Made by a program: the position numbers and the translations under genes. This document shows positions 1 through 64,000 of a stretch of 64,000 nucleotides of DNA, one piece after another. The notes below the pieces were generated by a model that had not been told where the DNA came from, searched no databases, and saw nothing but the letters and a program-made list of their open reading frames with translations. Numbering within the stretch: position 1 is the stretch's first letter; each line of letters starts with the position of its first letter. This stretch comes from Myxococcus xanthus (GTDB taxonomy: Bacteria; Myxococcota; Myxococcia; Myxococcales; Myxococcaceae). The stretch lies in assembly GCF_006402735.1 (NCBI RefSeq), contig NZ_CP017174.1, positions 1,553,001 to 1,617,000 of the forward strand, written 5' to 3'.

Positions 1-966
1 CTCGCCGTGGGCGCGGTGCCGGTGCCTCTGCTGGCACTGGCGGGCAGTCTGTTGGACCTGGTGGGCCTGGATATCGGCCACAAGCTGGAGTCCGTGCAGC
101 AGGCGGTGCTGCTGTCCATCCGCCTGCCGCGCGTGACGCTCGGCATCATGGTGGGCGCGGTGTTGGCCACCTGTGGTGCCGCGCTTCAGGCGTTGTTCCG
201 CAATCCGTTGGTGGAGCCCGGCCTGCTGGGCACCTCCAGCGGCGCGGCGCTGGGGGCGGTGGCGGCCATCGTCATGGACGTGGCCCTCAGCGCCCACCTG
301 GGCTCGCTGCGGATGCTCGCGGTGCCGGGCGCGGCCTTCCTGGGCGCGCTGGGCGCCACGTTGCTCGCGCATCGGCTGGGTGGGGGCGGCGGTCGCACGG
401 AGACGGCGCGCATCCTCCTGGCGGGCGTTGCCGTCAGCGCGGGGGCGGGCGCGGGCATCGGTCTGCTCACGCAGATGGCCACCGACGCGCAGCTCCGCTC
501 CATCACCTTCTGGACCTGGGGCAGCCTGGGCGGTGCGTCCTGGGACGTGGTGGGGGCAGCCACGCTGCCGTTGCTCATCGCCCTGGGCCTGCTGCTGCGT
601 GAGGCGCGCACCCTCAACCTCCTGCTGCTGGGGGAGCGCGAGGCGTGGCACCTGGGCGTGGATGTCGAGCGCCTCAAGCGCCGGCTCATCCTCGCCGCGG
701 CCCTGGGTGTGGGGGCGGCGGTGTCCGTCACCGGGGTCATCGCCTTCGTGGGCTTGCTGGTGCCCGCGCTGTTGCGGCTGGCGCTGGGGCCGGACCACCG
801 GCGGCTGCTCAGTGCGTCCGCCTTGCTGGGGGCCTCGCTGCTGGTGGGCGCGGACCTGCTGGCTCGCACGGCGGCCATTCCCGCCGAGCTGCCCGTGGGC
901 GCGCTCACGTCCGTGCTGGGCGTTCCCGTCTTCATCGGGCTGCTGTCACGCAAGGGGGCCGCATGA
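1..966 (+). CDS. hmuU: FecCD-family ABC importer permease, haem type (5' partial)
   Basis: Inner-membrane permease of an iron/haem (BtuC/FecCD) importer. The reading frame is open to base 1, so the true start lies upstream; the GTG at 7 is only the first visible start codon. About 319 residues are visible with many hydrophobic segments and FecCD landmarks: RLPRVTLGIMVGA near the N-terminus, RNPLVEPGLLG, GVAVSAGAGAG, and a C-terminal GVIAFVGLLVPALLRL resembling the ATPase-coupling region. It overlaps the next gene as ATGA, so the two are co-translated. The substrate (haem rather than siderophore or B12) is inferred from the HmuV-like partner. A periplasmic binding protein is expected just outside the window. 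Confidence 0.85.
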   Translation, partial: LAVGAVPVPLLALAGSLLDLVGLDIGHKLESVQQAVLLSIRLPRVTLGIMVGAVLATCGAALQALFRNPLVEPGLLGTSSGAALGAVAAIVMDVALSAHLGSLRMLAVPGAAFLGALGATLLAHRLGGGGGRTETARILLAGVAVSAGAGAGIGLLTQMATDAQLRSITFWTWGSLGGASWDVVGAATLPLLIALGLLLREARTLNLLLLGEREAWHLGVDVERLKRRLILAAALGVGAAVSVTGVIAFVGLLVPALLRLALGPDHRRLLSASALLGASLLVGADLLARTAAIPAELPVGALTSVLGVPVFIGLLSRKGAA

Positions 967-1766
967 GTCTGGAGGTTCGTGGCATCGAGGTGTGGCGTGG
1001 CCGGGGGCGGACGCTGGGGCCCATGGACCTGGCCCTGCAGCCCGGCGAGGTGCTGGCCGTCGTGGGGCCCAACGGCGCGGGCAAGTCCACGCTGCTGTCC
1101 GCCATGTCGGGCGAGCTGCGGTGCTCGACGGGCGAGGTGCTCCTGGACGGCATTCCCTTGTCGCGTTGGAAGCCGCGGGAGCGGGCCGTGCGGCTGGGCG
1201 TGCTTCCCCAGGAGTCGTCGCTGGGCTTCGGCTTCACTGCGCTGGAGGTGGCGCTGCTGGGGCGGAGTCCGCATGCGAGCCGCGCTGAGGGCAGCGCGGA
1301 CCTGGCGGCGGCGGTGGCGGCGCTCGATGCCACCGACACGCGGCACCTGGCTTCGCGCTCGTATCTCACGCTGTCTGGGGGTGAGCGGCAGCGTGTGCAG
1401 CTTTCGCGGGTGCTGGCTCAGCTCTCCGAGCCGCTGGCCTCCGGACACCGCTACCTGCTGCTGGATGAGCCGACGGCGAGCCTGGACCTGGCCCACCAGC
1501 ACCTCGTGCTGGAGGCGGCGGCACGCTTCGCCCAGGAGGGTGGCGCGGTGCTGGCGGTGCTGCATGACCTCAATCTGGCCGCGCGGTATGCGCACCGGAT
1601 GGCCGTGCTCGCCGAGGGCCGGGTGGTTGAACTGGGCGCACCGGCGCAGGTGCTCTCCCAGGAACTGGTGGCCCGCGTCTTCGGCCTGCGCGTGCAGGTC
1701 GTCGAATGGCCAGGCTCGCCCGGTCCGCTGGTCATCCCGGAGGGCCGCGCGCCGCTGCCTCCCTGA
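963..1766 (+). CDS. hmuV: Haem ABC transporter ATP-binding protein (HmuV-like)
   Basis: Cytoplasmic ATPase that powers the adjacent permease, 267 aa, the usual HmuV length. Walker A GPNGAGKST is at residues 35-43, the signature is LSGGERQRVQ, and Walker B with D-loop reads YLLLDEPTASLDL, followed by the switch histidine in VLHDLNLAARYA. The HRYLLLDEPT and AHQHLVLE stretches and the C-terminal GLRVQVVEWPG...PLVIPEGR resemble HmuV more than FepC. The ATG at 963 overlaps the permease stop (ATGA), which fixes the start. A 17-bp inverted repeat follows the stop codon and probably ends the transcript. The haem specificity is a family-level inference. Confidence 0.88.
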   Translation: MSLEVRGIEVWRGRGRTLGPMDLALQPGEVLAVVGPNGAGKSTLLSAMSGELRCSTGEVLLDGIPLSRWKPRERAVRLGVLPQESSLGFGFTALEVALLGRSPHASRAEGSADLAAAVAALDATDTRHLASRSYLTLSGGERQRVQLSRVLAQLSEPLASGHRYLLLDEPTASLDLAHQHLVLEAAARFAQEGGAVLAVLHDLNLAARYAHRMAVLAEGRVVELGAPAQVLSQELVARVFGLRVQVVEWPGSPGPLVIPEGRAPLPP

Positions 1767-1804
1767 GCACGGACGGAGCCGTGCCCGCTGGATTCAGCTC
1801 CTCG

Positions 1805-1868
1805 CGGGAAAGGCCCTGGGCGCCCGGTGCCCCTCCACACCGCGCGTGATGGCCCAGGGCCTTTCCCG
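1805..1868 (+). terminator. Perfect 17-bp inverted repeat after the importer operon
   Basis: The arms at 1805-1821 and 1852-1868 are exact reverse complements (core gggaaaggccctgggc), separated by 30 nt. It starts about 40 nt after the hmuV stop. There is no T-tract, as is common for terminators in very GC-rich genomes. It could also be a transcript-stabilising hairpin or an operator for the lipoprotein gene downstream. Confidence 0.5.
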
Positions 1869-2007
1869 TGGGGGGCGCCGTTCCGCCACGCTGACGGCAG
1901 ACGGGCAGGGGAGCCGTGGCCTGCCCGGTGCTCCCACGCCGCACGATGGGCGTGCTGTCGTGCCTCCTCACCCCGTCTCCGTTCGGCGGGCGCGGAGGCG
2001 CCACGCA

Positions 2008-2959
2008 TTGCGTTTCGAAGCGGCGGTGGTGTGCCTGGGCATCCTCGTGCTGGCGTGCGGGCCCGAGCAGGACGGGCCGCCGTGTGATGCCGCCTGCGCG
2101 CCGGAGGACACGGTGTGCCGCGCCCGCGCGTGTGCCTCCGCTTTTCCGGACGAAGACCTGCGTGCCGCGGCGGATTGTGTCTCCATGCCGGAGGGGGGCC
2201 GGTGTCTGGGGACTCGCATCGTGGAGCGGTGCGTGGAGGGCGTGCTCATCCAGGAGGATTGCAGTGCCACCGAGGCCTGCGTGCTGGAGGGCGGAGCCCA
2301 CTGCTCCGGGGGCGTGGCGTGCCTGGACGGTGGCTCGCGGTGCTCGGCGGACGGTGTGTGGCAGGCCTGCGTCCAGGGACAGTGGCGGACGCGCGAGTGC
2401 GCGGCGGGCTGCGTGGAGACGGAGGGACGTGGCTTCGGGGGTGGAGCGCATCCGCGGCAAGACTCGCAAGCGCCTCGCGCCGCCCGCTCCTGGGCATGCG
2501 CATACCACCGGTCCGGGAGCTGGGCTCACGGCGAGGCTTCCCTCGCCCCTGCGCGTGGGCTGGACGGTGGTGGCGTCCTCGTCTGGGCATGTGCGGCTTG
2601 TTGCCGAAGTGGAGCGGCGCGCGGGCTTCGAGGTACCCGTTGAGGTGCTGCTCTCGCTTCCAGCCGGCGCCACGCTGACGGAGGGCGCCGTCACCTTCAC
2701 CGTTCCCGCTGGAGTGGGGGAGGGCGTGCTCTCCGTGACGTACGGCGTGGCCTTCGAGACGGGCACGCCGCCCACGGAAGACCTCGTGCTGGTGGCGCAT
2801 GCGGTGGGCGCGTCCTTGGGCGTGCACGCGGAGGCGCGCCATCGATTCGGTCGGGCGCTCGTGATGGATCGCCAGCCTGTGCCCACGGGACCTGAATTGC
2901 CCGCCGTGTTCATGACGGGGGACGGCACGCCTTCTGGCACCACGGACGAGGAGCCCTGA
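2008..2959 (+). pseudogene. Cys-rich lipoprotein gene split by an apparent frameshift
   Basis: The first part, from TTG 2008 with a ggagg motif at 1994-1998, reads as a lipoprotein: signal MRFEAAVVCLGILVLAC, then a Cys-rich region with about 16 cysteines (CDAACAPEDTVC, CSATEAC, CSADGVW and so on). It stays convincing to about 2436. The frame then degenerates, and protein-like sequence resumes one frame over (GVERIRGKTRKR... to DEEP, stop 2957-2959). That second part has a beta-rich domain with LSLPAGATLTEGAVTFTVPAGV. Reading one G fewer in the five-G run at 2437-2441 joins both into one protein of about 316 aa. This may be a real mutation, a sequencing error, or two genes. Function unknown; the site after the importer may hint at a link to iron. 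Confidence 0.6.
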
Positions 2960-2990
2960 CAGCAAGGGGGGCTGGTTCGAGGCTGGCAGG

Positions 2991-3051
2991 TCGCTGTTCG
3001 GAAATGTCGGGGGGGTGTCCGCTCAAAAGTCCCGACATTTCCGAACAGCGA
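2991..3051. repeat. Dispersed palindrome, copy 1 (terminator-like)
   Basis: The arms 2991-3011 and 3031-3051 are perfect 21-bp reverse complements (core ctgttcggaaatgtcggg) around a 19-nt spacer. The same 18-bp core palindrome occurs again at 32828-32883 with an unrelated spacer. This copy lies in the gap between the lipoprotein gene and the EamA gene and would form a strong hairpin. Confidence 0.85.
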
Positions 3052-3135
3052 GCTCGCGAACGGCCTCCAAGGGGGCGCTGCGACGGCGCGGCGATTGGAG
3101 TAGTCACGGGCGTAGGTCGTCGTCGAGGAGCCGCA

Positions 3136-3984
3136 TTGGAGACTGCTGCGCTGGTGCTGGTGTTGTCGTCCGCGTTCCTGCACGCGGCTTGGAACGCGCT
3201 GCTCAAGCGTCATCCCAATCCGGAAGTGGGCGTGGTGAGCGTCATCTCCGTGGTCATCCTGGCCAGTGGCATCTGGGCGCTGGGGATGCGTGGCCCCGCG
3301 TTCTCCAGCACGGAGGGGCTCGTTTGGGCGCTGTGGGCGGGCGTGTGTGAGAGCGTTTACCTCGCGGGGCTCGCGCGGTCGCTGCGTCAGGCGCCACTCG
3401 GGCTCGCGTACACGGTGTCGCGTGGTGGCGCGATGCTGCTCGTCTGGCCCGTGTCCGTGGTGTGGCTGGGGGAGGCGGTGTCCCCGTGGACGGTGTCGGG
3501 CGTGGCGATGCTCTGCGTTGGGCTGGCGGTGATGAACCTGTCCCGTCCCTCGGGGTCCACGGGGACGGGCGTGGCGTGGGCGGCCCTGTCGGCGGTGGGA
3601 ATCGCGGGCTACCACTTGAGCTACAAGATGGCGCTGGGGACGGGCGCGCAGCCTCCTGCGTTGTTCGCCACCGGCCTGCTCGTCGCGCTGCCCGTGCTCA
3701 TCCTGGAGCGGGGCCGCCAGCAGGGGTGGGCGGCCTTCCGCCGGGAGGCTTTGCTCGCACCGGGGCTTGTCTTGACGGCGGGGCTCATCTCCGCGCTGTC
3801 GTTCGGCCTGTTGCTGACGGCGCTGGCGGGGGGCGGGGCAGGAGCGGTGCTGACGCTTCGAAACACCTCCATCGCCTTCGCGCTGGTGCTCGCGGCGCTC
3901 CAGGGTGAGCGCCTGGGCCGACGGCAACTGTCGGGCGCCGCGCTCGTCGCCGTGGGCGCGTTGTTGCTCGGCGTGCCAGCGTAG
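3136..3984 (+). CDS. EamA/DMT-family transporter
   Basis: Inner-membrane drug/metabolite transporter-type permease, 282 aa with about ten hydrophobic segments in two EamA halves. The first half opens LVLSSAFLHAAWNALLKRHP, a typical EamA start. The second half begins near VAWAALSAVGIAGYHLSYK and ends in the usual re-entrant pattern LRNTSIAFALVLAALQGERLG. TTG 3136 is chosen because it directly precedes the first membrane segment and has GAGGAG at 3125-3130; longer in-frame starts run back through the palindromic repeat and are unlikely. The substrate cannot be told from sequence. It is monocistronic, and converges on the envelope-machine operon. Confidence 0.85.
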   Translation: METAALVLVLSSAFLHAAWNALLKRHPNPEVGVVSVISVVILASGIWALGMRGPAFSSTEGLVWALWAGVCESVYLAGLARSLRQAPLGLAYTVSRGGAMLLVWPVSVVWLGEAVSPWTVSGVAMLCVGLAVMNLSRPSGSTGTGVAWAALSAVGIAGYHLSYKMALGTGAQPPALFATGLLVALPVLILERGRQQGWAAFRREALLAPGLVLTAGLISALSFGLLLTALAGGGAGAVLTLRNTSIAFALVLAALQGERLGRRQLSGAALVAVGALLLGVPA

Positions 3985-4111
3985 GCGGCGGGTTCACCGC
4001 GGGACTGCACGGGCGCGATGCCCATACGCTCGCCCGCACACTCCGCTGGAGCCCGCGCTCGGTCAGTTCATTTCGCGCGCGAGCATCGCGGTGAGACGTC
4101 TCGCGAGCGGA

Positions 4112-6031
4112 CTACGGCGTGGGTGCGGACGCCGTCAGCCGCTTCAGTGCGTCCTTCGCATCCGAGTGGTCCGGCTGCAACTGCACGGCCATCTTGTAGG
4201 CGTCCCTTGCCTCATCGAGGCGCTTCGTCGCCTCCAGCAACTGCCCGAGTGCGTTGTGTGGCTCGGCGAAGTTCGGGTCCGCCTGCACGGCGTTGCGGAA
4301 GGACTTCTCCGCGCCCTTCGTGTTGCCCTGCTTGTACAGCGTGTGGCCCATGTACAGCAGGCCCAGCGAGTGGCGCGGGTCCACCGACAGCACGGACGTC
4401 AGCACCTTCTTCGCCTTCGCGCCGTCGCCGCCACGCAGGTAGATGAAGCCCAGCTCCGCGCGAGCCTCCAACTGCGCCGGGTCCTTCGCCACCACCGCCT
4501 CGAGCTCCGACACGGCCAGTTCCGGCCGCCCACGCCGCGAGTGGACGATGCCCAGCCGCGCCAGCGCCGCGGTGTCGGCCTCTTCGCCGTCCTTGGGCTT
4601 GAGCAGCCCCTCCGCCGCCACATAGTCGCCCATGGCCAGCAGCAGGTCCGCGAGCGCCAGCTTCGCGGCGCGATTGGCGGGGTCCTCGTCCAGGAGGGCC
4701 TTGTAGAGCGGCTGTGCCTTCGCGCCCACCCGCTTCTGCGCGTACACATCCGCGAGCGCCAGCCGGTTCTCCGGCGTGGGGGAGAGCTTCACACCCGCTT
4801 CGTACTCGGCGATGGCGCCATCCAAGTCACCCTTGGCGCGCAGGGCCTCGCCATAGGCGGCGCGGGCGCTCGCATCCTTCGGGAATGCGTCCACGGCCGT
4901 CTTCAGGGTGGCCACCGCTTCGTCCGCCTTGCCCAGGCTGAGCCACGCGCGAGCAAGTCCCTGGTACGCCTCCGTCGTCTTCTTCCCGTCCTCGGCGCTC
5001 TTCTCGATGGCCTTCTTGAAGGCCTCCACGGCCTGCTTCTTCTTGCCCTGCGTCAGGTACAGGTGGCCCAGTTGCGTGTACGGCCCGCTGGACCGCTGCG
5101 GCTCCAGCACCACGGCCTTTTCGAAGGACTTCAGGGCCCGGACGTTGTCACCGAGCTGGTAGTACGCCAGCCCCAGGTTGAAGTGCGCCTCGGCGAACTT
5201 CGGGTCCGCGGCGATGGCCTTGAGGAAGGCGTCGGTGGCCTTGCGCGGGTCGCCCTTCTCGTTGAACGCCACGCCCATGTTGTTGTGCGCGCTGGCGTGC
5301 TTGGGGTCGGCGGCGAGCGTGCGCTGGTACTCGGCGATGGCGCCGTCCAGGTCGTTCTCCCGCATGAGGAGCACGCCGAGGTTGTAGTGCGCCTCGGTGT
5401 CACCCAGCTTCTGCCGGGTGGCCTCGCGCAGCGTCTCCTTGGCCTCGCCGTTGAGGCCCTTCTCCGCCAGGGCCTTGCCCAGATTCACGCGGGCCACGTT
5501 GAGCTTCGCGTCCAGCTTCAGCGCCTCACGGTAGGCCTCGATGGCGTCGTCCGTGCGGCTGGCGCGCTGCAGGGCCTCGCCCAGGTTGAAGCGCAGCTCC
5601 GCGTCCTGGGGGGCCAGCTCCACCGCCACCGCGTACTGGCTGATGGCCACGTCGCGCTCGTCCAGTACGCGCGCCAGCAGGCCGCGCTCGGCCCGGAGGG
5701 TGGACTCCTCGGGGAAGGCGGCGATGGCCGTGTCCAGCACCGTGCGCGCCTGCTCCGGCTCACCGGACAGCCGCAGCGCGCGGGCCAGGGCCAGCTTCGG
5801 CGGAATGAGGTCCGGCTCCTGGGCCACCAGCTTCTTCAGGGGCGCCACGGCCTTCTTCGGCGTGTTGAGCGCGAGGAAGGCGGTGCCCAGGCGGTACAGG
5901 GCGTCCGCGTCGTCGGGGGACTCGGCCAACCGCGCGCTCTCCACGGCGGCGGTGCGCTCGAGCGTGGCCGTGTCGGGCTCGGCGGCCTGCGCGGTGAGGA
6001 GCTGGAGCACCAGGAAGCTGGCAGTCTTCAT
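4112..6031 (-). CDS. TPR protein, GltC/NfsC-like, last gene of envelope-machine operon
   Basis: 639 aa, with an N-terminal signal peptide (MKTASFLVLQLLTAQAAE) followed almost entirely by 34-residue TPR units, roughly fifteen (for example AHYNLGVLLMRENDLDGA, AEAHFNLGLAYYQLGDN). This predicts a periplasmic protein-interaction scaffold. The start ATG at 6029-6031 shares one base with the stop of the upstream lipoprotein gene (TAATG), so the two are coupled; a longer frame runs back into that gene and is not used. In Glt and Nfs machines a TPR protein (GltC/NfsC) works at the outer membrane with barrel and lipoprotein partners. The assignment rests on architecture and neighbours, not alignment. 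Confidence 0.85.
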   Translation of the reverse strand: MKTASFLVLQLLTAQAAEPDTATLERTAAVESARLAESPDDADALYRLGTAFLALNTPKKAVAPLKKLVAQEPDLIPPKLALARALRLSGEPEQARTVLDTAIAAFPEESTLRAERGLLARVLDERDVAISQYAVAVELAPQDAELRFNLGEALQRASRTDDAIEAYREALKLDAKLNVARVNLGKALAEKGLNGEAKETLREATRQKLGDTEAHYNLGVLLMRENDLDGAIAEYQRTLAADPKHASAHNNMGVAFNEKGDPRKATDAFLKAIAADPKFAEAHFNLGLAYYQLGDNVRALKSFEKAVVLEPQRSSGPYTQLGHLYLTQGKKKQAVEAFKKAIEKSAEDGKKTTEAYQGLARAWLSLGKADEAVATLKTAVDAFPKDASARAAYGEALRAKGDLDGAIAEYEAGVKLSPTPENRLALADVYAQKRVGAKAQPLYKALLDEDPANRAAKLALADLLLAMGDYVAAEGLLKPKDGEEADTAALARLGIVHSRRGRPELAVSELEAVVAKDPAQLEARAELGFIYLRGGDGAKAKKVLTSVLSVDPRHSLGLLYMGHTLYKQGNTKGAEKSFRNAVQADPNFAEPHNALGQLLEATKRLDEARDAYKMAVQLQPDHSDAKDALKRLTASAPTP

Positions 6032-6666
6032 TATAGGTTCTCCACGTAGGGACTCGCGCGCGCGTCGAAGGTCTTCTTCGCGAGCGCCGCCTTCTTCGCC
6101 TCCCACGCCTCCCGCGCCGTCTTCTCTTCCTTCTCGTCTCCAGCGAGCTCGGCGCGTTCTTCCTTCACCTCCGCCTTGCACTCGGAGACCTGCTCCTCGA
6201 ATTCCTTCTGGTCCAGCCGCTCGCTGCCCTCGACCTTCGCCTTTCGGGCGGCCTGCAGGCGGGCCAGCTCGAACTCGGCGAAGGCGCAGCGCAGCGCCAG
6301 CCGCTCCACGTCCCGCAGGCCCACGCTGAGCCGCTGCCGGGCGCGCAGGTACTCCACGCGGGCCTCGGCCTCGGCGATGGCCAGCTTCGCCACCTCGCGG
6401 GACACCTCGTCCGACGCGCGGTCCACTTCATCCTCCGCGGCTTCCTTGCGGGAGCGGGCGCGGCGGATGTTGTCGCGGGCGCGGCCAATCTCGTTGTCGG
6501 CCTCGTCCACCTTGTCGATGGCGAGCGCGAGGTTGTTCTCCGCCTCCAGCAGCTCGATGCGCGCCTCGTACGGGAGCTTCTTCTCCAGCGAGTCGGGCAC
6601 GCGCATGTTGTAGCTGGCGCCGCACGCGGAGAGCAGGGGGAGGGTGAGCAGGACAAAGCGCTTCAT
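6031..6666 (-). CDS. Coiled-coil lipoprotein of the envelope-machine operon
   Basis: 211 aa. Lipobox LLSAC with acylated Cys15 and Gly at +2, so outer-membrane sorting is expected. Residues about 35-205 are charged and almost wholly helical, with heptad-like EAENNLALAIDKVDEADNE and KEEKTAREAWEAKKA stretches indicating long coiled coils. The start overlaps the upstream stop (ATGA) and the stop overlaps the downstream TPR gene. It may bridge the outer membrane and periplasmic partners like the lipoproteins of Glt-type machines. No enzymatic motif is seen. Confidence 0.8.
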   Translation of the reverse strand: MKRFVLLTLPLLSACGASYNMRVPDSLEKKLPYEARIELLEAENNLALAIDKVDEADNEIGRARDNIRRARSRKEAAEDEVDRASDEVSREVAKLAIAEAEARVEYLRARQRLSVGLRDVERLALRCAFAEFELARLQAARKAKVEGSERLDQKEFEEQVSECKAEVKEERAELAGDEKEEKTAREAWEAKKAALAKKTFDARASPYVENL

Positions 6667-7163
6667 GGAACCGTCGCCTCGAAGCTTCCGAAGATGGTGC
6701 GCCCGGAATAGGTGTGGGTGCCGTTGACGAACGTGACGTGGAACTCGCCGGAGATGCGCTGGCCCTGCTGACTGGGAAGGGCCTTCACCTTCAGCCCACC
6801 CACCCGCAGCTCCGGGAAGGTCCGCGCCGGCTCATCCAGCACGTTGCGGCCAATGGCGCCGCGCTGGGCACCGTTGGCCAGGACTTCCGCCAGGTTGACG
6901 TCCAGCGAGCCGGTGTAGCCCTCCGGGAGCATGTCCTGCACCCGGGCGCTGACCTTCAGCACCGTGTTGGTGCCCGTGCCCTGCTGGGTGACGAAGTTCA
7001 CCGCCAGCTCACCTTCGGCCAGCTGCGCCTCCGCGCGGTCGTAGCGCAGGTCGAGCAGCGACGTCACGCTGCCCTCCAGCCGCCCGCCCTCGTCGCCACA
7101 GGCGCAGAGGGCGGCGGTGAGCAGGACGCCGAGCCACGATGCACGCGCGGGCCTCACTTGCAT
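6663..7163 (-). CDS. Small lipoprotein with a repeated family motif
   Basis: 166 aa from ATG 7161-7163 (a GTG at 7170-7172 would add three residues). Signal MQVRPARASWLGVLLTAALCAC, followed by a beta-rich domain. The mature start, RLEGSVTSLLDLRYDRAEAQ, resembles SLAGSVSELFPLEVSRVEVL in the lipoprotein at 32224-32796, and both end in a GxF/GTF-type beta segment, so they look like distant paralogues. It overlaps the TPR gene before it by 10 nt and the coiled-coil lipoprotein after it by 4 nt. Probable outer-membrane component; molecular role unknown. Confidence 0.78.
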   Translation of the reverse strand: MQVRPARASWLGVLLTAALCACGDEGGRLEGSVTSLLDLRYDRAEAQLAEGELAVNFVTQQGTGTNTVLKVSARVQDMLPEGYTGSLDVNLAEVLANGAQRGAIGRNVLDEPARTFPELRVGGLKVKALPSQQGQRISGEFHVTFVNGTHTYSGRTIFGSFEATVP

Positions 7164-10100
7164 GCCTTCCACCCGCCATCCACGTCGTTGCCGCCCAGCG
7201 AGGCCACGTCCTTGAGCACGGCCAGCTCGCGGCGGGCGCCGTCGACGTCACCGAAGCGGCAGCGCAGCGCGGCCAGGTTGAGGCGCGCCTTGCCGAAGGT
7301 GGGGTCGGAGTCCATGGCGCGGCCGTATGCCTCGCGCGCGCCCATGGCGTCACCCATGTGGAGCAGCGCCAGACCCAGCGCGGAGTGCGCCGAGGCCCGC
7401 GTGTCCTGCAGCTCCGTGACGCGGCCCAGGGTGAGCTGCGCCATGCCGTACTGGCGCGCGTCCAGGTAGGCCAGACCCAGCGCCTCCAGCGCCTCCGCGT
7501 TGAGCGTGCGCTCGGCCTTCTTGCGCAGCTCCTCCAGGGACGCCGGCTGCGTGGGCGTGCCCGGCTGCGGCACCGGCAGCGCCGCCGTCTCCGTGCGAGC
7601 GCGGCAGCCCACCACCGCGGCGCTGAAGACCTCCAGGGACTCGGCGCGGGACAAGCAGGCCTTGAACGCTTCGTCGGAGCGCGCCTTCAGCGGCGTCACC
7701 TGCTCCTTCACCGCGGCCCGGAACTGCTGCGCCTCCGCGGCGGACAGGCCGGCGGGAACGGCCGTGCCTTCCACCACGTCCGCGATGTGGCCGTACGCGA
7801 GCGCCAGCTTCCACAGCGAGGCCACCGCCCACTCGGCGTAGCCCAGCGACGCGGCCTGCGTGTAGATGCCCTCCATGCTCTGGAGCGCGGCGACCTTCTC
7901 CTCCACCTGGTCCGCGGGGAGGTCCCTGTAGCCACGGTAGAGGATTTCGCCCAGGTACCACAGGCCCTTCGCCGCCTCCTCGGTGCCGCCGTTGGGGCCC
8001 TGCACCGCGGTGGTGAGGGTGGCGATGAGCGCGTCGGCGGGCGCGGTGGGCGCCGTGGTGGCCTGCACCTCGGCCAGCACCGCCGCGGCGGCGGCGCTGT
8101 GGCGGTCCATCTTCAGCGCGGTCTCGGCCGCCGTCTTCGCGCGGGCGTAGTCCTTCTGCTTCAGCCGCGTCTCCGCCAGCATCACCAGGACTTCCGCCTT
8201 GCGCGCGCCGGCGATGTCGGCGGCGGCCTCCAGGTCACGCGCCGCCTCCTTGTGCTCGCCCAGCGCCATGCGCAGCCGCGCGCCGGCCAGCCAGCCGTCC
8301 ACGGCGGCGAAGTCGCCACCCAGCTTCTGGCCCACCTGTTCGAACCAGCCCGCCGCCTCGCCGAACGCCGCGGCCTCCGCCGCGTGCCGGCCCAGCGTCA
8401 GCAGTACGTCCGACAGGTACTGGCTCTTCGGGTAGTCCTGCACCAGCTTCGTGCCCAGCTCGCGCTGGGCCTGCATGTCACGCTTCTCGCGCGCCGCGGT
8501 GAACGCGCCGTAGAGCGCCTTCTCGCCGATGTCGGAGTTCTTGTTCTCGTCGGCGACCTTCACCAGACCCTGGATGACGTCGCCCGTCTCCTGGGCGCTC
8601 TGCAGGGCCAGCTCATCCAGCGCCTCGGCGCGGCTCTGGGTGAGAATCTTCTGCACGTCCGCGCGGAAGCTGGCCGGCAGCGGCGCGCCCAGCAGCTTCT
8701 TGCCCGTCTCATCCAGGCCCTTGAAGTCGTTGAGCTGCCGCAGGCTGTCCAGCGCCAGGTTGCCCGCGATGGGGGCTTCCTTGTGCTGCGGGTGGCTCAG
8801 CGCGAAGGCGGTGAACAGCTCCGCGGCCTTCGGGTACTCGCCGTCCTCGTAGTAGGCGCGGGCGATGTTGAACTTCACCACCAGGGCATTCTCACTGCGG
8901 GGGTAGCGCGACACGAAGTCGGCGCCCAGCAGCTTCATGGCCTGACGCGCGTCCGCCACCTCGAAGGCGTTGCGCGTCTGCGCCTCCTCCGGCTTGAGCG
9001 TGGAGAAGTGCGCCAGCAGCGCGGCGTTGAGGGCTTCCTCCTCACCCTTCGCGTCCTTGGCCTTCACATGGTAGCGGGCCAGTTCCTCGAACTGGCGCGC
9101 GGCCTCGGGGTACGCGTTGGCGGAGTACAGCGCGTCCGCGCGGTTCTTCATCATCGTGCGCACGTGCTGCTCGGGCCGGAAGAGGCCCAAGTAGGCCTGA
9201 TAGGCCTCCGCCGCGCTCACGTAGAGCGCCTTGTCGTTCTTCTTCTGCGCCTCCACGTGGAGGAGGGTGGAGAGGTCGCGCGCCATCTCCTCCAACTCCA
9301 CCAGGTGCTTCTTGCGCTCGGCCTCCGCCAGCTCGGGGTCCGTCTTGCTCTGCACCGCGGCGCGCACGAGGATTCTCAGGTCCTCGGCGTCCGGCAGCAC
9401 CTTGCCCTTGGAGGCCTTGATGGCGTCGTAGAGCTTCTGGCCGCGCTCCAGGTCCAGCTCCGGGTCGTGCTGAATCTCCATCAGCTTGCGCAGCGCGGGG
9501 ATGGCCCACTCGTACTGCTGCTTGATGAAGTAGCGGTTGCCCAGCTTGTCCAGCGCGAGCGCGTAGGTGGCGCGGCTGTCGCTGAGCTTCTCGAAGTAGT
9601 TGAGCGCGCCCTTGGGCGGCTTGGCCTCGGTGTAGCTGTAGACGAGGTCCAGCAGGGCCTCGCGCTTGACGTTGAGCGCCTTCTTCACGTCCACGCCGGG
9701 CAGCGGCGCGCTGGCGGCCGCGGCCTCGAAGAAGGTGACGGCCTCCGCGTGCTTGGCCTGATTCACGCGAATCCAGCCCATCTTGTAGCGGGCCAGGTCG
9801 TGCACCGGTGAGGGCGGGGCCTCCAGGATGGCCTGGTAGTGCTTCTCCGCCTCACCCAGGTCGGCCTTGTCGAAGAAGTGGTCGCCCAGAATCTGCTCCG
9901 CCTCCAGGCGCAGCGGACTGCCGGGGAACTTGCGCGTCAGGTCGCCGAGCGTCTTGAGCATCTCGTCGAACTGGCCCAGCTCGCGCTGCTCGTGCGCCAG
10001 GTAGAACGTCACCTGGTCGCCGTCCTTGAAGTCCGGGTACTCGCGCAGCAGCCGGTAGTACATCTGCACGGCCTTCTGCTTCAGCAGCCGCGTCTCCGGG

Positions 10101-10423
10101 GACACGATGGCGCCGCTCGCCCCCTCCGGCCGGGACTCGGCCTGGAGGTAGTACACGTAGCGGCTCTTCTCCACGTAGAGCTCGGCCAGCCGGAATTGGA
10201 GGTCCGGCAGGTAGGGCGCGTTGCGGCTCTTGGAGATGAGGCGCTCCGTCTCGCCGATGGCGCGGTCCACCTTGAAGATGTCGCGCTTGAGCTTGGCGAT
10301 GAGCTCGTCGCGCTCCTTGGCCTTGGAGACAATCGGGTTGATGCCCGGGCCGGGACGTCCAGCGCCACCCGGGGCGGCCGCGAGCATCGCGGCGGCAATC
10401 AGGCCCGTCAGGTGGCCGGTCAT
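7154..10423 (-). CDS. Large TPR protein, GltD/AgmU- or NfsD-like
   Basis: 1089 aa. Short N-terminal signal-like segment (MTGHLTGLIAAAMLAAAPGG), then helical TPR and Sel1-like repeats over most of the length, for example RFRLAELYVEK-type, ALVVKFNIARAYYEDGEYPKA and a classical TPR pair near the C-terminus (AHSALGLALLHMGDAMGAREA, KARLNLAALRCRFGDVDGA). Size, export signal and position beside a second exported TPR protein match AgmU/GltD (gliding) and NfsD (spore coat), known Myxococcus envelope-machine proteins. The start ATG overlaps the upstream TPR gene stop by 4 nt (10420-10423). Probably a periplasmic scaffold; which paralogue it is cannot be settled here. Confidence 0.85.
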   Translation of the reverse strand: MTGHLTGLIAAAMLAAAPGGAGRPGPGINPIVSKAKERDELIAKLKRDIFKVDRAIGETERLISKSRNAPYLPDLQFRLAELYVEKSRYVYYLQAESRPEGASGAIVSPETRLLKQKAVQMYYRLLREYPDFKDGDQVTFYLAHEQRELGQFDEMLKTLGDLTRKFPGSPLRLEAEQILGDHFFDKADLGEAEKHYQAILEAPPSPVHDLARYKMGWIRVNQAKHAEAVTFFEAAAASAPLPGVDVKKALNVKREALLDLVYSYTEAKPPKGALNYFEKLSDSRATYALALDKLGNRYFIKQQYEWAIPALRKLMEIQHDPELDLERGQKLYDAIKASKGKVLPDAEDLRILVRAAVQSKTDPELAEAERKKHLVELEEMARDLSTLLHVEAQKKNDKALYVSAAEAYQAYLGLFRPEQHVRTMMKNRADALYSANAYPEAARQFEELARYHVKAKDAKGEEEALNAALLAHFSTLKPEEAQTRNAFEVADARQAMKLLGADFVSRYPRSENALVVKFNIARAYYEDGEYPKAAELFTAFALSHPQHKEAPIAGNLALDSLRQLNDFKGLDETGKKLLGAPLPASFRADVQKILTQSRAEALDELALQSAQETGDVIQGLVKVADENKNSDIGEKALYGAFTAAREKRDMQAQRELGTKLVQDYPKSQYLSDVLLTLGRHAAEAAAFGEAAGWFEQVGQKLGGDFAAVDGWLAGARLRMALGEHKEAARDLEAAADIAGARKAEVLVMLAETRLKQKDYARAKTAAETALKMDRHSAAAAAVLAEVQATTAPTAPADALIATLTTAVQGPNGGTEEAAKGLWYLGEILYRGYRDLPADQVEEKVAALQSMEGIYTQAASLGYAEWAVASLWKLALAYGHIADVVEGTAVPAGLSAAEAQQFRAAVKEQVTPLKARSDEAFKACLSRAESLEVFSAAVVGCRARTETAALPVPQPGTPTQPASLEELRKKAERTLNAEALEALGLAYLDARQYGMAQLTLGRVTELQDTRASAHSALGLALLHMGDAMGAREAYGRAMDSDPTFGKARLNLAALRCRFGDVDGARRELAVLKDVASLGGNDVDGGWKACK

Positions 10424-12030
10424 GGCGTCTCCTCGATGCAGCGGCTGTCGATGCGGACCCGGTAGGAGCGCAGCTCGTCGTTCCAGTACTCGCCGTCGAA
10501 ACGGTAGGCCGTTTGCGTGGGCGACAGAATCTGCTCGTCCTCCGGCGCGACTATCCGCGCGCCCTTCTTCACGCGCTCGTACAGCTTCAGGCCCACTTCG
10601 TACTCCATCAGGCGCACCTGCTCGGCGGCGCGCAGCAGCGTGTCCGCTTCCTGGCGGACGGCCTCGGCCAGCCGCGCGTCATGGACGCGGACCGCCTCGG
10701 CGCGGGACAAGTCATAGAGCTTCGTCAGGTGCGAGAAGAGCCGGTCGCCGAAGCTGCCGGCGTAGCGGCCCAGCCGCTCGCCCTCCAGCTCCAACGTCTC
10801 CAGGAAGCGCGCGGCGCGCTGGGTGCTTCCGTGGGCGTTGGCGGCGCGGCGCAGGCGCACGTCCTGGGTGAGGTCCTCGCGGCTGCGCACCGCCTCCAGC
10901 GAGTCCGCGAAGCGCCGCGTCAGCTCCTTGGCGGCGCGCTTGGCCGGCAGGTAGTGGCACAAGTCACGGTAGATGAGCGCGCGCAGCAGGTACTTGTCCG
11001 GCAGGAACTCGTCGCGGAAGGACGGCGCGTCCAGCGTGGTGAGGATGCCCAGCGACGCGCGCAGCTCGCCCAGCTTGTAGCGGGTCCACGCCTCCTCCAG
11101 GTAGAGGCTGGCGCGGCCCGGGTCCAGCTCAGGCAGCTTCACGCGGTCATACGCCTCCAGCGCGCCCTGGAAGTCCTTGCGCTCGTAGCGCAGGCGCGCC
11201 ACCGCCAGCGCCGCCTCGTTGCGGGCCTCGCGGGTGAGCTTCTCGTCCTCGGACAGCGCCAGGAAGTCGGAGATGATTTCGTCCGACGGCTCCTTCACCT
11301 GCTTCAGGCGGGTGACGAGCAGCGCGAACTTCGCGCGGCTGGCCTCGGCGCTCGTCTCCGACAGCTTGGCGAAGTGGGTGTTGGCCCAGCGCTCGTTGCC
11401 CACGCGCAGGTCCACCAGGCCCTGCTGGTAGTGCGCATAGGCGCCCGTGTCTTCCGGGAGGAAGCCCAGGTCCAGCGCGCCGAACACCTGCTCGTCAATC
11501 ATCACCTCGTCGTGCGGCCGATCCGTCAGCGCCTTGAGCGTGTCCAGGGCGCGGGGCAGCACGTTGGGGTTGGAGCGCTCGCGCGCGATGCGGGCCAGGT
11601 ACGAGGCCCCCGCGTGCGTCAGCCCCAGGTCGATGAGGCTGCGCGCGAGGAAGTACTGGCCCCAGGCGTAGTTCTCGTCCGTCTTGGGCGCGGCCTGAAG
11701 CCAGGCGTGGAGCGGACCGGCGGCGTCGCGCGGCTTGCCGTCGAAGTAGTCCTTGAGCGCCTTGTCGAAGACGGCCGGGTCCACCTTCTGCGGCGCGGGC
11801 GGCGGGGCTTCCGCGGCCGCCGCGGGGGCGTTCGCGGCGGGCTTGGCGGCGTCGGGCGCATCGGCCTTGGCGTCGGCGGGGGCCGGAGCCTTTCCTCCCG
11901 CCGGAGGCGTGCCCTGCGCGGGAGCGGGGGACGTGGGCTGCGCGGCGGCCGGAGACTGCGCGGCGGCGGGCGCTGGAGACACGAGGAGCGCGGCGCTGGT
12001 GAGCGCGGCGATGAGCGAGCGGGAGGTCAT
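10420..12030 (-). CDS. Exported TPR-type protein, GltE/AglT- or NfsE-like
   Basis: 536 aa. Signal peptide MTSRSLIAALTSAALLVSPAPAAAQ, then an Ala/Pro-rich linker to about residue 80, then helical repeats (LKDYFDGKPRDAAGPLHAWL, LRYERKDFQGALEAYDRV, EEAWTRYKLGELRASLG). The C-terminal part has charged helices and ends YRVRIDSRCIEETP. Length and architecture agree with AglT/GltE. It overlaps both neighbours by 4 nt, so it is co-translated with the larger TPR protein and the barrel protein. Predicted periplasmic. Confidence 0.83.
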   Translation of the reverse strand: MTSRSLIAALTSAALLVSPAPAAAQSPAAAQPTSPAPAQGTPPAGGKAPAPADAKADAPDAAKPAANAPAAAAEAPPPAPQKVDPAVFDKALKDYFDGKPRDAAGPLHAWLQAAPKTDENYAWGQYFLARSLIDLGLTHAGASYLARIARERSNPNVLPRALDTLKALTDRPHDEVMIDEQVFGALDLGFLPEDTGAYAHYQQGLVDLRVGNERWANTHFAKLSETSAEASRAKFALLVTRLKQVKEPSDEIISDFLALSEDEKLTREARNEAALAVARLRYERKDFQGALEAYDRVKLPELDPGRASLYLEEAWTRYKLGELRASLGILTTLDAPSFRDEFLPDKYLLRALIYRDLCHYLPAKRAAKELTRRFADSLEAVRSREDLTQDVRLRRAANAHGSTQRAARFLETLELEGERLGRYAGSFGDRLFSHLTKLYDLSRAEAVRVHDARLAEAVRQEADTLLRAAEQVRLMEYEVGLKLYERVKKGARIVAPEDEQILSPTQTAYRFDGEYWNDELRSYRVRIDSRCIEETP

Positions 12031-12662
12031 TCCGTGGCGCCGAAGTTGAACGCGGTTCCGAACTGGATGAGAGGCACCTGGATGACGCGCGTGGCGCCCG
12101 TGAAGACGGTGTTGTTCGTCACGTCCAGGCGCAGCGACAGCGTCTTGCCGGTGAAGAGGCGCAGGCCGAGCCCCACGTTGACGGCGGGCCGGAAGCCGCC
12201 GTCGCGGTCGAGCTTCACCACCGTGCCGCCGCCCAGCAGGAAGGCCTCGATGTGCAGCACCGACTCATTGAGGAAGGCCATCTTCCCGTAGAGCGGGCTC
12301 CAGATGAGGTCCGAGCCCACCATCCACTGGACCTGGTCCTGGAAGGCCGCGGCGTTGGGGGACGTGTTGAAGTCGCGCTCGAGCTGGCGGCGCAGGCTCG
12401 TCTGGAGGTTGTAGCTGTACGTGCCGCGCCCGACCTGCCACGCGAAGGTGTCAGTGAAGTGGTACGTGTACCCGACGGTGCCCACCAGGCCCTTGTAGTA
12501 GGCGTTGGCCGGCAGCACGCCGACGCCGAGCAGCAGCTCGTGGTGCATCCGGAATCGCCGCTCCTGGATGGCGGACACTGCGCCGGGATTCTCCAGCGCC
12601 TCGGCCTGCGCGCGGACGAGTCCGGGCGTCAGCAGCAAGAGGATGAGCAGGGCGTATCGCAC
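12027..12662 (-). CDS. Outer-membrane beta-barrel protein of the envelope machine (GltH/NfsH-like)
   Basis: 211 aa from GTG 12660-12662. Signal peptide VRYALLILLLLTPGLVRAQA, then alternating hydrophobic/polar strands (VGTVGYTYHFTDTFAWQVGRG, LSLRLDVTNNTVF, IQFGTAFNFGATE) typical of a small outer-membrane barrel. The GTG is preferred because it begins the signal peptide, with aggaag about 8 nt upstream; the longer open frame overlaps the TonB-domain gene. It ends 4 nt inside the TPR gene. Small barrels are standard partners of the FHA/TonB and TPR proteins in Glt and Nfs clusters; the letter assignment is tentative. Confidence 0.78.
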   Translation of the reverse strand: MRYALLILLLLTPGLVRAQAEALENPGAVSAIQERRFRMHHELLLGVGVLPANAYYKGLVGTVGYTYHFTDTFAWQVGRGTYSYNLQTSLRRQLERDFNTSPNAAAFQDQVQWMVGSDLIWSPLYGKMAFLNESVLHIEAFLLGGGTVVKLDRDGGFRPAVNVGLGLRLFTGKTLSLRLDVTNNTVFTGATRVIQVPLIQFGTAFNFGATE

Positions 12663-12714
12663 GGTGGGGGCTTCCTGGGGGAGGACGGGAACGGACGCGC
12701 GGACTGAGGCCACG

Positions 12715-15003
12715 TCAGTAGCCGACCGAGTTGAAGAGGAACGGGTAGGTGATGATGACGACGCCACCCTTGGGGGAGGGGAACGTCCACGACTTCAGCT
12801 TGGAGAGGATGCAGGACTCGACGGAGGCATTGCGCAACGTGGAGGACTTCGTCTTGGCGGCCACCACGCGGCCGTTCGTGCCGATGGTCCACTCCAGCAC
12901 CACCTTGCCCGCAAGACCCGGGTCCTTGAGCAGCGCGCGCTCATAGCAACCGTGCACCTCGTGCAGGTTGCTGTTGATGACGCGCGCCACCGCCTCTCGG
13001 TCCACCGTGCCCTGCGTGGAGGCGATGCTGCGGGCCGTGGCGCGGGTGACGGTGCCGCCCACCTTGCCCTTGCCCACGCCGCCCGCGCCCAGCGCGCCGA
13101 TGCCGCCGCCGCCCTTGCCGCGCAAGAGCTCCGCGCCCAGCGTGGCGCCGCCGCCCTTGCCGCCGCCGCCCAACCCGAAGGTGCCCAGGCCGGCGTTGGC
13201 GATGGGCGCCTTCCCGATGAGGCCGGACAGCTTGTAGTTGGAGTTCTTCACGTTCTTGCTGCCGGGGCCACTGCCGAGCTTGTCCACGGCGGCGAGCAAA
13301 TCGTTGGTGGCGGGCCCCGCGGCGGACAGCTTGGCCAGCGCCTTGAGCGCCTTGTTCTGCGGCGGCGCGGCGGCGGCCACCGCCTGCTCGGGCTGCTTCG
13401 GTGGCGGCGGCGTCTTTTCCACCGGCTTGGGCGGCGCCTTCTCCGCCACCTTCTCCTTGGTGGGCTTCTTCGCCTGCTCCTTGATGGCCTCCAGCTTCTT
13501 CTTGGCCTCTTCCTTCTTCTTCGGCTCGGGCGCGATGAGACGCAGCGCCACGGGCGGCAGGCTCTTCTGCTGGAAGTCCGCCACCTCTTGCCGGTGCGGC
13601 TTCATGACCAGGAACGCTGCCATGGCGGAGGCGAAGAGGCCCAGGCACGTCAGCGTCAGCCAGGGCAGGCCCTTGAGCGGGTTGACGAAGACGCGCGCGG
13701 GCTTGGGCGCGGCGTAGGCCACCAGGGACATCTGCCCCTGCGTCAGGCGCGCGGCGGTGCCCTCGCGCAGCGTGAGGAAGCGGCGGCTGCCGTCGGACTC
13801 CAGGGCCGCGCCGGTGACAGGGGTGAAGCGGCCGTCACCGCTGCTCTTCTCCACGTCGGTGCCCGGCGGCACGAAGAGGCGGAAGGCGTTGTTGAGCGGC
13901 TCGGCCAGCGTGAAGGGCGCGCCCTCCGGCAGCGTGAAGCCCCACAGGGGCATGGCCCCCTCGAGGTCCAGCGAGGCCTGCACCGGCTTCTTCTTGTCCG
14001 GCGCGAAGCGGCGCGCGTCGCGGCGGACGGCGCCCCAGTACAGCTCCAGGTAGAGCTGCGCGGTGCCCTTGCCGGGCGCGATGCGCGGCGCATGCGTGGG
14101 CCGCGTCAGCGTGCGCTGCTCCTCCAGCAGCGGCCCCGTGGGCTCCGGGAGCGGGTCGAGGGCGAGGTCCGCCATCAGCTCGTCCGCGAACTGCATGCCC
14201 GGGTTGGCCACGGGGGCCGGCTCTGGCGCGGCCCTGCGGCGGACCGAGGGCACCGTGCTCGCCGGTACGCCCACGGGAGCCTGCTGCGCTCCAGGCACGG
14301 GGATGAGGGCGGGCTGTGCCTGCGGGAGGCCATGTGCGTGGTCGCCAGCGGCGCGGACGGAGGCCTGCTGCGCCACGGGGGGAACCACGGCCACCGCGGG
14401 CACGGGTTGCGCCGGCGTGGGGAAGGCCACCTGCGTCGCCACGTGGACGGGAGGAACCGCGGCCACCTGCTGTGGCACGCGCGCAGCGGGCATGGTGGCG
14501 GACAGCGGCGGGACGCCCGTGGCCGGACGGAGCTGCCGCGCGGGCGCGGCGGAGGGCGGAGGGGCCGCGGGCGCGGCGGCCTGCGGCGGCGGCGCGGCGA
14601 ACGGCGTGGGCGCCTGGGCCGCGCCGAGCAGCGCGGCGACCTCGGGCGGCGGCTGCGGCTTGGCCTCTTGCGGCTTCTGCGACAGCACGCGCGTCTTCAG
14701 GATGAAGGGGCCACAGAGGACCTCATCCACCGGCCGGATTTCACAAGCGGAGACGCGGTGGCCGTTGACGAAGAGCCCCGTGCTGGAGCCCGCGTCCTGC
14801 ACCGCCGCGCGGCCGTTCTGGAAGTAGAGCAGGGCGTGCCGCGGCTCCACGGACGGGTCATCCAGGCGCAGGTCGGAGGATGGATCCGAGCCGAGCGCAT
14901 AGGTGCCCGGGACGAACACCTCGGTGCCCACGAGGAGACCGTCGCGGAGGATGACGACTTGCAGGACGCTGGGCTGGCCGCTCAACGGTGACGCTCCATT
15001 CAA
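12715..15003 (-). CDS. FHA-TM-TonB protein with AgmX/PglI C-terminal domain (GltG/NfsG-like)
   Basis: 762 aa. Residues about 20-110 form an FHA phosphothreonine-binding domain (GSDPSSDLRL, RHALLYF, STGLFVNGHRV). A long Ala/Pro linker follows, a single membrane span lies at about 440-463 (LTLTCLGLFASAMAAFLVM), then a Lys/Glu/Pro-rich periplasmic stretch, Gly-rich repeats, and a TonB-like C-terminal domain with the paired cysteines HEVHGCYERAL and SVESCILSKL. This is the PglI/GltG architecture: cytoplasmic sensor, inner-membrane anchor, periplasm-spanning force arm. TTG 15003 is the only in-frame start before the FHA domain, and no strong ribosome-binding site precedes it. It lies 21 nt after the small exported gene. 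Confidence 0.88.
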   Translation of the reverse strand: MNGASPLSGQPSVLQVVILRDGLLVGTEVFVPGTYALGSDPSSDLRLDDPSVEPRHALLYFQNGRAAVQDAGSSTGLFVNGHRVSACEIRPVDEVLCGPFILKTRVLSQKPQEAKPQPPPEVAALLGAAQAPTPFAAPPPQAAAPAAPPPSAAPARQLRPATGVPPLSATMPAARVPQQVAAVPPVHVATQVAFPTPAQPVPAVAVVPPVAQQASVRAAGDHAHGLPQAQPALIPVPGAQQAPVGVPASTVPSVRRRAAPEPAPVANPGMQFADELMADLALDPLPEPTGPLLEEQRTLTRPTHAPRIAPGKGTAQLYLELYWGAVRRDARRFAPDKKKPVQASLDLEGAMPLWGFTLPEGAPFTLAEPLNNAFRLFVPPGTDVEKSSGDGRFTPVTGAALESDGSRRFLTLREGTAARLTQGQMSLVAYAAPKPARVFVNPLKGLPWLTLTCLGLFASAMAAFLVMKPHRQEVADFQQKSLPPVALRLIAPEPKKKEEAKKKLEAIKEQAKKPTKEKVAEKAPPKPVEKTPPPPKQPEQAVAAAAPPQNKALKALAKLSAAGPATNDLLAAVDKLGSGPGSKNVKNSNYKLSGLIGKAPIANAGLGTFGLGGGGKGGGATLGAELLRGKGGGGIGALGAGGVGKGKVGGTVTRATARSIASTQGTVDREAVARVINSNLHEVHGCYERALLKDPGLAGKVVLEWTIGTNGRVVAAKTKSSTLRNASVESCILSKLKSWTFPSPKGGVVIITYPFLFNSVGY

Positions 15004-15024
15004 GGGCTGGGGGGCGGTGCTGCC

Positions 15025-15426
15025 CTAGGGGTCGTACACCGTGGAGAGCGTTTCGGAGCGGAAGCTCTCCCGCTCGCGGATCATCGACCGCGTCTTCAGT
15101 TCCTTGCGGTCATAGAGGTACACGGCTCCGGACTTGTTCGTCTGTCCCTGGATGAGCCGGTCATCGAAGTCGATGCGCGCCGGGCCTCGCTGCGGCAGCG
15201 CGCTGGAGGCGCCCGTGGCCGCATCGCCCGTCACGGGGTCCACTACGGCGGAGCCCTTGGTCTCGATTTTCGGCGGCGTCTTGGAGGCCGCCTTCTTGGC
15301 GGGCTTGGACTTCGCCTGGCGCGAGGTACGGCCACGGTTCTGGGCCCAGGCTTCGGCCGGAGCCGCCAGCGTACCGACGCCGAGGAGCTGGGCGACAGCC
15401 ATGCAGAGGAGGAAGCGTCGCATCAT
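15025..15426 (-). CDS. Small exported protein, first gene of envelope-machine operon (GltF-like?)
   Basis: 133 aa from ATG 15424-15426. Signal peptide MMRRFLLCMAVAQLLGVGTLAAPAEAWA, then a Lys/Ser-rich linker and a short conserved-looking C-terminal part (RIDFDDRLIQGQTNKSGAVY, LYDRKELKTRSMIRERESFR). Its size and position next to the FHA/TonB gene recall GltF/NfsF, small proteins of unknown role in Glt and Nfs clusters. No Shine-Dalgarno is visible; a TTGACA-type promoter sits so close that the transcript may start at or near the ATG. Confidence 0.72.
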   Translation of the reverse strand: MMRRFLLCMAVAQLLGVGTLAAPAEAWAQNRGRTSRQAKSKPAKKAASKTPPKIETKGSAVVDPVTGDAATGASSALPQRGPARIDFDDRLIQGQTNKSGAVYLYDRKELKTRSMIRERESFRSETLSTVYDP

Positions 15427-15432
15427 CAACAG

Positions 15433-15461
15433 GTTAAGCGATGCGTGTACCGAGCTGTCAA
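15433..15461 (-). promoter_or_regulatory. Candidate sigma-70-type promoter for the envelope-machine operon
   Basis: On the minus strand a perfect TTGACA lies at 15461-15456, then 17 nt, then CTTAAC at 15438-15433 as a weak -10. The ATG begins 6 nt after the -10, so the transcript would be leaderless, which fits the lack of a ribosome-binding site. The rest of 15462-15690, between this and the divergent cytochrome gene, shows no further clear motif. Confidence 0.4.
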
Positions 15462-15690
15462 CGCACACTCCGGCGCGCGCATGTGACGCTGTGCGCGCCC
15501 AGGTGTAGAGGGCACTCCACCCCATGTGGGGCGCGTCCACCACGGTGAGGCGGGATGTTGCCGGGACGCTGGAAAGATGGCGTGCGGTGCTGCGTTTCGA
15601 GCTCGCCGGGCTGATGGGTAACCGAGACATGAATTCATCCCCGCACGGCGGGGGATGGGGGATGCTCCCGCGCGGATGCTACGGGCGCGG

Positions 15691-17988
15691 ATGAGCAGGA
15701 ACCGCAGGCGTGCGGTGCTGGCGGTGCTGAGCGTGACGATGGTCGCCACGGGCGTGGTGGTGCATCGGCTCCGTGAAACAGCCGCACCCGCTCCGGTATC
15801 CGCCGCCGCGCGTCCTGTCTTGTCGTCCGTGGGGCCTCGGCTCACGAGCAATGAGACATCTCAGCCGCTCTCCATCCAGGGGGAACGGCTGGTGCCGGGG
15901 CTGTCGCTGGCGCTGGGCCCTCCGCTGTCGCTGCGCCTGCCGTTGACGGTGGTGGATGACACGCACGCCTATGCGCGGCTGCCCGCGGGGCTCCGTCTGC
16001 CGGAGGATGCGCCGCAAGCGGTGGTGGAGGCGCGGCTCGTCGGGGCGGACGGCACCGAGTCGGAGGGCTCGGGGCGGCTCACGGTGGTGAATGACGCGGC
16101 CTTCACCGACCTGACGGTGATGGTGCCCGCGCCGGATGGACGGACGCTCTTCATCGCTTCGCCGCCCACCGACACGGTGTTCGCGCTGGAGGTCGACACC
16201 GGGCGCGTGTCGCGGCTGGCCACGGGAGACGGTCCCTCCGCGCTGGCGGCCTGGACGGATTCGGACGGCCGGCCCTGGCTGGGCGTAACGCACCGGTATC
16301 AGCCGGAGCTGTGGCTGTACGCGCTGGACGCGCTGGACGCCGCGCCTCGGGTGCTGCCCGCGCCGCTGGGGGCCGAAGGGCTGACCGTGGATGGCCGGGC
16401 CGGCGTGGCCTTCGTGGCCGAGCGTGTGCGGGACCAGGTGCAGGCGCTGTCACTGGCGGACGGGCGCGTGCGGTGGTCGGCGCCGGTGGACCCCAACCCC
16501 CGGGCGCTGGCGCGGTGGAAGGACCTGCTGGCGGTGGGCAGCCTCCAGACGGGGCAGTTGGAGTTGCTGCGGCAGGAGGATGGGGCGCTCGTCGCCGCGG
16601 TGGCGCCGGGCCCAGGGGTGTCCATTGTCGGGGGCAACACCGAGCGCTTCCGCGAGCAGGTGATGGGCGGCAAGGCGCCGCGCTTCCTGGTGGCGAGCGA
16701 GCGGCTGGGGCACGTCTTCATGTCGAGCCTGGGGCCGAACGTGGGGCCCAATCCCCAGCGCATGGAGGTGAGCGCGAACAGCGGTGTGTCGGTGGTGGAG
16801 CCCTCGCGGGGCACCTACGTGCGGCACCGGGGCTTCGGCGCGGGCGGCACGGAGGGGTTGGCGCTGGACGACGGCGCGGGACTTCTCTACGCGGCGGACG
16901 TGGGACTGGGGCTCGTGCGGGTGCTGGATGCGCGAGCGCTGGTGTCGGGGGACGCGCCCGCCCGGCGCGCGGTGCTCCAGGAGGTGACGGTGGCGCCGCC
17001 TGAAGGCACGCCGCGCATCCGTCCGCCGGAGGACTTCGGGGTCCGGGGCAGGGCGGGCGAGGCGCTCCATTCGGGCCCCAGCGCGCTGGCGCTGTCACCT
17101 GACGCGCGCACGCTGTATGTGCTGAACCGCTTCACCCGGACGGTGGCGGTGGTGGACGTGCGCGAGGCGAAGGCGGGCAAGACGCGGGTGGTGCGTCAGC
17201 TTCCGGTGGAGACATCTCGCGCGCAGGCCAAGCGCCGGCTGGGGCAGGTCCTCTACTACGCGGACCTGGGGCGCACGGGCATCACCTGTGACGGCTGCCA
17301 CATCGAGGGCCATACGGGAGGCATCTTCTACGAGAAGACGCAGCCCAACCGCATCTACCGCTCCACGACGCTGCGAGGCAGCCGCGACACGCCGCCGTAC
17401 TTCACTCCCGCCAGCCACATCAGCCTCGTGGACACGGTGCGCTTCGTGGGCGCGCGCAACCGCTTCCGCAACCCGGACCCGTCGCCGTCGGAGGTGGAGG
17501 CGCTGGCCCTCTTCAACGCGCTCATCGTCACCCCGCCCAACCCCCATCGCGGCGAGGATGGTGCCCCGCTGGAGACGGTGGCGTTGCCAGACGGAAGGGT
17601 GGGGCGGCCGGCGCGAGGCCGCGCGCTGTTCGAGGGCAAGGGCGCCTGTGCGACGTGTCACCCGGCGCCGCTCTATACGTTGGACCAGGACCTGGCCACG
17701 CGGGGCCGGTACCTCGAGGTCGGCACGCCGGTGGCGCTGCCGCTGAGACTGGAGCAACAGGACCTGGTGCCCGGCGCGGCGACGCCTTCCCTGGTAGGGG
17801 CGTGGGACGTGTGGCCCCTGCTGACGAGCGCCACCGCCGGTTACGGGGTGAAGGACAACCGGCTCGTGGTGGAGACGCGCTTCGCGCTGCGCGCGCTGCT
17901 GGAGACGTCCGGGCCCCAGCATGGCGATGCCCGCGCGCTCACGCCGGAAGAGTGCGATGACCTGTTGGCGTTCCTGCTCACGCTGTAG
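15691..17988 (+). CDS. Beta-propeller/diheme c-type cytochrome (MauG/cytochrome peroxidase-like)
   Basis: 765 aa from ATG 15691; in-frame ATGs at 15655 and 15676 are possible and none has a clear ribosome-binding site. An N-terminal membrane anchor or uncleaved signal (RRRAVLAVLSVTMVATGVVV) leads to an extracytoplasmic YVTN-like beta-propeller (DGRTLFIASPPTDTVFALEV, SPDARTLYVLNRFTRTVAVV). The C-terminal third carries two haem c sites: CDGCH at 17287-17301 and CATCH at 17647-17661. Together this suggests periplasmic redox chemistry or electron transfer, resembling the MauG/diheme peroxidase group fused to a propeller. A second protein of the same design is at 41021-43030. It diverges from the envelope-machine operon. 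Confidence 0.82.
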   Translation: MSRNRRRAVLAVLSVTMVATGVVVHRLRETAAPAPVSAAARPVLSSVGPRLTSNETSQPLSIQGERLVPGLSLALGPPLSLRLPLTVVDDTHAYARLPAGLRLPEDAPQAVVEARLVGADGTESEGSGRLTVVNDAAFTDLTVMVPAPDGRTLFIASPPTDTVFALEVDTGRVSRLATGDGPSALAAWTDSDGRPWLGVTHRYQPELWLYALDALDAAPRVLPAPLGAEGLTVDGRAGVAFVAERVRDQVQALSLADGRVRWSAPVDPNPRALARWKDLLAVGSLQTGQLELLRQEDGALVAAVAPGPGVSIVGGNTERFREQVMGGKAPRFLVASERLGHVFMSSLGPNVGPNPQRMEVSANSGVSVVEPSRGTYVRHRGFGAGGTEGLALDDGAGLLYAADVGLGLVRVLDARALVSGDAPARRAVLQEVTVAPPEGTPRIRPPEDFGVRGRAGEALHSGPSALALSPDARTLYVLNRFTRTVAVVDVREAKAGKTRVVRQLPVETSRAQAKRRLGQVLYYADLGRTGITCDGCHIEGHTGGIFYEKTQPNRIYRSTTLRGSRDTPPYFTPASHISLVDTVRFVGARNRFRNPDPSPSEVEALALFNALIVTPPNPHRGEDGAPLETVALPDGRVGRPARGRALFEGKGACATCHPAPLYTLDQDLATRGRYLEVGTPVALPLRLEQQDLVPGAATPSLVGAWDVWPLLTSATAGYGVKDNRLVVETRFALRALLETSGPQHGDARALTPEECDDLLAFLLTL

Positions 17989-18010
17989 GCCGTCACCTGG
18001 CTGCCCATAC

Positions 18011-18052
18011 CCGGAGGACACAGGGATTCACGGCGCCTCTGGGTGTCTCCGG
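18011..18052 (+). terminator. Putative hairpin terminator after the cytochrome gene
   Basis: The arm ccggaggacac (18011-18021) pairs with gtgtctccgg (18043-18052) with one bulged G and a 21-nt loop, 22 nt after the cytochrome stop. No T-tract. It separates the cytochrome from the lipoprotein gene starting at 18170; nothing else stands out in this 181-nt gap. Confidence 0.35.
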
Positions 18053-18169
18053 CCCGTTCCACGGGGGGCCGAATTGTCGGTCCGTGCTGTGCCACTTGAG
18101 CGGTGCTTACAGGCTTCGTGTCACCAGCGCTTGCGTTGTCACCGGGGCCTAAGGTGTAGAATCGGACTG

Positions 18170-19759
18170 ATGCGCGCCCTCACGCGGTCCGTCTGGCTCA
18201 TTCCCGTGCTGTTGCTGTCGTGTTCCGACGCGGGCCTCTACGCGCTCAATGGCCGGGGCCCTGGCGGGAAGGACCGCGCCAGCTTCGCCGGTACCGTCTG
18301 CGTTCCGCTCGCGGGCGGCGAGGCCTTTCCCACGAAGGTGATTTTCGCGCTCCAGGGCGGCGAAGGCGTCGAGCGCGAGGTGGTGGGTTACGCGACCGAG
18401 GCGCTGTCCACGCTCTCCAGTCGCTTCTCCGGTCCCTTCGTCCACTTCGGCCTCGTCGCGTACCACACGGTGGCGACGGGCCTGCTGGGCAGCTTCTCGG
18501 ATGCGTCCGACTTCCAGGCCGCTCTGCCGCGCTACGCCACCTACCAGGAGTCCGGCCCGGTGAGCGTCCGCGCCGCCCTGCGGCTGGCCAAGACGCTGCT
18601 GTCAGGCGACATGCAGACGTCCTGCCGCGGCGAGGTCGCCCGCACGCGCTACGTCATCGTCGTCGTGGTGCGCAGCCAGGACACCAGCTGCGCCAACCCG
18701 GCCTTCAACGTGGGGCTCGACTCGCGTTGCAGCGCGCTGGGCAACACGTCGGCGTGCAGCCAGTGTGAGCTCACCGCCGTCACCGGTGAAATCAAGGCGC
18801 TGGCCTCGCAGTTCAGCGCGGGCGAAGTGGTGGTGCAGCCCATCTACGTGCGCGGCGAGACGCCAGACCCCATCACCCGCCAGCACGTGGCCGCCATCGC
18901 CAACGCTGGCGGCACCGAGCCGCTGGAGACGGACGCGGCGGGCCTGTCGGGCACCCTCACCAACATCCAGTACGCCGCGCGGACCAACACCCTCAAGCTC
19001 AAGCGCTTCTTCGCCTACAACCGCAACGTGGTGGTACGCGCCGGGCAGGTGCTCGTCGACAGCGACGGGGACGGCCTTCCCGACGAGGATGAGGTGCTGA
19101 TGGGCACCGACCCCCTGCGCCAGGACACGGACCAGGACGGGTTGATGGACGGTGTCGAGGTTCGCATGGGCCTGGACCCGCTCCAGCCCGACGTCATCAA
19201 CGGCTGCAACGTGTCCCTGGACGAGGACGGCGACCGGCTCAACACCTGCGAGGAGCGCGTGCTGGGCACCAACGCCTGCATCGGCGACACGGATGGGGAT
19301 GCGCTCCCGGACCTGGTGGAGGCGCTGGCGATGACGAACCCGCTCATCCCCGAGGACCTGCTCGACACGGACCGCGACGGCATCACCAACGTGGCGGAGG
19401 TGGAGGCGCACGGAGACCCGCTCAGCGCCGACCTCGACTTCCACCGCGAGCGCGGCTACGGCTACGAGCTGGTGGAGACCACGCCCACCGTGGATGGCCG
19501 CAGCTGCTACCAGGTCCGCGTGGAGAACGTCACCGTCGTCCCCACCCGCGAGCGGCCACACCCCTTCATTCCGGGCGAAGTCATCAAGGCGGGCACCAAC
19601 GAGGTGTACCTCTACCTCCAGGCCGGCCGGGACAATGATCCACGGGGCGCGGGCATCGGCTCGCTCCTCATCCAGGAAATCCAATACAGCGAAGAGGGGG
19701 GCCGCCTGCCGGCGGGCATCATCCCCCTGGAGCCCGACACCTTCATCCCGGGGACCTGA
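18170..19759 (+). CDS. VWA/TSP3-family lipoprotein with a degenerate metal site
   Basis: 529 aa. Signal with lipobox LLSC (Cys18; Ser at +2). Residues about 40-270 align by eye with the VWA domain of the two downstream paralogues, but the MIDAS positions read Q62, G64, G66 where both paralogues have D-x-S-x-S, so metal-dependent ligand binding is probably lost. Calcium-binding TSP3-like repeats follow (DSDGDGLPDEDEV, DTDQDGLMDGVEV, DTDGDALPDLVEA, DTDRDGITNVAEV). A C-terminal domain shared with the paralogues begins RGYGYELVE and contains RSCYQVRVENV. Predicted surface or outer-membrane protein; perhaps structural rather than adhesive. Confidence 0.83.
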   Translation: MRALTRSVWLIPVLLLSCSDAGLYALNGRGPGGKDRASFAGTVCVPLAGGEAFPTKVIFALQGGEGVEREVVGYATEALSTLSSRFSGPFVHFGLVAYHTVATGLLGSFSDASDFQAALPRYATYQESGPVSVRAALRLAKTLLSGDMQTSCRGEVARTRYVIVVVVRSQDTSCANPAFNVGLDSRCSALGNTSACSQCELTAVTGEIKALASQFSAGEVVVQPIYVRGETPDPITRQHVAAIANAGGTEPLETDAAGLSGTLTNIQYAARTNTLKLKRFFAYNRNVVVRAGQVLVDSDGDGLPDEDEVLMGTDPLRQDTDQDGLMDGVEVRMGLDPLQPDVINGCNVSLDEDGDRLNTCEERVLGTNACIGDTDGDALPDLVEALAMTNPLIPEDLLDTDRDGITNVAEVEAHGDPLSADLDFHRERGYGYELVETTPTVDGRSCYQVRVENVTVVPTRERPHPFIPGEVIKAGTNEVYLYLQAGRDNDPRGAGIGSLLIQEIQYSEEGGRLPAGIIPLEPDTFIPGT

Positions 19760-19771
19760 AGCCCTCCCTTG

Positions 19772-19818
19772 GATGTGGGGTCTACCCCTCGCCTCCACTG
19801 GGGAGTCCCCCCCACATC
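19772..19818 (+). terminator. Putative hairpin between VWA lipoprotein and TSP3 protein
   Basis: gatgtgggg (19772-19780) is the exact complement of ccccacatc (19810-19818), and inner ccc/ggg runs extend the stem imperfectly. It begins 12 nt after the lipoprotein stop. It suggests that the TSP3 gene at 19931 has its own promoter in the remaining ~110 nt, where I see no clear -35/-10 pair. Confidence 0.4.
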
Positions 19819-19930
19819 TTCTGTTCGACGCGTCCCTGCTTGTGCCCAACCCGCTGACATTCCAGGGCTTCTCCCAAGTGTCTGGTACGGATCGTTCCTT
19901 GCTAGGCGTCCGGTGTTGAAAGGAGTCACC

Positions 19931-21262
19931 ATGACACGCGCTCGTTTCGCTTCAGTCCTCACGCTGGGGGCTTTCCTCGTCTTCAGCCCCGCCGGGGCGC
20001 TGGCTCAGTCCAATAACAACCCCGACAACCCGGAGTGCCTGGGCGACCGGTGCGGCATGCCGCTGGAGGTCGGCGGTGGCTGTGGTTGCGGCGCGGGCGG
20101 CAGCATCTGGGTGAACTACACGGACGACGGCGACACGCTGTCGTACACGGACGACGCGGACGGCGACGGCCGCGCGGATGACCGCGACAATTGTCCCTTC
20201 GTCTCCAACCGCGACCAGGCGGACGACGACGGTGACGGCGTGGGCAACGCCTGCGACAACTGCCCCACGCTCTCCAACTTCCAGCAGCGCGACGCGGACG
20301 GCGACGGCATCGGCGACGACTGCGACCCGGACCAGGACAACGACGGCCGCCCCAACGCGGAGGACAACTGCCCGCTGGTGCCCAACCCGAACCAAGAGGA
20401 CCTGGACAAGGACGGCCAGGGTGACGTCTGCGATCTGGACGACGATAACGATAGCTGGCTCGACGGCGAAGACAACTGCCCCCGATTCGCCAATGTCGAT
20501 CAGACGGTGATGCCCGAAGACATCACCGTGTGCCGCGTGGACGCGGACGGCGACAACATCTCCGACAGCAGCGACAACTGCCCCGGCGTGCCCAACCCCG
20601 ACCAGCGTGACACGGACGGTGACGGTGTCGGCGACGCGTGCGACCCCGACATCGACGGCGACAGCGTGCTCAACACGCAGGACAACTGCCCCGCCGTCGA
20701 AAACCGCGACCAGCGCGACGACGACCGTGACGGCATTGGCGACGCGTGCGACACGCGCTACTGCCTGGTGACGAACCCCGAGCGCCCCGACGACTGCCTG
20801 GACCCGAAGTCGCCGTTCACCGTCAGCGCCGGTGGCCTGTTCCGCACGGACAAGGCCGGCATCACCATCCGCCCGCCGCTGTTCGCCAACCGCAACGGCG
20901 CGGCCATGGAGTACGAGTGGGTGGTGGTGAAGCGTCCCTCGGGTTCCACCGCCGTGGTGGAGCGTCCTCAGGGCGCGGTGACGCTCAGCCGCGACTGGCA
21001 GTACATGTACGTCGACGGCAGCGTGCCCACCTTCGTTCCGGACAAGAAGGGCGAGTACCAGCTCCAGCTGACCGCGCGCCTGGCCTTCTCCGACCGCGTG
21101 TTCCCCGACCAGCGCGTGTCCGCCTCCACCCTCACGGTGCTCGTGGGGGATGACTCGGAGGAGGGCAACAACTGCAGCTCGGTGCCCGCGGGCTTCAGCG
21201 CCACCGCCCTGGGCGCCGCGCTGCTCAGCGTGCTGATGCGCCGCCGCCGTCCCCAGCAGTAA
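19931..21262 (+). CDS. Exported TSP3-repeat protein with MYXO-CTERM-like C-terminus
   Basis: 443 aa from ATG 19931 with aggag at 19921-19925. Signal peptide [25 protein letters not shown]. Residues about 75-275 are thrombospondin type 3 repeats with alternating calcium-binding aspartates and DNCP motifs ([28 protein letters not shown]). A beta-sandwich-like domain follows ([30 protein letters not shown]). The C-terminus has a cysteine in NNCSSVPAG, a hydrophobic span ([15 protein letters not shown]) and an RRRR cluster: the tripartite pattern of MYXO-CTERM-type sorting tails, though less Gly/Cys-rich than the usual form. Predicted to be processed and displayed on the cell surface. Confidence 0.85.
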
Positions 21263-21297
21263 CCTCGCAGTCCCCCCCTCCAGGAGGTCCCTTCCGC

Positions 21298-23277
21298 ATG
21301 CGCCGCTTCGTTCGTACCTCGCTGCTCGCGGCGGGCCTCCTGGCTTCGGGCCTGTGGTCCTGTTCGGACGCCATGCTCGAATCGAGGGTGGATGCGCTCT
21401 CCAACCTCGATGACCGGCTGACGCTCCAGGGGCGGGTGTGCACGCGCCCGCCCAGCCCCTCCGGCTTCCCGGTGAAGGTGGTGGTGGTCATCGACGAGTC
21501 GGGCAGCATGTGCGTCTCCGACCCGCCGGGCTCGCAGCTCGACAACGGCTTCTGCCAGCGCCGGGAGATTCTGGACATCATCCCGGAGGGCGTCACCGAG
21601 CCCGCGCGCGTGCGCGCCCTCAAGCGGCTGGTGCAGCAGTTCCGGGAAGTGAATGCGCAGGGCGGCAACGTGCAGGTGTCCGTCGCCCCCTTTGAAACGA
21701 ACGTGCGCAACGTCTGGCCGCCCACCACGACGGGGGACCGCTTCGCCCGGCCGGACAACAACATCGACAGCTACATCGAGGGCCTGCAGAGCCAGCTGGG
21801 CAAGGGCACCGACTACCAGGGCGCCCTGTCCTACGCCTACAGCCTCATCTCCAGCGACATCAACGCGGTGGCGCAGTCCAACCCGGAGCTGCTGCCGCGC
21901 ACGCGCTACGTCGTCGTCTTCCTGACCGACGGCACGCCGTATCCGCGCTGCTCGGCCACCGACAACCTCAGCGTCTACGCCGACCCGGACAACCCGGACC
22001 TGACGTGGGCGGACTCGCTGAGAGACTTCTGCAACCTCACCAACACCACGGACCAGATTGATGGGTTCGAGGTGGGGACGGACCGCAACCAGAACTACCA
22101 GCTGTTCAGCTACGTGCGGCGGCTGATGGAGTTGAAGGACCAGTACAACGTGGGCGATTTGCGCATGCACACGGTGCTGCTCTTCAACCAGGAAGCGGTG
22201 CGGGCGTGTGGCCCCATCTGCCAGGACATCTACGGCGTGTACCCGGGCGTGGAGCCGGCGCGCTATCCGGAGGCCGCGAAGAAGATCGCCGCGTGGCTGC
22301 TGCGGCGCTTCGCGGACATCGGCAACGGCGTGTACCAGGAGTTCAACGACACGGGCGAAATCTCCAACCTGGGCCTGGGCGCGCTGGACTACTCGTCGTT
22401 CGCCTCGCGCAACGTGATGAAGACGCTGATGGTGGAGTCGCTCAGCTCCGCGCCGGGTGACACCGGCCGCGTGCTGGACAGCGATGGGGACGGGGTGCCG
22501 GACTCCATCGACAACAGCTTCACGCTGAAGACCAACACCTTCGTGGCGGACAGCGACGGCGACTGCCTGGATGACGGCTTCGAATACCGCCGCGAGGACC
22601 AGGGCTTCCGCGCCGCCAATGATTTGGACGCGCGCGGGTGCAACCCGGCCTCGCCGCTGACGCCCAACTGCGTCTGCCGCGACACGGACGGTGACGGCCT
22701 GTCCCAGTTCGCCGAGGACTACCTGCGCACGCGCACCGGCATCGTGGACAGCGACGGAGACGGCGTGCCGGACGGCCTGGAGGCGCGCTGGGGGCTCAAC
22801 CCGCTGGAGAACAGCGTGTCGGGCCTGGACACGGACGGTGACGGCATCCCGGACGCCCAGGAGCTGCGCGCGGGAAGTAATCCCACGCGCCGCGACAAGG
22901 CCTTCCACGAGCGCTTCGGCTACCAGTACGAGACGCGCATCGCGGAGGTCCGTCCCGACGGCAGCCTCTGCTACGACTTCACCGTGTCCAACCTGCAGCT
23001 CGTCACGCCGCCGGACCGCGCGGGCGTGAAGCAGGGCTACAACCTCTTCAAGGTGTGGTTCGCCGAGGCACCGGAGAGTGGCGTGAGCACGGACTACGGC
23101 GTGTGGCGCACCGCCTGCGCCTGGGCGCAGTATGCGCCGCCCAGCGTGCGGGTCCCGGTGGGGCCCGAGCTGACCTTCGAGGATGCTGACTTCCGCCGGC
23201 CCGACACCTTGAGCAACCCGTGGAACAACCAGAACGACTGCGTCGGAATCCCGCCCTCGGGGAGCGCCAATCCGTGA
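21298..23277 (+). CDS. VWA/TSP3 surface lipoprotein with intact MIDAS
   Basis: 659 aa with aggagg upstream of ATG 21298. Lipobox LWSC, Cys22, Ser at +2. VWA domain about 45-370 with MIDAS D66-E-S68-G-S70 and a downstream VVFLTDG strand, so it can bind a divalent metal and probably a ligand. TSP3-like Ca2+ repeats follow at about 395-535 (DSDGDGVPDSIDN, DTDGDGLSQFAED, DSDGDGVPDGLEA, DTDGDGIPDAQEL). A C-terminal domain with FGYQYE and SLCYDFTVSNLQL is shared with the flanking paralogues. Its stop overlaps the next gene (GTGA). VWA proteins of this kind, for example CglB in gliding, can act as substrate adhesins; that role here is inferred. Confidence 0.87.
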   Translation: MRRFVRTSLLAAGLLASGLWSCSDAMLESRVDALSNLDDRLTLQGRVCTRPPSPSGFPVKVVVVIDESGSMCVSDPPGSQLDNGFCQRREILDIIPEGVTEPARVRALKRLVQQFREVNAQGGNVQVSVAPFETNVRNVWPPTTTGDRFARPDNNIDSYIEGLQSQLGKGTDYQGALSYAYSLISSDINAVAQSNPELLPRTRYVVVFLTDGTPYPRCSATDNLSVYADPDNPDLTWADSLRDFCNLTNTTDQIDGFEVGTDRNQNYQLFSYVRRLMELKDQYNVGDLRMHTVLLFNQEAVRACGPICQDIYGVYPGVEPARYPEAAKKIAAWLLRRFADIGNGVYQEFNDTGEISNLGLGALDYSSFASRNVMKTLMVESLSSAPGDTGRVLDSDGDGVPDSIDNSFTLKTNTFVADSDGDCLDDGFEYRREDQGFRAANDLDARGCNPASPLTPNCVCRDTDGDGLSQFAEDYLRTRTGIVDSDGDGVPDGLEARWGLNPLENSVSGLDTDGDGIPDAQELRAGSNPTRRDKAFHERFGYQYETRIAEVRPDGSLCYDFTVSNLQLVTPPDRAGVKQGYNLFKVWFAEAPESGVSTDYGVWRTACAWAQYAPPSVRVPVGPELTFEDADFRRPDTLSNPWNNQNDCVGIPPSGSANP

Positions 23278-25022
23278 GCCGCGTTGTCCGAGTCCTGGCG
23301 GGCGTCCTGGTGGCCGTGGCGATGGTGATGGCGTGTACGGATTCCTATCTGTACGACCCTCGCCGTGACACGGAAGTGCCGGTGGACCGGGCGGTGACGT
23401 TGGAAGGCCGCTTCTGCACCGTGGGCAGCAACGAGGTGGTGCGGCCCATCAAGCTGGTGGTCGCCATGGACGCCTCGCAGTCCATGCGGGTGAGCGACCC
23501 GGACGGCGCTCGCGCCACCGCGCTGGTGGAGCTCATCCAGAACCTGCCCAGGGACCCGGAGGTGCACCTGGCGGTGATGCTCTTCGCGGGCAGCACCACG
23601 GCCTTCCTCACGCAGCAGCCGGGCAACCCGCCCCAGGACGGCTTCGTCCAGGTGTCCTCCATGGATGACGCCACGTTGCGGCGCCTGTCCGAGCAACTGC
23701 TCACCTTCCGCAACCCCGACACCTCGCCGAACCGGGACTCGACGGACTTCGTCAAGCCGCTGTCGGACATCTACTCGCTCATCAACACGGACATCGCGCG
23801 CAGCCGGCTGGACCCGGGCGGTGCGCAGGCGCTGGCGCAGGCGCGCTACTCCGTCATCTTCCTGTCGGACGGCAAGCCCACCAACGACCAGGACGACGAG
23901 TTGCTCCGGGGCGACGCGGTGGTGCGCATTCGCCAGCTGCGGGATTTGGTGGAGGACGTGCGCGTCAACACCGTGCACGTCTTCAACCCCACGCAGCCGG
24001 TGTCCTCGGTGTGTGACTTGTCTGGTGATGGGGGCTGCCCGCTGCTCATCATCAACCAGAACGCGGACCGGCTGGAGCAGATGGCCTCGCTGGGCGGCGG
24101 CAACTTCCGCGACTTCCGCAACAACGAGCCCATCAACTTCCTGGACTTCACCTTCGGCCAGGTGCGCCGCGCCTTCATCGTGAAGGAGATGGTGGCCTTC
24201 AACTTCTCCGCGCCGCCAGGCAGCCCGGTGGGCGAGGCGGACTCGGACGGTGATGGCCTGACGGACGCGCGCGAGCTGGAGCTGGGCACGGACCCGCACA
24301 AGGTGGACACGGACGGGGACGGCTTCAGCGACGGCGTGGAGGTGTACTTCCGCGACCGCGGCGTGGACTTCAACCCCACGCAGGAGGCCCTGCCCGACGG
24401 CGGCGGGCTGGACCGCGGCTGCCCGCCGGCGCTGCGCGGCGTGGACTCGGATTGCGACGGCCTGCTGGACTGCGACGAGCAGTTCGTGGGCACCAACGCG
24501 ACGCTGGCGGACAGTGACCGGGACGGCGTGCCGGACGGCATGGAGTGGCTGGGCGGCACGCAGGGCGCCAGCAACGACTTGGACGAGGACCCGGACAACG
24601 ACGGGCTGACGAACCGGATGGAGCTGCGGATGCACACCCGGCCGCTGGCGGTGGACACCGCGGACCTGTCGGTGAATGGCTACCGCTACGCCTTCGAGGC
24701 GGACGGCCCGCCGGACAACCTGGGCCGCCAGTGCTACCGCTTCCGCGTGGAGAACGTCCTGCTGGCCCCCACGATGGCGTCCGCGGACGACGCGGGCGTG
24801 GTGCAGCGCGGGGCGGGCTTCAACGACATCGCGATGTCCGTGGCCATGGTGCCCGGAGACGACCCCACCGCCCGGACGCTTGTCCGCACCTTCCGCGTGA
24901 ATGACGTGCGCTACCCGGTGGGCGGCATCAAGTCGCCCGCCGACGGCGTCATCCGCGTGGAACCCGAGCAGTTCGTCGACGGCTGCCCCGGCCGCCCCGA
25001 CGACGTGCCCCCGACGCCTTGA
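23274..25022 (+). CDS. VWA/TSP3 surface lipoprotein, third paralogue
   Basis: 582 aa from GTG 23274, which overlaps the previous stop (GTGA). Lipobox VMAC, Cys21, Thr at +2. VWA domain with MIDAS D66-A-S68-Q-S70, the same positions as the upstream paralogue, and VIFLSDGKPTND downstream. TSP3-like repeats occupy about 320-460 (DSDGDGLTDAREL, DTDGDGFSDGVEV, DSDCDGLLDCDEQ, DSDRDGVPDGMEW). The C-terminal domain with NGYRYAFE and RQCYRFRVENVLL is common to the family. It ends where the next lipoprotein gene begins (TTGA overlap at 25019-25022). Likely co-expressed with its neighbours and exported to the outer membrane. Confidence 0.87.
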   Translation: MSRVVRVLAGVLVAVAMVMACTDSYLYDPRRDTEVPVDRAVTLEGRFCTVGSNEVVRPIKLVVAMDASQSMRVSDPDGARATALVELIQNLPRDPEVHLAVMLFAGSTTAFLTQQPGNPPQDGFVQVSSMDDATLRRLSEQLLTFRNPDTSPNRDSTDFVKPLSDIYSLINTDIARSRLDPGGAQALAQARYSVIFLSDGKPTNDQDDELLRGDAVVRIRQLRDLVEDVRVNTVHVFNPTQPVSSVCDLSGDGGCPLLIINQNADRLEQMASLGGGNFRDFRNNEPINFLDFTFGQVRRAFIVKEMVAFNFSAPPGSPVGEADSDGDGLTDARELELGTDPHKVDTDGDGFSDGVEVYFRDRGVDFNPTQEALPDGGGLDRGCPPALRGVDSDCDGLLDCDEQFVGTNATLADSDRDGVPDGMEWLGGTQGASNDLDEDPDNDGLTNRMELRMHTRPLAVDTADLSVNGYRYAFEADGPPDNLGRQCYRFRVENVLLAPTMASADDAGVVQRGAGFNDIAMSVAMVPGDDPTARTLVRTFRVNDVRYPVGGIKSPADGVIRVEPEQFVDGCPGRPDDVPPTP

Positions 25023-25033
25023 GAACCGACGCC

Positions 25034-27409
25034 ATGCCCACCTCTGTCCGTCTGTTGCCGCTCGCGTTGCTCGTCCTCGTCGCCTGTTCGTCTGGAGGAG
25101 GCGAGACACCAGACGCGGGGACTCCCGTGGTGGAGGACCTGTGCAATTCGCGCGAGGAGGCGCTGACGCGGCCCGAGTGCGAACTCAAGCCGGGCGAGCC
25201 GCTGGAGCGCTTCCTGGCGCTGGACAGCGAGCCGCGCGCCGGTGACCAGGACTGGTACCGCATCGTCCTGCCGCCCGGCACCAACGCCCGCACGCTGCTG
25301 AACGTCAACGGGACGTACCTGGCGTCCAGCACCGCGGTGAATCTGTCCGTCACCATCCTGGGGCCGCTGCCGGACGGGAAGGAGGGCTCACTGGCGAAGA
25401 AGGAGGACAAGCACGCCCAGGGCGCGCCCCGTCCGGTGGACATCGTGTTGCCGCTGCGTGACGGGATGGAGAACCAGACGCTGCTGGTGCTGGTGCAGGA
25501 CGCGCCAGACGTGCCGTCCCGGCCCAACTTCGACGCGCGCAACAAGTACCGGTTGACGGTGCGCATCGACCAGAACCCGGACGAGCAGGAGCCCAACGAC
25601 ACGCACGAGACGGCCACGCCGCTGGTGCTGACGCAGTCCGGGGAGATGCTGATGGGCGCCTCCACCGGCTATCTGGCCACCGACAACGACGTGGACCACT
25701 ACGCCTTCGACCTGGCGGCGGGGAAGGTCGCCTACGTGCACATCAGCGCGCCCGACCTGGACTTCGTGCCCAACTGGCGCCTGTCCTACGAGCTGTGGCG
25801 CCCGGACTTCACGGAGAAGGAAGACGAAGGCGTGGTGCTGCCCCAGGTGCGCGGCGGCGAGCTGGCCACCGCGCGCAAAATCAAAGTGGAGCACGCGGGG
25901 CGGTGGACGCTGGTGGTGAAGGGCTACCGCGGCACCAATGACCGGGACACGGCCCAGGGAGACCTCGCGCAGCCCTACGAGGTGGAGGTTCGCGTGCTGG
26001 AGGAGGAGGACGCGCAGGACCGCACAACGACGGGCAATGACCGCGCGCAGGAGGCCACCGCGCGCAACCTCGTCAGCGCCACGCCCGGCGGCGCCGGCTC
26101 GTCTGTCTCCTTCACCGGCCGCCTGGGCTACATCCCCGACCGGGATTGGTACTCGGTGCGGCTGCCGGCCTTCAGCACCCCCACGTTGCTGCGCTACCGG
26201 CTGGTGCCGCTGGATACGGGGGGCCGCTTCCCCGCGCTGCCGGTGACGGCCTCGCGCGTGGTGCACGTGTTCACCCTGGTCGCCACCGGGGGCCCCCTGA
26301 GCGAGTCGCGGGAGAGCTGCGCCACCAACGCCGCCGTCTGCCCGCGCGACTTCTCGGAGAACCCCGACGCCCGGGGCCTGGTGGATCGCTTCTGCCGGCG
26401 CACGGATTTGCCCGCGCCCATGTGTCTGCACTCGTCTCGCGAGGAGGCCGTGGGCAACTCGCGCTTCACCGCCCTGAGCAACTTCCGGGGTGTCATCCCG
26501 GTTCCGGCGCATGACGCCGCGCTGATGTACTACTTCCTGGTGCAGGACAACGGCTCGTGGGTCGACGACAAGGACTACCGCCTGGAGGTGAGCTGGGATG
26601 TGGAGGATGCGGACGAGTTGTCTCGCTACGTCAATGGCGCGGAGGCGCCGGTGGCGCGGACGCTCGCGTCCACCACGGCCTTCCCGTCGCCGCCCGACAC
26701 GGCGGAGTTCTCCGTCACGGGCCAGTTGTCGCACGGCCACGGCCGGCTGCGCAGCGGAATGGACCGCGTCAACGGGCTCGGGGTGCGTGGCCCGCTGGAC
26801 TACGACGCCGTGCCTTCCGACGTGGACTCGTACGTGTTCGACCTGCCGTCGGTGCCTCCGCCGGAGGACCGGACGTGGCTGCTCCAGTGGGAGGTGGCGA
26901 AGCTGGCCGACGGTGGCACGCCGCACGGCCTGGCGCTGGACCTCACCTTCTGTGACGGCGATGCGACGGACGCCGGTGTTGGCACCTGCACGCCGGTGCG
27001 CACGGGCAACCGGGGGCCGCTGACGCTAGGCTACCGCTCGGACGCGCTGCGCGCCTGGCACACGCCGTCCAATGCGGGCACCAGCAGCCTGCAGCCGCTC
27101 TACCAGTTGGAGGACCGTCCCAACTCCACCGTCGTCACCCTGGCGCCCTATGCCTGCGGCTGCCTGGAGCGGCGCTTCATCCGCGGCGGCACCCTGCGCG
27201 TGGACGTGACGGCGTCGGAGCGGCTGGACTACGAGCGGGTGAACTACACGCTGCGCACCGGCCACGGGGACTATCCGCAGAGCTACCCGGTGGACGGTGG
27301 GACGACGGTGTCGTGCCCGGTCGTCACCGACGGTGGGACGACGCCGGACGGAGATGGCGGCGTCATCCAGAACTACGCCGGGGGCTGCAACTTCACCTAC
27401 CAGCCATGA
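25034..27409 (+). CDS. Large lipoprotein with repeated pre-peptidase-type beta domains
   Basis: 791 aa from ATG 25034; an in-frame TTG at 25019 overlaps the previous stop and could be used instead. Lipobox LVAC, followed by SSGGG. The sequence is all-beta and seems to contain three or four modules of the bacterial pre-peptidase C-terminal (PPC) type: DQDWYRIVLPPGT, NDVDHYAFDLAAG, DRDWYSVRLPA, DVDSYVFDLPS, some preceded by EPNDT-like acidic linkers. No enzyme motif is visible. It is the last gene of the VWA/TSP3 operon and is followed by a strong hairpin. Probably an outer-membrane or surface accessory protein. Confidence 0.8.
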   Translation: MPTSVRLLPLALLVLVACSSGGGETPDAGTPVVEDLCNSREEALTRPECELKPGEPLERFLALDSEPRAGDQDWYRIVLPPGTNARTLLNVNGTYLASSTAVNLSVTILGPLPDGKEGSLAKKEDKHAQGAPRPVDIVLPLRDGMENQTLLVLVQDAPDVPSRPNFDARNKYRLTVRIDQNPDEQEPNDTHETATPLVLTQSGEMLMGASTGYLATDNDVDHYAFDLAAGKVAYVHISAPDLDFVPNWRLSYELWRPDFTEKEDEGVVLPQVRGGELATARKIKVEHAGRWTLVVKGYRGTNDRDTAQGDLAQPYEVEVRVLEEEDAQDRTTTGNDRAQEATARNLVSATPGGAGSSVSFTGRLGYIPDRDWYSVRLPAFSTPTLLRYRLVPLDTGGRFPALPVTASRVVHVFTLVATGGPLSESRESCATNAAVCPRDFSENPDARGLVDRFCRRTDLPAPMCLHSSREEAVGNSRFTALSNFRGVIPVPAHDAALMYYFLVQDNGSWVDDKDYRLEVSWDVEDADELSRYVNGAEAPVARTLASTTAFPSPPDTAEFSVTGQLSHGHGRLRSGMDRVNGLGVRGPLDYDAVPSDVDSYVFDLPSVPPPEDRTWLLQWEVAKLADGGTPHGLALDLTFCDGDATDAGVGTCTPVRTGNRGPLTLGYRSDALRAWHTPSNAGTSSLQPLYQLEDRPNSTVVTLAPYACGCLERRFIRGGTLRVDVTASERLDYERVNYTLRTGHGDYPQSYPVDGGTTVSCPVVTDGGTTPDGDGGVIQNYAGGCNFTYQP

Positions 27410-27423
27410 TGCGGGTGGCGTCA

Positions 27424-27447
27424 GGGCGGGAGCGCTGGCTCCCGCCC
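27424..27447. terminator. Strong hairpin terminator between convergent genes
   Basis: A perfect 10-bp stem: gggcgggagc (27424-27433), loop gctg, gctcccgccc (27438-27447), 14 nt after the surface-protein operon and 24 nt before the end of the convergent lipoprotein gene. Its position would let it serve both strands. No T-tract. Confidence 0.6.
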
Positions 27448-27471
27448 GTCACGCGGTGGTCCGCGAGGACT

Positions 27472-27909
27472 TCAGGGCGCGACACCCAGCCCATTGAGGG
27501 TGATGACCTGCTTGGCGGCGTTGGCGGCGTTGGATTCGATGGTAATCGTGCCGTTGTATTCCGTGTCATCGGTGGGCCGGAAGGCCACCGTCAGGAAGGC
27601 GCGGTCATACGTCTCCAGCCGCAGCGGCGTGCCCGGGGTGAAGCCTTCGGGAAGCTGGAGCGTGAAGACACCCGGCGCGGACAGGGTGATGGCGGAGATG
27701 TCCAGCGGGTCCAGGCCGCGGTTCTGGATGGCGAGCGAGTTGAAGGTCGTCTGCCCGACGTAGGTGCCGTGTTCGAATTCGCGGTTGAACGTCAGCGCCG
27801 CGCGGTCGATGAAGAGTGTGGGCGCCTGGGGAAGCTCCGTCTCGTTCCCACAGCCAGCCAGGGCGAAGAAGATGATGGGGAGCCAACGGGTACGCAGTCG
27901 CATGGACAT
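27472..27909 (-). CDS. Small lipoprotein with Ig-like (choice-of-anchor D/ASPM-type) domain
   Basis: 145 aa from ATG 27907-27909 (ATG 27901-27903 is an alternative). Lipobox LAGC, Gly at +2. The mature part is a single Ig-like beta domain: LTFNREFEHGTYVGQTTFNS, IQNRGLDPLDISAI, FLTVAFRPTDDTEYNGTITI, ITLNGLGV, matching the choice-of-anchor D/ASPM-SPD2-Hydin pattern. Probably an outer-membrane adhesion or scaffold module. Its start is only 25 bp from the divergent gene start, so the promoters overlap. Confidence 0.8.
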   Translation of the reverse strand: MSMRLRTRWLPIIFFALAGCGNETELPQAPTLFIDRAALTFNREFEHGTYVGQTTFNSLAIQNRGLDPLDISAITLSAPGVFTLQLPEGFTPGTPLRLETYDRAFLTVAFRPTDDTEYNGTITIESNAANAAKQVITLNGLGVAP

Positions 27910-27934
27910 ACACGCCTCGCATGAGGGTCTGAAG

Positions 27935-28441
27935 ATGACGCCGGTTGTAACAGTGTTTGGCCGCAAGGCCCAGGCAGCAGCGGTGCTGCTTTTTGCGTCG
28001 CTTTGGGGCGCTTGCGACGGCACGCGTGAGGACTTCATTGGCGCGCGTGTGAAGGACACCTGCGGTGCGGCCTGGCCTGTGTGCGACCGCGTGGCGGGCT
28101 GTATTCTCGGCTCGGAAAGTTATTCAGAAGGCCGCTTCCCTGGCCGGCAGCAGCTCATCGTCCAATTGAAGGAAGCCTCCACCGTGAAGGTGAGCCTCTT
28201 CCTGGAGGACGTCACCGCGGCGGGAAGTGAAACCGTGATGCTCTTCCATGAAGAGGGCTGCCGTGCGCGCATCCGACGGGCCACGGAAGGCCGCGCGGTG
28301 CTGGACGTGATGGAGCGGCAGGGCGCCTTCACCGAGGAGGCGGAGCTCACCGGCGTGGGCGACCACCTTATCGAGTTCGAGTCCGACATGCAGGCGCGCT
28401 ACATCGTCAAGGTGGACGTGACGCCGCTGCGCAATCGCTAG
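27935..28441 (+). CDS. Hypothetical lipoprotein with Asp at +2
   Basis: 168 aa from ATG 27935. Lipobox LWGAC followed directly by Asp, the classical inner-membrane retention residue, unlike nearly every other lipoprotein in the window. The mature region has two early cysteine pairs (DTCGAAWPVCDRVAGC) and a beta-rich body (STVKVSLFLEDVTAAGSETV, HLIEFESDMQARYIVKVDV) resembling a small sugar- or lipid-binding fold. No named family recognised. It is convergent with the GMC oxidoreductase gene, 2 nt apart. Confidence 0.72.
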   Translation: MTPVVTVFGRKAQAAAVLLFASLWGACDGTREDFIGARVKDTCGAAWPVCDRVAGCILGSESYSEGRFPGRQQLIVQLKEASTVKVSLFLEDVTAAGSETVMLFHEEGCRARIRRATEGRAVLDVMERQGAFTEEAELTGVGDHLIEFESDMQARYIVKVDVTPLRNR

Positions 28442-28443
28442 CG

Positions 28444-30111
28444 TCAGCCCTTGAGCTTGCGCACCAGGTGGTCCGCCACGCGGAAGCTGTTGGCGCTGAT
28501 GGTGAGCGTGGACGGCACGCTGCCGCCGGTGGGCATGAAGCTGCCGTCCACCACATAGAGGTTGGGCACCTCGTGGGCGCGGCAGTCGCGGTCCAGCACG
28601 GACGTCGCCGCGTCGTCGCCGAAGCGGCAGGTGCCGTGCTGGAGGATGGACGTCTCACCGCTGGTGGTGCCGCGCCGGACGTCATCCGGGTCCAGGCGCA
28701 GGAGGACCTCCTCGCCGCGCTCCACCAGGAAACGCGTGGCCGCCAGGTCCATGGGGTGCCGGTCCACGGTGATGGCCGCCACGGGGATGCCGTAGCGGTC
28801 CTTCACGCCGTCCTCCACGCTGACATAGGTGCCAGCGGTGGGGAGGAACTCGGCGTAGACCTCGAACTGGAGGATGCGTGAGTCGCGGTACTCCCGCATC
28901 TTGTCTTTCAACGCCTTTCCGAAGAGCGCCTTCTCGCCCTTGCCCGCCAGCCCCACGGCCGCGTGGATGGGATTGGGGTGGGCCCACATGAAGCCCAGCG
29001 TGCCGCCCTTGCGGAAGCCGAACTGGGCGTCGGGCATCAGGTAGAAGTCCTGGAGGCTGCGGTTCACGAAGGGAGATGGGTCCTTCAGCCACGGCCGCGC
29101 GGCGGACTGCTTCGATAGGCGAAAGGTGGCGTGGGACTCACCGAACGAGCTGAAGGTGAGGTTGCGCCCCACCAGCCCGTTGCCGTTGGCCAGGCCTTTG
29201 GGGAATCGGCTGGAGGTGGAGTTGAGCAGCAGGCGCGCGCTCTCCACGGCGGTGCAGGACACGACGATGACCTTCGCGGGCTGCTCGCGCGTCACGCCGT
29301 CCGCGTCGATGTAGACGACGCTCCTCGCGCGGCCCTGCTTGTCCACCTCTACCGTGCGCGCCATGCAGCCGGGGCGCAGGTCCACGTTGCCGGTGGCCAC
29401 GGCGGCGGGGATGAGGCTGGCGTTGGTGCCACTCTTCGCGCCTGTCTCACAGCCGTAGCTGCCGCACAGCGCGCAGTACGAGCACGGCGCCCGGCCCCGG
29501 TAGGGTTTGCTGAGGATGCCGCGCGCGGTGGGCAGCGAGTGCCAGCCCATGGCGCCGCACGCCTTGTCGATTTCCTTCGCCACCGGGTGCACGTCGAGCG
29601 GCGGCAGCGGGTAGGGGCCACTGCGCGGCTCGGCGAAGGGGTGGGGGACGGACTCGCCGGACACGCCCAGCTCCGCCTCGGCCTTGTCGTAGAAGGGCGC
29701 CAGCTCCTCATAGGAGATGGGCCAGTCCGCCACGGTGCTGCCGGGCACGGCGCCCAGCGTGGAGCGCAGCCGGAAGTCCACCGGCTTGAGCCGGTAGAAG
29801 AAGCCGCTCATGTGGACGGTGCCGCCACCCACGCAGTTGGCCGTCCACGCCGCGCTTGTCTTCTCATAGCGGCCCTTCGCGCCCTGGCGCACCAGGTGCG
29901 GCTCCTCCCACGGCACCGGCATGAAGAAGTTCCGGCGGCTGTTCAGGATTTCGTCGTGGATGAAGTCCTTGGGCTGGTAGTGCGGGCCCTTCTCCAGCAG
30001 CACCACGTTGAAGCCCGCGCGGCCCAGCTCCAGCGCCATGGGCGCGCCGCCCGCGCCGCTGCCGATGATGCAGACGTCCACTTCGGGCAGGCTCACCGGT
30101 GTACCCCACAT
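28444..30111 (-). CDS. GMC-family oxidoreductase (gluconate 2-dehydrogenase-type flavoprotein)
   Basis: 555 aa. N-terminal FAD-binding Rossmann motif GSGAGGAPMALELGRAG at about 17-33 with the downstream acidic residue in VVLLEKG. WTANCVGGGTVHMSG is a GMC signature, and the C-terminal HGTCRFGDD...VVDGSFMPTGGSVPSTLTISAN is the typical GMC active-site/FAD end. A Cys cluster CSYCALCGSYGCETGAKS at about 205-222 is shared with the bacterial gluconate/alcohol dehydrogenase GMC branch. The 19-nt overlap with the upstream subunit-3 gene supports a two-subunit enzyme. The substrate is unknown. No cytochrome c subunit is adjacent, so the electron acceptor is not evident. Confidence 0.88.
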   Translation of the reverse strand: MWGTPVSLPEVDVCIIGSGAGGAPMALELGRAGFNVVLLEKGPHYQPKDFIHDEILNSRRNFFMPVPWEEPHLVRQGAKGRYEKTSAAWTANCVGGGTVHMSGFFYRLKPVDFRLRSTLGAVPGSTVADWPISYEELAPFYDKAEAELGVSGESVPHPFAEPRSGPYPLPPLDVHPVAKEIDKACGAMGWHSLPTARGILSKPYRGRAPCSYCALCGSYGCETGAKSGTNASLIPAAVATGNVDLRPGCMARTVEVDKQGRARSVVYIDADGVTREQPAKVIVVSCTAVESARLLLNSTSSRFPKGLANGNGLVGRNLTFSSFGESHATFRLSKQSAARPWLKDPSPFVNRSLQDFYLMPDAQFGFRKGGTLGFMWAHPNPIHAAVGLAGKGEKALFGKALKDKMREYRDSRILQFEVYAEFLPTAGTYVSVEDGVKDRYGIPVAAITVDRHPMDLAATRFLVERGEEVLLRLDPDDVRRGTTSGETSILQHGTCRFGDDAATSVLDRDCRAHEVPNLYVVDGSFMPTGGSVPSTLTISANSFRVADHLVRKLKG

Positions 30112-30749
30112 TCACGCAGGCACTTGGGCCCGTCGTAGCCTTCGGGGGGCGCGGAGGCGACGGTGCCCACGGTGTCGAAGCCCATCAGCCGCCAGCCCAC
30201 CTTGCCCTGGTTGCCGCCGTAGGACGGGTCCCCGAGGAAGCCCTCCAGCGTCATCACCGTCAGCAGCTCGAAGAAGTGCGCCTCGCCGCTGCGAGGCGGG
30301 CTGTCCTTGAAGAGGGTGAGCAGTTCGTCCTGCTGCTCGGCCGTCAGGGCGGCGAAGCCCTTCTGGTGCATGCGCTGGGCGCGGCGCTCCAGGGCCGCCA
30401 CGCCGGAGAGGAAGTCCTCGCGCACGGGCTCCAGCTCAGGTGTCTGGAGGATGCGGTCGATGTAGACGGGGACGTTCGCATCGAGGGCGCCCGGGTCTTC
30501 ATCCCGGGGGAGGATGCGCTCGGTGGCCGCGGCCACCACCGCGTATTCGAAGGAGGAGAAGGTGCGCGGGGCCTGGCCGTCCTGCTTCGCCGCCAGCGGA
30601 CCGGTGTCGGAGGGAGGCGCCTTCTCTTGCGATTCGGAGGAGCGCTTGCAGGCGGGGCCGAGCAGCACCACACCTCCGCCCAGGAAGGTCAGCCGCTGGA
30701 TGAGGGAGCGCCGGGACAGGCGCCCCCGGTTGGAATGCGCACGTGTCAT
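30093..30749 (-). CDS. Gluconate 2-dehydrogenase subunit 3-family protein (Tat signal)
   Basis: 218 aa. Twin-arginine signal SRRSLIQRLTFLGGGVVLLGP followed by AC, possibly a Tat-exported lipoprotein. The mature domain has the subunit-3 pattern: FSSFEYAVVAAATERILPRDEDPGA, VYIDRILQ, LTAEQQDELL, FFELLTVMTLEGFLGDPSYGGN. These proteins usually guide export and assembly of the GMC flavoprotein partner, which overlaps downstream. The start ATG lies within the 134-nt gap shared with a divergent lipoprotein gene. Confidence 0.86.
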   Translation of the reverse strand: MTRAHSNRGRLSRRSLIQRLTFLGGGVVLLGPACKRSSESQEKAPPSDTGPLAAKQDGQAPRTFSSFEYAVVAAATERILPRDEDPGALDANVPVYIDRILQTPELEPVREDFLSGVAALERRAQRMHQKGFAALTAEQQDELLTLFKDSPPRSGEAHFFELLTVMTLEGFLGDPSYGGNQGKVGWRLMGFDTVGTVASAPPEGYDGPKCLRECGVHR

Positions 30750-30883
30750 ACGGCGCGCGAGCCTAGCGCACGCAGGCTCTTCGCGCTGTCTTCATGAAAC
30801 ATGCTCGGTTGCTCCCCGCCGCGCGGCGCTGGCGTAGGATGCCGCCACGACGTGCAGGGCCGACAACACACGAGGAGTGGCAC

Positions 30884-32227
30884 ATGAAACGGCATGCCTG
30901 GGCTCTGGGCCTGGTGCTCGCGCTGGGGTGTGGCAAGGACAGCAACCCGACGCCCCCTGACGCGGGCGGTAACCCCGACGGCGGTCCGATCGACACCTCG
31001 GCCTTCGCGAAGTTCGTGGTGGATTCGAGCGAGGGACAGTTCGACCCCATCTCCTCCATCGCCATGGCCGTGGGTCCGCAGGACCGCATCGGCATGGCGT
31101 ACTTCGTCCGCACGGGGACGATGACGTACGAGGTCGAGGACTCGGACCTGATGTACCGCGAGTTCAACGGCGGGCAGCTCGGCCCGGCGGAGCGCATCGC
31201 CACCGTACAGCGCGTGTACGGCGTGTCCGTGGCCTTCGGGCCGGATGGGCAGCCGGTGGTGACGTACCTGGGCGGCGGTTCGGATGACACCTCGTACTGG
31301 TTCCAGAGCGACCTCGCGGTGTCCTATCGCAGCGCCTCCGGCGCGTGGACGGAGCGCATCGTCGTGCGGCGCTCCGATGAGGCCCAGCCCGTCAACCCCG
31401 CCCTGGACCAGGGCTTCCTGGTGGGGCTCAATCCCGCCATCGTCTTCTCGGGGAGCGAGGTTATCGTCGCGTACCGGGACGGGAAGCTGGGCAGCACGGA
31501 GCGCCAGTCCTATGCGAGCAGCGACCTGGAGGTCGCCAGCGGAGGCCCCACGACCTGGCAACGCCGGGTGGCGGTGGGCTCCGGCGATACCAAGCTGGGC
31601 TACGGAGGCCACATCGCCATGGTGATGGCGGGGGCGCAGCCGGCCCTGGTGCATGACAAGGCCCCGGAGGCCGCGCATGCCACCGGCACGGACGTGCACT
31701 TCCAGCGGCGCAACGCGGACGGGCTCACCTGGACGCCGCCAGTGCGCGTGCAGGCGGTTCCCAACACGCAGCTCGGGGCCTCGCTGGCGCATGACTCGGT
31801 CGAGGGGTTCGGCATCGCCGTGCTGAACAGGAACTCGAACGCGCTGACGTACACGGAATGCGCTGACACCTCCGCGACGTCCTGCACGTCCGAGCGGGAC
31901 TGGTCCATGCCGGACCCCGTGTTCAACAGCGGCACGGGCGGCTGGTATCCGTCGCTGGCCTTCGACCCGGTCCACCATGAGCCGTCCATCGCCTTCTACA
32001 TCTGCGCCGCCGAGTCCAGCCGCAATGACACGAGCTGCAACCCGAACGACGACGCGTTGGTCATCTCCACGCGCATCCAGGGCATCTGGCGGGAGATGCT
32101 GGTGGACGCCGGCGGTGGCTGGTCGCCGAAGCTGGCGTACCTGTCCAATGGCAAGCGCGTCGTCCTGTACCGGGCGCCGGTGGTGGCGCAGGACAAGGGC
32201 GTGCTGAAGCTCGCGGTGGAGCGATGA
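30884..32227 (+). CDS. Lipoprotein with propeller-like (exo-alpha-sialidase-type) repeats
   Basis: 447 aa from ATG 30884 with cgaggag upstream; a longer frame back to 30794 lacks a signal. Lipobox ALGC, then the low-complexity PPDAGGNPDGG linker common to Myxococcus lipoproteins. The body has repeated blades such as SIAMAVGPQDRIGMAYF, VAFGPDGQPVVTYLGGGS and HIAMVMAGAQPALVHD, indicating a beta-propeller of sialidase/BNR type, without an obvious catalytic set. It overlaps the next lipoprotein by 4 nt. Function unknown; probably outer-membrane. Confidence 0.8.
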   Translation: MKRHAWALGLVLALGCGKDSNPTPPDAGGNPDGGPIDTSAFAKFVVDSSEGQFDPISSIAMAVGPQDRIGMAYFVRTGTMTYEVEDSDLMYREFNGGQLGPAERIATVQRVYGVSVAFGPDGQPVVTYLGGGSDDTSYWFQSDLAVSYRSASGAWTERIVVRRSDEAQPVNPALDQGFLVGLNPAIVFSGSEVIVAYRDGKLGSTERQSYASSDLEVASGGPTTWQRRVAVGSGDTKLGYGGHIAMVMAGAQPALVHDKAPEAAHATGTDVHFQRRNADGLTWTPPVRVQAVPNTQLGASLAHDSVEGFGIAVLNRNSNALTYTECADTSATSCTSERDWSMPDPVFNSGTGGWYPSLAFDPVHHEPSIAFYICAAESSRNDTSCNPNDDALVISTRIQGIWREMLVDAGGGWSPKLAYLSNGKRVVLYRAPVVAQDKGVLKLAVER

Positions 32228-32796
32228 CGCGCGCGGTCCGCACGCTGGCGGCCGTGGGCCTCTCGGTCCTGATGGCCGGAGCGGGGCTGGCCGCGTGCGG
32301 CCTCGCGGACAACTCGCTGGCCGGCAGCGTGTCCGAGCTCTTCCCGCTGGAGGTGTCCCGCGTGGAGGTGCTGCGCAACGCGGAGGCGTTCCAGGTCAGC
32401 TACTACCGGAACAACGACCTGGACGTGGACCTGGTCGTCCGCCTCACGGTGTCCACCGAGGGGCTGGACCTGCGTCCTGGGACGAAGGTGAACCTCGCGG
32501 GCACCACGCCGTCGGGACAGGCGCGGGCCACGGTGGTGCACCTCAACGCGGGCGAGCCCGCGCGCGTCTTCGGGCCGGTGAACAAGGGTGACTTGCAGCT
32601 GGAGTCTGGAGGCAACCCGGGCGAACCCACGCGCGGAGACTTCTCCATGTCCTTCAGCCGGGGTGACGGCTTTGGCGCCGGCCGCAACCTGGAGGGCACC
32701 TTCTCCGTGGTGGCGCAGGACGCGAGCTTCGGCCCGGAGCCAGGCGAGCTGCTCGACGGCGGCGTTCCTCCCGACGCGGGCACGCCTCCCGAATAG
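32224..32796 (+). CDS. Small lipoprotein, paralogue-like to the one at 6663-7163
   Basis: 190 aa, ATG overlapping the previous stop. Lipobox LAAC, Gly at +2. The mature start NSLAGSVSELFPLEVSRVEV has the same L-x-GSV-xx-L pattern as the envelope-operon lipoprotein, followed by a beta-rich domain (VDLVVRLTVSTEGLDL, GDFSMSFSRGDGFGAG) and a GGVPPDAGTPPE tail. Because the related copy sits inside the Glt/Nfs-like operon, this pair could be a second, detached accessory unit. That is inference from short motifs. Confidence 0.75.
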   Translation: MTRAVRTLAAVGLSVLMAGAGLAACGLADNSLAGSVSELFPLEVSRVEVLRNAEAFQVSYYRNNDLDVDLVVRLTVSTEGLDLRPGTKVNLAGTTPSGQARATVVHLNAGEPARVFGPVNKGDLQLESGGNPGEPTRGDFSMSFSRGDGFGAGRNLEGTFSVVAQDASFGPEPGELLDGGVPPDAGTPPE

Positions 32797-32827
32797 CGGG
32801 AGGGGCCGGAGCGCGTCGGGCGCGCTG

Positions 32828-32883
32828 CTGTTCGGAAATGTCGGGGGTTTTGGTGCCGCGAATGTCCCGACATTTCCGAACAG
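32828..32883. repeat. Dispersed palindrome, copy 2 (bidirectional terminator position)
   Basis: The arms 32828-32845 and 32866-32883 are perfect 18-bp complements (ctgttcggaaatgtcggg and its reverse), identical to the core of the element at 2991-3051, with a different 20-nt spacer. It sits in the 106-nt gap between two convergent genes, where a hairpin could stop transcription from both sides. Confidence 0.85.
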
Positions 32884-32902
32884 TGAGCCGTGGACGTGCT
32901 GG

Positions 32903-33547
32903 CTACTGGGCCACGCAGGTGTTGCTGGCCAGGCCCTGGGACACGGAGGCCTGGGCCACGGCGTGCTGCGCGAGCGCCTGCGCGCCACCCTCTTCGTACA
33001 CGCGGCGGGCCACGGCCAGCGCGTCACGGGCGTGGACCGTCAGCGTGGTGCCGGCGGCATCCGTCACCGCCACCGCGCCGTCCGTCGCCTCCTGGGCCTG
33101 GATGAGCATGGCGCCGGCGTCGTCGCGGACCACCATGCCGTCCTCGAGCGGCTCGAAGTAGCGGACCATCGTCTCCTGGCCCTCGCGCGCCAGTTCCATG
33201 CGCATGACGCCCGTCTCCACGTCACGCGACAGGCGCAGCGTGTCGGTGGGGCTCAGCTTGACGATGCGGGTGGTCTCCGGCGCGCCGTCCACGCTGGCGA
33301 CGGGGTTGCTGCCCGTCCAGAACTCGATGCTGTTGATGACGATGGCGTCGATGAACGCGCCCAGTCCGTAGACGGGGATGATGGTGAGCACGAGGAACAT
33401 CAGCCACTGCACGAACTTGTTGCCGGAGATGTTCTTGTTGAAGTTCCAGATCTTCTGCGTGAGCTGGAACTGGCCGAAGCAGCCGGTGGCGTGCATGGAC
33501 ATGAAACCGGCGAACAGCATGGCGAGCCAGGGGGACGGACGCTTCAT
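32903..33547 (-). CDS. DUF3332-family lipoprotein
   Basis: 214 aa. Lipobox-like HATGC near residue 23, then the DUF3332 hallmark region GQFQLTQKIWNFNKNISGNKF followed by a hydrophobic span VQWLMFLVLTIIPVYGLGAF and DAIVINSIEFWTGSNP. The C-terminal half is soluble (LSPTDTLRLSRDVETGVMRM, ending in a long helix). Function is unknown for the family. The gene lies directly downstream, on the same strand, of a sigma-54 activator gene, with a possible -24/-12 site between them. Confidence 0.85.
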   Translation of the reverse strand: MKRPSPWLAMLFAGFMSMHATGCFGQFQLTQKIWNFNKNISGNKFVQWLMFLVLTIIPVYGLGAFIDAIVINSIEFWTGSNPVASVDGAPETTRIVKLSPTDTLRLSRDVETGVMRMELAREGQETMVRYFEPLEDGMVVRDDAGAMLIQAQEATDGAVAVTDAAGTTLTVHARDALAVARRVYEEGGAQALAQHAVAQASVSQGLASNTCVAQ

Positions 33548-33685
33548 TCTTTGACGTCTCCTAGAGGGGGGAGGCTTGACTCCCAGTGCGCCGCGAACAT
33601 GCCACGGCGCGCACTGCTGTCACGAGCCCCTTCCACACTCCGTCCGCTGTTTGCCAGTCCGACGCGCCAGACGCCTGCGGGTGCC

Positions 33686-35050
33686 TCAGTCCGTCTCGCT
33701 CTGAACGAGTCCGTACTTGTGGAGCAGCGAGTACAGGTGCTTCCGGTCCAGCTCGGCCTCGCGGGCGGCGCGGGCGATGTTGCCTTTAGCGCGGCCCAAC
33801 AGCCGGGTGAGGTACTCGCGCTCGAAGGCGCGGATGAGCTCGTCCTTGCAGACCTTGAAGGGGCCGGTGAACTCCACCGGCAGAGAGTCCCCGGCGGCGG
33901 CGGGGACCTCGCGGGTGAACTCGCGCAGCAGGGTGTCCCCGGCCAGCTCGGGAATGTCCACCATGTGCCGGGCGCGCTCCAGGGCATTGCGCAGCTCGCG
34001 CACGTTGCCCGGCCAGGTGTGCCCGGTGAACTGCTCGCGAATCTTCTCCGGCAGCCGGGGCCACAGGCCTTCGCCCGCGAAGGCATCCACCAGCAGGGGG
34101 ATGTCCTCCTTGCGGTCTCTGAGGGAGGGCAGGCTGACGGTGAAGACGGAGAGGCGGAAGTAGAGGTCCTCGCGGAAGCGGCCCGCCTGCGTCTCCGCCC
34201 ACAAGTCCTTCTTGCTGGCGACGATGATGCGCGCGTCGAAGGAGATGGGGGAGGAGGCGCCGAGCCGGCGGAACTCCCGGTCCTCGATGGCGCGCAGCAG
34301 CTTGGGCTGCAGGTCCAGGGCGAGGTCGTCGATTTCGTCCAGGAAGAGGGTGCCGCCGTTGGCGCGCTCCAGGCAGCCGATGCGCTGGCTCACCGCGCCG
34401 GTGAAGGCGCCCTTCTCATGGCCGAAGAGCTCGCTCTCGATGAGGGAGTCGGACACGCTGGCGCAGTCGAAGACGACGAGCGGCCCGCCCGCGCGGGGAC
34501 TGAGCTTGTGGGTGGCCTTGGCGGCGGCGCCCTTGCCCGAGCCCGTCTCACCGACCAGCAGCACGGTGGAGTCGGTGGGCGCGATGCGCTGGAGCAGCGC
34601 GAAAATCTGCCGCATGGGCAGGCTGCGGCCCACCAGGTCGCCCAGCCGGTCCTCCAGGATGGGCTCGACCTGGACCGGGGAGACCTGGGGACTGAAGCGC
34701 AGGCGCACGTCGCCGACTTCCAGCAGGGCGCCAGGGCGGAGGAAGGCCTCACGCACCTGGGCACCGTCGAGGAAGGTGCCGTTGGTGGAGCCCAGGTCCT
34801 GCACGAGGAAGCGGTCCCCCTGGCGGCGCACCACCAGGTGGTTGCGGCTCACGGTGGGGTGGTCGATGACGACGTCATTGTCCGGGGCCTTGCCCACGCG
34901 GAGGGCTTCATTGGCCAGGGGGAAGACGGTGCCGGCGCGCTCGGTGTCCAGCAGGACGAGGTGGAAGAGCTGGGCGGAGAGCCGTTCCCCTTGAGTCCGT
35001 GCGCCAATGACGGTGTGAGAGGGGATGGGTGCGGGGGGCAGGGCGGGCAT
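33686..35050 (-). CDS. Sigma-54-dependent transcriptional activator with N-terminal FHA domain
   Basis: 454 aa. The FHA domain at about 30-120 (LRVGKAPDNDVVID, SRNHLVVRR, STNGTFLDG) replaces the usual receiver, so the protein probably responds to Ser/Thr kinase phosphorylation, a common Myxococcus design. The AAA+ domain at about 138-375 has Walker A GETGSGKG (167-174), GAFTGA (214-219) for sigma-54 contact, and Walker B GGTLFLDEID. A Fis-type helix-turn-helix ends the protein (IARAAREAELDRKHLYSLLHKYGL). All activity motifs are intact. The target is unknown; the gene just downstream is a candidate. Confidence 0.92.
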   Translation of the reverse strand: MPALPPAPIPSHTVIGARTQGERLSAQLFHLVLLDTERAGTVFPLANEALRVGKAPDNDVVIDHPTVSRNHLVVRRQGDRFLVQDLGSTNGTFLDGAQVREAFLRPGALLEVGDVRLRFSPQVSPVQVEPILEDRLGDLVGRSLPMRQIFALLQRIAPTDSTVLLVGETGSGKGAAAKATHKLSPRAGGPLVVFDCASVSDSLIESELFGHEKGAFTGAVSQRIGCLERANGGTLFLDEIDDLALDLQPKLLRAIEDREFRRLGASSPISFDARIIVASKKDLWAETQAGRFREDLYFRLSVFTVSLPSLRDRKEDIPLLVDAFAGEGLWPRLPEKIREQFTGHTWPGNVRELRNALERARHMVDIPELAGDTLLREFTREVPAAAGDSLPVEFTGPFKVCKDELIRAFEREYLTRLLGRAKGNIARAAREAELDRKHLYSLLHKYGLVQSETD

Positions 35051-35353
35051 GGCCGGCGGGGATTCTAGACGGCTTCGCGCCTCGTGGTGACTTCCTGTCC
35101 CTCAGGATGATGCCCGCCCAGCAGCCGGCTAGGCGGGGACCGGTCGGGGCGGCAGGGTGGGCATCCGGTGCAGGGCCGAAGCGGGCTGCCCACGGCCCGC
35201 TGTCGCCGCACGGAGACACATGAAGGAGGTCGGCCCGCCCCGGTTCGACCCGGGGTGTCCTGGCCGGCGGCGACGTCGGCGCTCGATTTGGACGCTATCG
35301 GCGGGCGGCGTGGCGGCTTAGGACGCGGGGCAGCGAACCTGGAGGACTCTGTG
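35051..35353. other. 303-nt divergent intergenic region with imperfect hairpins
   Basis: It holds no convincing gene. gatgcccgccc (35109-35119) pairs with gggtgggcatc (35155-35165) with one G-T wobble, and gcgggc/gcccgc form a smaller hairpin around 35180-35200. A ccccgg-ttcgac-ccgggg hairpin near 35237-35254 mimics a tRNA T-arm, but no tRNA can be completed around it. A 34-codon frame from ATG 35220 has no supporting features. Promoters for the two divergent genes must lie here; no clear -35/-10 seen. Confidence 0.5.
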
Positions 35354-35935
35354 ATGACGGATGTGCGCCCCGAGGCGAAGCCCGTACAGAGGAATCGTGA
35401 CGAATTGATTGATGCGCTGCGACAGCACCTCGCGGGCACCTTTCGCTGGGCTGGCGCGAGCGTGGTGCTGGGGGGCCTGGCGGTGCTCTATGGGTGGTCG
35501 TCGTTCCAGCAGGAACTGGATGCCGGAAGACACAGATGGCCGTTCAGTGCCCAGCTCCCGGTGTGGGGGAGCCTGCTCGTGGTCATCGGCCTGCTCGCCT
35601 TCTGGCTGGCGCCTCGCTACACGCGGAGGCTGGTGCGAAGCGTGGAAGCCGATGTGCGGGTTTCGCTGCTGATGACGGTCGAGCGGAAGGAGTTGCCCGG
35701 AGACGACAACGATGTCTTGTTCGTCGCCACCCTGTACACCCCGAAGCAACAGCGCGTGGTGCTTCAAAACGTGCATTTTCGTCAGGGGTACAAGCCGCTG
35801 GCGTATCCCTTCGAGGAAGGCGTTTCCCTGGCGCCGGTGCAGGTGTACGGCAGGCCCGGCCGGGGCCCCATCGTCATCGACGCGGGCTGGGCGTTCCTGC
35901 TGCCCGCCAACCTGACGTACCCCTGGTACAAATAG
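35354..35935 (+). CDS. Hypothetical inner-membrane protein, two TM segments
   Basis: 193 aa from ATG 35354 with ggagga at 35341-35346 (GTG 35351 also possible). A polar N-terminus is followed by two membrane spans (WAGASVVLGGLAVLYGW and LPVWGSLLVVIGLLAFWLAP), then a soluble beta-rich domain of about 100 residues (VRVSLLMTVERKELPGDDND, VLFVATLYTPKQQRVVLQNV) ending LLPANLTYPWYK. No family recognised. Monocistronic and convergent with the propeller lipoprotein gene. Confidence 0.75.
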   Translation: MTDVRPEAKPVQRNRDELIDALRQHLAGTFRWAGASVVLGGLAVLYGWSSFQQELDAGRHRWPFSAQLPVWGSLLVVIGLLAFWLAPRYTRRLVRSVEADVRVSLLMTVERKELPGDDNDVLFVATLYTPKQQRVVLQNVHFRQGYKPLAYPFEEGVSLAPVQVYGRPGRGPIVIDAGWAFLLPANLTYPWYK

Positions 35936-35990
35936 GAGCGGCCGCTCCCTTGGAACGAAGCGGCCGCCACGGCCCTGTCGCCAGGTGTGG

Positions 35991-37631
35991 CTAGTCCCCG
36001 GAGTAGACGCCGATGGTGCCCGGCATCACGGTGCCATCGCTCAGCGTGGTGCCCTGGAAGGCCACCAGCATGCGGCGCCGCGGGCCGGAGCGGTCCACCT
36101 GGATGTCCGGCACGCGCATGCTGGACAGTTCTCGCCCGAGCACGGAGAGGCCGTAGTGGGAGACGGAGCCGCCCCGGACACGGGAGAGGCCGCCGCCCCA
36201 GCTATGACCGGCCCAGATGCTGCCGTTGGCCGGGTCCGCCGCCACGCTGGCCACGTGCGGCGCGGCCAGCTCGTTCTTCAGCGTACGCACCACCTGACCG
36301 CTGTCGTTCAGCTCCGCGAGGCCGTGGCCGAAGGAGCCCACCCACGCGGAGGTGCCCACGACGGCGATGCCGGAGACCAGGTCATCCGTGCGCTGCTCCG
36401 GACGGGAGTAGCGCTCCTCGCCCACCGCGTCCTTCCAGATGTCGATGCGGTTCCATGCGGAGGCTCGGGACTCCGTCCGCGTCTGGCCCTCCCAGAAATC
36501 GTTCGCGACGGTGCCGTAGAAGTAGCGCGTCGTCCGGTTGGCGCCGCCGACCCAGACATCGCCGTCCGGACGCACGCCCAGGCCCCAATACGCATCCGTG
36601 AGCAGCGCGGGCTGAACCCTCCACCGGCTCCGGTCCTCTCCGTACTGGGCCCGGTCCGCCGTGGGGTTCGTGTAGATGTACGCGTTGATGCCCGGGTGCG
36701 AGTGCTCCTCCACGCCCCAGCAGTGGAACTGCCCGTTGCACGTCGGGTCGCCCCGGTAGTCCGCATCACCGCGGGCGAGGCCGTGGTTGGCGCCAAACCA
36801 GACGCTGTTGGTTTTCGCGTCATAGGCGATGCGCCAGATGTTGCAGAGCTTCTCGCGGCCTCGCAGTTCGGCGTCGACGACGTTCGGTCCCGAGAAGATG
36901 TCGTAGTGCACGACGTCGAGCGTGCCGTCCGCGCGCAGTGCGACACGGTCGGCGTCACCGCTCTTGTATCGCGCGGGGTCCGGCGCGTTGCTGTCCCAGT
37001 TGTTCTCGCAGTGGAGCGCGCCGTCGCCCGGCATGCCCTCGTAGCCGACGAAGACGGTGTCGTTCCAAGCGCCCGCGACAGAGATGACCTTGAGGTACTT
37101 CGGTCCCGGCGGCGCGCTGCCGTCCGGCATGTAGCCGTACGGGCGCAGGCCTTCCGCCATCGTGTAACGCCGGAAGGTGCGCTCACCCTTCTTCATGAGG
37201 AAGAGCCCTTCTTCGCCGCCCGCCACCCAGATGTTGCCGGATGCGTCCGCGCTCACGCCGTGGATGAAGCGGGGGCCGCCCGCCTCGCGGCCGAAGAACT
37301 CCCAGTTCGCCGCGGAAGGCGTGGGCAGGGGCACTTCCACGGGGCCCCCGTCCGGCGTGCCACCGTCGTCATCCGGCGTACCCGAATCCGGCGTGCCACC
37401 GTCGTCGTCCGGCGTGCCCGAATCCGGTTCTCCCGCGTCGGGCTCGTCCGGTGTCCCTGAATCCGGCGTGCCCGAGTCCGGCGTGCCTGCATCGCCTTCC
37501 GGGGCTTGGGGGGATTCCGAGGGCGGGACGTCCAAGTCCTGTCCGTCCGTCGTGCCACTCCCCGAGCCACAGCCCGTCCACACCCAGCCCGCCATGAAGA
37601 GCGCGCCCGCCCATCCCCATCCGCGCTTCAT
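35991..37631 (-). CDS. Beta-propeller lipoprotein with Asp/Pro/Thr-rich repeat linker
   Basis: 546 aa from ATG 37629-37631. Lipobox WTGC (Cys21, Gly at +2). Residues 46-96 are a low-complexity linker of repeated GTPDSGTPD and GTPDDDGG units. The remainder is propeller-like with regularly spaced W-V/GG blades: SADASGNIWVAGGEEGLFLM, NSVWFGANHGLARGD, GVRPDGDVWVGGANRTTRYF, GTSAWVGSFGHGLAEL, NGSIWAGHSWGGGLSRV, as in two-component-regulator propellers. The linker probably holds the propeller away from the outer membrane. No catalytic signature. Confidence 0.82.
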   Translation of the reverse strand: MKRGWGWAGALFMAGWVWTGCGSGSGTTDGQDLDVPPSESPQAPEGDAGTPDSGTPDSGTPDEPDAGEPDSGTPDDDGGTPDSGTPDDDGGTPDGGPVEVPLPTPSAANWEFFGREAGGPRFIHGVSADASGNIWVAGGEEGLFLMKKGERTFRRYTMAEGLRPYGYMPDGSAPPGPKYLKVISVAGAWNDTVFVGYEGMPGDGALHCENNWDSNAPDPARYKSGDADRVALRADGTLDVVHYDIFSGPNVVDAELRGREKLCNIWRIAYDAKTNSVWFGANHGLARGDADYRGDPTCNGQFHCWGVEEHSHPGINAYIYTNPTADRAQYGEDRSRWRVQPALLTDAYWGLGVRPDGDVWVGGANRTTRYFYGTVANDFWEGQTRTESRASAWNRIDIWKDAVGEERYSRPEQRTDDLVSGIAVVGTSAWVGSFGHGLAELNDSGQVVRTLKNELAAPHVASVAADPANGSIWAGHSWGGGLSRVRGGSVSHYGLSVLGRELSSMRVPDIQVDRSGPRRRMLVAFQGTTLSDGTVMPGTIGVYSGD

Positions 37632-37840
37632 CTCGTCACCGTCCCCTGCTGAAAAGCCGATCGGCCCGAAGTGGGTCGTCGTGTTCAATCCCCGTTCGTT
37701 GGCAAGGACGGTGCCAGCACGAGCAGCCTTGAAGCGCGGCGTGTCCGTTGGGCGCCAGACACGATGTGGGTAATCCGCTTCCCAGCGTGCGTACGGGCCT
37801 GTCCCGGGCGAGGCCGGATTCGTGCTACTTCCTTCCTCGA

Positions 37841-38539
37841 ATGGGTGGTCATGACGCGCGGGGCCGGATGCCACTTTCTCTTGTCGGTCAGGAGCCGGAC
37901 CTCCTGTTCTACACACGTCAGGCGGCCGAGCATGGCGGGCCCGTGCTGGTGTTGGGAGCCGCCAATGGCCGGGTGGTGTGGGCGCTGGCGGGACATGGCC
38001 ATGACGCCGTGGGCGTGGACCCTTCGGAGGTGATGATTCGCTCCGCCGAGGAACAGCGGAGCTCGGAACCCGAGGACGTCTCACGCAGGGCGCGCTTCCA
38101 GGTGGCGGACCTCCGCTCGCTGCGCCTGTCCGAGCGCTTCCCACTGGTGCTCGCGCCCCAGCACGCGTTGGGGCTGATGCCGGGAAAGGATGACTTGGAG
38201 GCGTTGCTGGCCACGGTGCGCCACCACCTCACGCCGGACGGCTCCTTCGTCTACGACGTGCTCAACACGCCTCGCGAGCCGGTGCTCCCCCGGGACGACG
38301 AGGCGCCCAGCGCCGGCCTGGAGCCCCGCCGCCCGCTCTTCACCCTCCACCTGCGCGAGCGGCGTGCGCCCGGTGGGCCCAGCCCCATCCGCCGCCTCAA
38401 GCTGCGGCACTTCACGCCGGAGGAGCTGGACGCGGCGCTCACCGCGGCGGGGTTGGTGCCGCGCGAGCGCTACGGCCGCTTCGACGGCAAGCCCTTCGAC
38501 CTGGAGGACTCGCGCCACATCGGCATCGCCGGACCGTGA
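37841..38539 (+). CDS. Class I SAM-dependent methyltransferase-like protein
   Basis: About 232 aa from ATG 37841; ATG 37868 is an alternative, and neither has a strong ribosome-binding site. The fold is recognisable: motif I region GGPVLVLGAANGRVVWALAG, acidic residue in AVGVDPSEVMI, FQVADLRSLRL, and a strand-5 segment LTPDGSFVYDVLNTP. Motif I reads GAANG instead of the usual GxGxG, which may weaken SAM binding. The C-terminal RRLKLRHFTPEELDAALTAAGL is typical of small-molecule methyltransferases. Substrate unknown. Confidence 0.78.
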   Translation: MGGHDARGRMPLSLVGQEPDLLFYTRQAAEHGGPVLVLGAANGRVVWALAGHGHDAVGVDPSEVMIRSAEEQRSSEPEDVSRRARFQVADLRSLRLSERFPLVLAPQHALGLMPGKDDLEALLATVRHHLTPDGSFVYDVLNTPREPVLPRDDEAPSAGLEPRRPLFTLHLRERRAPGGPSPIRRLKLRHFTPEELDAALTAAGLVPRERYGRFDGKPFDLEDSRHIGIAGP

Positions 38540-38546
38540 GCGCCCG

Positions 38547-39245
38547 TCAGCGCTCGAAGCGGTAGCCCAGTCCGCGCACGGTGAGGAAGTGGCGGGGGGC
38601 TTCCGGGTCGGGCTCGAACTTCAGGCGCAGCTGGCGCATGAAGTTGTCCACGGTGCGGGCGCTGCCTTCGTAGTGGTAGCCCCAGGCGCCGGACAGCAGC
38701 TCCTCGCGGGTGAAGGTGCGCCCCGGGTGCGCGAGGAAGTGCGCCAGCAGCTTGAACTCCTGCGCGGTGAGCTCCACCGGCGTCCCTGCGCGCGCCACCG
38801 TGCGGGCGGCCATGTCCACGCTCACGTCGCCGAATGTCACCGGCGGCGGCGAGCCCGCCCCTGCGGACGGGTAGCGCCGGCGCAGCACGGCTTTGATTCG
38901 GGCCAGCAGCTCCTGGAGGCCGAACGGCTTCACCACGTAGTCGTCCGCGCCCAGGTTGAGGCCGACAATCTTGTCCGTCTCCATGCCCTTGGCGGAGAGC
39001 ACGACGACGGGCGTGTCCCGGCCGCGCTGGCGCAGTTCCTTGAGGACCTCGAAGCCGTTGAGCTCCGGCAGCATGACGTCCAGCACCACCAGGTCCGGCG
39101 ACTCGTCCAGCGCGCGCGCCAGTCCAGTGCGGCCATCCTGGGCCTGGAGCACCTCGTAGCCCTCGAAGCGCAGGTTCATGGACAGGCCCGTGAGGATGGA
39201 CAGGTCGTCCTCCACGACCAGGATGCTCCGTGTCTTGTCGCTCAT
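38547..39245 (-). CDS. OmpR/PhoB-family response regulator
   Basis: 232 aa from ATG 39243-39245, which overlaps the kinase stop by 4 nt. The receiver domain has the acidic pair E12/D13/D14, phosphoacceptor D56 in VVLDVMLPELNG, the conserved Ser in VVLSAKG and Lys in DDYVVKPFG. The winged-helix output domain at about 130-232 is of OmpR type (LTAQEFKLLAHFLAHPGRTF, SARTVDNFMRQLRLKFEPD, LTVRGLGYRFER). It is co-transcribed after its cognate kinase. Targets are unknown; the divergent cytochrome gene is the nearest candidate. Confidence 0.92.
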   Translation of the reverse strand: MSDKTRSILVVEDDLSILTGLSMNLRFEGYEVLQAQDGRTGLARALDESPDLVVLDVMLPELNGFEVLKELRQRGRDTPVVVLSAKGMETDKIVGLNLGADDYVVKPFGLQELLARIKAVLRRRYPSAGAGSPPPVTFGDVSVDMAARTVARAGTPVELTAQEFKLLAHFLAHPGRTFTREELLSGAWGYHYEGSARTVDNFMRQLRLKFEPDPEAPRHFLTVRGLGYRFER

Positions 39246-40771
39246 GCCTTCCCCGCCGGCAGGTGGATGGTGAACCGGCTTCCCTTGCCTGGCTCGCTCT
39301 GCACGGAGATGCGGCCTCCGTGGGTTTCGATGATGCGCCGGGTAATGGCCAGCCCCAGCCCGCTGCCTTCCGTCCTGCGCGTCAGCAGGTTGTCCACGCG
39401 ATAGAAGCGCTCGAAGATGCGCTTGCGCTCCTTGGGAGCAATGCCCAAGCCGTTGTCCTCCACCGACAGGTCCACCCACTTGTCGTTGCCTCGGACCTGG
39501 AGGGTGATGCGGCGGTTTTCCGGCCCGCTGTACTTGTAGGCATTCTGCAGCAGGTTGAGCAACGCGCCGGCCACCGCGGCCCGGTCCACGTCCAGCGCGG
39601 GCAAGCCGTCCGACACATCCACCGTCAGGTCTACGCCGTCCTCCATGCGCTGGGTGCGGAAGGCCTCCACCGCCGCGTTCACGAGCTCCGGCACCGGCAC
39701 GATTTCGCGCTGGTACACCTTGCGCCCGCCTTCGATGCGCGCCCAGTCCAGCACGCGCTCGACGAAGATGGACAGGCGTTCCGTCTCGCGCATCAGCAGG
39801 GTGAGCACCTCCTGCATCTGCGCCGGGTCCTTCAGCCGCCCCAGGGCCAGGGTTTCGATGAACATGCGGATGGACGTGAGCGGCGTGCGCAGCTCGTGGC
39901 TCACCAGCGACACGAAGTCCGTCTTCATCCGCGACAGCTGCGCTTCGCGGTAGAGCGCGCGGCCGGTGTAGACGACGCCGAAGGTGAGCGTCAGGTAGAA
40001 CAGGCCCAGCAGCACGCCGTACAGCACGCGGTTGCGCGTGGACGCGCGCGCCACCGGGTCCTCGCCGGTGGGCAGCACCACCAGCCGGAAGTCCTGGAGG
40101 GGCGAGGGCAACACGCGCTCCGCCAGGCCCGTGGGCCCCATGGCGCTGGCGCGCGCCTGCGCCACCTCGGACACCAGACGCCCCATCAGTCCGCCATCGG
40201 AGGGCTCCCGGGGCACGGGCAGCAGGGCGAAGCGCACCGGTTCACTGGACACGGCCCGGGGGTCCACGCGCTCGGCCAGCAGGGCCTCCAGCCTCTGCAC
40301 CGACAGCCGCACGCCGTGCACCACGCTGCCGCGTCGCTCGGCGGCCACCAGCACCGCGCGCCCGCCCGCGGTGAGCGAGAAGACGGTGGGCTCGGTGGGC
40401 AGTCCGCCCGCCTCGGGCACCACGGTGGAGAGCGCCTCCGCCAGCTGGGTGTCCCGGGTGCGGACCTGCCCGTCCTCCAACTGGAAGGCGCCGTCCGGCT
40501 CCGACACGGGCTGCCCGTCGGGGAGGATGAACTGGAGTTGGTCATTCACCGGCTCCAGGCTCGCCGAGGCGAGGATGCCCGGCAGCTCCTCCGACAGCGA
40601 CTCCAGCGTGCCGCGCCAGGCGGCCTCCAGCCGTTTCTCCACGGCCGCGCGCTCGTTGATGATGGCCACCACCCCGAAGCCGGACAGGCCGGCGGATGGC
40701 ACCACCACCAGGACGATGAGCAGCGCGAACGTGCGCCGGAAGTTGAGGAAGCGGGGCGGAGTGCGGGACAC
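39242..40771 (-). CDS. Membrane sensor histidine kinase
   Basis: 509 aa from GTG 40769-40771, preceded by aaggagagg. There are two membrane spans (about 14-38 and 249-271) enclosing a periplasmic sensor region of about 210 residues with no named fold. The HisKA domain has the phosphoacceptor H292 in SHELRTPLTS; HATPase motifs follow: N-box NLLQNAYKYS, G1 DNGLGIAPKE, F-box FERFYR, G2 GSGLGLAI. All catalytic boxes are intact. It forms a two-component pair with the overlapping OmpR-type regulator. The 249-nt gap to the divergent cytochrome gene holds the promoters; no clear motif identified. Confidence 0.92.
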   Translation of the reverse strand: MSRTPPRFLNFRRTFALLIVLVVVPSAGLSGFGVVAIINERAAVEKRLEAAWRGTLESLSEELPGILASASLEPVNDQLQFILPDGQPVSEPDGAFQLEDGQVRTRDTQLAEALSTVVPEAGGLPTEPTVFSLTAGGRAVLVAAERRGSVVHGVRLSVQRLEALLAERVDPRAVSSEPVRFALLPVPREPSDGGLMGRLVSEVAQARASAMGPTGLAERVLPSPLQDFRLVVLPTGEDPVARASTRNRVLYGVLLGLFYLTLTFGVVYTGRALYREAQLSRMKTDFVSLVSHELRTPLTSIRMFIETLALGRLKDPAQMQEVLTLLMRETERLSIFVERVLDWARIEGGRKVYQREIVPVPELVNAAVEAFRTQRMEDGVDLTVDVSDGLPALDVDRAAVAGALLNLLQNAYKYSGPENRRITLQVRGNDKWVDLSVEDNGLGIAPKERKRIFERFYRVDNLLTRRTEGSGLGLAITRRIIETHGGRISVQSEPGKGSRFTIHLPAGKA

Positions 40772-41020
40772 GGCCCCTCTCCTTTACTCCCACCCGGCGC
40801 TACACGCTCGTGGCGTTTCACCCACGCCCGCGACAGGGGAGTGTCCACCACCACCTGGAGTGTGTGCGGACGTCATCGACTTCGGGGGTGTTCTGGTGCA
40901 AGCATGGGCGGCTGCGGGGCAGGCGTGCGACGTGGGCCGGCCGCCTTCTTCCCCGCTCAGGACGCGGCCGCCCGGTGTCTGGTGGGTGGGGCGGGCCGCC
41001 GCGAGGAAGGGAACCCCTCC

Positions 41021-43030
41021 ATGAGACGGACGGTCCTGGCCACGGTGCTGGCCTCGATGCTCGCGCTTCCGGCGTGTGAAGACCGCGATGCCCAGGCGAC
41101 CTGGACCCAGTCGTCGGGCTCGGTGGCGCTCAGCCGGGATGACGCCTTTCTCTACGTGGTGGACTCGGACAACGGCGTCCTCGCCGTGGTGGACACGGCG
41201 CGTCGTGAAAAGGTGGGCGAGGTGAAGGTGGGCCTCCTTCCCGAGCGCGTGGCGGTGGGGCCGGACGACACCGTCTACGTCTCCAATCGCGGCTCGCGCA
41301 GCGTGTCCGTCATCCGCCGGGGCGACTGGAACGAGGCGGCCCGCATCGCGGTGGGTGTGGAGCCCGTGGGCCTGTCGGTGTCGCCCGCCGGGGACACGCT
41401 GTACGTGGTGAACAGCACCGCGCTGGCGACGTCGAGCCACGGCTCGTTGATGGCGGTGGATACGCGCTCGCTGTCGGTGCGCTGGGAATTGCCGGTGGGG
41501 GATGAGCCCCGAGGCATCGCGCTGGCGCAGGGTGGCAAGCGCGCGCTCATCACCCGCTTCCGTCAGGGCGACCTGGTCTCCGTGGACCTGACGGACGCGG
41601 ACCGGCCCCGCGTGGCGCGTGAGCAGACGGACTTGTACGCGCGCGCCAACGTCCGGGACAACGTGGCCGCGGCCCCGGACGGGCTGACGCCGCTGCCTCC
41701 GGCCGCGGACATCCGCTTCCAGCCGCGCAGCATGTCGAGCGTGGCGGTGACGCCGGATGGAGAGCGCGCGTTGGCGACCGTGATGTGGGCGCGGGAGGAC
41801 CCGCTGTCTCCAGACGGGACGCCGACCCCGCCGACCGGGGGCTCGCTCTACGGCGGCGGAGGGCCCTGCAACACGGGCGGCGTGGTAGCGCCGGGGCTGG
41901 TCACCTTCGACACGGACACGGGCACGCCCCGGGTGGATGACCTGGACCGGTGCCGTCCGCCGCCGGACCTGTCACCGGACTTTCCGCCCTCCACCATCAT
42001 CAGCCCGGAGCTGACGCACCCCATCCAGGGGCCGGTGGCGGCGGTGGTGGACCCGACGGGCCTCTGGGCCTTCGTGGTGAACCGGGAGACGGACAACGTC
42101 GCCATCATCCCCACGGGGCGCCGTTCGGGCTCGGACCTGATGGCCGGCCTGGGCAGCACGGTGCGTCAGCTGGTGCGCGTGGGCTCCGGTCCCACCGGCA
42201 TCGCGATGACGCGGGATGGGCGCAAGGCCTATGTCTACAACGCGTTCGACCACACGGTGACGACGCTGGTGAGCGACGGCGCGGGTGGCACCGCCAACAT
42301 CCGCACGGACGGCGCGCCGCTGCCCATCGCAGGCGACGTGCTGGCGCCCAACGAGGTGGCGGGCCGCAAGCTGTTCTTCAGCGCGCTGGACTCGCGCATG
42401 GCCAGTACGTCGGTGGGCGCGTCGTGTGCGAGCTGTCATCCCGATGGCCGCGAGGACGGCCACGTCTGGGGTTTCCCGGACGGGCCTCGTCAGACGCCCA
42501 GCCTCGCGGGCCGGAGCATGACGAAGACGGGGCCGTTCCACTGGAGCGGCGAGTTCTCCACCATGCGGGACTTCCTCGACGCGACGGTGCGCCACCGCAT
42601 GGGCGGGACGGTGCTGGACGGCGTCATGGTGGCGCAGCTGTCCGACTTCATCGACGTGCTGCCCGCGCCGGACAACCCGCACAGGGCTGACGTCCTCACC
42701 GACGCGCAGACACGCGGCGAGGCCGTGTTCCGCAAGGCCGCGTGTGACACCTGCCACGGAGGGGAGCACTTCACCCTCAACACGCAGGCCGACGTGGGCA
42801 CATTCGTCACCTCGGGGCCGCTCCAGGATGACCCGGTGGTGCGCAAGCAGGGGCTCAACACGCCGTCGCTGTTGGGGCTGGCCCGCACCGCGCCGTACCT
42901 GCATGACGGCAGCGCCGTGTCGCTGAAGGACCGGCTGATGCAGGGCCGCGAGTCGAATCAGCACGGCGTGACGGCGCAGCTCACCGACGCCGAGGTCGAC
43001 GACCTGGTGGCGTACCTGCTCACGCTGTAG
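41021..43030 (+). CDS. Lipoprotein beta-propeller/diheme cytochrome (MauG/peroxidase-like)
   Basis: 669 aa from ATG 41021 with gaggaagg upstream. Signal MRRTVLATVLASMLALPAC gives a lipoprotein with Glu at +2. Residues about 30-430 are YVTN-type propeller repeats (DAFLYVVDSDNGVLAVVDT, DTVYVSNRGSRSVSVI, TRDGRKAYVYNAFDHTVTTL). Two haem c sites follow: CASCH and CDTCH, the second in a domain ending TPSLLGLARTAPYLHDGS, characteristic of diheme cytochrome peroxidase/MauG proteins. It shares its design with the protein at 15691-17988 but is lipid-anchored. It is divergent from the two-component operon, which may regulate it. Confidence 0.86.
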   Translation: MRRTVLATVLASMLALPACEDRDAQATWTQSSGSVALSRDDAFLYVVDSDNGVLAVVDTARREKVGEVKVGLLPERVAVGPDDTVYVSNRGSRSVSVIRRGDWNEAARIAVGVEPVGLSVSPAGDTLYVVNSTALATSSHGSLMAVDTRSLSVRWELPVGDEPRGIALAQGGKRALITRFRQGDLVSVDLTDADRPRVAREQTDLYARANVRDNVAAAPDGLTPLPPAADIRFQPRSMSSVAVTPDGERALATVMWAREDPLSPDGTPTPPTGGSLYGGGGPCNTGGVVAPGLVTFDTDTGTPRVDDLDRCRPPPDLSPDFPPSTIISPELTHPIQGPVAAVVDPTGLWAFVVNRETDNVAIIPTGRRSGSDLMAGLGSTVRQLVRVGSGPTGIAMTRDGRKAYVYNAFDHTVTTLVSDGAGGTANIRTDGAPLPIAGDVLAPNEVAGRKLFFSALDSRMASTSVGASCASCHPDGREDGHVWGFPDGPRQTPSLAGRSMTKTGPFHWSGEFSTMRDFLDATVRHRMGGTVLDGVMVAQLSDFIDVLPAPDNPHRADVLTDAQTRGEAVFRKAACDTCHGGEHFTLNTQADVGTFVTSGPLQDDPVVRKQGLNTPSLLGLARTAPYLHDGSAVSLKDRLMQGRESNQHGVTAQLTDAEVDDLVAYLLTL

Positions 43031-43054
43031 GGGACGGGGGCTGTCCGGTGGGCC

Positions 43055-43639
43055 TCAGGGCTCGCCGGAGTCCCCCGCGTCCTCTTCCCGGGCGCCGGGT
43101 GTCCCCGCGTCGAGCACGGCGGGCGTGGTGGCGATGAGCGCCGAGCGCGCCACCTCCACGGCCCGCTCCGTCTCACCGCCCAGCCAGGTGACGACGACCG
43201 CGCAGTCCGTGTCGTCATCCCAGGCCAGCACCTGGGACATGCCCTGGGCGGGCGCGCGCCGCACCGCGGCACGGCCCAGCGCGGGCACCGCCACGCCGCC
43301 GGCCTGGAGGGTCGGGGCCATCAACGATTGGATGTCCGATTGGGCGTAGCGGGCGTTGCAGTCCCAGGTGATGGAGACGGCGAGGCCGGGCTCCGCGTCC
43401 GAGCGGAAGCTGCACAGCGGGCCACACGTCGGGCAGGCGCGCTCCTGCTTCATGGTGAAGCCGGGGAGCATCAGCTCGCGGTCGTCCGCTGGCAGCAGCA
43501 CCTCGCAGTCGGGGAGCGCCGCGCGCTCGACAGGGGGCGCCGTGGTGCCCGCGTCCACCGCGGGTGAGTCCGAGGGTCGGCTCCGGCACGCCGCCAGCGC
43601 CAGTGCCATGAACAATGCCGCGCGCCCTCCAGCCCTCAT
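43055..43639 (-). CDS. Hypothetical Cys-containing lipoprotein
   Basis: 194 aa from ATG 43637-43639. Lipobox LAAC, Arg at +2. The mature region has several cysteines (ALPDCEVLLP, ERACPTCGPLCSF, TWDCNARY, DTDCAVVV), suggesting disulfide bonds rather than a metal site, though CPTCGPLC could bind metal. The tail is Asp/Gly-rich. No family recognised. It converges on the cytochrome gene with a 24-nt gap. Confidence 0.72.
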   Translation of the reverse strand: MRAGGRAALFMALALAACRSRPSDSPAVDAGTTAPPVERAALPDCEVLLPADDRELMLPGFTMKQERACPTCGPLCSFRSDAEPGLAVSITWDCNARYAQSDIQSLMAPTLQAGGVAVPALGRAAVRRAPAQGMSQVLAWDDDTDCAVVVTWLGGETERAVEVARSALIATTPAVLDAGTPGAREEDAGDSGEP

Positions 43640-43821
43640 CCCGTGTGACTCCCGTGTGCGCCTGCCGAAGCGGCGCGGATGGTAGACCGGAGGATGCCTC
43701 GCGCGGCGACGTTTCCCGCATGCCGCTGACCGCTTCCGGACGCAGGCCCGGTTTGGCCTCCAAGCGGGCGGGCTTGCCTCGTGCCTTATATGCCCGTCGG
43801 ACTAAGCTGAGGCTTCCCACC

Positions 43822-44949
43822 ATGCGCTCCGCCCCCTCCTTGCCCCTGCTTGTGCTTGCCCTGGTGGGAGACGTCCAAGCTCGTCCGGCGGAGGGCGCGT
43901 CCACGGCTGTCGTGCCGTCGCAGGCGAGGGTGGCGGGGGCCGAGGCTTCGAAGGCGCGTGTCCCCTCGGAGGGCTCGTCGAAAGCATCCGTGCCGTCCCA
44001 GCCAGGACCGCCTGCGTCTGGAGGCGGGGCACCGGCACGTGTGTCCTCGGGAAGCGCGCCCGCGGCGGCTTCTGCGCCAGCGGAGCCTCCTGGGGCGCCT
44101 CGGCGCAACCCGGCGCCGGACACCTCCTGGGCGCAACCCGGCCAGGTCGCCGCGCCCGCTCGCAACGAAGCTCCGGACGACGCGGCCTGGGAGTCCTTCC
44201 CGGGCGCCACCGCTGTCCCCGATGCGGAGGCGGCGGCCACGCTGCCCCAGCTGCCCGAAGTTCCGCCGCTGGTGCCCGTCGACGAGGCCGCCATCCCCGC
44301 GCCCCGGACGCCGCCGGCTCCCGTCAGGCCGCCGCCCGTCCCCAACCGCGTGAGCCTGCTCGGCGCCCGGACGATGGGGGCGGGGGGCATGGCCGTGGGC
44401 CTGGCCCTGGGCTTTCCCATCGTGTCCGCGCGAGTCGCCGTGGGCGTCCATCGCCGCGTGGACGTGCTGGCCGGCGTGGACAGCGCCTACGGGTTGATGA
44501 ACGAGCTGCGCGTGGGCGCGCGGTGGATGGTGCTCGACGGCGGGCCCCGGTGGAGCGTGGGCGTGGCGGTGGAGGGAAGCCACGCCTTCTTCCTGCGGCC
44601 CGCGAGCGTGGAGGACCGGGGCGCGCGCTACTACAGCGGCCGCCGCAATTGGAACGTGCTGCCCGGCGTCGTCGGCAATCTCCAAATCGCGGGCGCCCGC
44701 TCGCCGCGACTGTTCCTGGACGTCCGCTACCTGATGGCGCTGGACACCGAGCCCATTCAAGGGGTGCCGCTGGGCGGCCTGCCCCCTGACGTAGCGCTGT
44801 CCGGCGCCTTTCCGGTGCGGTTGGGCGCGGAAATCCCCGTGAGTGAGAAAACGTCCTACGCTCTGACGATTGGCGGGGACATCCGGACCCGGCCTGACGA
44901 GACGGACTTCATGCCCGTCATCACCTTTGGCGTCGTGACTGGTTTCTAG
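43822..44949 (+). CDS. Exported protein with Ala/Pro/Ser-rich half and C-terminal outer-membrane barrel-like domain
   Basis: 375 aa from ATG 43822. The signal peptide (SLPLLVLALVGDVQA) is followed by about 150 residues of low-complexity Ala/Pro/Ser sequence with short repeats (SKARVPSEGSSKASVPS). From about residue 175, alternating strands with aromatic ends appear (GAGGMAVGLALGFPIVSARV, RWSVGVAVEGSHAFF, PRLFLDVRYLMAL) and the protein finishes FMPVITFGVVTGF, with terminal Phe, a typical outer-membrane barrel C-terminus. Probably an outer-membrane protein with a periplasmic spacer. It ends 11 nt before gpsA. Confidence 0.75.
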   Translation: MRSAPSLPLLVLALVGDVQARPAEGASTAVVPSQARVAGAEASKARVPSEGSSKASVPSQPGPPASGGGAPARVSSGSAPAAASAPAEPPGAPRRNPAPDTSWAQPGQVAAPARNEAPDDAAWESFPGATAVPDAEAAATLPQLPEVPPLVPVDEAAIPAPRTPPAPVRPPPVPNRVSLLGARTMGAGGMAVGLALGFPIVSARVAVGVHRRVDVLAGVDSAYGLMNELRVGARWMVLDGGPRWSVGVAVEGSHAFFLRPASVEDRGARYYSGRRNWNVLPGVVGNLQIAGARSPRLFLDVRYLMALDTEPIQGVPLGGLPPDVALSGAFPVRLGAEIPVSEKTSYALTIGGDIRTRPDETDFMPVITFGVVTGF

Positions 44950-44960
44950 CGAGGTCTTCC

Positions 44961-45968
44961 ATGCGTGGCAGTGTCATCGGCTCCGGCTCCTTCGGTACCG
45001 CCCTGGCGAACGTGCTCGCGGTCAATTGCGAGGAGGTTCGTCTGTGGGGTCGTGAGTCCTCCGTCGTGGAGGCCATCAACACGCAGCACGAGAACCCCAC
45101 CTACCTGAAGGGCATCCCCATCTCGGAGCGCGTGCGCGCCACGAATGACCTCCAGGAGGCGCTCGTGGGCTCGGAGCTGGTGGTGCTGGCCACGCCCAGC
45201 CACGCCACGCGCGAGGTGGTGGCGAAGGCCCAGGCGTACCTGCCGCGCCATGTCCCCATCGTCACGGTGTCGAAGGGCATCGAGAACGGGACGCTGCTGA
45301 CGATGACGGAGCTCCTGGAGGACTGCCTGCCGGAGGAGTTCCACCCGTACCTCGCGGTGCTGTCCGGCCCCAGCTTCGCCAAGGAGCTGGCGCGGCGCAT
45401 GCCCACGGTGGTGACCATCGCCTCCCACTGGGACAAGGTGGCGCTGCGCTGCCAGAAGGCGCTGCAGACGGAGACGTTCCGCAGCTACACCTCCACGGAC
45501 GTGGTGGGCGTGCAGTACGGCGGCGCGCTGAAGAACGTCATCGCGATTGCCGCCGGCATGGCGGACGGCCTGGGCATGGGCCACAACGCGCGCGCGGCCA
45601 TCATCACCCGCGGCCTGGCGGAGATTACGCGCCTGGCGGTGCGCAAGGGCGCCAACCCGCTGACGCTCTCCGGCCTGTCCGGCATGGGCGACCTGGTGCT
45701 GACGTGCACGGGCGAGCTGAGCCGCAACCGGCACGTGGGGATGGAGCTGGGCAAGGGCCGCAAGCTGCCGGACATCCTCGCGGACATGAAGGAGGTGGCC
45801 GAAGGCGTGAAGACGGCCCGCAGCGCGCACGAACTGGAGGTCAAGACGGGCGTGGAGCTGCCCATCTGCCACCAGGTGTACCTGATTGCCCACGAGGGCA
45901 AGAGCGCGCGCACGGCGGTGGTGGACCTGATGACGCGCCAGCCGAAGTCGGAGCTGGCGGGCGTCTGA
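44961..45968 (+). CDS. gpsA: Glycerol-3-phosphate dehydrogenase [NAD(P)+]
   Basis: 335 aa, the usual GpsA length. It reduces dihydroxyacetone phosphate to sn-glycerol 3-phosphate for phospholipid synthesis. N-terminal Rossmann motif GSGSFGTALANVLA (about 7-20), family signatures VSKGIENGTLLTM, AVLSGPSFAKELARRMPTVV and the catalytic Lys region YGGALKNVIAIAAGMADGLGMGHNARAA, then GLSGMGDLVLTCTGELSRN. All key motifs are intact. The start ATG has gagg about 8 nt upstream. It may be co-transcribed with the barrel gene before it. Confidence 0.97.
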   Translation: MRGSVIGSGSFGTALANVLAVNCEEVRLWGRESSVVEAINTQHENPTYLKGIPISERVRATNDLQEALVGSELVVLATPSHATREVVAKAQAYLPRHVPIVTVSKGIENGTLLTMTELLEDCLPEEFHPYLAVLSGPSFAKELARRMPTVVTIASHWDKVALRCQKALQTETFRSYTSTDVVGVQYGGALKNVIAIAAGMADGLGMGHNARAAIITRGLAEITRLAVRKGANPLTLSGLSGMGDLVLTCTGELSRNRHVGMELGKGRKLPDILADMKEVAEGVKTARSAHELEVKTGVELPICHQVYLIAHEGKSARTAVVDLMTRQPKSELAGV

Positions 45969-45975
45969 GCGGCCT

Positions 45976-46401
45976 TCAGTAGCGGCGCGGCGCGGCGTCC
46001 GGCGTGGCGCCACGGACGCGCCACACGGTGAGCCGCTGGGAGTTGGTGTGGCTCACCACCATACCCTCCTGCTGCATCTGCTCCAGCAGGCGGTTCGTCT
46101 TGAGCCGGTCCAGCCCCACGGACTTCGCCAACTGGTCACCGGGCATGCCGCTGATGTTGCGGCGCAGCTCGTTGACGATGGCGCGCTTGAACTCGTTCTT
46201 CTGGAGTCCGTCCAGGTCCTGCGTGCGCCAGGCCTGGAGGACGCCCGCGGCGATGATGACCAGCGTCAGCACCGCCAGCACGGGATAGATGATGTGGCTG
46301 TTCTGCTCCAGCAGCTCGATGTACTTCGGAGACATGGAGGACACAGGCTTCGCGTAGTCAGCCTGGGCCAGCAGCAGGGGTGTGAGCGAGGGAATCGACA
46401 C
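45976..46401 (-). CDS. Membrane-anchored winged-helix-like small protein
   Basis: 141 aa from GTG 46399-46401; ATG at residue 23 would give a shorter form that keeps the membrane span. One TM segment (IIYPVLAVLTLVIIAAGVLQAW) is followed by a charged helical domain of about 85 residues with a winged-helix-like pattern: IVNELRRNISGMPGDQLAKSVGLDRLKTNRLLEQMQQEGMVVSH split into helices, then the wing-like RLTVWRVRG. It could be a membrane-tethered DNA- or protein-binding regulator. No named family. It lies downstream of hflX on the same strand with a 47-nt gap. Confidence 0.7.
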   Translation of the reverse strand: MSIPSLTPLLLAQADYAKPVSSMSPKYIELLEQNSHIIYPVLAVLTLVIIAAGVLQAWRTQDLDGLQKNEFKRAIVNELRRNISGMPGDQLAKSVGLDRLKTNRLLEQMQQEGMVVSHTNSQRLTVWRVRGATPDAAPRRY

Positions 46402-46448
46402 GGCCCCCCGACTCTACGGGGAGCCGTGCCTGCCCGGCAACCGCGGGC

Positions 46449-48101
46449 TCAGACGGCGCCGATGGCCTCGGTGGCGCCCTCGGCGAACAGCGTGGTGTCC
46501 GCCTTGGCCAGCAGCGTCGCCAGGCCCTCGCGCGTCGCGGCGCTGATGGCCACGCCGCCCCGGGTGCGCAGCAGCGCCTCCACTTCGTCCGGCGGCAGCA
46601 GGTCCGCCTTGTTCCACACCATGAGGCGCGGCTTCTCCATCAAGTCGAGCGACTCGAGGATGTTCTCCACCGCCTCCACCTGCTCGTCGCGGGCGAGGTC
46701 CGCCGCGTCCACGACGTGGAGCAGCAGGCTGGCGTCGTACAACTCCTCCAGCGTGGCGCGGAAGGCGGCGACCAGGTCCTTGGGCAGGTCCCGGATGAAG
46801 CCCACCGTGTCGGTGATGATGACCTCCCGCTCCTGCGGGAAGCGCAGCCGTCGGCTGGTGGGGTCCAGCGTGGCGAACAGCTTGTTCTCCGCCAGCACCT
46901 CGGCGTTCGTAATCGCGTTGAGGAGCGTGGACTTGCCGGCGTTGGTGTAGCCGACAATGGAGATGACGGGCAGCTCGCGCCGGTTGCGCTGGGCCCGGCG
47001 CACGCTGCGCTCCCGGCCAATCGCGTCGATGCGCTTCTCCAGGTGGGTGATGCGTTCGCGCACGCGGCGGCGGTCGATCTCCAGCTTCGTCTCACCAGGA
47101 CCCCGTCCGCCAATGCCGCCCATGAGCCGGCTGAGCGAATCGTCGCTCTGCACCAGCCGCGGCAGCCGGTACTTCAGCTGCGCCAGCTCCACCTGGAGCT
47201 TGCCCTCGGCGCTCTGCGCGCGCTGCGCGAAGATGTCGAGGATGAGCTGCGAGCGGTCCAGCACCTTGAGGCTGGTGGCCTCGCCGATGTGGCGCCCCTG
47301 CGACGGAGTGAGGTCCTTGTCGAAGATGAGCAGGTCCACCATGGACTGCATGGAGCGCAGGTTGAGCTCCTCCAGCTTGCCGCGGCCGATGAGGTAGCGT
47401 GGGTCCGCCTCGCGCTTCACCTGGAGCACGGAGTCGATGACCTCCACGCCCGCGGTGCGCGCCAGCTCCTTCAGCTCCGCCAGGCTGGACTCGGCCAGGG
47501 CGCGGTTGCCGTCCAGGCACACCGCCACGAGGATGGCCTTCTCCCGGCCGCCCACCTTGCGCGACGCCGCCTTGCGGTTGAACTCCTCCTCCAACGCGCC
47601 CAGCGTGTCCATGAGGTCCGGCTGCTCCACGTGGACGGAGGGCAGCGTCTCGACATGCCAGAAGTCGCCGGAGCCGTTCTCCGGGATGAGGTAGGCGTAG
47701 TGCAGGACGCCGGGCAGTCCTTCGGGGCCCACGCCAATGGCCGCCACGCAGTCCAGGCGCAGCAGCGCGAGGTCCGTGAGGTCGTCCTTGGTGAGCGGCT
47801 CGCTCTTCAAGTGGGTGTGGACCAGGCGGAGGCCACGCAGACGCACCTGGCCCGCGCGGGCGCGGCCGATGTCCGGCAGCTCGAGCTTGTGGGCGCTGCC
47901 CACGATGACGTGCTCGATTTCGCCCTTCCGGTTGACGAGCACACCCACCTGCCGGTTCAGCTCACGCGACAGCTCGGTGAGGTGCCGGGCAAGCTCGGGC
48001 GACACGATTTCGTGCGGCGGGACGCGCCGGCGGAAGGTGTTGCGCAACCGGTGCTGCTCGCTCGACTTGAGGCCCAGGGTGTTGCCGTAGATTTCCTTCA
48101 A
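46449..48101 (-). CDS. hflX: GTPase HflX
   Basis: About 550 aa. HflX is a ribosome-associated GTPase that rescues stalled or heat-damaged 70S ribosomes. The N-terminal HflX domain carries the glycine-rich GGIGGRGPGETKLE and the IGRGKLEEL region; the G domain has G1 GYTNAGKS, G3 DTVGF and G4 NKAD. TTG 48099-48101 is chosen because it starts at KEIYGNTLG, the conserved beginning of the family, with GGAGAG 5 nt upstream; in-frame ATG 48125 and GTG 48137 would add 8 or 12 residues. It is divergent from proB. Confidence 0.95.
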   Translation of the reverse strand: MKEIYGNTLGLKSSEQHRLRNTFRRRVPPHEIVSPELARHLTELSRELNRQVGVLVNRKGEIEHVIVGSAHKLELPDIGRARAGQVRLRGLRLVHTHLKSEPLTKDDLTDLALLRLDCVAAIGVGPEGLPGVLHYAYLIPENGSGDFWHVETLPSVHVEQPDLMDTLGALEEEFNRKAASRKVGGREKAILVAVCLDGNRALAESSLAELKELARTAGVEVIDSVLQVKREADPRYLIGRGKLEELNLRSMQSMVDLLIFDKDLTPSQGRHIGEATSLKVLDRSQLILDIFAQRAQSAEGKLQVELAQLKYRLPRLVQSDDSLSRLMGGIGGRGPGETKLEIDRRRVRERITHLEKRIDAIGRERSVRRAQRNRRELPVISIVGYTNAGKSTLLNAITNAEVLAENKLFATLDPTSRRLRFPQEREVIITDTVGFIRDLPKDLVAAFRATLEELYDASLLLHVVDAADLARDEQVEAVENILESLDLMEKPRLMVWNKADLLPPDEVEALLRTRGGVAISAATREGLATLLAKADTTLFAEGATEAIGAV

Positions 48102-48224
48102 ACCGTGCTCTCCTGGCGGAGGCATTGGGGCCCCCACCTTTTCCGTACGAACTTTATGACTGCCGCTGTGGGGAAAACACGCCGGACGCGCGCGCCTTCC
48201 ATTTCTGACCTACGCTGACGCCCC

Positions 48225-49358
48225 GTGAGTTCGATTGCCACGGGACGCACCGCCCTACGCTCGGCCCGGCGGGTGGTGGTGAAAATCGGCACCAACGCGC
48301 TGACGAACGCCACCGGACGTTTCAACCGTCAGCATTTCGATGCGCTGGGCCAGGATTTGTTGTGGGCCGCGCAGGGCCGCGAGCTGGTGGTGGTGTCCAG
48401 CGGGGCCATTGCCCTGGGGGTCGAGCGGCTGGGCCTGCCCTCGCGCCCTCGCGACATCCCAGGCAAGCAGGCGTGCGCGGCGGTGGGGCAGAGTCGGCTG
48501 ATGCAGGCCTACGAAGAGGCCTTCGCCGCGCGTGGGAAGGCGGTGGCCCAGGTGCTGCTCACCCACGAGGACGTGCAGGAGCGCCGCCGCTACCTCAACG
48601 TGAAGCACACCCTGGAGCGGTTGCTGACGGCGGGCGTCGTCCCCGTCATCAACGAGAACGACACCGTCTCCGTGGACGAGTTGAAGTTCGGTGACAACGA
48701 CACGCTGGCGGGGCTGGTGGCCGGCGTGGTGGAGGCCGACGCGCTCGTCCTGCTGTCGGATGTGGAGGGCCTCTACACCGGAGACCCCCGGCGCGACGCG
48801 GGCGCGGAGCTGCTGGCCACGGTGATGCAGGTGACGCCCGAGGTGCTGGCGCTCGCCACCGGCACGAGCAGCGGGGTGGGAACGGGCGGCATGAGCACCA
48901 AGGTGCGGGCGGCCGCGCGCGCGTCCGATTCTGGCATCCACTGCGTGATTACGTCCGGCGCCGTGCCCGGCCGTCTACGCGCCGTCCTGGAAGGCGCGGA
49001 CGTGGGCACCCTCTTCGAGCCCACTGGCAGCCGCCGCAGCGCCCGCGCCGCGTGGATTGCCCATGCCCTGCGCGCACGCGGGACGCTCACGGTGGATGCC
49101 GGCGCGCGCGAGGCCATTGTCACCGGCAAGCGCAGCCTGCTGCCCAGCGGCGTGCGCGGCGTGGAGGGCGACTTCGGGCGCGGAGACCCGGTGGACCTGG
49201 TGGACGCGGAGGGCGCCGTGTTCGCGCGGGGGCTGGCGGCCTACGACGCCAACGAGCTGCGACGCATCGCCGGCCACCACACGGCGGACATCGAAGCGGT
49301 GCTGGGCTACCGCTACCTGGACGAGGCCGTGCACCGCAACGACCTGGCGGTGCTGTAG
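48225..49358 (+). CDS. proB: Glutamate 5-kinase
   Basis: 377 aa from GTG 48225. First step of proline synthesis: ATP-dependent phosphorylation of glutamate. The amino-acid kinase domain has VVVKIGTNALTN, LVVVSSGAIALGVERLG, VPVINENDTVSVDELKFGDND split across two segments, and GTGGMSTKVRAA. A C-terminal PUA domain follows from about residue 280 (LTVDAGAREAIVTGKRSLLP). Full length with intact motifs. No proA in the window. It is separated from divergent hflX by 123 nt, where no convincing promoter motif was identified. Confidence 0.97.
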   Translation: MSSIATGRTALRSARRVVVKIGTNALTNATGRFNRQHFDALGQDLLWAAQGRELVVVSSGAIALGVERLGLPSRPRDIPGKQACAAVGQSRLMQAYEEAFAARGKAVAQVLLTHEDVQERRRYLNVKHTLERLLTAGVVPVINENDTVSVDELKFGDNDTLAGLVAGVVEADALVLLSDVEGLYTGDPRRDAGAELLATVMQVTPEVLALATGTSSGVGTGGMSTKVRAAARASDSGIHCVITSGAVPGRLRAVLEGADVGTLFEPTGSRRSARAAWIAHALRARGTLTVDAGAREAIVTGKRSLLPSGVRGVEGDFGRGDPVDLVDAEGAVFARGLAAYDANELRRIAGHHTADIEAVLGYRYLDEAVHRNDLAVL

Positions 49359-49374
49359 CCGGGCAGGGCGCCGG

Positions 49375-49845
49375 TCAGATGGACGAGGTGGACAGCGACT
49401 TGCCGCAGCTTTCGCCCAGCTGCATGAGCGCGCGGAACTCCGGCGAGTCCACCTTCATCAGCAGCAGGGAGACCTCGAGCTCTCCGGGCACACGGCCGAG
49501 CTGGAGCTTGCGCTCCTGGCCGTGGAGCAGCGCCAGCTCGGAGTGGCCCTTCGCCTCGGGCAGGAGCAGGTCGAGCTGGAGGAGGAAGGACTGGCCTTCG
49601 GCCTTGGGCGTGAGGACCAGCCGGTAGTCGGGCAGGGGCGCTCCGGGACGGCGGCGCTCGGCACGAAGGGTGCGGCCCGTCTCGCCCAACAGCTTGGGCT
49701 GGGCCACCAGCCGCCCGTCACGGCGGACCTCGACGGCGAAGTAGAGGGGCTCCGCGCGCACGGGCGCAGGCGCGGCCATGCTCGTGAAGCCCACGAACAT
49801 CGCCAACCCGGCCACCACATTACGGACGAGGGTGATGCCGCTCAT
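49375..49845 (-). CDS. Hypothetical exported protein
   Basis: 156 aa from ATG 49843-49845 with aaggga upstream. Signal peptide (VVAGLAMFVGFTSMAAPAPVRA) then a beta-rich domain of about 120 residues: LYFAVEVRRDGRLVAQPKLL, YRLVLTPKAEGQSFLLQLDL, PGELEVSLLLMKVDSPEFRA. The opening resembles secretion-type or protease-inhibitor-like beta sandwiches in which an exported domain begins with V-x-V-x-x-D-G-x-x-V. No family named with confidence. Convergent with proB (16-nt gap). Confidence 0.7.
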   Translation of the reverse strand: MSGITLVRNVVAGLAMFVGFTSMAAPAPVRAEPLYFAVEVRRDGRLVAQPKLLGETGRTLRAERRRPGAPLPDYRLVLTPKAEGQSFLLQLDLLLPEAKGHSELALLHGQERKLQLGRVPGELEVSLLLMKVDSPEFRALMQLGESCGKSLSTSSI

Positions 49846-50157
49846 CGTGAGTCCCTTCGGAGGCTCCGCTCGCCGCTTCGGCCATGCGGCATCCGGACAG
49901 GCAGGCCCGTCCACGTCGTCTCCACTTCCACGGAATGGTGCAGCAATAACCCAGATCATGCCCGCAGTGCGAGCCCCCCTCCCAAGTCCTTGCCCGCTGG
50001 AATGAGGACAACCGTACGTACAGATGATTACCTGCTTGTCTGTTCAGGTCCGTCCGGCTATCTCGCCGGACGCGGACGGACCGCTCAACTGTTTCCCACC
50101 CACACGTCCACTTCTTGACCCTCCCGGGTCCGCCCGGCATCGTCGCCGACCTTTCCA
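49846..50157. other. 312-nt divergent intergenic region upstream of WYL regulators
   Basis: No gene is supported here. It contains nested inverted repeats at 50047-50082 (listed separately), a short palindrome around cgtacgtac near 50015, and a TTGACC at 50115-50120 that could be a -35 for the WYL operon, though no matching -10 is evident. The leftward promoter for the exported protein must also lie here. Confidence 0.5.
50047..50082. promoter_or_regulatory. Nested inverted repeats, possible operator for the WYL operon
   Basis: Outer arms ggtccgtccg (50047-50056) and cggacggacc (50073-50082) are perfect complements; inner arms gtccggc (50052-50058) and gccggac (50065-50071) form an alternative stem. 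It lies 76 nt before the first WYL gene, a sensible place for an autoregulatory site or an attenuating hairpin. Confidence 0.4.
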
Positions 50158-51180
50158 ATGGACCGCACCGAACGCATCCTCGACCTCGTGGCCCTTCTGC
50201 TCGACGCGCGCGAGCCCATCTCCTGGGCCGAGCTGCGCGAGCACTTCCCCGGTGACTACGGCGGCTCCGATGATGCCGCCGAGCGCAAGTTCGAGCGCGA
50301 CAAGGCGGAGCTCGTGGAGCTGGGCTTTCCGCTGACGTACGTGCAGGGCGATGACGAGCGGCGGGACGGCTACATCGTCGACCGGGACGCCTACTACCTT
50401 CCGGAGGCGGACCTCTCCAAGGAAGAGCTGGCCGTGCTCTACGCCGCCGGCTCCGCGGCGCTGGCGTCGGGCGCCTTTCCGGGCCGGGACGACCTGGCGC
50501 ACGCGCTGCGGAAGATCGGCTTCTTCGCCGGTCAATCCCTGCCCACACCCCGGGTGCGCATGGAGCTGGGCTCCGTGCACGAGGGCCAGGAGAAGGAGGT
50601 CTCCGCGCGCCTGGAGCAGCTCTGGGATGCGTGCGCGGCCCGCAAGTGGGTGGACCTGACGTATGCCAGCCCCAAGCAGGCCGGCACCACGCAGCGGCGC
50701 GTGGACCCGTATGGCCTGGCGCTGCGCCGCGGCGCCTGGACGCTGGTGGGCTACTGCCACCTGCGCAAGGACTTGCGGACCTTCCACGTCCACCGGATTC
50801 GCGAGCTGAAGGTGAACACGGCGCGCCCTCGCACGCCGGACTTCCAGGTGCCGGCGGACTTCTCGCTGGAGGCCCACGTGGCGTACTTCCCGTGGCAGCA
50901 CCGCTTCCATGAGCAGGTGGAGGTGGTGCTCCACCTGTCGGGCACGCTCGCCTCGCGGGCCGCGAGCCTGTTGCCCGGCGCCACGCTGGAGCCGGCGGAG
51001 GAGGGGGCGGTGCGGGCGCGGCTGCCGGTGACGTTCGTGGACGGCCTGATGCGCTTCTGCCTGGCGCTGGGGCCGGACTGCCGCGTGGAGGGCCCGGAGC
51101 GGGCGCAGGCGCGTCTGCGGGAGATGGCCTCGCGCATCGTGTCGTGCCACGACGATTCGCTGGACAAGGTGAGCGCATGA
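50158..51180 (+). CDS. WYL-domain transcriptional regulator (first of a pair)
   Basis: 340 aa. N-terminal winged helix (RTERILDLVALLLDAREPIS, ERKFERDKAELVELGFPLTY) and a central WYL domain at about 150-230, with WTLVGYCHLRKDLRTFHVHRI where the W-Y-L triplet reads W-T-L, followed by a WCX-like C-terminal domain. WYL regulators of this size often sense nucleic acid or nucleotide ligands and control DNA-damage or stress genes; PafB/PafC of actinobacteria are the best-known pair. It overlaps the next WYL gene by 4 nt, so the two probably work as a heterodimer. Confidence 0.9.
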   Translation: MDRTERILDLVALLLDAREPISWAELREHFPGDYGGSDDAAERKFERDKAELVELGFPLTYVQGDDERRDGYIVDRDAYYLPEADLSKEELAVLYAAGSAALASGAFPGRDDLAHALRKIGFFAGQSLPTPRVRMELGSVHEGQEKEVSARLEQLWDACAARKWVDLTYASPKQAGTTQRRVDPYGLALRRGAWTLVGYCHLRKDLRTFHVHRIRELKVNTARPRTPDFQVPADFSLEAHVAYFPWQHRFHEQVEVVLHLSGTLASRAASLLPGATLEPAEEGAVRARLPVTFVDGLMRFCLALGPDCRVEGPERAQARLREMASRIVSCHDDSLDKVSA

Positions 51181-52106
51181 GCAACGTCCACGAGCGGCTC
51201 CGCCGCCTGCTGTTCCTGGTTCCCTACGTCTCCAAGCACCCCGGCGTCACGGTGGACGCGCTCGCGCGCGCCCTCAACGTCAGCCGCGAGGACCTGCTGG
51301 AGGAGCTGGACCTGCTCACCTGCGTGGGCCGGCCGCCCTTCAACCCGGACGACTACATCGACATCTACGTGGACAACGACCGCGTCTACGTGGACCTGGA
51401 CCAGCGCCTGTTCGCGCCGCCCCGGTTGACGCCGGGCGAGGCCGCGGCGCTGGCCGCGTCGGCGGAGCTGCTGCGGCCGGCCACGGGGGACGCATTGCAG
51501 AGCGCCCTTCAGAAGCTGGAGCGCGTGCTGCCGCCCGCCACCCGCGAGCGCTACCGGGAGATGTACCGGAAGATTGATGCGTCCACGGAGGCGCCCCTGG
51601 CCCTGGGGCCGCTCACCCGGGCCATCATCGAGCGCCTGGAGGTGACGTTCGGCTATGCCAGCCCCGGCCGGTCGCCGGAGCCGCGCACCGTGCGCCCCTA
51701 CGAACTGCTCAGCCACCGGGGGCAGTGGTATCTGCAGGGCTACTGCCACACCCGGCAGGACGCGCGCCTGTTCCGCCTGGACCGGATGGAGGACATCCTC
51801 GTCACGGACGTGCCCTTCCAGCCGCCCGCGGACGCCCGGGCGGACGTGCCCAACCCGGCGCGGGGCCTGACGGACTCTTCGGTGCGCGTGCGCTTCTCCT
51901 CCGTGGCCGCCCCCTATGTGAAGGAGCGCTTCGGCCAGGACGCCCGCCCGCTTGCCGACGGGGGCGTGGAGGTGCTGGTGGCGGGGGACAGCGAACGCTG
52001 GCTCACCCAGTGGGTCCTGTCCTTTGGTGGCGAGGCGCAGGTCATGGAACCGGCCTCCGCGCGTGCGGCCGTTGCCCGAGCGGCGCGGGCCTCTGTAGGA
52101 TTGTAA
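51177..52106 (+). CDS. WYL-domain transcriptional regulator (second of a pair)
   Basis: 309 aa from ATG 51177, overlapping the first WYL gene stop (ATGA). The N-terminal helix-turn-helix (VDALARALNVSREDLLEELD) has the PafC-like look, with an Asp-rich segment (DDYIDIYVDNDRVYVDLDQ). The WYL domain includes the intact triplet in GQWYLQGYCHTRQDARLFRL. A WCX-type end follows (SVRVRFSSVAAPYVKERFG). The pairing parallels PafBC. The FHA-domain membrane protein starts 6 nt after the stop, so all three genes probably form one transcript. Confidence 0.9.
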   Translation: MSNVHERLRRLLFLVPYVSKHPGVTVDALARALNVSREDLLEELDLLTCVGRPPFNPDDYIDIYVDNDRVYVDLDQRLFAPPRLTPGEAAALAASAELLRPATGDALQSALQKLERVLPPATRERYREMYRKIDASTEAPLALGPLTRAIIERLEVTFGYASPGRSPEPRTVRPYELLSHRGQWYLQGYCHTRQDARLFRLDRMEDILVTDVPFQPPADARADVPNPARGLTDSSVRVRFSSVAAPYVKERFGQDARPLADGGVEVLVAGDSERWLTQWVLSFGGEAQVMEPASARAAVARAARASVGL

Positions 52107-52112
52107 CCCCCC

Positions 52113-53681
52113 ATGCCTTTCCAGCTGACGATCTCCGAGGGTAGAGAAGCCGGTAAGGAGTTCGTCTTCGACCAGGACTCCGTTCTCATCGGCCGTTCGA
52201 CGGATTGCGACGTCGCGCTGTTCGACCCGGGTGTGTCCCGGCGCCACTGCCGCATCTTCCTCGACGGTGATGCCTACGCCGTCGAGGACCAGGGCAGCGC
52301 CAACGGTTCGCTCGTCAACGGCAGTCCGGTGAAGACGCAGGTGCTCGAGGACGGCGACAAGCTGACCCTGGGCCCGGTGACGTTCATCTTCGCCATGCTG
52401 ACGGACGAGCCGGCCACGGGTGAAGAGGAGCTCCCCGCCGGCGCCCAGGAAGGCGATGGCAGCACGCGCATCGTCTCCCTGGATTCCCTGAAGCGGCAGC
52501 GCAACAAGGGCGTCGCGCTGGCCCCGGAGGGGGCCGACCAGGAGGAGCTGAACGAAATCCGCGAGGGCGCCACCCGCTCCAACCTGCAGGCCCTGCGCCC
52601 TGTGTCCCAGGGGCAGAGCGGCTCACGGGCGGCCATCGAGCGCTCGGCGCCAGCGGCACCGCCCGCGAAGCGGCCGTCCAGCTCGCCCCCGCCGGTCCGG
52701 GCTCGTCCGGCGCCAGCAGCCGGGGGCGGTGGTGGCCTGTCCGCGGCGGAGCGCGCGCGCATCCGGCGTGAGTCCCCTGGCGTGGTGTCCAGCGCGAAGC
52801 TCTTCTGGGCGGACGCCAGCCAGGGCGTGCGCACCGGCATCATCGGTGGCGGCGTGGCCATGGTGCTCGCGCTGTTCGGCGTCCTCTACTGGCTGGTGCT
52901 GAGCGGCGAGGACGGCCAGCCGGTGGGCGAGGAGCCCTCGATGCTCAGCGGGCAGCCCATCCGCGACTCGTTCGGCCTGGGGCCGAGCGTGACGTGGGAG
53001 CGCGCGGACATGAAGGTCTTCGAGTGGGAGTACACCGCCGCCACGCGCGCGGTGGTCATCCTCCACTACCAGGCCCGGAGCATCTCCAAGGACGAGGTCG
53101 TGGTGAGCGTCAACGGCGTGGACGTGGGCAAGGTGCCGCCCGACACGCTGGCCAGCCAGGACCGCTCCATCGAACTGATGATTCCGGCCCAGCACCTGAA
53201 GAAGGGCGAGCCCAACCGCATCATCTTCGACAACGTGAAGAATCCGCCGGGCGAAGACCCGTGGGTCATCTGGAACATCTGGGTGGAGCGCGCGCTGCTG
53301 CCGGACCTGCTGCCCGAGGAGCTGGTGCGCGAGGCCACCGAGTACCACAAGCGGGGCTTGAAGCACTTCCAGACGCCGGACATCGGCGCTCGCAACCGCT
53401 ACGAGGCCTGGAAGTCCTTCCGCGTGTCGTGGCTGATGCTGGAGGCCCACCCGGAGCCGAAGCCGGACCTCTATTACGACGCCCAGGAGCGCATGAAGGC
53501 GGCGCAGCAGGAACTGGACCGCACCTGCTCCAAGCTGCTCCTGGAGGTGGAGGGCTACTACAACCAAGGCAACTACAAGAGCGCCTCCGCCACCCTGGAC
53601 CACGTGAAGGAGTACTTCCCGGAGTTCGACCAGCCGTGCGCCACCCGCGCGGACGCCAAGCGCGCGGAGTACGGCCTCTAG
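52113..53681 (+). CDS. FHA-domain membrane protein
   Basis: 522 aa. N-terminal FHA domain at about 5-95 (SVLIGRSTDCDVALFD, SRRHCRIFLD, SANGSLVNG) for phosphothreonine binding, a disordered Pro/Ala linker, one TM segment at about 244-266 (GGGVAMVLALFGVLYWLVLSG), and an extracytoplasmic region of about 250 residues with a beta domain (FEWEYTAATRAVVILHYQAR, DEVVVSVNGVDVG, ANRIIFDNVKNP-like) and C-terminal helices. It could relay Ser/Thr kinase signalling across the inner membrane. It follows the WYL pair by 6 nt and no ribosome-binding site is visible, suggesting coupled translation. Confidence 0.85.
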   Translation: MPFQLTISEGREAGKEFVFDQDSVLIGRSTDCDVALFDPGVSRRHCRIFLDGDAYAVEDQGSANGSLVNGSPVKTQVLEDGDKLTLGPVTFIFAMLTDEPATGEEELPAGAQEGDGSTRIVSLDSLKRQRNKGVALAPEGADQEELNEIREGATRSNLQALRPVSQGQSGSRAAIERSAPAAPPAKRPSSSPPPVRARPAPAAGGGGGLSAAERARIRRESPGVVSSAKLFWADASQGVRTGIIGGGVAMVLALFGVLYWLVLSGEDGQPVGEEPSMLSGQPIRDSFGLGPSVTWERADMKVFEWEYTAATRAVVILHYQARSISKDEVVVSVNGVDVGKVPPDTLASQDRSIELMIPAQHLKKGEPNRIIFDNVKNPPGEDPWVIWNIWVERALLPDLLPEELVREATEYHKRGLKHFQTPDIGARNRYEAWKSFRVSWLMLEAHPEPKPDLYYDAQERMKAAQQELDRTCSKLLLEVEGYYNQGNYKSASATLDHVKEYFPEFDQPCATRADAKRAEYGL

Positions 53682-53697
53682 GCCGCGCCACGGCTTT

Positions 53698-53746
53698 CCG
53701 GTGTCCGTGAAGTCGCGGGCTTGTCCCGTCGGTTTCCGGACACCGG
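53698..53746 (+). terminator. Putative hairpin after the FHA/WYL operon
   Basis: ccggtgtccg (53698-53707) is the exact complement of cggacaccgg (53737-53746); the 29-nt loop includes a smaller cggg/cccg stem. It begins 16 nt after the FHA gene stop and separates that operon from the phospholipase D-type gene at 53820. Confidence 0.5.
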
Positions 53747-53819
53747 TTGGCACGGGAAGACAGGCTGCGAAGCGGCTCGGGTTGCCGGGTCGCGCGGGCA
53801 TCCGCACCGTTGGGAGGCC

Positions 53820-55082
53820 ATGCGTGACCAGGAGGCGTTGACCGAGCAGTCGGGTGAAGCGGACACGGGCGCGCCGCGGCGTGCGCCCACGCCCCCGGGG
53901 CCCGTGCCGGAGCATGAGCCGGTGTGGAGCCCCAACGTCTCCGGGCTGCTCCTGTCGCGCTACTACCTGCCGCGCCGCCACGCGGTGGTGCAGGGCAACG
54001 CCTGCCAGCTGCTGCGCGACGGCGTGGAGGCCTACCCGGCGATGCTGGAGGCCATCCGCGGGGCGCGGCGTTATGTCCGCCTGGAGACGTACATGTTCGT
54101 CTCCGACGCCGTCGGCGAACTGTTCGGCGAGGCGCTGGCGGAGGCGGCCGAGCGCGGCGTGCACGTGAAGGTGCTGTACGACGCGGTGGGCTCCTGGACG
54201 AGCCGCCGGAGCTTCTTCGCCGGGCTGCGCGCGCGGGGCGTGGACATCCGCGCCTTCAAGCCCTTCAGCCTGTCACGCGGGCTGCGGCACCTGCTGCGGA
54301 GGGACCACCGCAAGATTCTGGTGGTGGACGGTGAGGTGGCCTTCACCGGCGGGGTGAACATCTCCGCCCACTGGGCACCCGCGGAGATTGGCGCGGCGTG
54401 GCGGGACGACGTGCTGCGCATCGAAGGGCCGGCCGTCCACGAGCTGGAGCGGTGTTTCTCCGCCACGTGGCGGATGATGTTCCAGGGCCGCTTCCACCGG
54501 TTGACCCGGCGGCTGGAGCGCCTGCGCAACCCGCCACCCCGGCGCGGCGCGGTGGGGCTGGCGGTGTTGTCCAGTCGGCGAAGCATCCACCGGTCCTATC
54601 TGCACGCCATCCGCCGGGCCCGGCGCAGCGTGCTGGTGGCCGCCGCCTACTTCATCCCGGACCGGCGCATGGTGATGGCGCTGCGCGAGGCGGCCCGGCG
54701 CGGGGTGGAGGTCCATCTGCTGCTCAACGCTCGCAGTGACCACCCCATCCTGGAGTTCATGGCCCGGGCCTTCTACGAGCGGCTGCTGGGCGCGGGCGTC
54801 CGCATCTTCGAGTGGCAGCGCGGCGTGCTGCACGCCAAGACGGCCGTGGTGGACGGGGTGTGGGGCACCATCGGTTCGTTCAACCTGGAGCGCCTCAGCC
54901 TGGCCTTCAATCACGAGGTGAACGCGGTCTTCGCCGACCCTCGCTTGGGACAGCAACTGGAGGACTCCTTCCGCACCGACTGCGGGGACTGCCGCGAGGT
55001 GACGCTGGCGGAGTTCCGCCGCCGGCCCCTGTGGCAGAAGCTGCTGGAGCGGGCGCTGTCTCTGCTTCGCAAAATCATCTGA
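53820..55082 (+). CDS. Cardiolipin synthase-like phospholipase D-family protein
   Basis: 420 aa from ATG 53820 with gggagg at 53812-53817. Two HKD catalytic motifs are intact: HRKILVVDGEVAFTGG and HAKTAVVDGVWGTIGSFN, arranged as in bacterial cardiolipin synthases, which join two phosphatidylglycerols. SYLHAIRRARRSVLVAAAYFIPD and HEVNAVFADPRLG also fit the family. No N-terminal TM pair is seen, unlike E. coli ClsA, so it is closer to the ClsB or soluble/peripheral type. The 168-nt gap to aconitase shows nothing notable. Confidence 0.88.
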   Translation: MRDQEALTEQSGEADTGAPRRAPTPPGPVPEHEPVWSPNVSGLLLSRYYLPRRHAVVQGNACQLLRDGVEAYPAMLEAIRGARRYVRLETYMFVSDAVGELFGEALAEAAERGVHVKVLYDAVGSWTSRRSFFAGLRARGVDIRAFKPFSLSRGLRHLLRRDHRKILVVDGEVAFTGGVNISAHWAPAEIGAAWRDDVLRIEGPAVHELERCFSATWRMMFQGRFHRLTRRLERLRNPPPRRGAVGLAVLSSRRSIHRSYLHAIRRARRSVLVAAAYFIPDRRMVMALREAARRGVEVHLLLNARSDHPILEFMARAFYERLLGAGVRIFEWQRGVLHAKTAVVDGVWGTIGSFNLERLSLAFNHEVNAVFADPRLGQQLEDSFRTDCGDCREVTLAEFRRRPLWQKLLERALSLLRKII

Positions 55083-55250
55083 GCCAGGCCCTGCCCACCC
55101 CTCAGCGGGGCGCATGGTTCCGATGAGCGGGGCTGCACACCCGCGGCTCGAAGCGTCCGGCCCTCAATGCCCTCGCAGGAACCCTTTGCAACGCGTCAAA
55201 GGGGGGCCTAGAAGTTCCCGCATCCCGCGCAAGGAAGGACGGCAACATAC

Positions 55251-57983
55251 ATGACCGACAGTTTCGGCACGAAGTCCCAGCTCAAGGTGGGCTCCGCCAC
55301 CTATGACCTCTTCAGCCTGGGCAAGCTGGCCAAATCCCACCCGGCGGTGAACCGCCTGCCGTTCTCGCTGAAGGTCCTGCTGGAGAACCTGCTGCGGCAC
55401 GAGGATGGCCGCGTGGTGAAGCGCGAGCACGTGGAGAAGATGCTGGCCTGGGACCCCAAGGCCACCCCGGACGTGGAGATCTCCTTCCACCCCGCTCGCG
55501 TGCTGCTCCAGGACTTCACGGGCGTGCCCGCGGTGGTGGACCTGGCGGCCATGCGTGAGGCGCTGGCCTCCATGGGCGGCAACCCGGACAAGATCAACCC
55601 GCGCAACCCGGCCGACCTGGTCATCGACCACTCGGTGCAGATTGACTCCTTCGCGACGTCCGCCGCGTTCAAGGAGAACGCCGAGCTGGAGTTCGAGCGC
55701 AACCGTGAGCGGTACGCGTTCCTCCGCTGGGGCCAGAGCGCGTTCAAGGGCTTTGGCGTGGTTCCGCCGGACATCGGCATCTGCCACCAGGTCAACCTGG
55801 AGTTCCTGGCGCACGTGACGTTCCGCCAGGGCAGCACCGTGTACCCGGACACGCTGGTGGGCACCGACAGCCACACCACGATGATCAACGGCCTGGGCGT
55901 GGTGGGCTGGGGCGTGGGCGGCATCGAGGCCGAGGCCGCGCTGCTGGGCCAGCCGATTACGATGCTGATTCCGCAGGTGGTGGGCTTCAAGCTCTCCGGC
56001 AAGCTGCCCGCGGGCGCCACCGCCACGGACCTGGTGCTCACTGTCACGCAGATGCTTCGCAAGAAGGGCGTGGTGGGCAAGTTCGTGGAGTTCTACGGCA
56101 GCGGCCTGAAGAACCTGTCCCTGCCGGACCGCGCCACCATCGCGAACATGGCGCCCGAGTACGGCGCCACCATCGGCTTCTTCCCGGTGGACGAGGAGAG
56201 CCTCAACTACCTGCGCTTCACCGGCCGTCCGGACGACCTGGTGGCCCTCACCGAGGCCTACGCCAAGGAGCAGGGCCTGTGGCGGCGTGACGACGCCGAG
56301 GACCCCCTCTTCAGCGACACGCTGGAGCTGGACCTGTCCACCGTGGTGCCCAGCCTCGCCGGCCCCAAGCGCCCGCAGGACCGCGTGCCCCTCAAGGACA
56401 TGAAGTCCGGCTACGAGAAGTCGCTGGTGGAGATGCTGTCGGCCGGCAAGAGCAAGGGCGAGGACGAGGAGGGTGGCAAGGGCAAGGCCGCCGCCGCCGC
56501 CGCGGTGCCTCCCGAGCGCCTGGCGCAGACCGTCACCGTGAAGAACGGCCGCCAGAGCTACCAGATGGGCCACGGCGCGGTGGTGATTGCGTCGATTACG
56601 TCCTGCACCAACACCTCCAACCCGGCGGTGCTGGTGGGCGCGGGCATCCTGGCGAAGAAGGCCGTGGAGCGCGGCCTCAACCCGAAGCCGTGGGTGAAGA
56701 CGTCCCTGGCCCCGGGCAGCCGCGTGGTCAGCGAGTACCTGCGCGACGCCGGCCTGCTGCCGTACCTGGAGGCGGTGGGCTTCCACATCGTGGGCTACGG
56801 CTGCACCACGTGCATCGGCAACTCCGGTCCGCTGACGGAGCCCGTGGCCAACGCCGTCACCGAGGGGGACCTCGTCGTCGCCGCGGTGTTGTCCGGCAAC
56901 CGCAACTTCGAAGGCCGCATCAACCCGCACGTGCGCATGAACTACCTGGCCAGCCCGCCGCTGGTGGTGGCCTACGCGCTGGCTGGCGAAGTGGGCATGG
57001 ACCTGGACAACGAGCCGCTGGGCACCGACCCCAACGGCCGTCCTGTGTTCCTCAAGGACATCTGGCCCACCAACGAGGAGATTCAGGAGGTCATCCGCAC
57101 CTCCGTGAAGCCGGAGCAGTTCCGCAGCCAGTACGCCAACGCCATGGAGGGCGACGCGCTCTGGCAGCAGCTGCCGGTGGGCAAGGGCTCCACGTTCCAG
57201 TGGGACGACACGTCCACCTACGTGCGCAAGCCGCCCTTCTTCGAGAACCTGCCGAAGGAGCCCAAGGCGACGCAGGACATCCATGGCGCGCACGTGATGG
57301 CGCTGCTGGGTGACTCCGTCACCACGGACCACATCTCCCCCGCGGGCAACATCGCCAAGACGAGCCCGGCGGCCAAGTACCTCATGGCCAACGGCGTGGA
57401 GCCCAAGGACTTCAACTCCTACGGCGCGCGCCGCGGCAACCACGAGGTGATGGTGCGCGGCACCTTCGCCAACATCCGCCTGAAGAACCTGCTGGTTCCG
57501 GGCGTGGAGGGCGGCGTCACCGTCCACATCCCCACGCGCGAGCGGATGAGCATCTACGACGCGTCCATGAAGTACCAGGCGGAGGGCACGCCGCTGGTGG
57601 TGCTGGCGGGCGCGGAGTACGGCACCGGCTCCAGCCGTGACTGGGCGGCCAAGGGAACCATGCTGCTGGGCGTGAAGGCCGTCATCGCCAAGAGCTTCGA
57701 GCGCATCCACCGCTCCAACCTGGTGGGCATGGGCGTGCTGCCGCTCCAGTTCGAGGCGGGCCAGGACGCGCAGTCGCTGGGCCTCACCGGTCACGAGAAG
57801 TTCGACATCACCGGCGTGGCGCAGGACCTGGCGCCGCAGAAGAAGCTCACCGTGAAGGCCACGGGTGAGAGTGGTACCAAGGAGTTCACGGTGGTGTGCC
57901 GCATCGACACGCCGAACGAGCTCGACTACTACCGCCACGGCGGCATCCTGCAGTACGTGCTCCGCCAACTGGCCAAGGCCTAG
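55251..57983 (+). CDS. acnA: Aconitate hydratase A
   Basis: 910 aa, the standard AcnA/IRP length. It isomerises citrate to isocitrate in the TCA cycle through a [4Fe-4S] cluster. Cluster ligands are visible: Cys452 in SCTNTSNP, and Cys518 and Cys521 in [13 protein letters not shown]. Other signatures are [21 protein letters not shown] and the swivelling-domain [14 protein letters not shown] short charged/Ala-rich insertion around residues 397-422 ([19 protein letters not shown]) lies in a linker and is probably harmless. The aaggaagg about 16 nt upstream is a rather distant ribosome-binding site. The gene is followed by a perfect 12-bp hairpin. Confidence 0.98.
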
Positions 57984-58037
57984 CGCGGAGTTGAAGGAAC
58001 CGGCGCCCTGCTTTCCTCGGCGGGCGCTGGTAGCACT

Positions 58038-58073
58038 ACGGCCCGGAGTCGCCCCTGTGGCACTCCGGGCCGT
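58038..58073. terminator. Perfect 12-bp hairpin between convergent acnA and HD genes
   Basis: acggcccggagt (58038-58049) and actccgggccgt (58062-58073) are exact complements with a 12-nt loop. It lies 54 nt after acnA and 9 nt before the end of the convergent HD gene, so it can end both transcripts. On the plus strand it is followed by a T-containing stretch (cgtgtcttct). Confidence 0.65.
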
Positions 58074-58081
58074 CGTGTCTT

Positions 58082-58504
58082 CTAGGGCTCGCGCAGGCGG
58101 GCCCAGGCGGCGCGGTAGCGGGCCAGGCGCTCGGCGTCCTTGGGCGTCACCGCGGCCAGCCGCCGCACGTCCATGTTGTCCTCCAGGTCCGCCAGCTTCA
58201 CGCGGCGGGCGAGCGCCAGCGGGCGCAGCCGTTCGATGAAGGCCTCGTACGTCTCGTCCTGGCGGCGGGTGAGGGCGTCCAGCGCGCCCAGGACGTTTTC
58301 CGGGTAGCCCAGCTCGCGCAGGCGCTCGAGCGTGTAGGGCGTGTCCTCCACCACGTCGTGGAGGATGGCCACGGTGCGCTCTTCGTCCGTGTCCAGCCGC
58401 ATCATCACCCGCAGCGGGTGGAGGATGTACGTCTGGCCAGCCTTGTCTCGCTGGCCGTGATGCGCGGCCACCGCGAGCGCGATGGCGTCTTCGAGTGCGG
58501 GCAT
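58082..58504 (-). CDS. HD-domain (p)ppGpp hydrolase-like protein (SpoT/MESH1 type)
   Basis: 140 aa. A stand-alone HD phosphohydrolase domain: AVAAHHGQRDKAGQTYILHPLRV carries the first metal-ligand histidine region and the conserved YxxHP, and AILHDVVEDTPYT the HD motif, with VKLADLEDNMDV matching the later Lys/Asp-Asn segment of RelA/SpoT hydrolase domains. No synthetase, TGS or ACT domain. It probably hydrolyses (p)ppGpp or a related nucleotide; actual substrate untested. It lies downstream of a terminator that ends the pilus operon, so it needs its own promoter in the 61-nt gap. Confidence 0.85.
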   Translation of the reverse strand: MPALEDAIALAVAAHHGQRDKAGQTYILHPLRVMMRLDTDEERTVAILHDVVEDTPYTLERLRELGYPENVLGALDALTRRQDETYEAFIERLRPLALARRVKLADLEDNMDVRRLAAVTPKDAERLARYRAAWARLREP

Positions 58505-58524
58505 GCCCGTCTTCTAACGCCAGA

Positions 58525-58552
58525 CGCCCTCCCCAGGCGAGCGGGGAGGGCG
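58525..58552 (-). terminator. Hairpin terminator of the PilY1 operon
   Basis: cgccctcccc (58525-58534) and ggggagggcg (58543-58552) form a perfect 10-bp stem with an 8-nt loop, starting 14 nt past the PilY1 stop on the minus strand and ending 20 nt before the HD gene start. Confidence 0.6.
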
Positions 58553-58565
58553 GGCCTTCACGTCA

Positions 58566-61500
58566 TCACGGCAGGCAGCTGGCCGCGTTCTCGTGGCGGC
58601 AGGCGTGCTGCTCCTGGGTGAGGGGCAGCTCGTACACGTTCTGGAGCACCTCGCTGTTCTCCGATACGTCCACCGAGGTGGCCTGGCGCTGTCCGGGCTC
58701 CTGCATGATGGCGCTGTATTTCACGCTGCCCGTGGGCGAAATCATCACCGCGGTGGCGGGCTCGGGCGGCGGCGACAGCACCGCGCGCTCCTGGTAGCGC
58801 GCGTTCTCGAAGGACGCGGCGCAGTTGGGCAGGCCGCTGAGGAAGTCCGCCTGGTAGAAGCGGGCCCGGGCGGCGGTGCTGCTGCACACCTCGCCGTCCT
58901 GCGACGGGTAGATGACGTTCCACAGCGTGCAGCTGGCCACCGTGGCCGCGCCGCCCGCCGTCTTGTGGGTGTGGTTGTCCGTGTACTCCAGCATCCATCC
59001 GTCGCCTTCGGGCAGGGCGCCCGTCGCGGAGCAGGCACCGGACGCGTCGCAGGTGATGTTCGTCACGTCCACCAGGTCGCCGCTGGTGTCGTTGTCGCTG
59101 GTGCGGTCGCTCAGGCGTTCCGCGTCGAACTGGCTCGCCGTCATGGGGCCCTCCGCGGAAACAGCGGTGGCATCCTCGGCGAACGTCTTTCCGGCCACGC
59201 CGTACACGCGCACGCCGTAGAAGCGATTCTTCCCAATGGCGTTGACGGTGCGGGTTAGCTCCAGGTCCGCGAAGTTGGGTGCCACGTTGCTCACGTCGAG
59301 GCAGCGGAAGTTGCCCGCGGCGTCCTTGCCGCACTCCACGCGCGCGGGGCTCATGGAGGTGTAGTCCTGGGGCGCTCCCGGGCAGGAGCGGGCCTCGTGC
59401 CGGGTGAACCGGGCCGACACCACCGTCTGGCCCGGGTTGCCACAGGCGGGCTGCGAGGCCGTCCCACGCGTCAGCGTGGACTGTGCCAGTCCCCGCTGCG
59501 TCCACTGGTGCCGCGACTGGGTGATGTTCTCGCCGATGCGGTCCACGCGGTAGTCCACCTCCACGTTGCCGCACCCGTAGCGCGCGCAGGCCTGCGGGTT
59601 GTCGAAGCGGCAGATGCCGGCCTGGTCATCCAGCAGCGCGTAGCGGTCACCCGTGCCGACGAGCGCGCGCATGGCGCCCGTGCCCGGCTGGATGCCAATG
59701 GAGGGCACGTAATAGAAGGGCCACGTGCGCGTGAGGCTGTCGCCCTGGCCGCCCGACGGCCCCACGGCGTCCCGGTCCATCTGGAAGGCGCGCGCGGCGC
59801 TCCAGTTGCGGATGAGTCGGGTGCTCGGGTCCAGCGCACCGGGCACGGACATGCGCGCCACCCACAGCTGGCCGCGCATGTCACCGAAGACGGCCGTGTC
59901 GAAGAAGCCGTCCTGCTGCACGTTGCCGGCTACGCCGTAGTCCACCAGCGCCACGGGCGCCGCCACGCTGTGCGTGAGGTGCCGCGCGGGCCCGTGCTGC
60001 TCACCGGTGGCGTTCGGGTCGTATTCGAACTTCCACCACAGGTTGTCGGTGCGGCCATTCACCTCGGGGGACCACGCGTCCACCATGTAGATGCCGCGGC
60101 CCTTCTCCTGGCCGGGGGACCAGCCGCCTGACAGGGCCACCATCCACCGCTCCTGGGTCTCCACGTTGTAGCGGGACACGGGACCCGCCGCGGTGCCTGC
60201 CTCCACCAGCACGGGGCCAATGGGCGGCGGCTTGGGGCTGAGCGAGAAGAGCGTCTTGCCGAAGAGGGCGGCCTCCGGGGAGTCCGGCTGCGGGTACATC
60301 CACTGCATCCGGGGCGCGCCGAAGCGGCCGGTGCCCGAGTCCGCACGCAGCTCCAGCGCCAGGTAGTGCACGCCGCCGCGTCCCTCCGAAATCACCGCCA
60401 TCGTGTGGTACTCGGTGGACTGCTTGATGCCGTCCGGCTGCGAGCCGTCCGAGCCGTCCGCCCACACGTCGCGCACCATGATGTCGCCGTCCACGTAGTA
60501 CTGGTGGCCGCCCGCCATCTCGTGCAGGCGCGACAGCAGGTCGGGCGGGATGAAGGCCCACTCCTCCTCGCCGCTGCTGGGCGAGTACTCAATCATGGGC
60601 AGGCCGCCCTCGCAGTTGTCGTTGCTCGCGGTGCTGTCGCGGAAGGCGTGCAGCATGCCGTCGTTGGCGCCCACCAGCACCAGCTTGTCGCGGCGGCGGT
60701 AGCGGTGCAGGTACGCGTCATACGCGTCCACCTCCACGGTGTTGCCGCAGCGGCTGATGTTCTCCGTGGCGAGCGGCGTGGGCGACACGCCCAGTTGCTG
60801 GCTGTAGAGCGTGCGCGTGCACTGGTTGCTCATGCCCAGGTTGCACAGGAACTTGTCCATGGGCGGGTCCACCAGCACCGGCGCGGAGTGGAAGATGTCG
60901 CCCAACACGGAGCGGCGCACCTCGGTGCGGTTGCCGTTGCCGTCCTCGTCCGCCAGGTCCTGGCCGCGCACGTACTGGATGAGCGTACGCACACAGACGT
61001 CGTCCAACCAGGTCTGCGCCTGCGTCACGCTGCCGAAGCCGGGCACCGCGACGCTCATGGCCGCGGCGGCCTGCTGGGGCGTCAGCCGGAGGCCCGTCAT
61101 CAGCGTGCCCGGGTCGATGTCCAGGGGGCTGAGCGACTGCACCTTCGGGCAGACGGGGGTGCCGAGGATGCCGAAGTAGCTCTTCAGCGCTTCGCGGTTC
61201 TCCACGGTGAACTCGACGGGCGTCGCCGCGTTGTCCGCGGCGGTGAGGCGCCCGTCCTGGTTGCTGTCCGTCACCGTGTAGATCTTCCGGCTGTTCAGCG
61301 CGCGGGCCATCAGCGCGCGGCGCGCCTCCCAGAACTGGTTGGCCGGGGTGCTGCCGCCGTCCTTGACGAAGTTGCCGGATGTGTCCTCGACGACGATGTC
61401 CCCGTCCCGGTCCACGACGAAGATGTCGTCCATGTCGCCGTCGCCGTTCTTGTCGACACCTTCCACGAACTCGTTGAACTGGTTGAAGCGCCACAAGTCT

Positions 61501-63050
61501 CCGCGCCAGGCGCTGTCACCGGAGGCGGGCGACATGCGCGGCATCAGCGCGCTGAGCGTGGAACTGCCCGTCTGGAACGAGGAGATGGCCGCGGCGGCGA
61601 ACGCGATGTTCCGGTTCTGCACGTCGTCGACGATGGACTGGAGCGCCGACTTCAGTTGGCTGGAGTTGGTGGCCGCGTAGAAGCGCCCGCCGCCCGCGTC
61701 CGCGGTGACACGCAGCAGGTTGATGGCCTGCGTGTTCGTCAGCGCGAAGCCCACGGTGTACGTGGCCACTTGCTGCGCCCCATCCAGTTCCGGCCGCAGG
61801 TCGTTCGTCCACATCCACTTCGCGATGCGGTGGATGTGGCTGCTGGAGCCGCCGCTGTTGCTGCCCTGGCCGGCCGCGGCGCAGTTGGCGCAGGGGACGT
61901 CCAGGTTGCGCACCTGGGCCGGGACCTGGGCGGAGTTGCCGCTGGGCTCGTTGGGCTCACCGTCCGTGAGCAGAATCATGGCGTTGAAGCCGCAGGTGAA
62001 GCAGGCGGCGGCTCGTCCGGGCGCGGCCTCGTCGTTGAAGCCCGAGTCGAACAGGTATCCGCTGCCGAACCATCCGGGGAATGGGTCGCTGCCGGCGGAG
62101 CGGAAGTAGGTGCTGGCGCCCCACAAGGCCTGTGTCAGGGGCGTGCCCGTGTTGAAGCGCAGCCCGTTCCGCATCTTGCTGAGCAGGTTGTTGCGGTGCT
62201 CTTCACGCTTCGCGCCGCTGAGCGACTCGCCGCAGCTGGGACCGAAGCGCTCGAAGCGCACCACGTCCTGGCCGCTCCACTTCACCGTGTCGGTGGCTTC
62301 ACTGCTCGCGGAGAACGTCACCACGCCGAAACGCGTGCGCTCCGAGTCCTTGAGCACCTGGCTGATGACGTTGACGGCGGAGTGGCCGCGCGGCGAGTAG
62401 AAGTTGAGGAAGTTGCCCGACGCGACGCGCTGGCTGGAGGTGTACTGGAAGTAGCCCTTCGTCGCGAGGCACTGCGCGCACGCGGCTCGCGCGGCGGGCC
62501 GGTTGCCGTTGTTGTTGGTACCCACCAGATTGGCGCATGCCGCCGCCGCGTTGTCGCTGATGACGGTGTTGGGCGGTGGCTGGTCGAAGCGCACGGGATT
62601 GCTGTTCATCCCGAAGCTGGTGTGCGTGCCGCTGCCGTTTCCGGCGAAGCTGTAGTACTTGGCCGGCACGAACCAGGGCGAGTCCTGGTTGGTCAGCGAC
62701 AGCCACATCCGCGGGTACTCGACGTTGGCGTCGTAGTTCAGCTCGTCGATGTTGGCCTGCCGGCAGCCTGGAGAGGCGCCGCCGCTGGAGCTGTCGAAGC
62801 TGTGGTTGCTGTCGTTGCTCCAGGCGATGGGCCAATACGCCATGGAGCCCGACGTATCCAGGATGAGCAGGATGTTGGGCGGGCCGCTGGGGCTGGTGAA
62901 GAAGCGCTCGTCACTGCCGCGCGCGGGGTTGAGCAGCGCGTCCAGGCGGGAGGTGGACTGCAGGCTGCAAGACGCCGGGTCCTGCGCGAGCGCGCCAGGG
63001 GCGGCCAGCAGCACGGACAGGGCCGTCAGGGTGGGGAAGAGTGCCTTCAT
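58566..63050 (-). CDS. pilY1: PilY1-type pilus tip adhesin
   Basis: 1494 aa. Signal peptide MKALFPTLTALSVLLAAPGALA. The N-terminal VWA-like domain has MIDAS D65-T-S67-G-S69 (LILDTSGSMAYW) and many cysteines. From about residue 700 a PilY1 C-terminal propeller is recognisable: GDIFHSAPVLVDPP, LVLVGANDGMLHAFRDSTA, EEWAFIPPDLLSRL, YYVDGDIMVRDVW, and VYFGDMRGQLWV-like AVFGDMRGQLWVARM. Several calcium-loop-like segments occur (DKNGDGDMDDI, DSNQDGRLTAADN). PilY1 sits at the tip of type IV pili and primes assembly with minor pilins. Myxococcus xanthus has several PilY1/minor-pilin clusters; which one this is cannot be fixed here. Minor pilin genes lie directly upstream. Confidence 0.92.
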   Translation of the reverse strand: MKALFPTLTALSVLLAAPGALAQDPASCSLQSTSRLDALLNPARGSDERFFTSPSGPPNILLILDTSGSMAYWPIAWSNDSNHSFDSSSGGASPGCRQANIDELNYDANVEYPRMWLSLTNQDSPWFVPAKYYSFAGNGSGTHTSFGMNSNPVRFDQPPPNTVISDNAAAACANLVGTNNNGNRPAARAACAQCLATKGYFQYTSSQRVASGNFLNFYSPRGHSAVNVISQVLKDSERTRFGVVTFSASSEATDTVKWSGQDVVRFERFGPSCGESLSGAKREEHRNNLLSKMRNGLRFNTGTPLTQALWGASTYFRSAGSDPFPGWFGSGYLFDSGFNDEAAPGRAAACFTCGFNAMILLTDGEPNEPSGNSAQVPAQVRNLDVPCANCAAAGQGSNSGGSSSHIHRIAKWMWTNDLRPELDGAQQVATYTVGFALTNTQAINLLRVTADAGGGRFYAATNSSQLKSALQSIVDDVQNRNIAFAAAAISSFQTGSSTLSALMPRMSPASGDSAWRGDLWRFNQFNEFVEGVDKNGDGDMDDIFVVDRDGDIVVEDTSGNFVKDGGSTPANQFWEARRALMARALNSRKIYTVTDSNQDGRLTAADNAATPVEFTVENREALKSYFGILGTPVCPKVQSLSPLDIDPGTLMTGLRLTPQQAAAAMSVAVPGFGSVTQAQTWLDDVCVRTLIQYVRGQDLADEDGNGNRTEVRRSVLGDIFHSAPVLVDPPMDKFLCNLGMSNQCTRTLYSQQLGVSPTPLATENISRCGNTVEVDAYDAYLHRYRRRDKLVLVGANDGMLHAFRDSTASNDNCEGGLPMIEYSPSSGEEEWAFIPPDLLSRLHEMAGGHQYYVDGDIMVRDVWADGSDGSQPDGIKQSTEYHTMAVISEGRGGVHYLALELRADSGTGRFGAPRMQWMYPQPDSPEAALFGKTLFSLSPKPPPIGPVLVEAGTAAGPVSRYNVETQERWMVALSGGWSPGQEKGRGIYMVDAWSPEVNGRTDNLWWKFEYDPNATGEQHGPARHLTHSVAAPVALVDYGVAGNVQQDGFFDTAVFGDMRGQLWVARMSVPGALDPSTRLIRNWSAARAFQMDRDAVGPSGGQGDSLTRTWPFYYVPSIGIQPGTGAMRALVGTGDRYALLDDQAGICRFDNPQACARYGCGNVEVDYRVDRIGENITQSRHQWTQRGLAQSTLTRGTASQPACGNPGQTVVSARFTRHEARSCPGAPQDYTSMSPARVECGKDAAGNFRCLDVSNVAPNFADLELTRTVNAIGKNRFYGVRVYGVAGKTFAEDATAVSAEGPMTASQFDAERLSDRTSDNDTSGDLVDVTNITCDASGACSATGALPEGDGWMLEYTDNHTHKTAGGAATVASCTLWNVIYPSQDGEVCSSTAARARFYQADFLSGLPNCAASFENARYQERAVLSPPPEPATAVMISPTGSVKYSAIMQEPGQRQATSVDVSENSEVLQNVYELPLTQEQHACRHENAASCLP

Positions 63051-63083
63051 GGGGGGCTCGGGGAAGGGCGGAGTCGGAAGGGG

Positions 63084-63581
63084 TCAGATGCCGAAGCGGA
63101 AGACGAACTCGGTCTCGGCCTGCCGGCCTCCGGGTTCGTCACACATGACGACCACGCGGTAGTAGCTGCCGCCGGCCGTGCCTTCTCGAAGGGTGTTGGC
63201 CGCGTCACTCACCTGGTCCTTTCCGCTGCTGAACGAGGACGAGGCGAGCACCGCCGCCGTGGGCGCCGACGCGGTGTCACCCAGGTGGGCGGTGCGCATG
63301 ATGCTGCTGTCGGCGACGACCTGGTCGTCTTGCAGCACCTGCTCCAGGCTGATGTTGGTGACGGGCACCGCGCCGGTGCCGAACACCTTCAGCCGCGACA
63401 GGAGGTAGCGCCGCGCCGTCTCCGCGCAGGCCTCCACGCGGTCGCTGCGCGTCTTGGCCACGGCGGCGGACTGGTTGCGGCCGGTGAAGGTGATGGCGCC
63501 CACCACGAGCAGCAGCAGCACCGTCAGGGCAATCAGGGTGATGGCCAGGGCGCTGCCCCGGCGTGCGGCGAAGTGAGTCAT
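63084..63581 (-). CDS. PilX-like minor pilin
   Basis: 165 aa from ATG 63579-63581. Class III-like prepilin leader: RRGSALAITLIALTVLLLLVVGAITFT, with Gly before the presumed cleavage site and a hydrophobic helix, but without the usual Glu at +5. The remainder is a small globular domain with a helix carrying RVEACAETARRYLLSRL and a C-terminal beta region with one Cys. Position between pilY1 and a PilW-like gene matches pilW-pilX-pilY1 order. It probably primes pilus assembly. Gaps are 33 nt to pilY1 and 5 nt to the upstream gene. Confidence 0.8.
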   Translation of the reverse strand: MTHFAARRGSALAITLIALTVLLLLVVGAITFTGRNQSAAVAKTRSDRVEACAETARRYLLSRLKVFGTGAVPVTNISLEQVLQDDQVVADSSIMRTAHLGDTASAPTAAVLASSSFSSGKDQVSDAANTLREGTAGGSYYRVVVMCDEPGGRQAETEFVFRFGI

Positions 63582-63586
63582 GGTGG

Positions 63587-64000
63587 CTAGCCTCCCCAGA
63601 CGTTCTTGATGTCACCGGCGACGCCTTCGGAGCGCAGCTCGGGGATGAAGAAGGCGCGGGACGTCATGTTGGGAATGCGGAGAGACGTCTCCACGGTGGT
63701 GCGGAAGAACATGTCCTCGGGATTCACGGGGTCCGCGTTGAAGAGCTTGCGGCCCTGGTTCTTCTTGCCGGAAGGCAGCGGGCGCACCGAGCGCACCGTG
63801 AGGCCCACGCCCACCGAGCGGATGTTGGCCGGGTTCATGTTGTAGCGGAGGGGCGCGTCGTACGGCGTGCTGTACGTGGGCGGCGGAACGTCGGCGTCGT
63901 ACTTGGGCAGCACGACGGAATCCTCGTCACCCAGCACCCAGGCCATGCCGCTGCCCACGGCGCCGTCGGGCGCGGGCAGGCCGGCGCAGCACGCGGAGTT
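63587..64000 (-). CDS. PilW-like minor pilin, C-terminal part (runs off window)
   Basis: At least 137 residues; the frame stays open to base 64000, so the start and any prepilin leader are outside the window. Visible sequence includes two adjacent cysteines near the edge (SACCAGLP), then YNMNPANIRSVGVGLTVRSVRPL and TTVETSLRIPNMTSRAF, and ends DIKNVWGG. Such a tail (VRVTLTVRS... VSTTVALRN) is typical of PilW-family minor pilins. It is the upstream neighbour of the PilX-like gene with a 5-nt gap, so the three genes are one operon. Confidence 0.72.
   Translation of the reverse strand, partial: NSACCAGLPAPDGAVGSGMAWVLGDEDSVVLPKYDADVPPPTYSTPYDAPLRYNMNPANIRSVGVGLTVRSVRPLPSGKKNQGRKLFNADPVNPEDMFFRTTVETSLRIPNMTSRAFFIPELRSEGVAGDIKNVWGG

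Follow-up and report, generated by a model that had tools for sequence, protein, structure and literature searches.

An eight-gene Glt/Nfs-type cluster beside the mts operon of Myxococcus xanthus, most likely G5, and its likely link to cell-cell adhesins

Background

What does a Glt/Nfs-type gene cluster act on in Myxococcus xanthus, and what drives it, when no motor gene is encoded with it? The question is raised by eight minus-strand genes in the 64,000-nucleotide stretch of M. xanthus DNA that was analysed (the window). An earlier note on this sequence had suggested that they may encode a paralogous machine, less studied than Glt and Nfs, whose function is distinct. The D and C proteins do form a clade of their own, as far as sequence goes, and the cluster has most likely been described already, as G5. 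The reading favored here, which we hold to be moderately probable, is that these genes encode a Glt/Nfs-type machine, most likely G5, that displays or pulls the adhesins of the neighbouring mts (cell-cell cohesion) operon. What is most likely new is the context, namely the link to mts and the own-clade motor in relatives, rather than the cluster itself.

Results

Composition of the cluster

The gene order at 4112-15426 of the window was F-G-barrel-C-D-LP-ccLP-E (Table 1). Five of the seven junctions overlapped, by 1, 4, 4, 4 and 10 nt, as the earlier note had read them, and the F/G and G/barrel junctions were gaps of 21 and 52 nt. All eight genes were found in 14 of 24 named loci, each of which kept ccLP; the remaining ten were truncated at the end of a contig or flank, or had a gene uncalled. 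In one relative (G001) none of LP, ccLP and E could be recognised adjoining D.

Table 1. Features of the cluster and of the adjoining mts operon (positions in the window)
Feature	Positions	Strand	Description
g5E	4112-6031	-	GltE-like exported protein with TPR repeats and without a lipobox; NF033758 98.3 bits (cut-off of 225 not reached)
ccLP	6031-6666	-	coiled-coil lipoprotein without significant match in Glt/Nfs/G4
LP	6663-7163	-	lipoprotein without counterpart in Glt/Nfs/G4 (profile search)
g5D	7154-10423	-	exported TPR protein, GltD type; GltD profile 178 bits
g5C	10420-12030	-	exported GltC-type periplasmic protein; NF033756 90.9 bits (below cut-off 450)
Barrel	12027-12662	-	GltA/GltB-type outer-membrane beta-barrel; TIGR04565 112.6 bits (cut-off 60)
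g5G	12715-15003	-	FHA, transmembrane helix, proline-rich region, AgmX/PglI (TonB-like) C-terminus
g5F	15025-15426	-	small exported protein, GltF/CglF family; NF033764 CglF 33.7 bits (below cut-off 90)
Intergenic region	15427-15654		228 bp, divergent, between g5F and mts
v1	15655-17988	+	beta-propeller-like protein; two CxxCH haem motifs, residues 545 and 665
v2	18170-19759	+	candidate surface lipoprotein; VWA-fold domain lacking DxSxS, followed by TSP3 repeats
v3 (MtsC)	19931-21262	+	TSP3 protein with MYXO-CTERM; NF047638 605 bits (cut-off 350)
v4 (MtsD)	21298-23277	+	VWA (DxSxS) and TSP3 lipoprotein; NF047639 1351 bits (cut-off 800); VWA_2 above cut-off
v5	23220-25022	+	MtsD-like lipoprotein, DxSxS and TSP3 repeats; NF047639 149 bits, partial
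v6	25019-27409	+	large lipoprotein encoded at the end of the mts operon

The g5G protein matched NF033760 (GltG) at 212.9 bits (cut-off 650), NF033768 at 118.7 bits (cut-off 40) and the Pfam FHA family, in agreement with the FHA domain and AgmX/PglI C-terminus (myxo_SS_tail) read from it before, and it is a candidate inner-membrane transducer. Its best score among the G proteins was with NfsG. Profile scores of g5F were weak (GltF 21, NfsF 18 bits).

Several labels of the earlier note had to be changed. The barrel, which had been called GltH-like, scored 64 bits with GltB, 59 with GltA, 41 with NfsA and 34 with NfsB and had no match to the GltH or NfsH profile at E up to 1, so that a GltH-type barrel was rejected; the GltH gene call of this genome is short (163 aa). 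Of the proteins that had been counted as three exported TPR proteins, two are TPR proteins by Pfam and the third, g5C, is a GltC relative for which no Pfam TPR family matched. The protein that had been taken as GltC-like is provisionally GltE-like instead (g5E), an assignment made ambiguous by its TPR repeats: general TPR models outscored NF033758, and the scores were 87 bits with GltI, 82 with GltE and 78 with G4E. The predicted fold of LP is beta-rich (pLDDT 86) and matched no PDB chain at E < 0.001; a paralogue of LP with 27.8% identity is encoded at 32224-32796.

Profile comparison recognised no GltH, GltI, GltJ or GltK relative and no motor gene in the cluster, as had been noted before for the motor, GltI and GltJ. 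The Agl-type motors of this genome, M1 (AglRQS) and M2, and the GltI/GltJ pair are all encoded elsewhere.

Relationship to Glt, Nfs and G4

Homologues of the core C, D and G proteins of Glt/Nfs-type trans-envelope machines were identified by profile searches and trees, together with an outer-membrane barrel of the A/B type and a weakly matched F protein; the similarity of the barrel, D and E-like proteins to the Glt/Nfs families was detectable by profile. Trees were built for the D and C proteins, and in both the cluster stood separate from Glt, Nfs and G4 in a clade of its own (SH-aLRT 100), in keeping with the paralogy proposed earlier. The C tree omits one duplicate row (L049) and marks G004 and G084 as motor-linked; the G004 motor lies on a different contig, and G084 has calls for Q and S alone. 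One-to-one orthology with GltA-K is rejected on these D and C clades and on the lack of a recognised GltH, GltI, GltJ or GltK in the cluster, and one-to-one orthology with NfsA-H on the same clades and on NfsH not being found.

Once the gene labels were corrected, the order was that of nfsA-G rotated, with F-G first, which overturned the earlier impression that it was unlike nfs. The cluster shares with Nfs this rotated order, the lack of an own motor in the cluster and a G protein that scores best with NfsG, but it belongs to a separate clade, lacks H, and is linked to adhesins whereas Nfs is linked to sporulation. With the Glt-AglRQS-CglB system it shares homologues of C, D, F, G and the A/B-type barrel as well as, probably, a VWA surface lipoprotein as partner. 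In contrast to Glt, it is a separate paralogue clade with two lipoproteins of its own, and neither motor genes nor H, I, J or K were recognised in it.

This genome contains four GltC-type loci. Eight glt, nfs, agl and cgl loci were collinear with the MXAN numbers (r 0.9989), the number used for CglB being the one that we take to be correct. By this collinearity the cluster is most likely the G5 cluster of Luciano et al. 2011, in which MXAN_1327 is the gltD homologue. The available text of that paper (PMC3169522) describes G5 without a function and mentions neither mts nor a lost motor; it reports no appreciable motility change after a polar mutation in MXAN_1327 and no compensation of glt mutants by G5, so that the published G5 mutant has, in that text, no gliding role.

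The adjoining mts operon

The operon divergent from G5 (15655-27409) is mts, the locus that is reportedly the subject of Zhang et al. 2007; both the MtsC and the MtsD model scored far above cut-off in it. PQQ_2, YVTN-type and cytochrome matches of v1 were weak and all below cut-off. The DxSxS motif was present in 14/14 MtsD orthologues and 10/10 v5 orthologues. No family matched v6, which follows v5 in five other loci as well (L122, L127, L166, L172 and L204). With E values up to 0.01 admitted, a phmmer search of the PDB gave nothing related to the MtsD sequence.

The mts MYXO-CTERM protein is credited with a role in cell-cell cohesion, S-motility and development in the available text of PMC11980579, and the VWA adhesin CglB is described as carried by Glt in gliding in the consulted parts of PMC12288465 and PMC13104615. 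The comparison of the Mts VWA proteins with CglB is one of analogy only, because they had no clear sequence homology to it (best E 0.0065). A literature search of limited scope found no paper tying mts to G5 or to any Glt-type machine.

Among 58 sampled genomes of the class, 40 had both G5 and mts-type genes by the models used, 18 had neither, and none had only one. G5 absence in the 18 rests on the GltC model, with which g5C detection is weak (about 40-64 bits, mostly residues 312-428), and five of them (G017, G033, G037, G054, G057) matched the MtsD model weakly (E 1e-4 to 1e-8). In the 37 genomes with MtsD above cut-off, G5 was at most 25 kb away in 28, far off on the same contig in two (66 and 116 kb) and on a different contig in six, and in one it adjoined mts at a contig end. 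These counts indicate that the pair is kept even when unlinked (G038, G044 and probably G029). VWA/TSP3 surface proteins were recurring partners of G5. At the order or phylum level, 12 of 20 genomes had mts-type genes without G5 in the fetched stretch, some of these stretches being short contigs or having poor gene calls. Genes of relatives were called with a simple caller, which gave no usable calls for L218 and L219 and missed R, F and G in L213.

Motor genes

All eight PF01618 matches in this genome were placed in the tree, and the only Agl-type ones were M1 and M2; a third Agl-type motor elsewhere in the genome is excluded as far as PF01618 shows. Eight deeper relatives (G001, G048, G062, G069, G075, G084, G087, G093) had a motor that shares its contig with G5 and with MtsC or VWA/TSP3 genes. 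The motor genes were R-Q-S, with only Q-S called in G084, and they directly preceded g5F in G001, G069 and G087. Eight G5/mts-linked R proteins, one of them from a ninth genome, formed a single clade (support 100/98; 98 with 52 rows). Forcing them together with the AglR of this genome was rejected (AU p 8e-85), as was forcing them together with its M2 protein (AU p 0.002). Since relatives keep R-Q-S genes at the same locus, the missing motor in M. xanthus looks like a lineage-specific loss.

M2 clustered with two G4-linked motors (94/87). Comparison of M2-type motors with G4 in 18 genomes found both in 12 and neither in four, with two undecided (M2 and G4 in G050; G4 in G041); the finding of no M2 is less sure in G011 and G037 than in G007 and G048. 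G013, G017, G033 and G053 had M2 and G4 and no G5 match, and G048 had G5 and neither M2 nor G4. M2 and G4 are an Agl-type motor and a Glt-type paralogue that this genome carries besides G5; M2 goes with G4, and the motors linked to G5 make up a third clade.

There were 47 candidate rows for the motor trees, of which the first tree took 40 and the second 35 of these plus five new ones. In a quick tree of all 52 rows the groups held, and none of the dropped rows fell within the Agl-type clade (support 85); the placement of two long branches, G029_C123 and G004_C505, is unsure. Low PF01618 scorers in G050 (C47), G037 (C1:1778828), G011 (C3) and G032 (C126) stood outside the trees, as did most ExbB-like matches above 100 bits. 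The fetched PF01618 regions of G001 (C36) and G017 (1298k) contained no AglR-like ORF.

A histidine in the transmembrane helix of g5G followed the motor in a pattern looked for post hoc, after the first motor tree. It was present in 6/7 motor-linked rows, in 0/15 rows from the clade that yielded no motor, and in 0/4 GltG/NfsG rows; G4G has it, while Myxococcus g5G, that of this genome included, does not. Two exceptions were the motor-linked g5G of G048, which lacks the histidine, and that of G074, which has it with no motor seen on its short contig.

Discussion

From what was observed, namely the homologies, a paralogue clade apart from the others, a conserved neighbourhood with mts co-occurrence, and the motor clade at the locus in deeper Myxococcota, we infer a force mechanism and a function for G5 on sequence grounds. 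The adjoining mts operon, the co-occurrence and the same-contig motors of their own clade in deeper relatives suggest that the Mts adhesins likely have G5 as their envelope machine. A proton-driven motor would transmit force to g5G in the inner membrane, and periplasmic g5F, g5C, g5D and g5E would relay it to the A/B-type barrel and two outer-membrane lipoproteins. These may hold or shift the VWA/TSP3 proteins v2, MtsD and v5, together with MtsC, at the surface, analogous to Glt and CglB. In Myxococcus the dedicated motor was apparently lost along with the intramembrane histidine of g5G, and the likeliest replacement, perhaps borrowed, would be AglRQS (M1), the motor already used by Glt and Nfs. 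Some observations count against this reading. The polar mutation in the G5 gltD gene left motility normal, whereas mts is held to be important for S-motility, so G5 cannot be required for every Mts function. Also on that side are the mts-type genes seen without G5 at the order or phylum level, the missing DxSxS of v2, the lack of clear homology between CglB and the Mts VWA proteins, the histidine exceptions G048 and G074, and the unrecognised LP, ccLP and E of G001.

It is unlikely, in our estimate, that G5 is instead a static device that assembles, exports or presents the Mts lipoproteins and MtsC at the surface and is motorless in Myxococcus. The lack of a motor in the cluster and the absence of dedicated motor and histidine in the same clade would fit lost energisation, but GltG and NfsG also lack the histidine and yet bind AglR in two-hybrid assays, according to the available text of PMC3169522 and PMC3858216, and the eight genes are kept together in the 14 complete loci. 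We regard as quite unlikely that G5 is driven by M2 (MXAN_3003-3005). This motor is Agl-type, is dispensable for motility and sporulation and does not bind NfsG or GltG (PMC3858216, as far as its available text goes), and it was present in all seven G5 genomes that have placed motors but none at G5, namely G020, G023, G029, G032, G041, G051 and the present one. However, it groups and co-occurs with G4 instead, also where G5 was not matched, G5 occurs in G048 without it, and the histidine of G4G is absent from Myxococcus g5G, so M2 was set aside as the obvious motor of G5.

Movement or packing of a surface polysaccharide by G5, with mts as its neighbour for other reasons, seems distinctly improbable. 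It has a precedent in Nfs and the spore coat (PMC3858216, available text), and the G5 proteins are true homologues, but the recurring partners of G5 are VWA/TSP3 surface proteins, and no polysaccharide gene was recognised beside G5, the flanks of relatives aside; a Poly_export protein adjoins G4 instead. Homology to Glt might suggest a second gliding machine, which is hardly credible given the missing H, I, J and K relatives and the mutant phenotypes in PMC3169522 cited above.

Conclusions

The Agl-type motors of the Myxococcota examined fall into three lineages, whose likely partners are Glt/Nfs for M1, G4 for M2, and G5/mts for the third. Tentatively, and with somewhat less than even confidence, a third kind of machine, motor-driven and acting in cell-cell adhesion, may stand beside those of gliding and spore-coat winding, made of an Agl-type proton motor of its own clade, the G5 core and the VWA/TSP3 Mts adhesins, all encoded at one place; in Myxococcus the motor would have been lost and the transducer rewired, with one AglRQS serving gliding, spore coat and cohesion. 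If this is true, the same force-through-envelope design acts on cell-cell adhesion, and a Glt-type machine that had no job in its 2011 description would have a proposed one, tied to a cohesion locus known since 2007.

Gene content and identity of the cluster

All eight minus-strand genes were translated and scanned, and the cluster proposed in the earlier note proved real, with overlaps of 1-10 nt at five of the seven gene junctions. The window is C1:1553001-1617000 of a single 9.3-Mb contig (the whole genome), and in its best segment the GltG-like protein (g5G) was 96% identical to the Myxococcus sp. CA023 protein and 94% identical to the one from M. xanthus AM003. To label the genes, profiles from orthologues were compared with the Glt (gliding), Nfs (spore coat) and G4 (another Glt-type cluster) proteins of the same genome. 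The g5D profile matched GltD (178 bits), g5C matched GltC (68 bits), g5G matched NfsG (134 bits) and GltG (89 bits), g5F matched GltF (21 bits), and the barrel matched GltB (64 bits) and GltA (59 bits), with no GltH or NfsH match among these proteins. The g5E profile was ambiguous (GltI 87, GltE 82, G4E 78 bits); against the same set, the lipoprotein LP had no match and the coiled-coil lipoprotein ccLP no significant match. The order first given, F-G-H-E-D-lipoproteins-C, was thus replaced by F-G-A/B-C-D-(LP-ccLP)-E, which is a rotated nfsA-G (PMC3858216) plus two insertions.

Genes of the Glt/Nfs-type cluster (window coordinates)
Gene	Position	Strand	Transcription order
g5F	15025-15426	-	1st
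g5G	12715-15003	-	2nd
A/B-type barrel	12027-12662	-	3rd
g5C	10420-12030	-	4th
g5D	7154-10423	-	5th
Lipoprotein LP	6663-7163	-	6th
Coiled-coil lipoprotein ccLP	6031-6666	-	7th
g5E	4112-6031	-	8th

The order of eight loci in this genome followed the MXAN numbers (r = 0.9989), one of them being the locus of the gliding adhesin CglB. This collinearity points to G5, and the window cluster is most likely that known cluster. In the D-protein and C-protein trees, G5, G4, Glt and Nfs formed four clades (SH-aLRT 98-100), which at the sequence level bears out the suggestion of a machine paralogous to Glt and Nfs. The paralogs are old: Glt, G4 and G5 types all occur in a class-level relative (G001). The cluster had, however, most likely been described before: according to Luciano et al., M. 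xanthus has four gltD-bearing clusters, G1, G3 (nfs), G4 and G5, of which G5 has MXAN_1327 as its gltD homolog and no assigned function (PMC3169522). A transcriptome paper counts MXAN_1327 among the Tad-like pilus genes that its data show as upregulated (PMC10196010). Given the assignment by Luciano et al., the pilus label may be a mislabel, and there is a hint that the G5 gltD homolog may be induced in coculture.

In one genome (G033), a 1575-aa protein in a Glt/Nfs-type cluster (L123) matched GltD as well as GltC and may be a fusion.

Association of G5 with mts

The divergent mts operon encodes VWA/TSP3 surface proteins, including MtsD, and the TSP3 protein MtsC. Across 58 genomes sampled from the class, mts was scored by the MtsD model cut-off and G5 by a G5-type GltC match. 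MtsD was above the cut-off in 37 genomes, and G5 was found in all 37, in 36 by the GltC match and in G020 from g5F and g5G, which adjoin mts where the contig ends. Three further genomes (G001, G004, G048) had G5 plus mts-type VWA/TSP3 genes. The other 18 had neither a G5-type match nor MtsD above the cut-off, with weak MtsD-model matches in five.

MtsD and g5C were less than 25 kb apart in 28 of the 36 genomes, shared a contig at 66 kb (G044) and 116 kb (G038) in two, and lay on separate contigs in six, among which G029 looks truly unlinked. The 24 named loci had the same gene order wherever visible, and 14 had the full G5 set of eight. Some had insertions between v1 and v2, the first two mts genes; L049 had one additional ORF, g5F was not called in L033, and L048 had no mts in its 10-kb flank. 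At greater distance, the surroundings of MtsC were examined in 20 order- or phylum-level genomes; G5 was in the stretch in eight and not in 12, in some of the latter because of a short contig or failed gene calling.

Further along the window are a GMC oxidoreductase (28444-30096, minus strand) and a gluconate-2-dehydrogenase subunit-3 protein (30093-30671, minus strand). Both have relatives within or next to mts or the mts/G5 locus in G051, G062, G066, G069 and G075, and in G048 a relative of the oxidoreductase alone is so placed; the two may belong to the system. A plus-strand gene for 437 aa with no Pfam or NCBIfam match (30914-32227) lies upstream of an LP paralog (32224-32796, plus strand), and an LP-like gene with a neighbor of about 400-500 aa was near MtsC in G066, G073, G077 and G094.

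Motor genes at G5 loci

Motor genes of the Agl type (R, Q, S) were found at G5/mts loci of several relatives. G001 encodes on one strand a VWA/TSP3 protein, one gene, R, Q, S, F, G, barrel, C and D, with LP, ccLP and E not recognized at this locus. In G069 and G087 the order is MtsC, R, Q, S, F, G, two barrels, C, D, ccLP, E. The motor is downstream of E in G062, between E (after one unrelated gene) and the G gene in G075, and at the far end of mts in G048. Motor genes also adjoin MtsC and G5 in G093 (R-Q-S) and G084 (Q-S, as called). The G004 motor lies next to a VWA/TSP3 gene, on a contig other than that of G5. Some deeper G5 loci encode one more protein whose tail resembles that of GltG/GltJ (L112:3200-4546, L130:6541-8265, L206).

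Eight G5/mts-linked R proteins formed a single clade (100/98), apart from the AglRQS motor M1 (97/91) and the MXAN_3003-3005 motor M2 (100/99). AU tests rejected their grouping with AglR of this genome (p 8e-85) and with its M2 protein (p 0.002). In the C tree a single change (97) divided motor-bearing from motor-less loci, and the simplest reading is that the motor was lost once, before the lineages of G029, G121 and the Myxococcus family.

M2 clustered with two G4-linked motors in the motor tree (94/87). Among 18 genomes, 12 had both an M2-type motor and G4 (five of these G4 calls being from the GltC match pattern alone), four had neither (G007 and G048, with G011 and G037 less certain), and G041 and G050 were in neither count. 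Since M2 goes with G4, M1 is left as the candidate motor for G5. The transmembrane helix of TonB contains a histidine. One was present in the G-protein helix in six of seven motor-linked g5G and five of five G4G rows, and absent from two GltG, two NfsG and all 15 g5G rows of the motor-less clade (two identical, two with incomplete flanks). The g5G of G074 has the histidine, but its contig, 18.7 kb long, showed no motor. This distribution, observed post hoc, is a supporting pattern for M1, which binds both GltG and NfsG (PMC3169522, PMC3858216).

In several genomes G4 starts beside genes for a small GTPase and for a Roadblock protein (L171:10068-10652 and L171:10688-11164, both scanned), and the same pattern was seen by eye in L117-L119, L128, L177 and L180. 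The two proteins resemble MglA and MglB, and the pair would be the polarity switch beside a Glt-type machine. A Poly_export/SLBB protein near the G4 cluster of this genome (L055:6134-6745) hints at a polysaccharide role for G4.

Probable role of G5

From sequence we infer the function of G5, the force it would use and its motor partner. The main point against a role with mts is the published G5 mutant: the polar MXAN_1327 mutant was not appreciably defective in motility (PMC3169522). Judged by its genomic context, G5 is likely to serve the Mts adhesins as their envelope machine, and its dedicated motor, present in deeper lineages, is missing in this genome.
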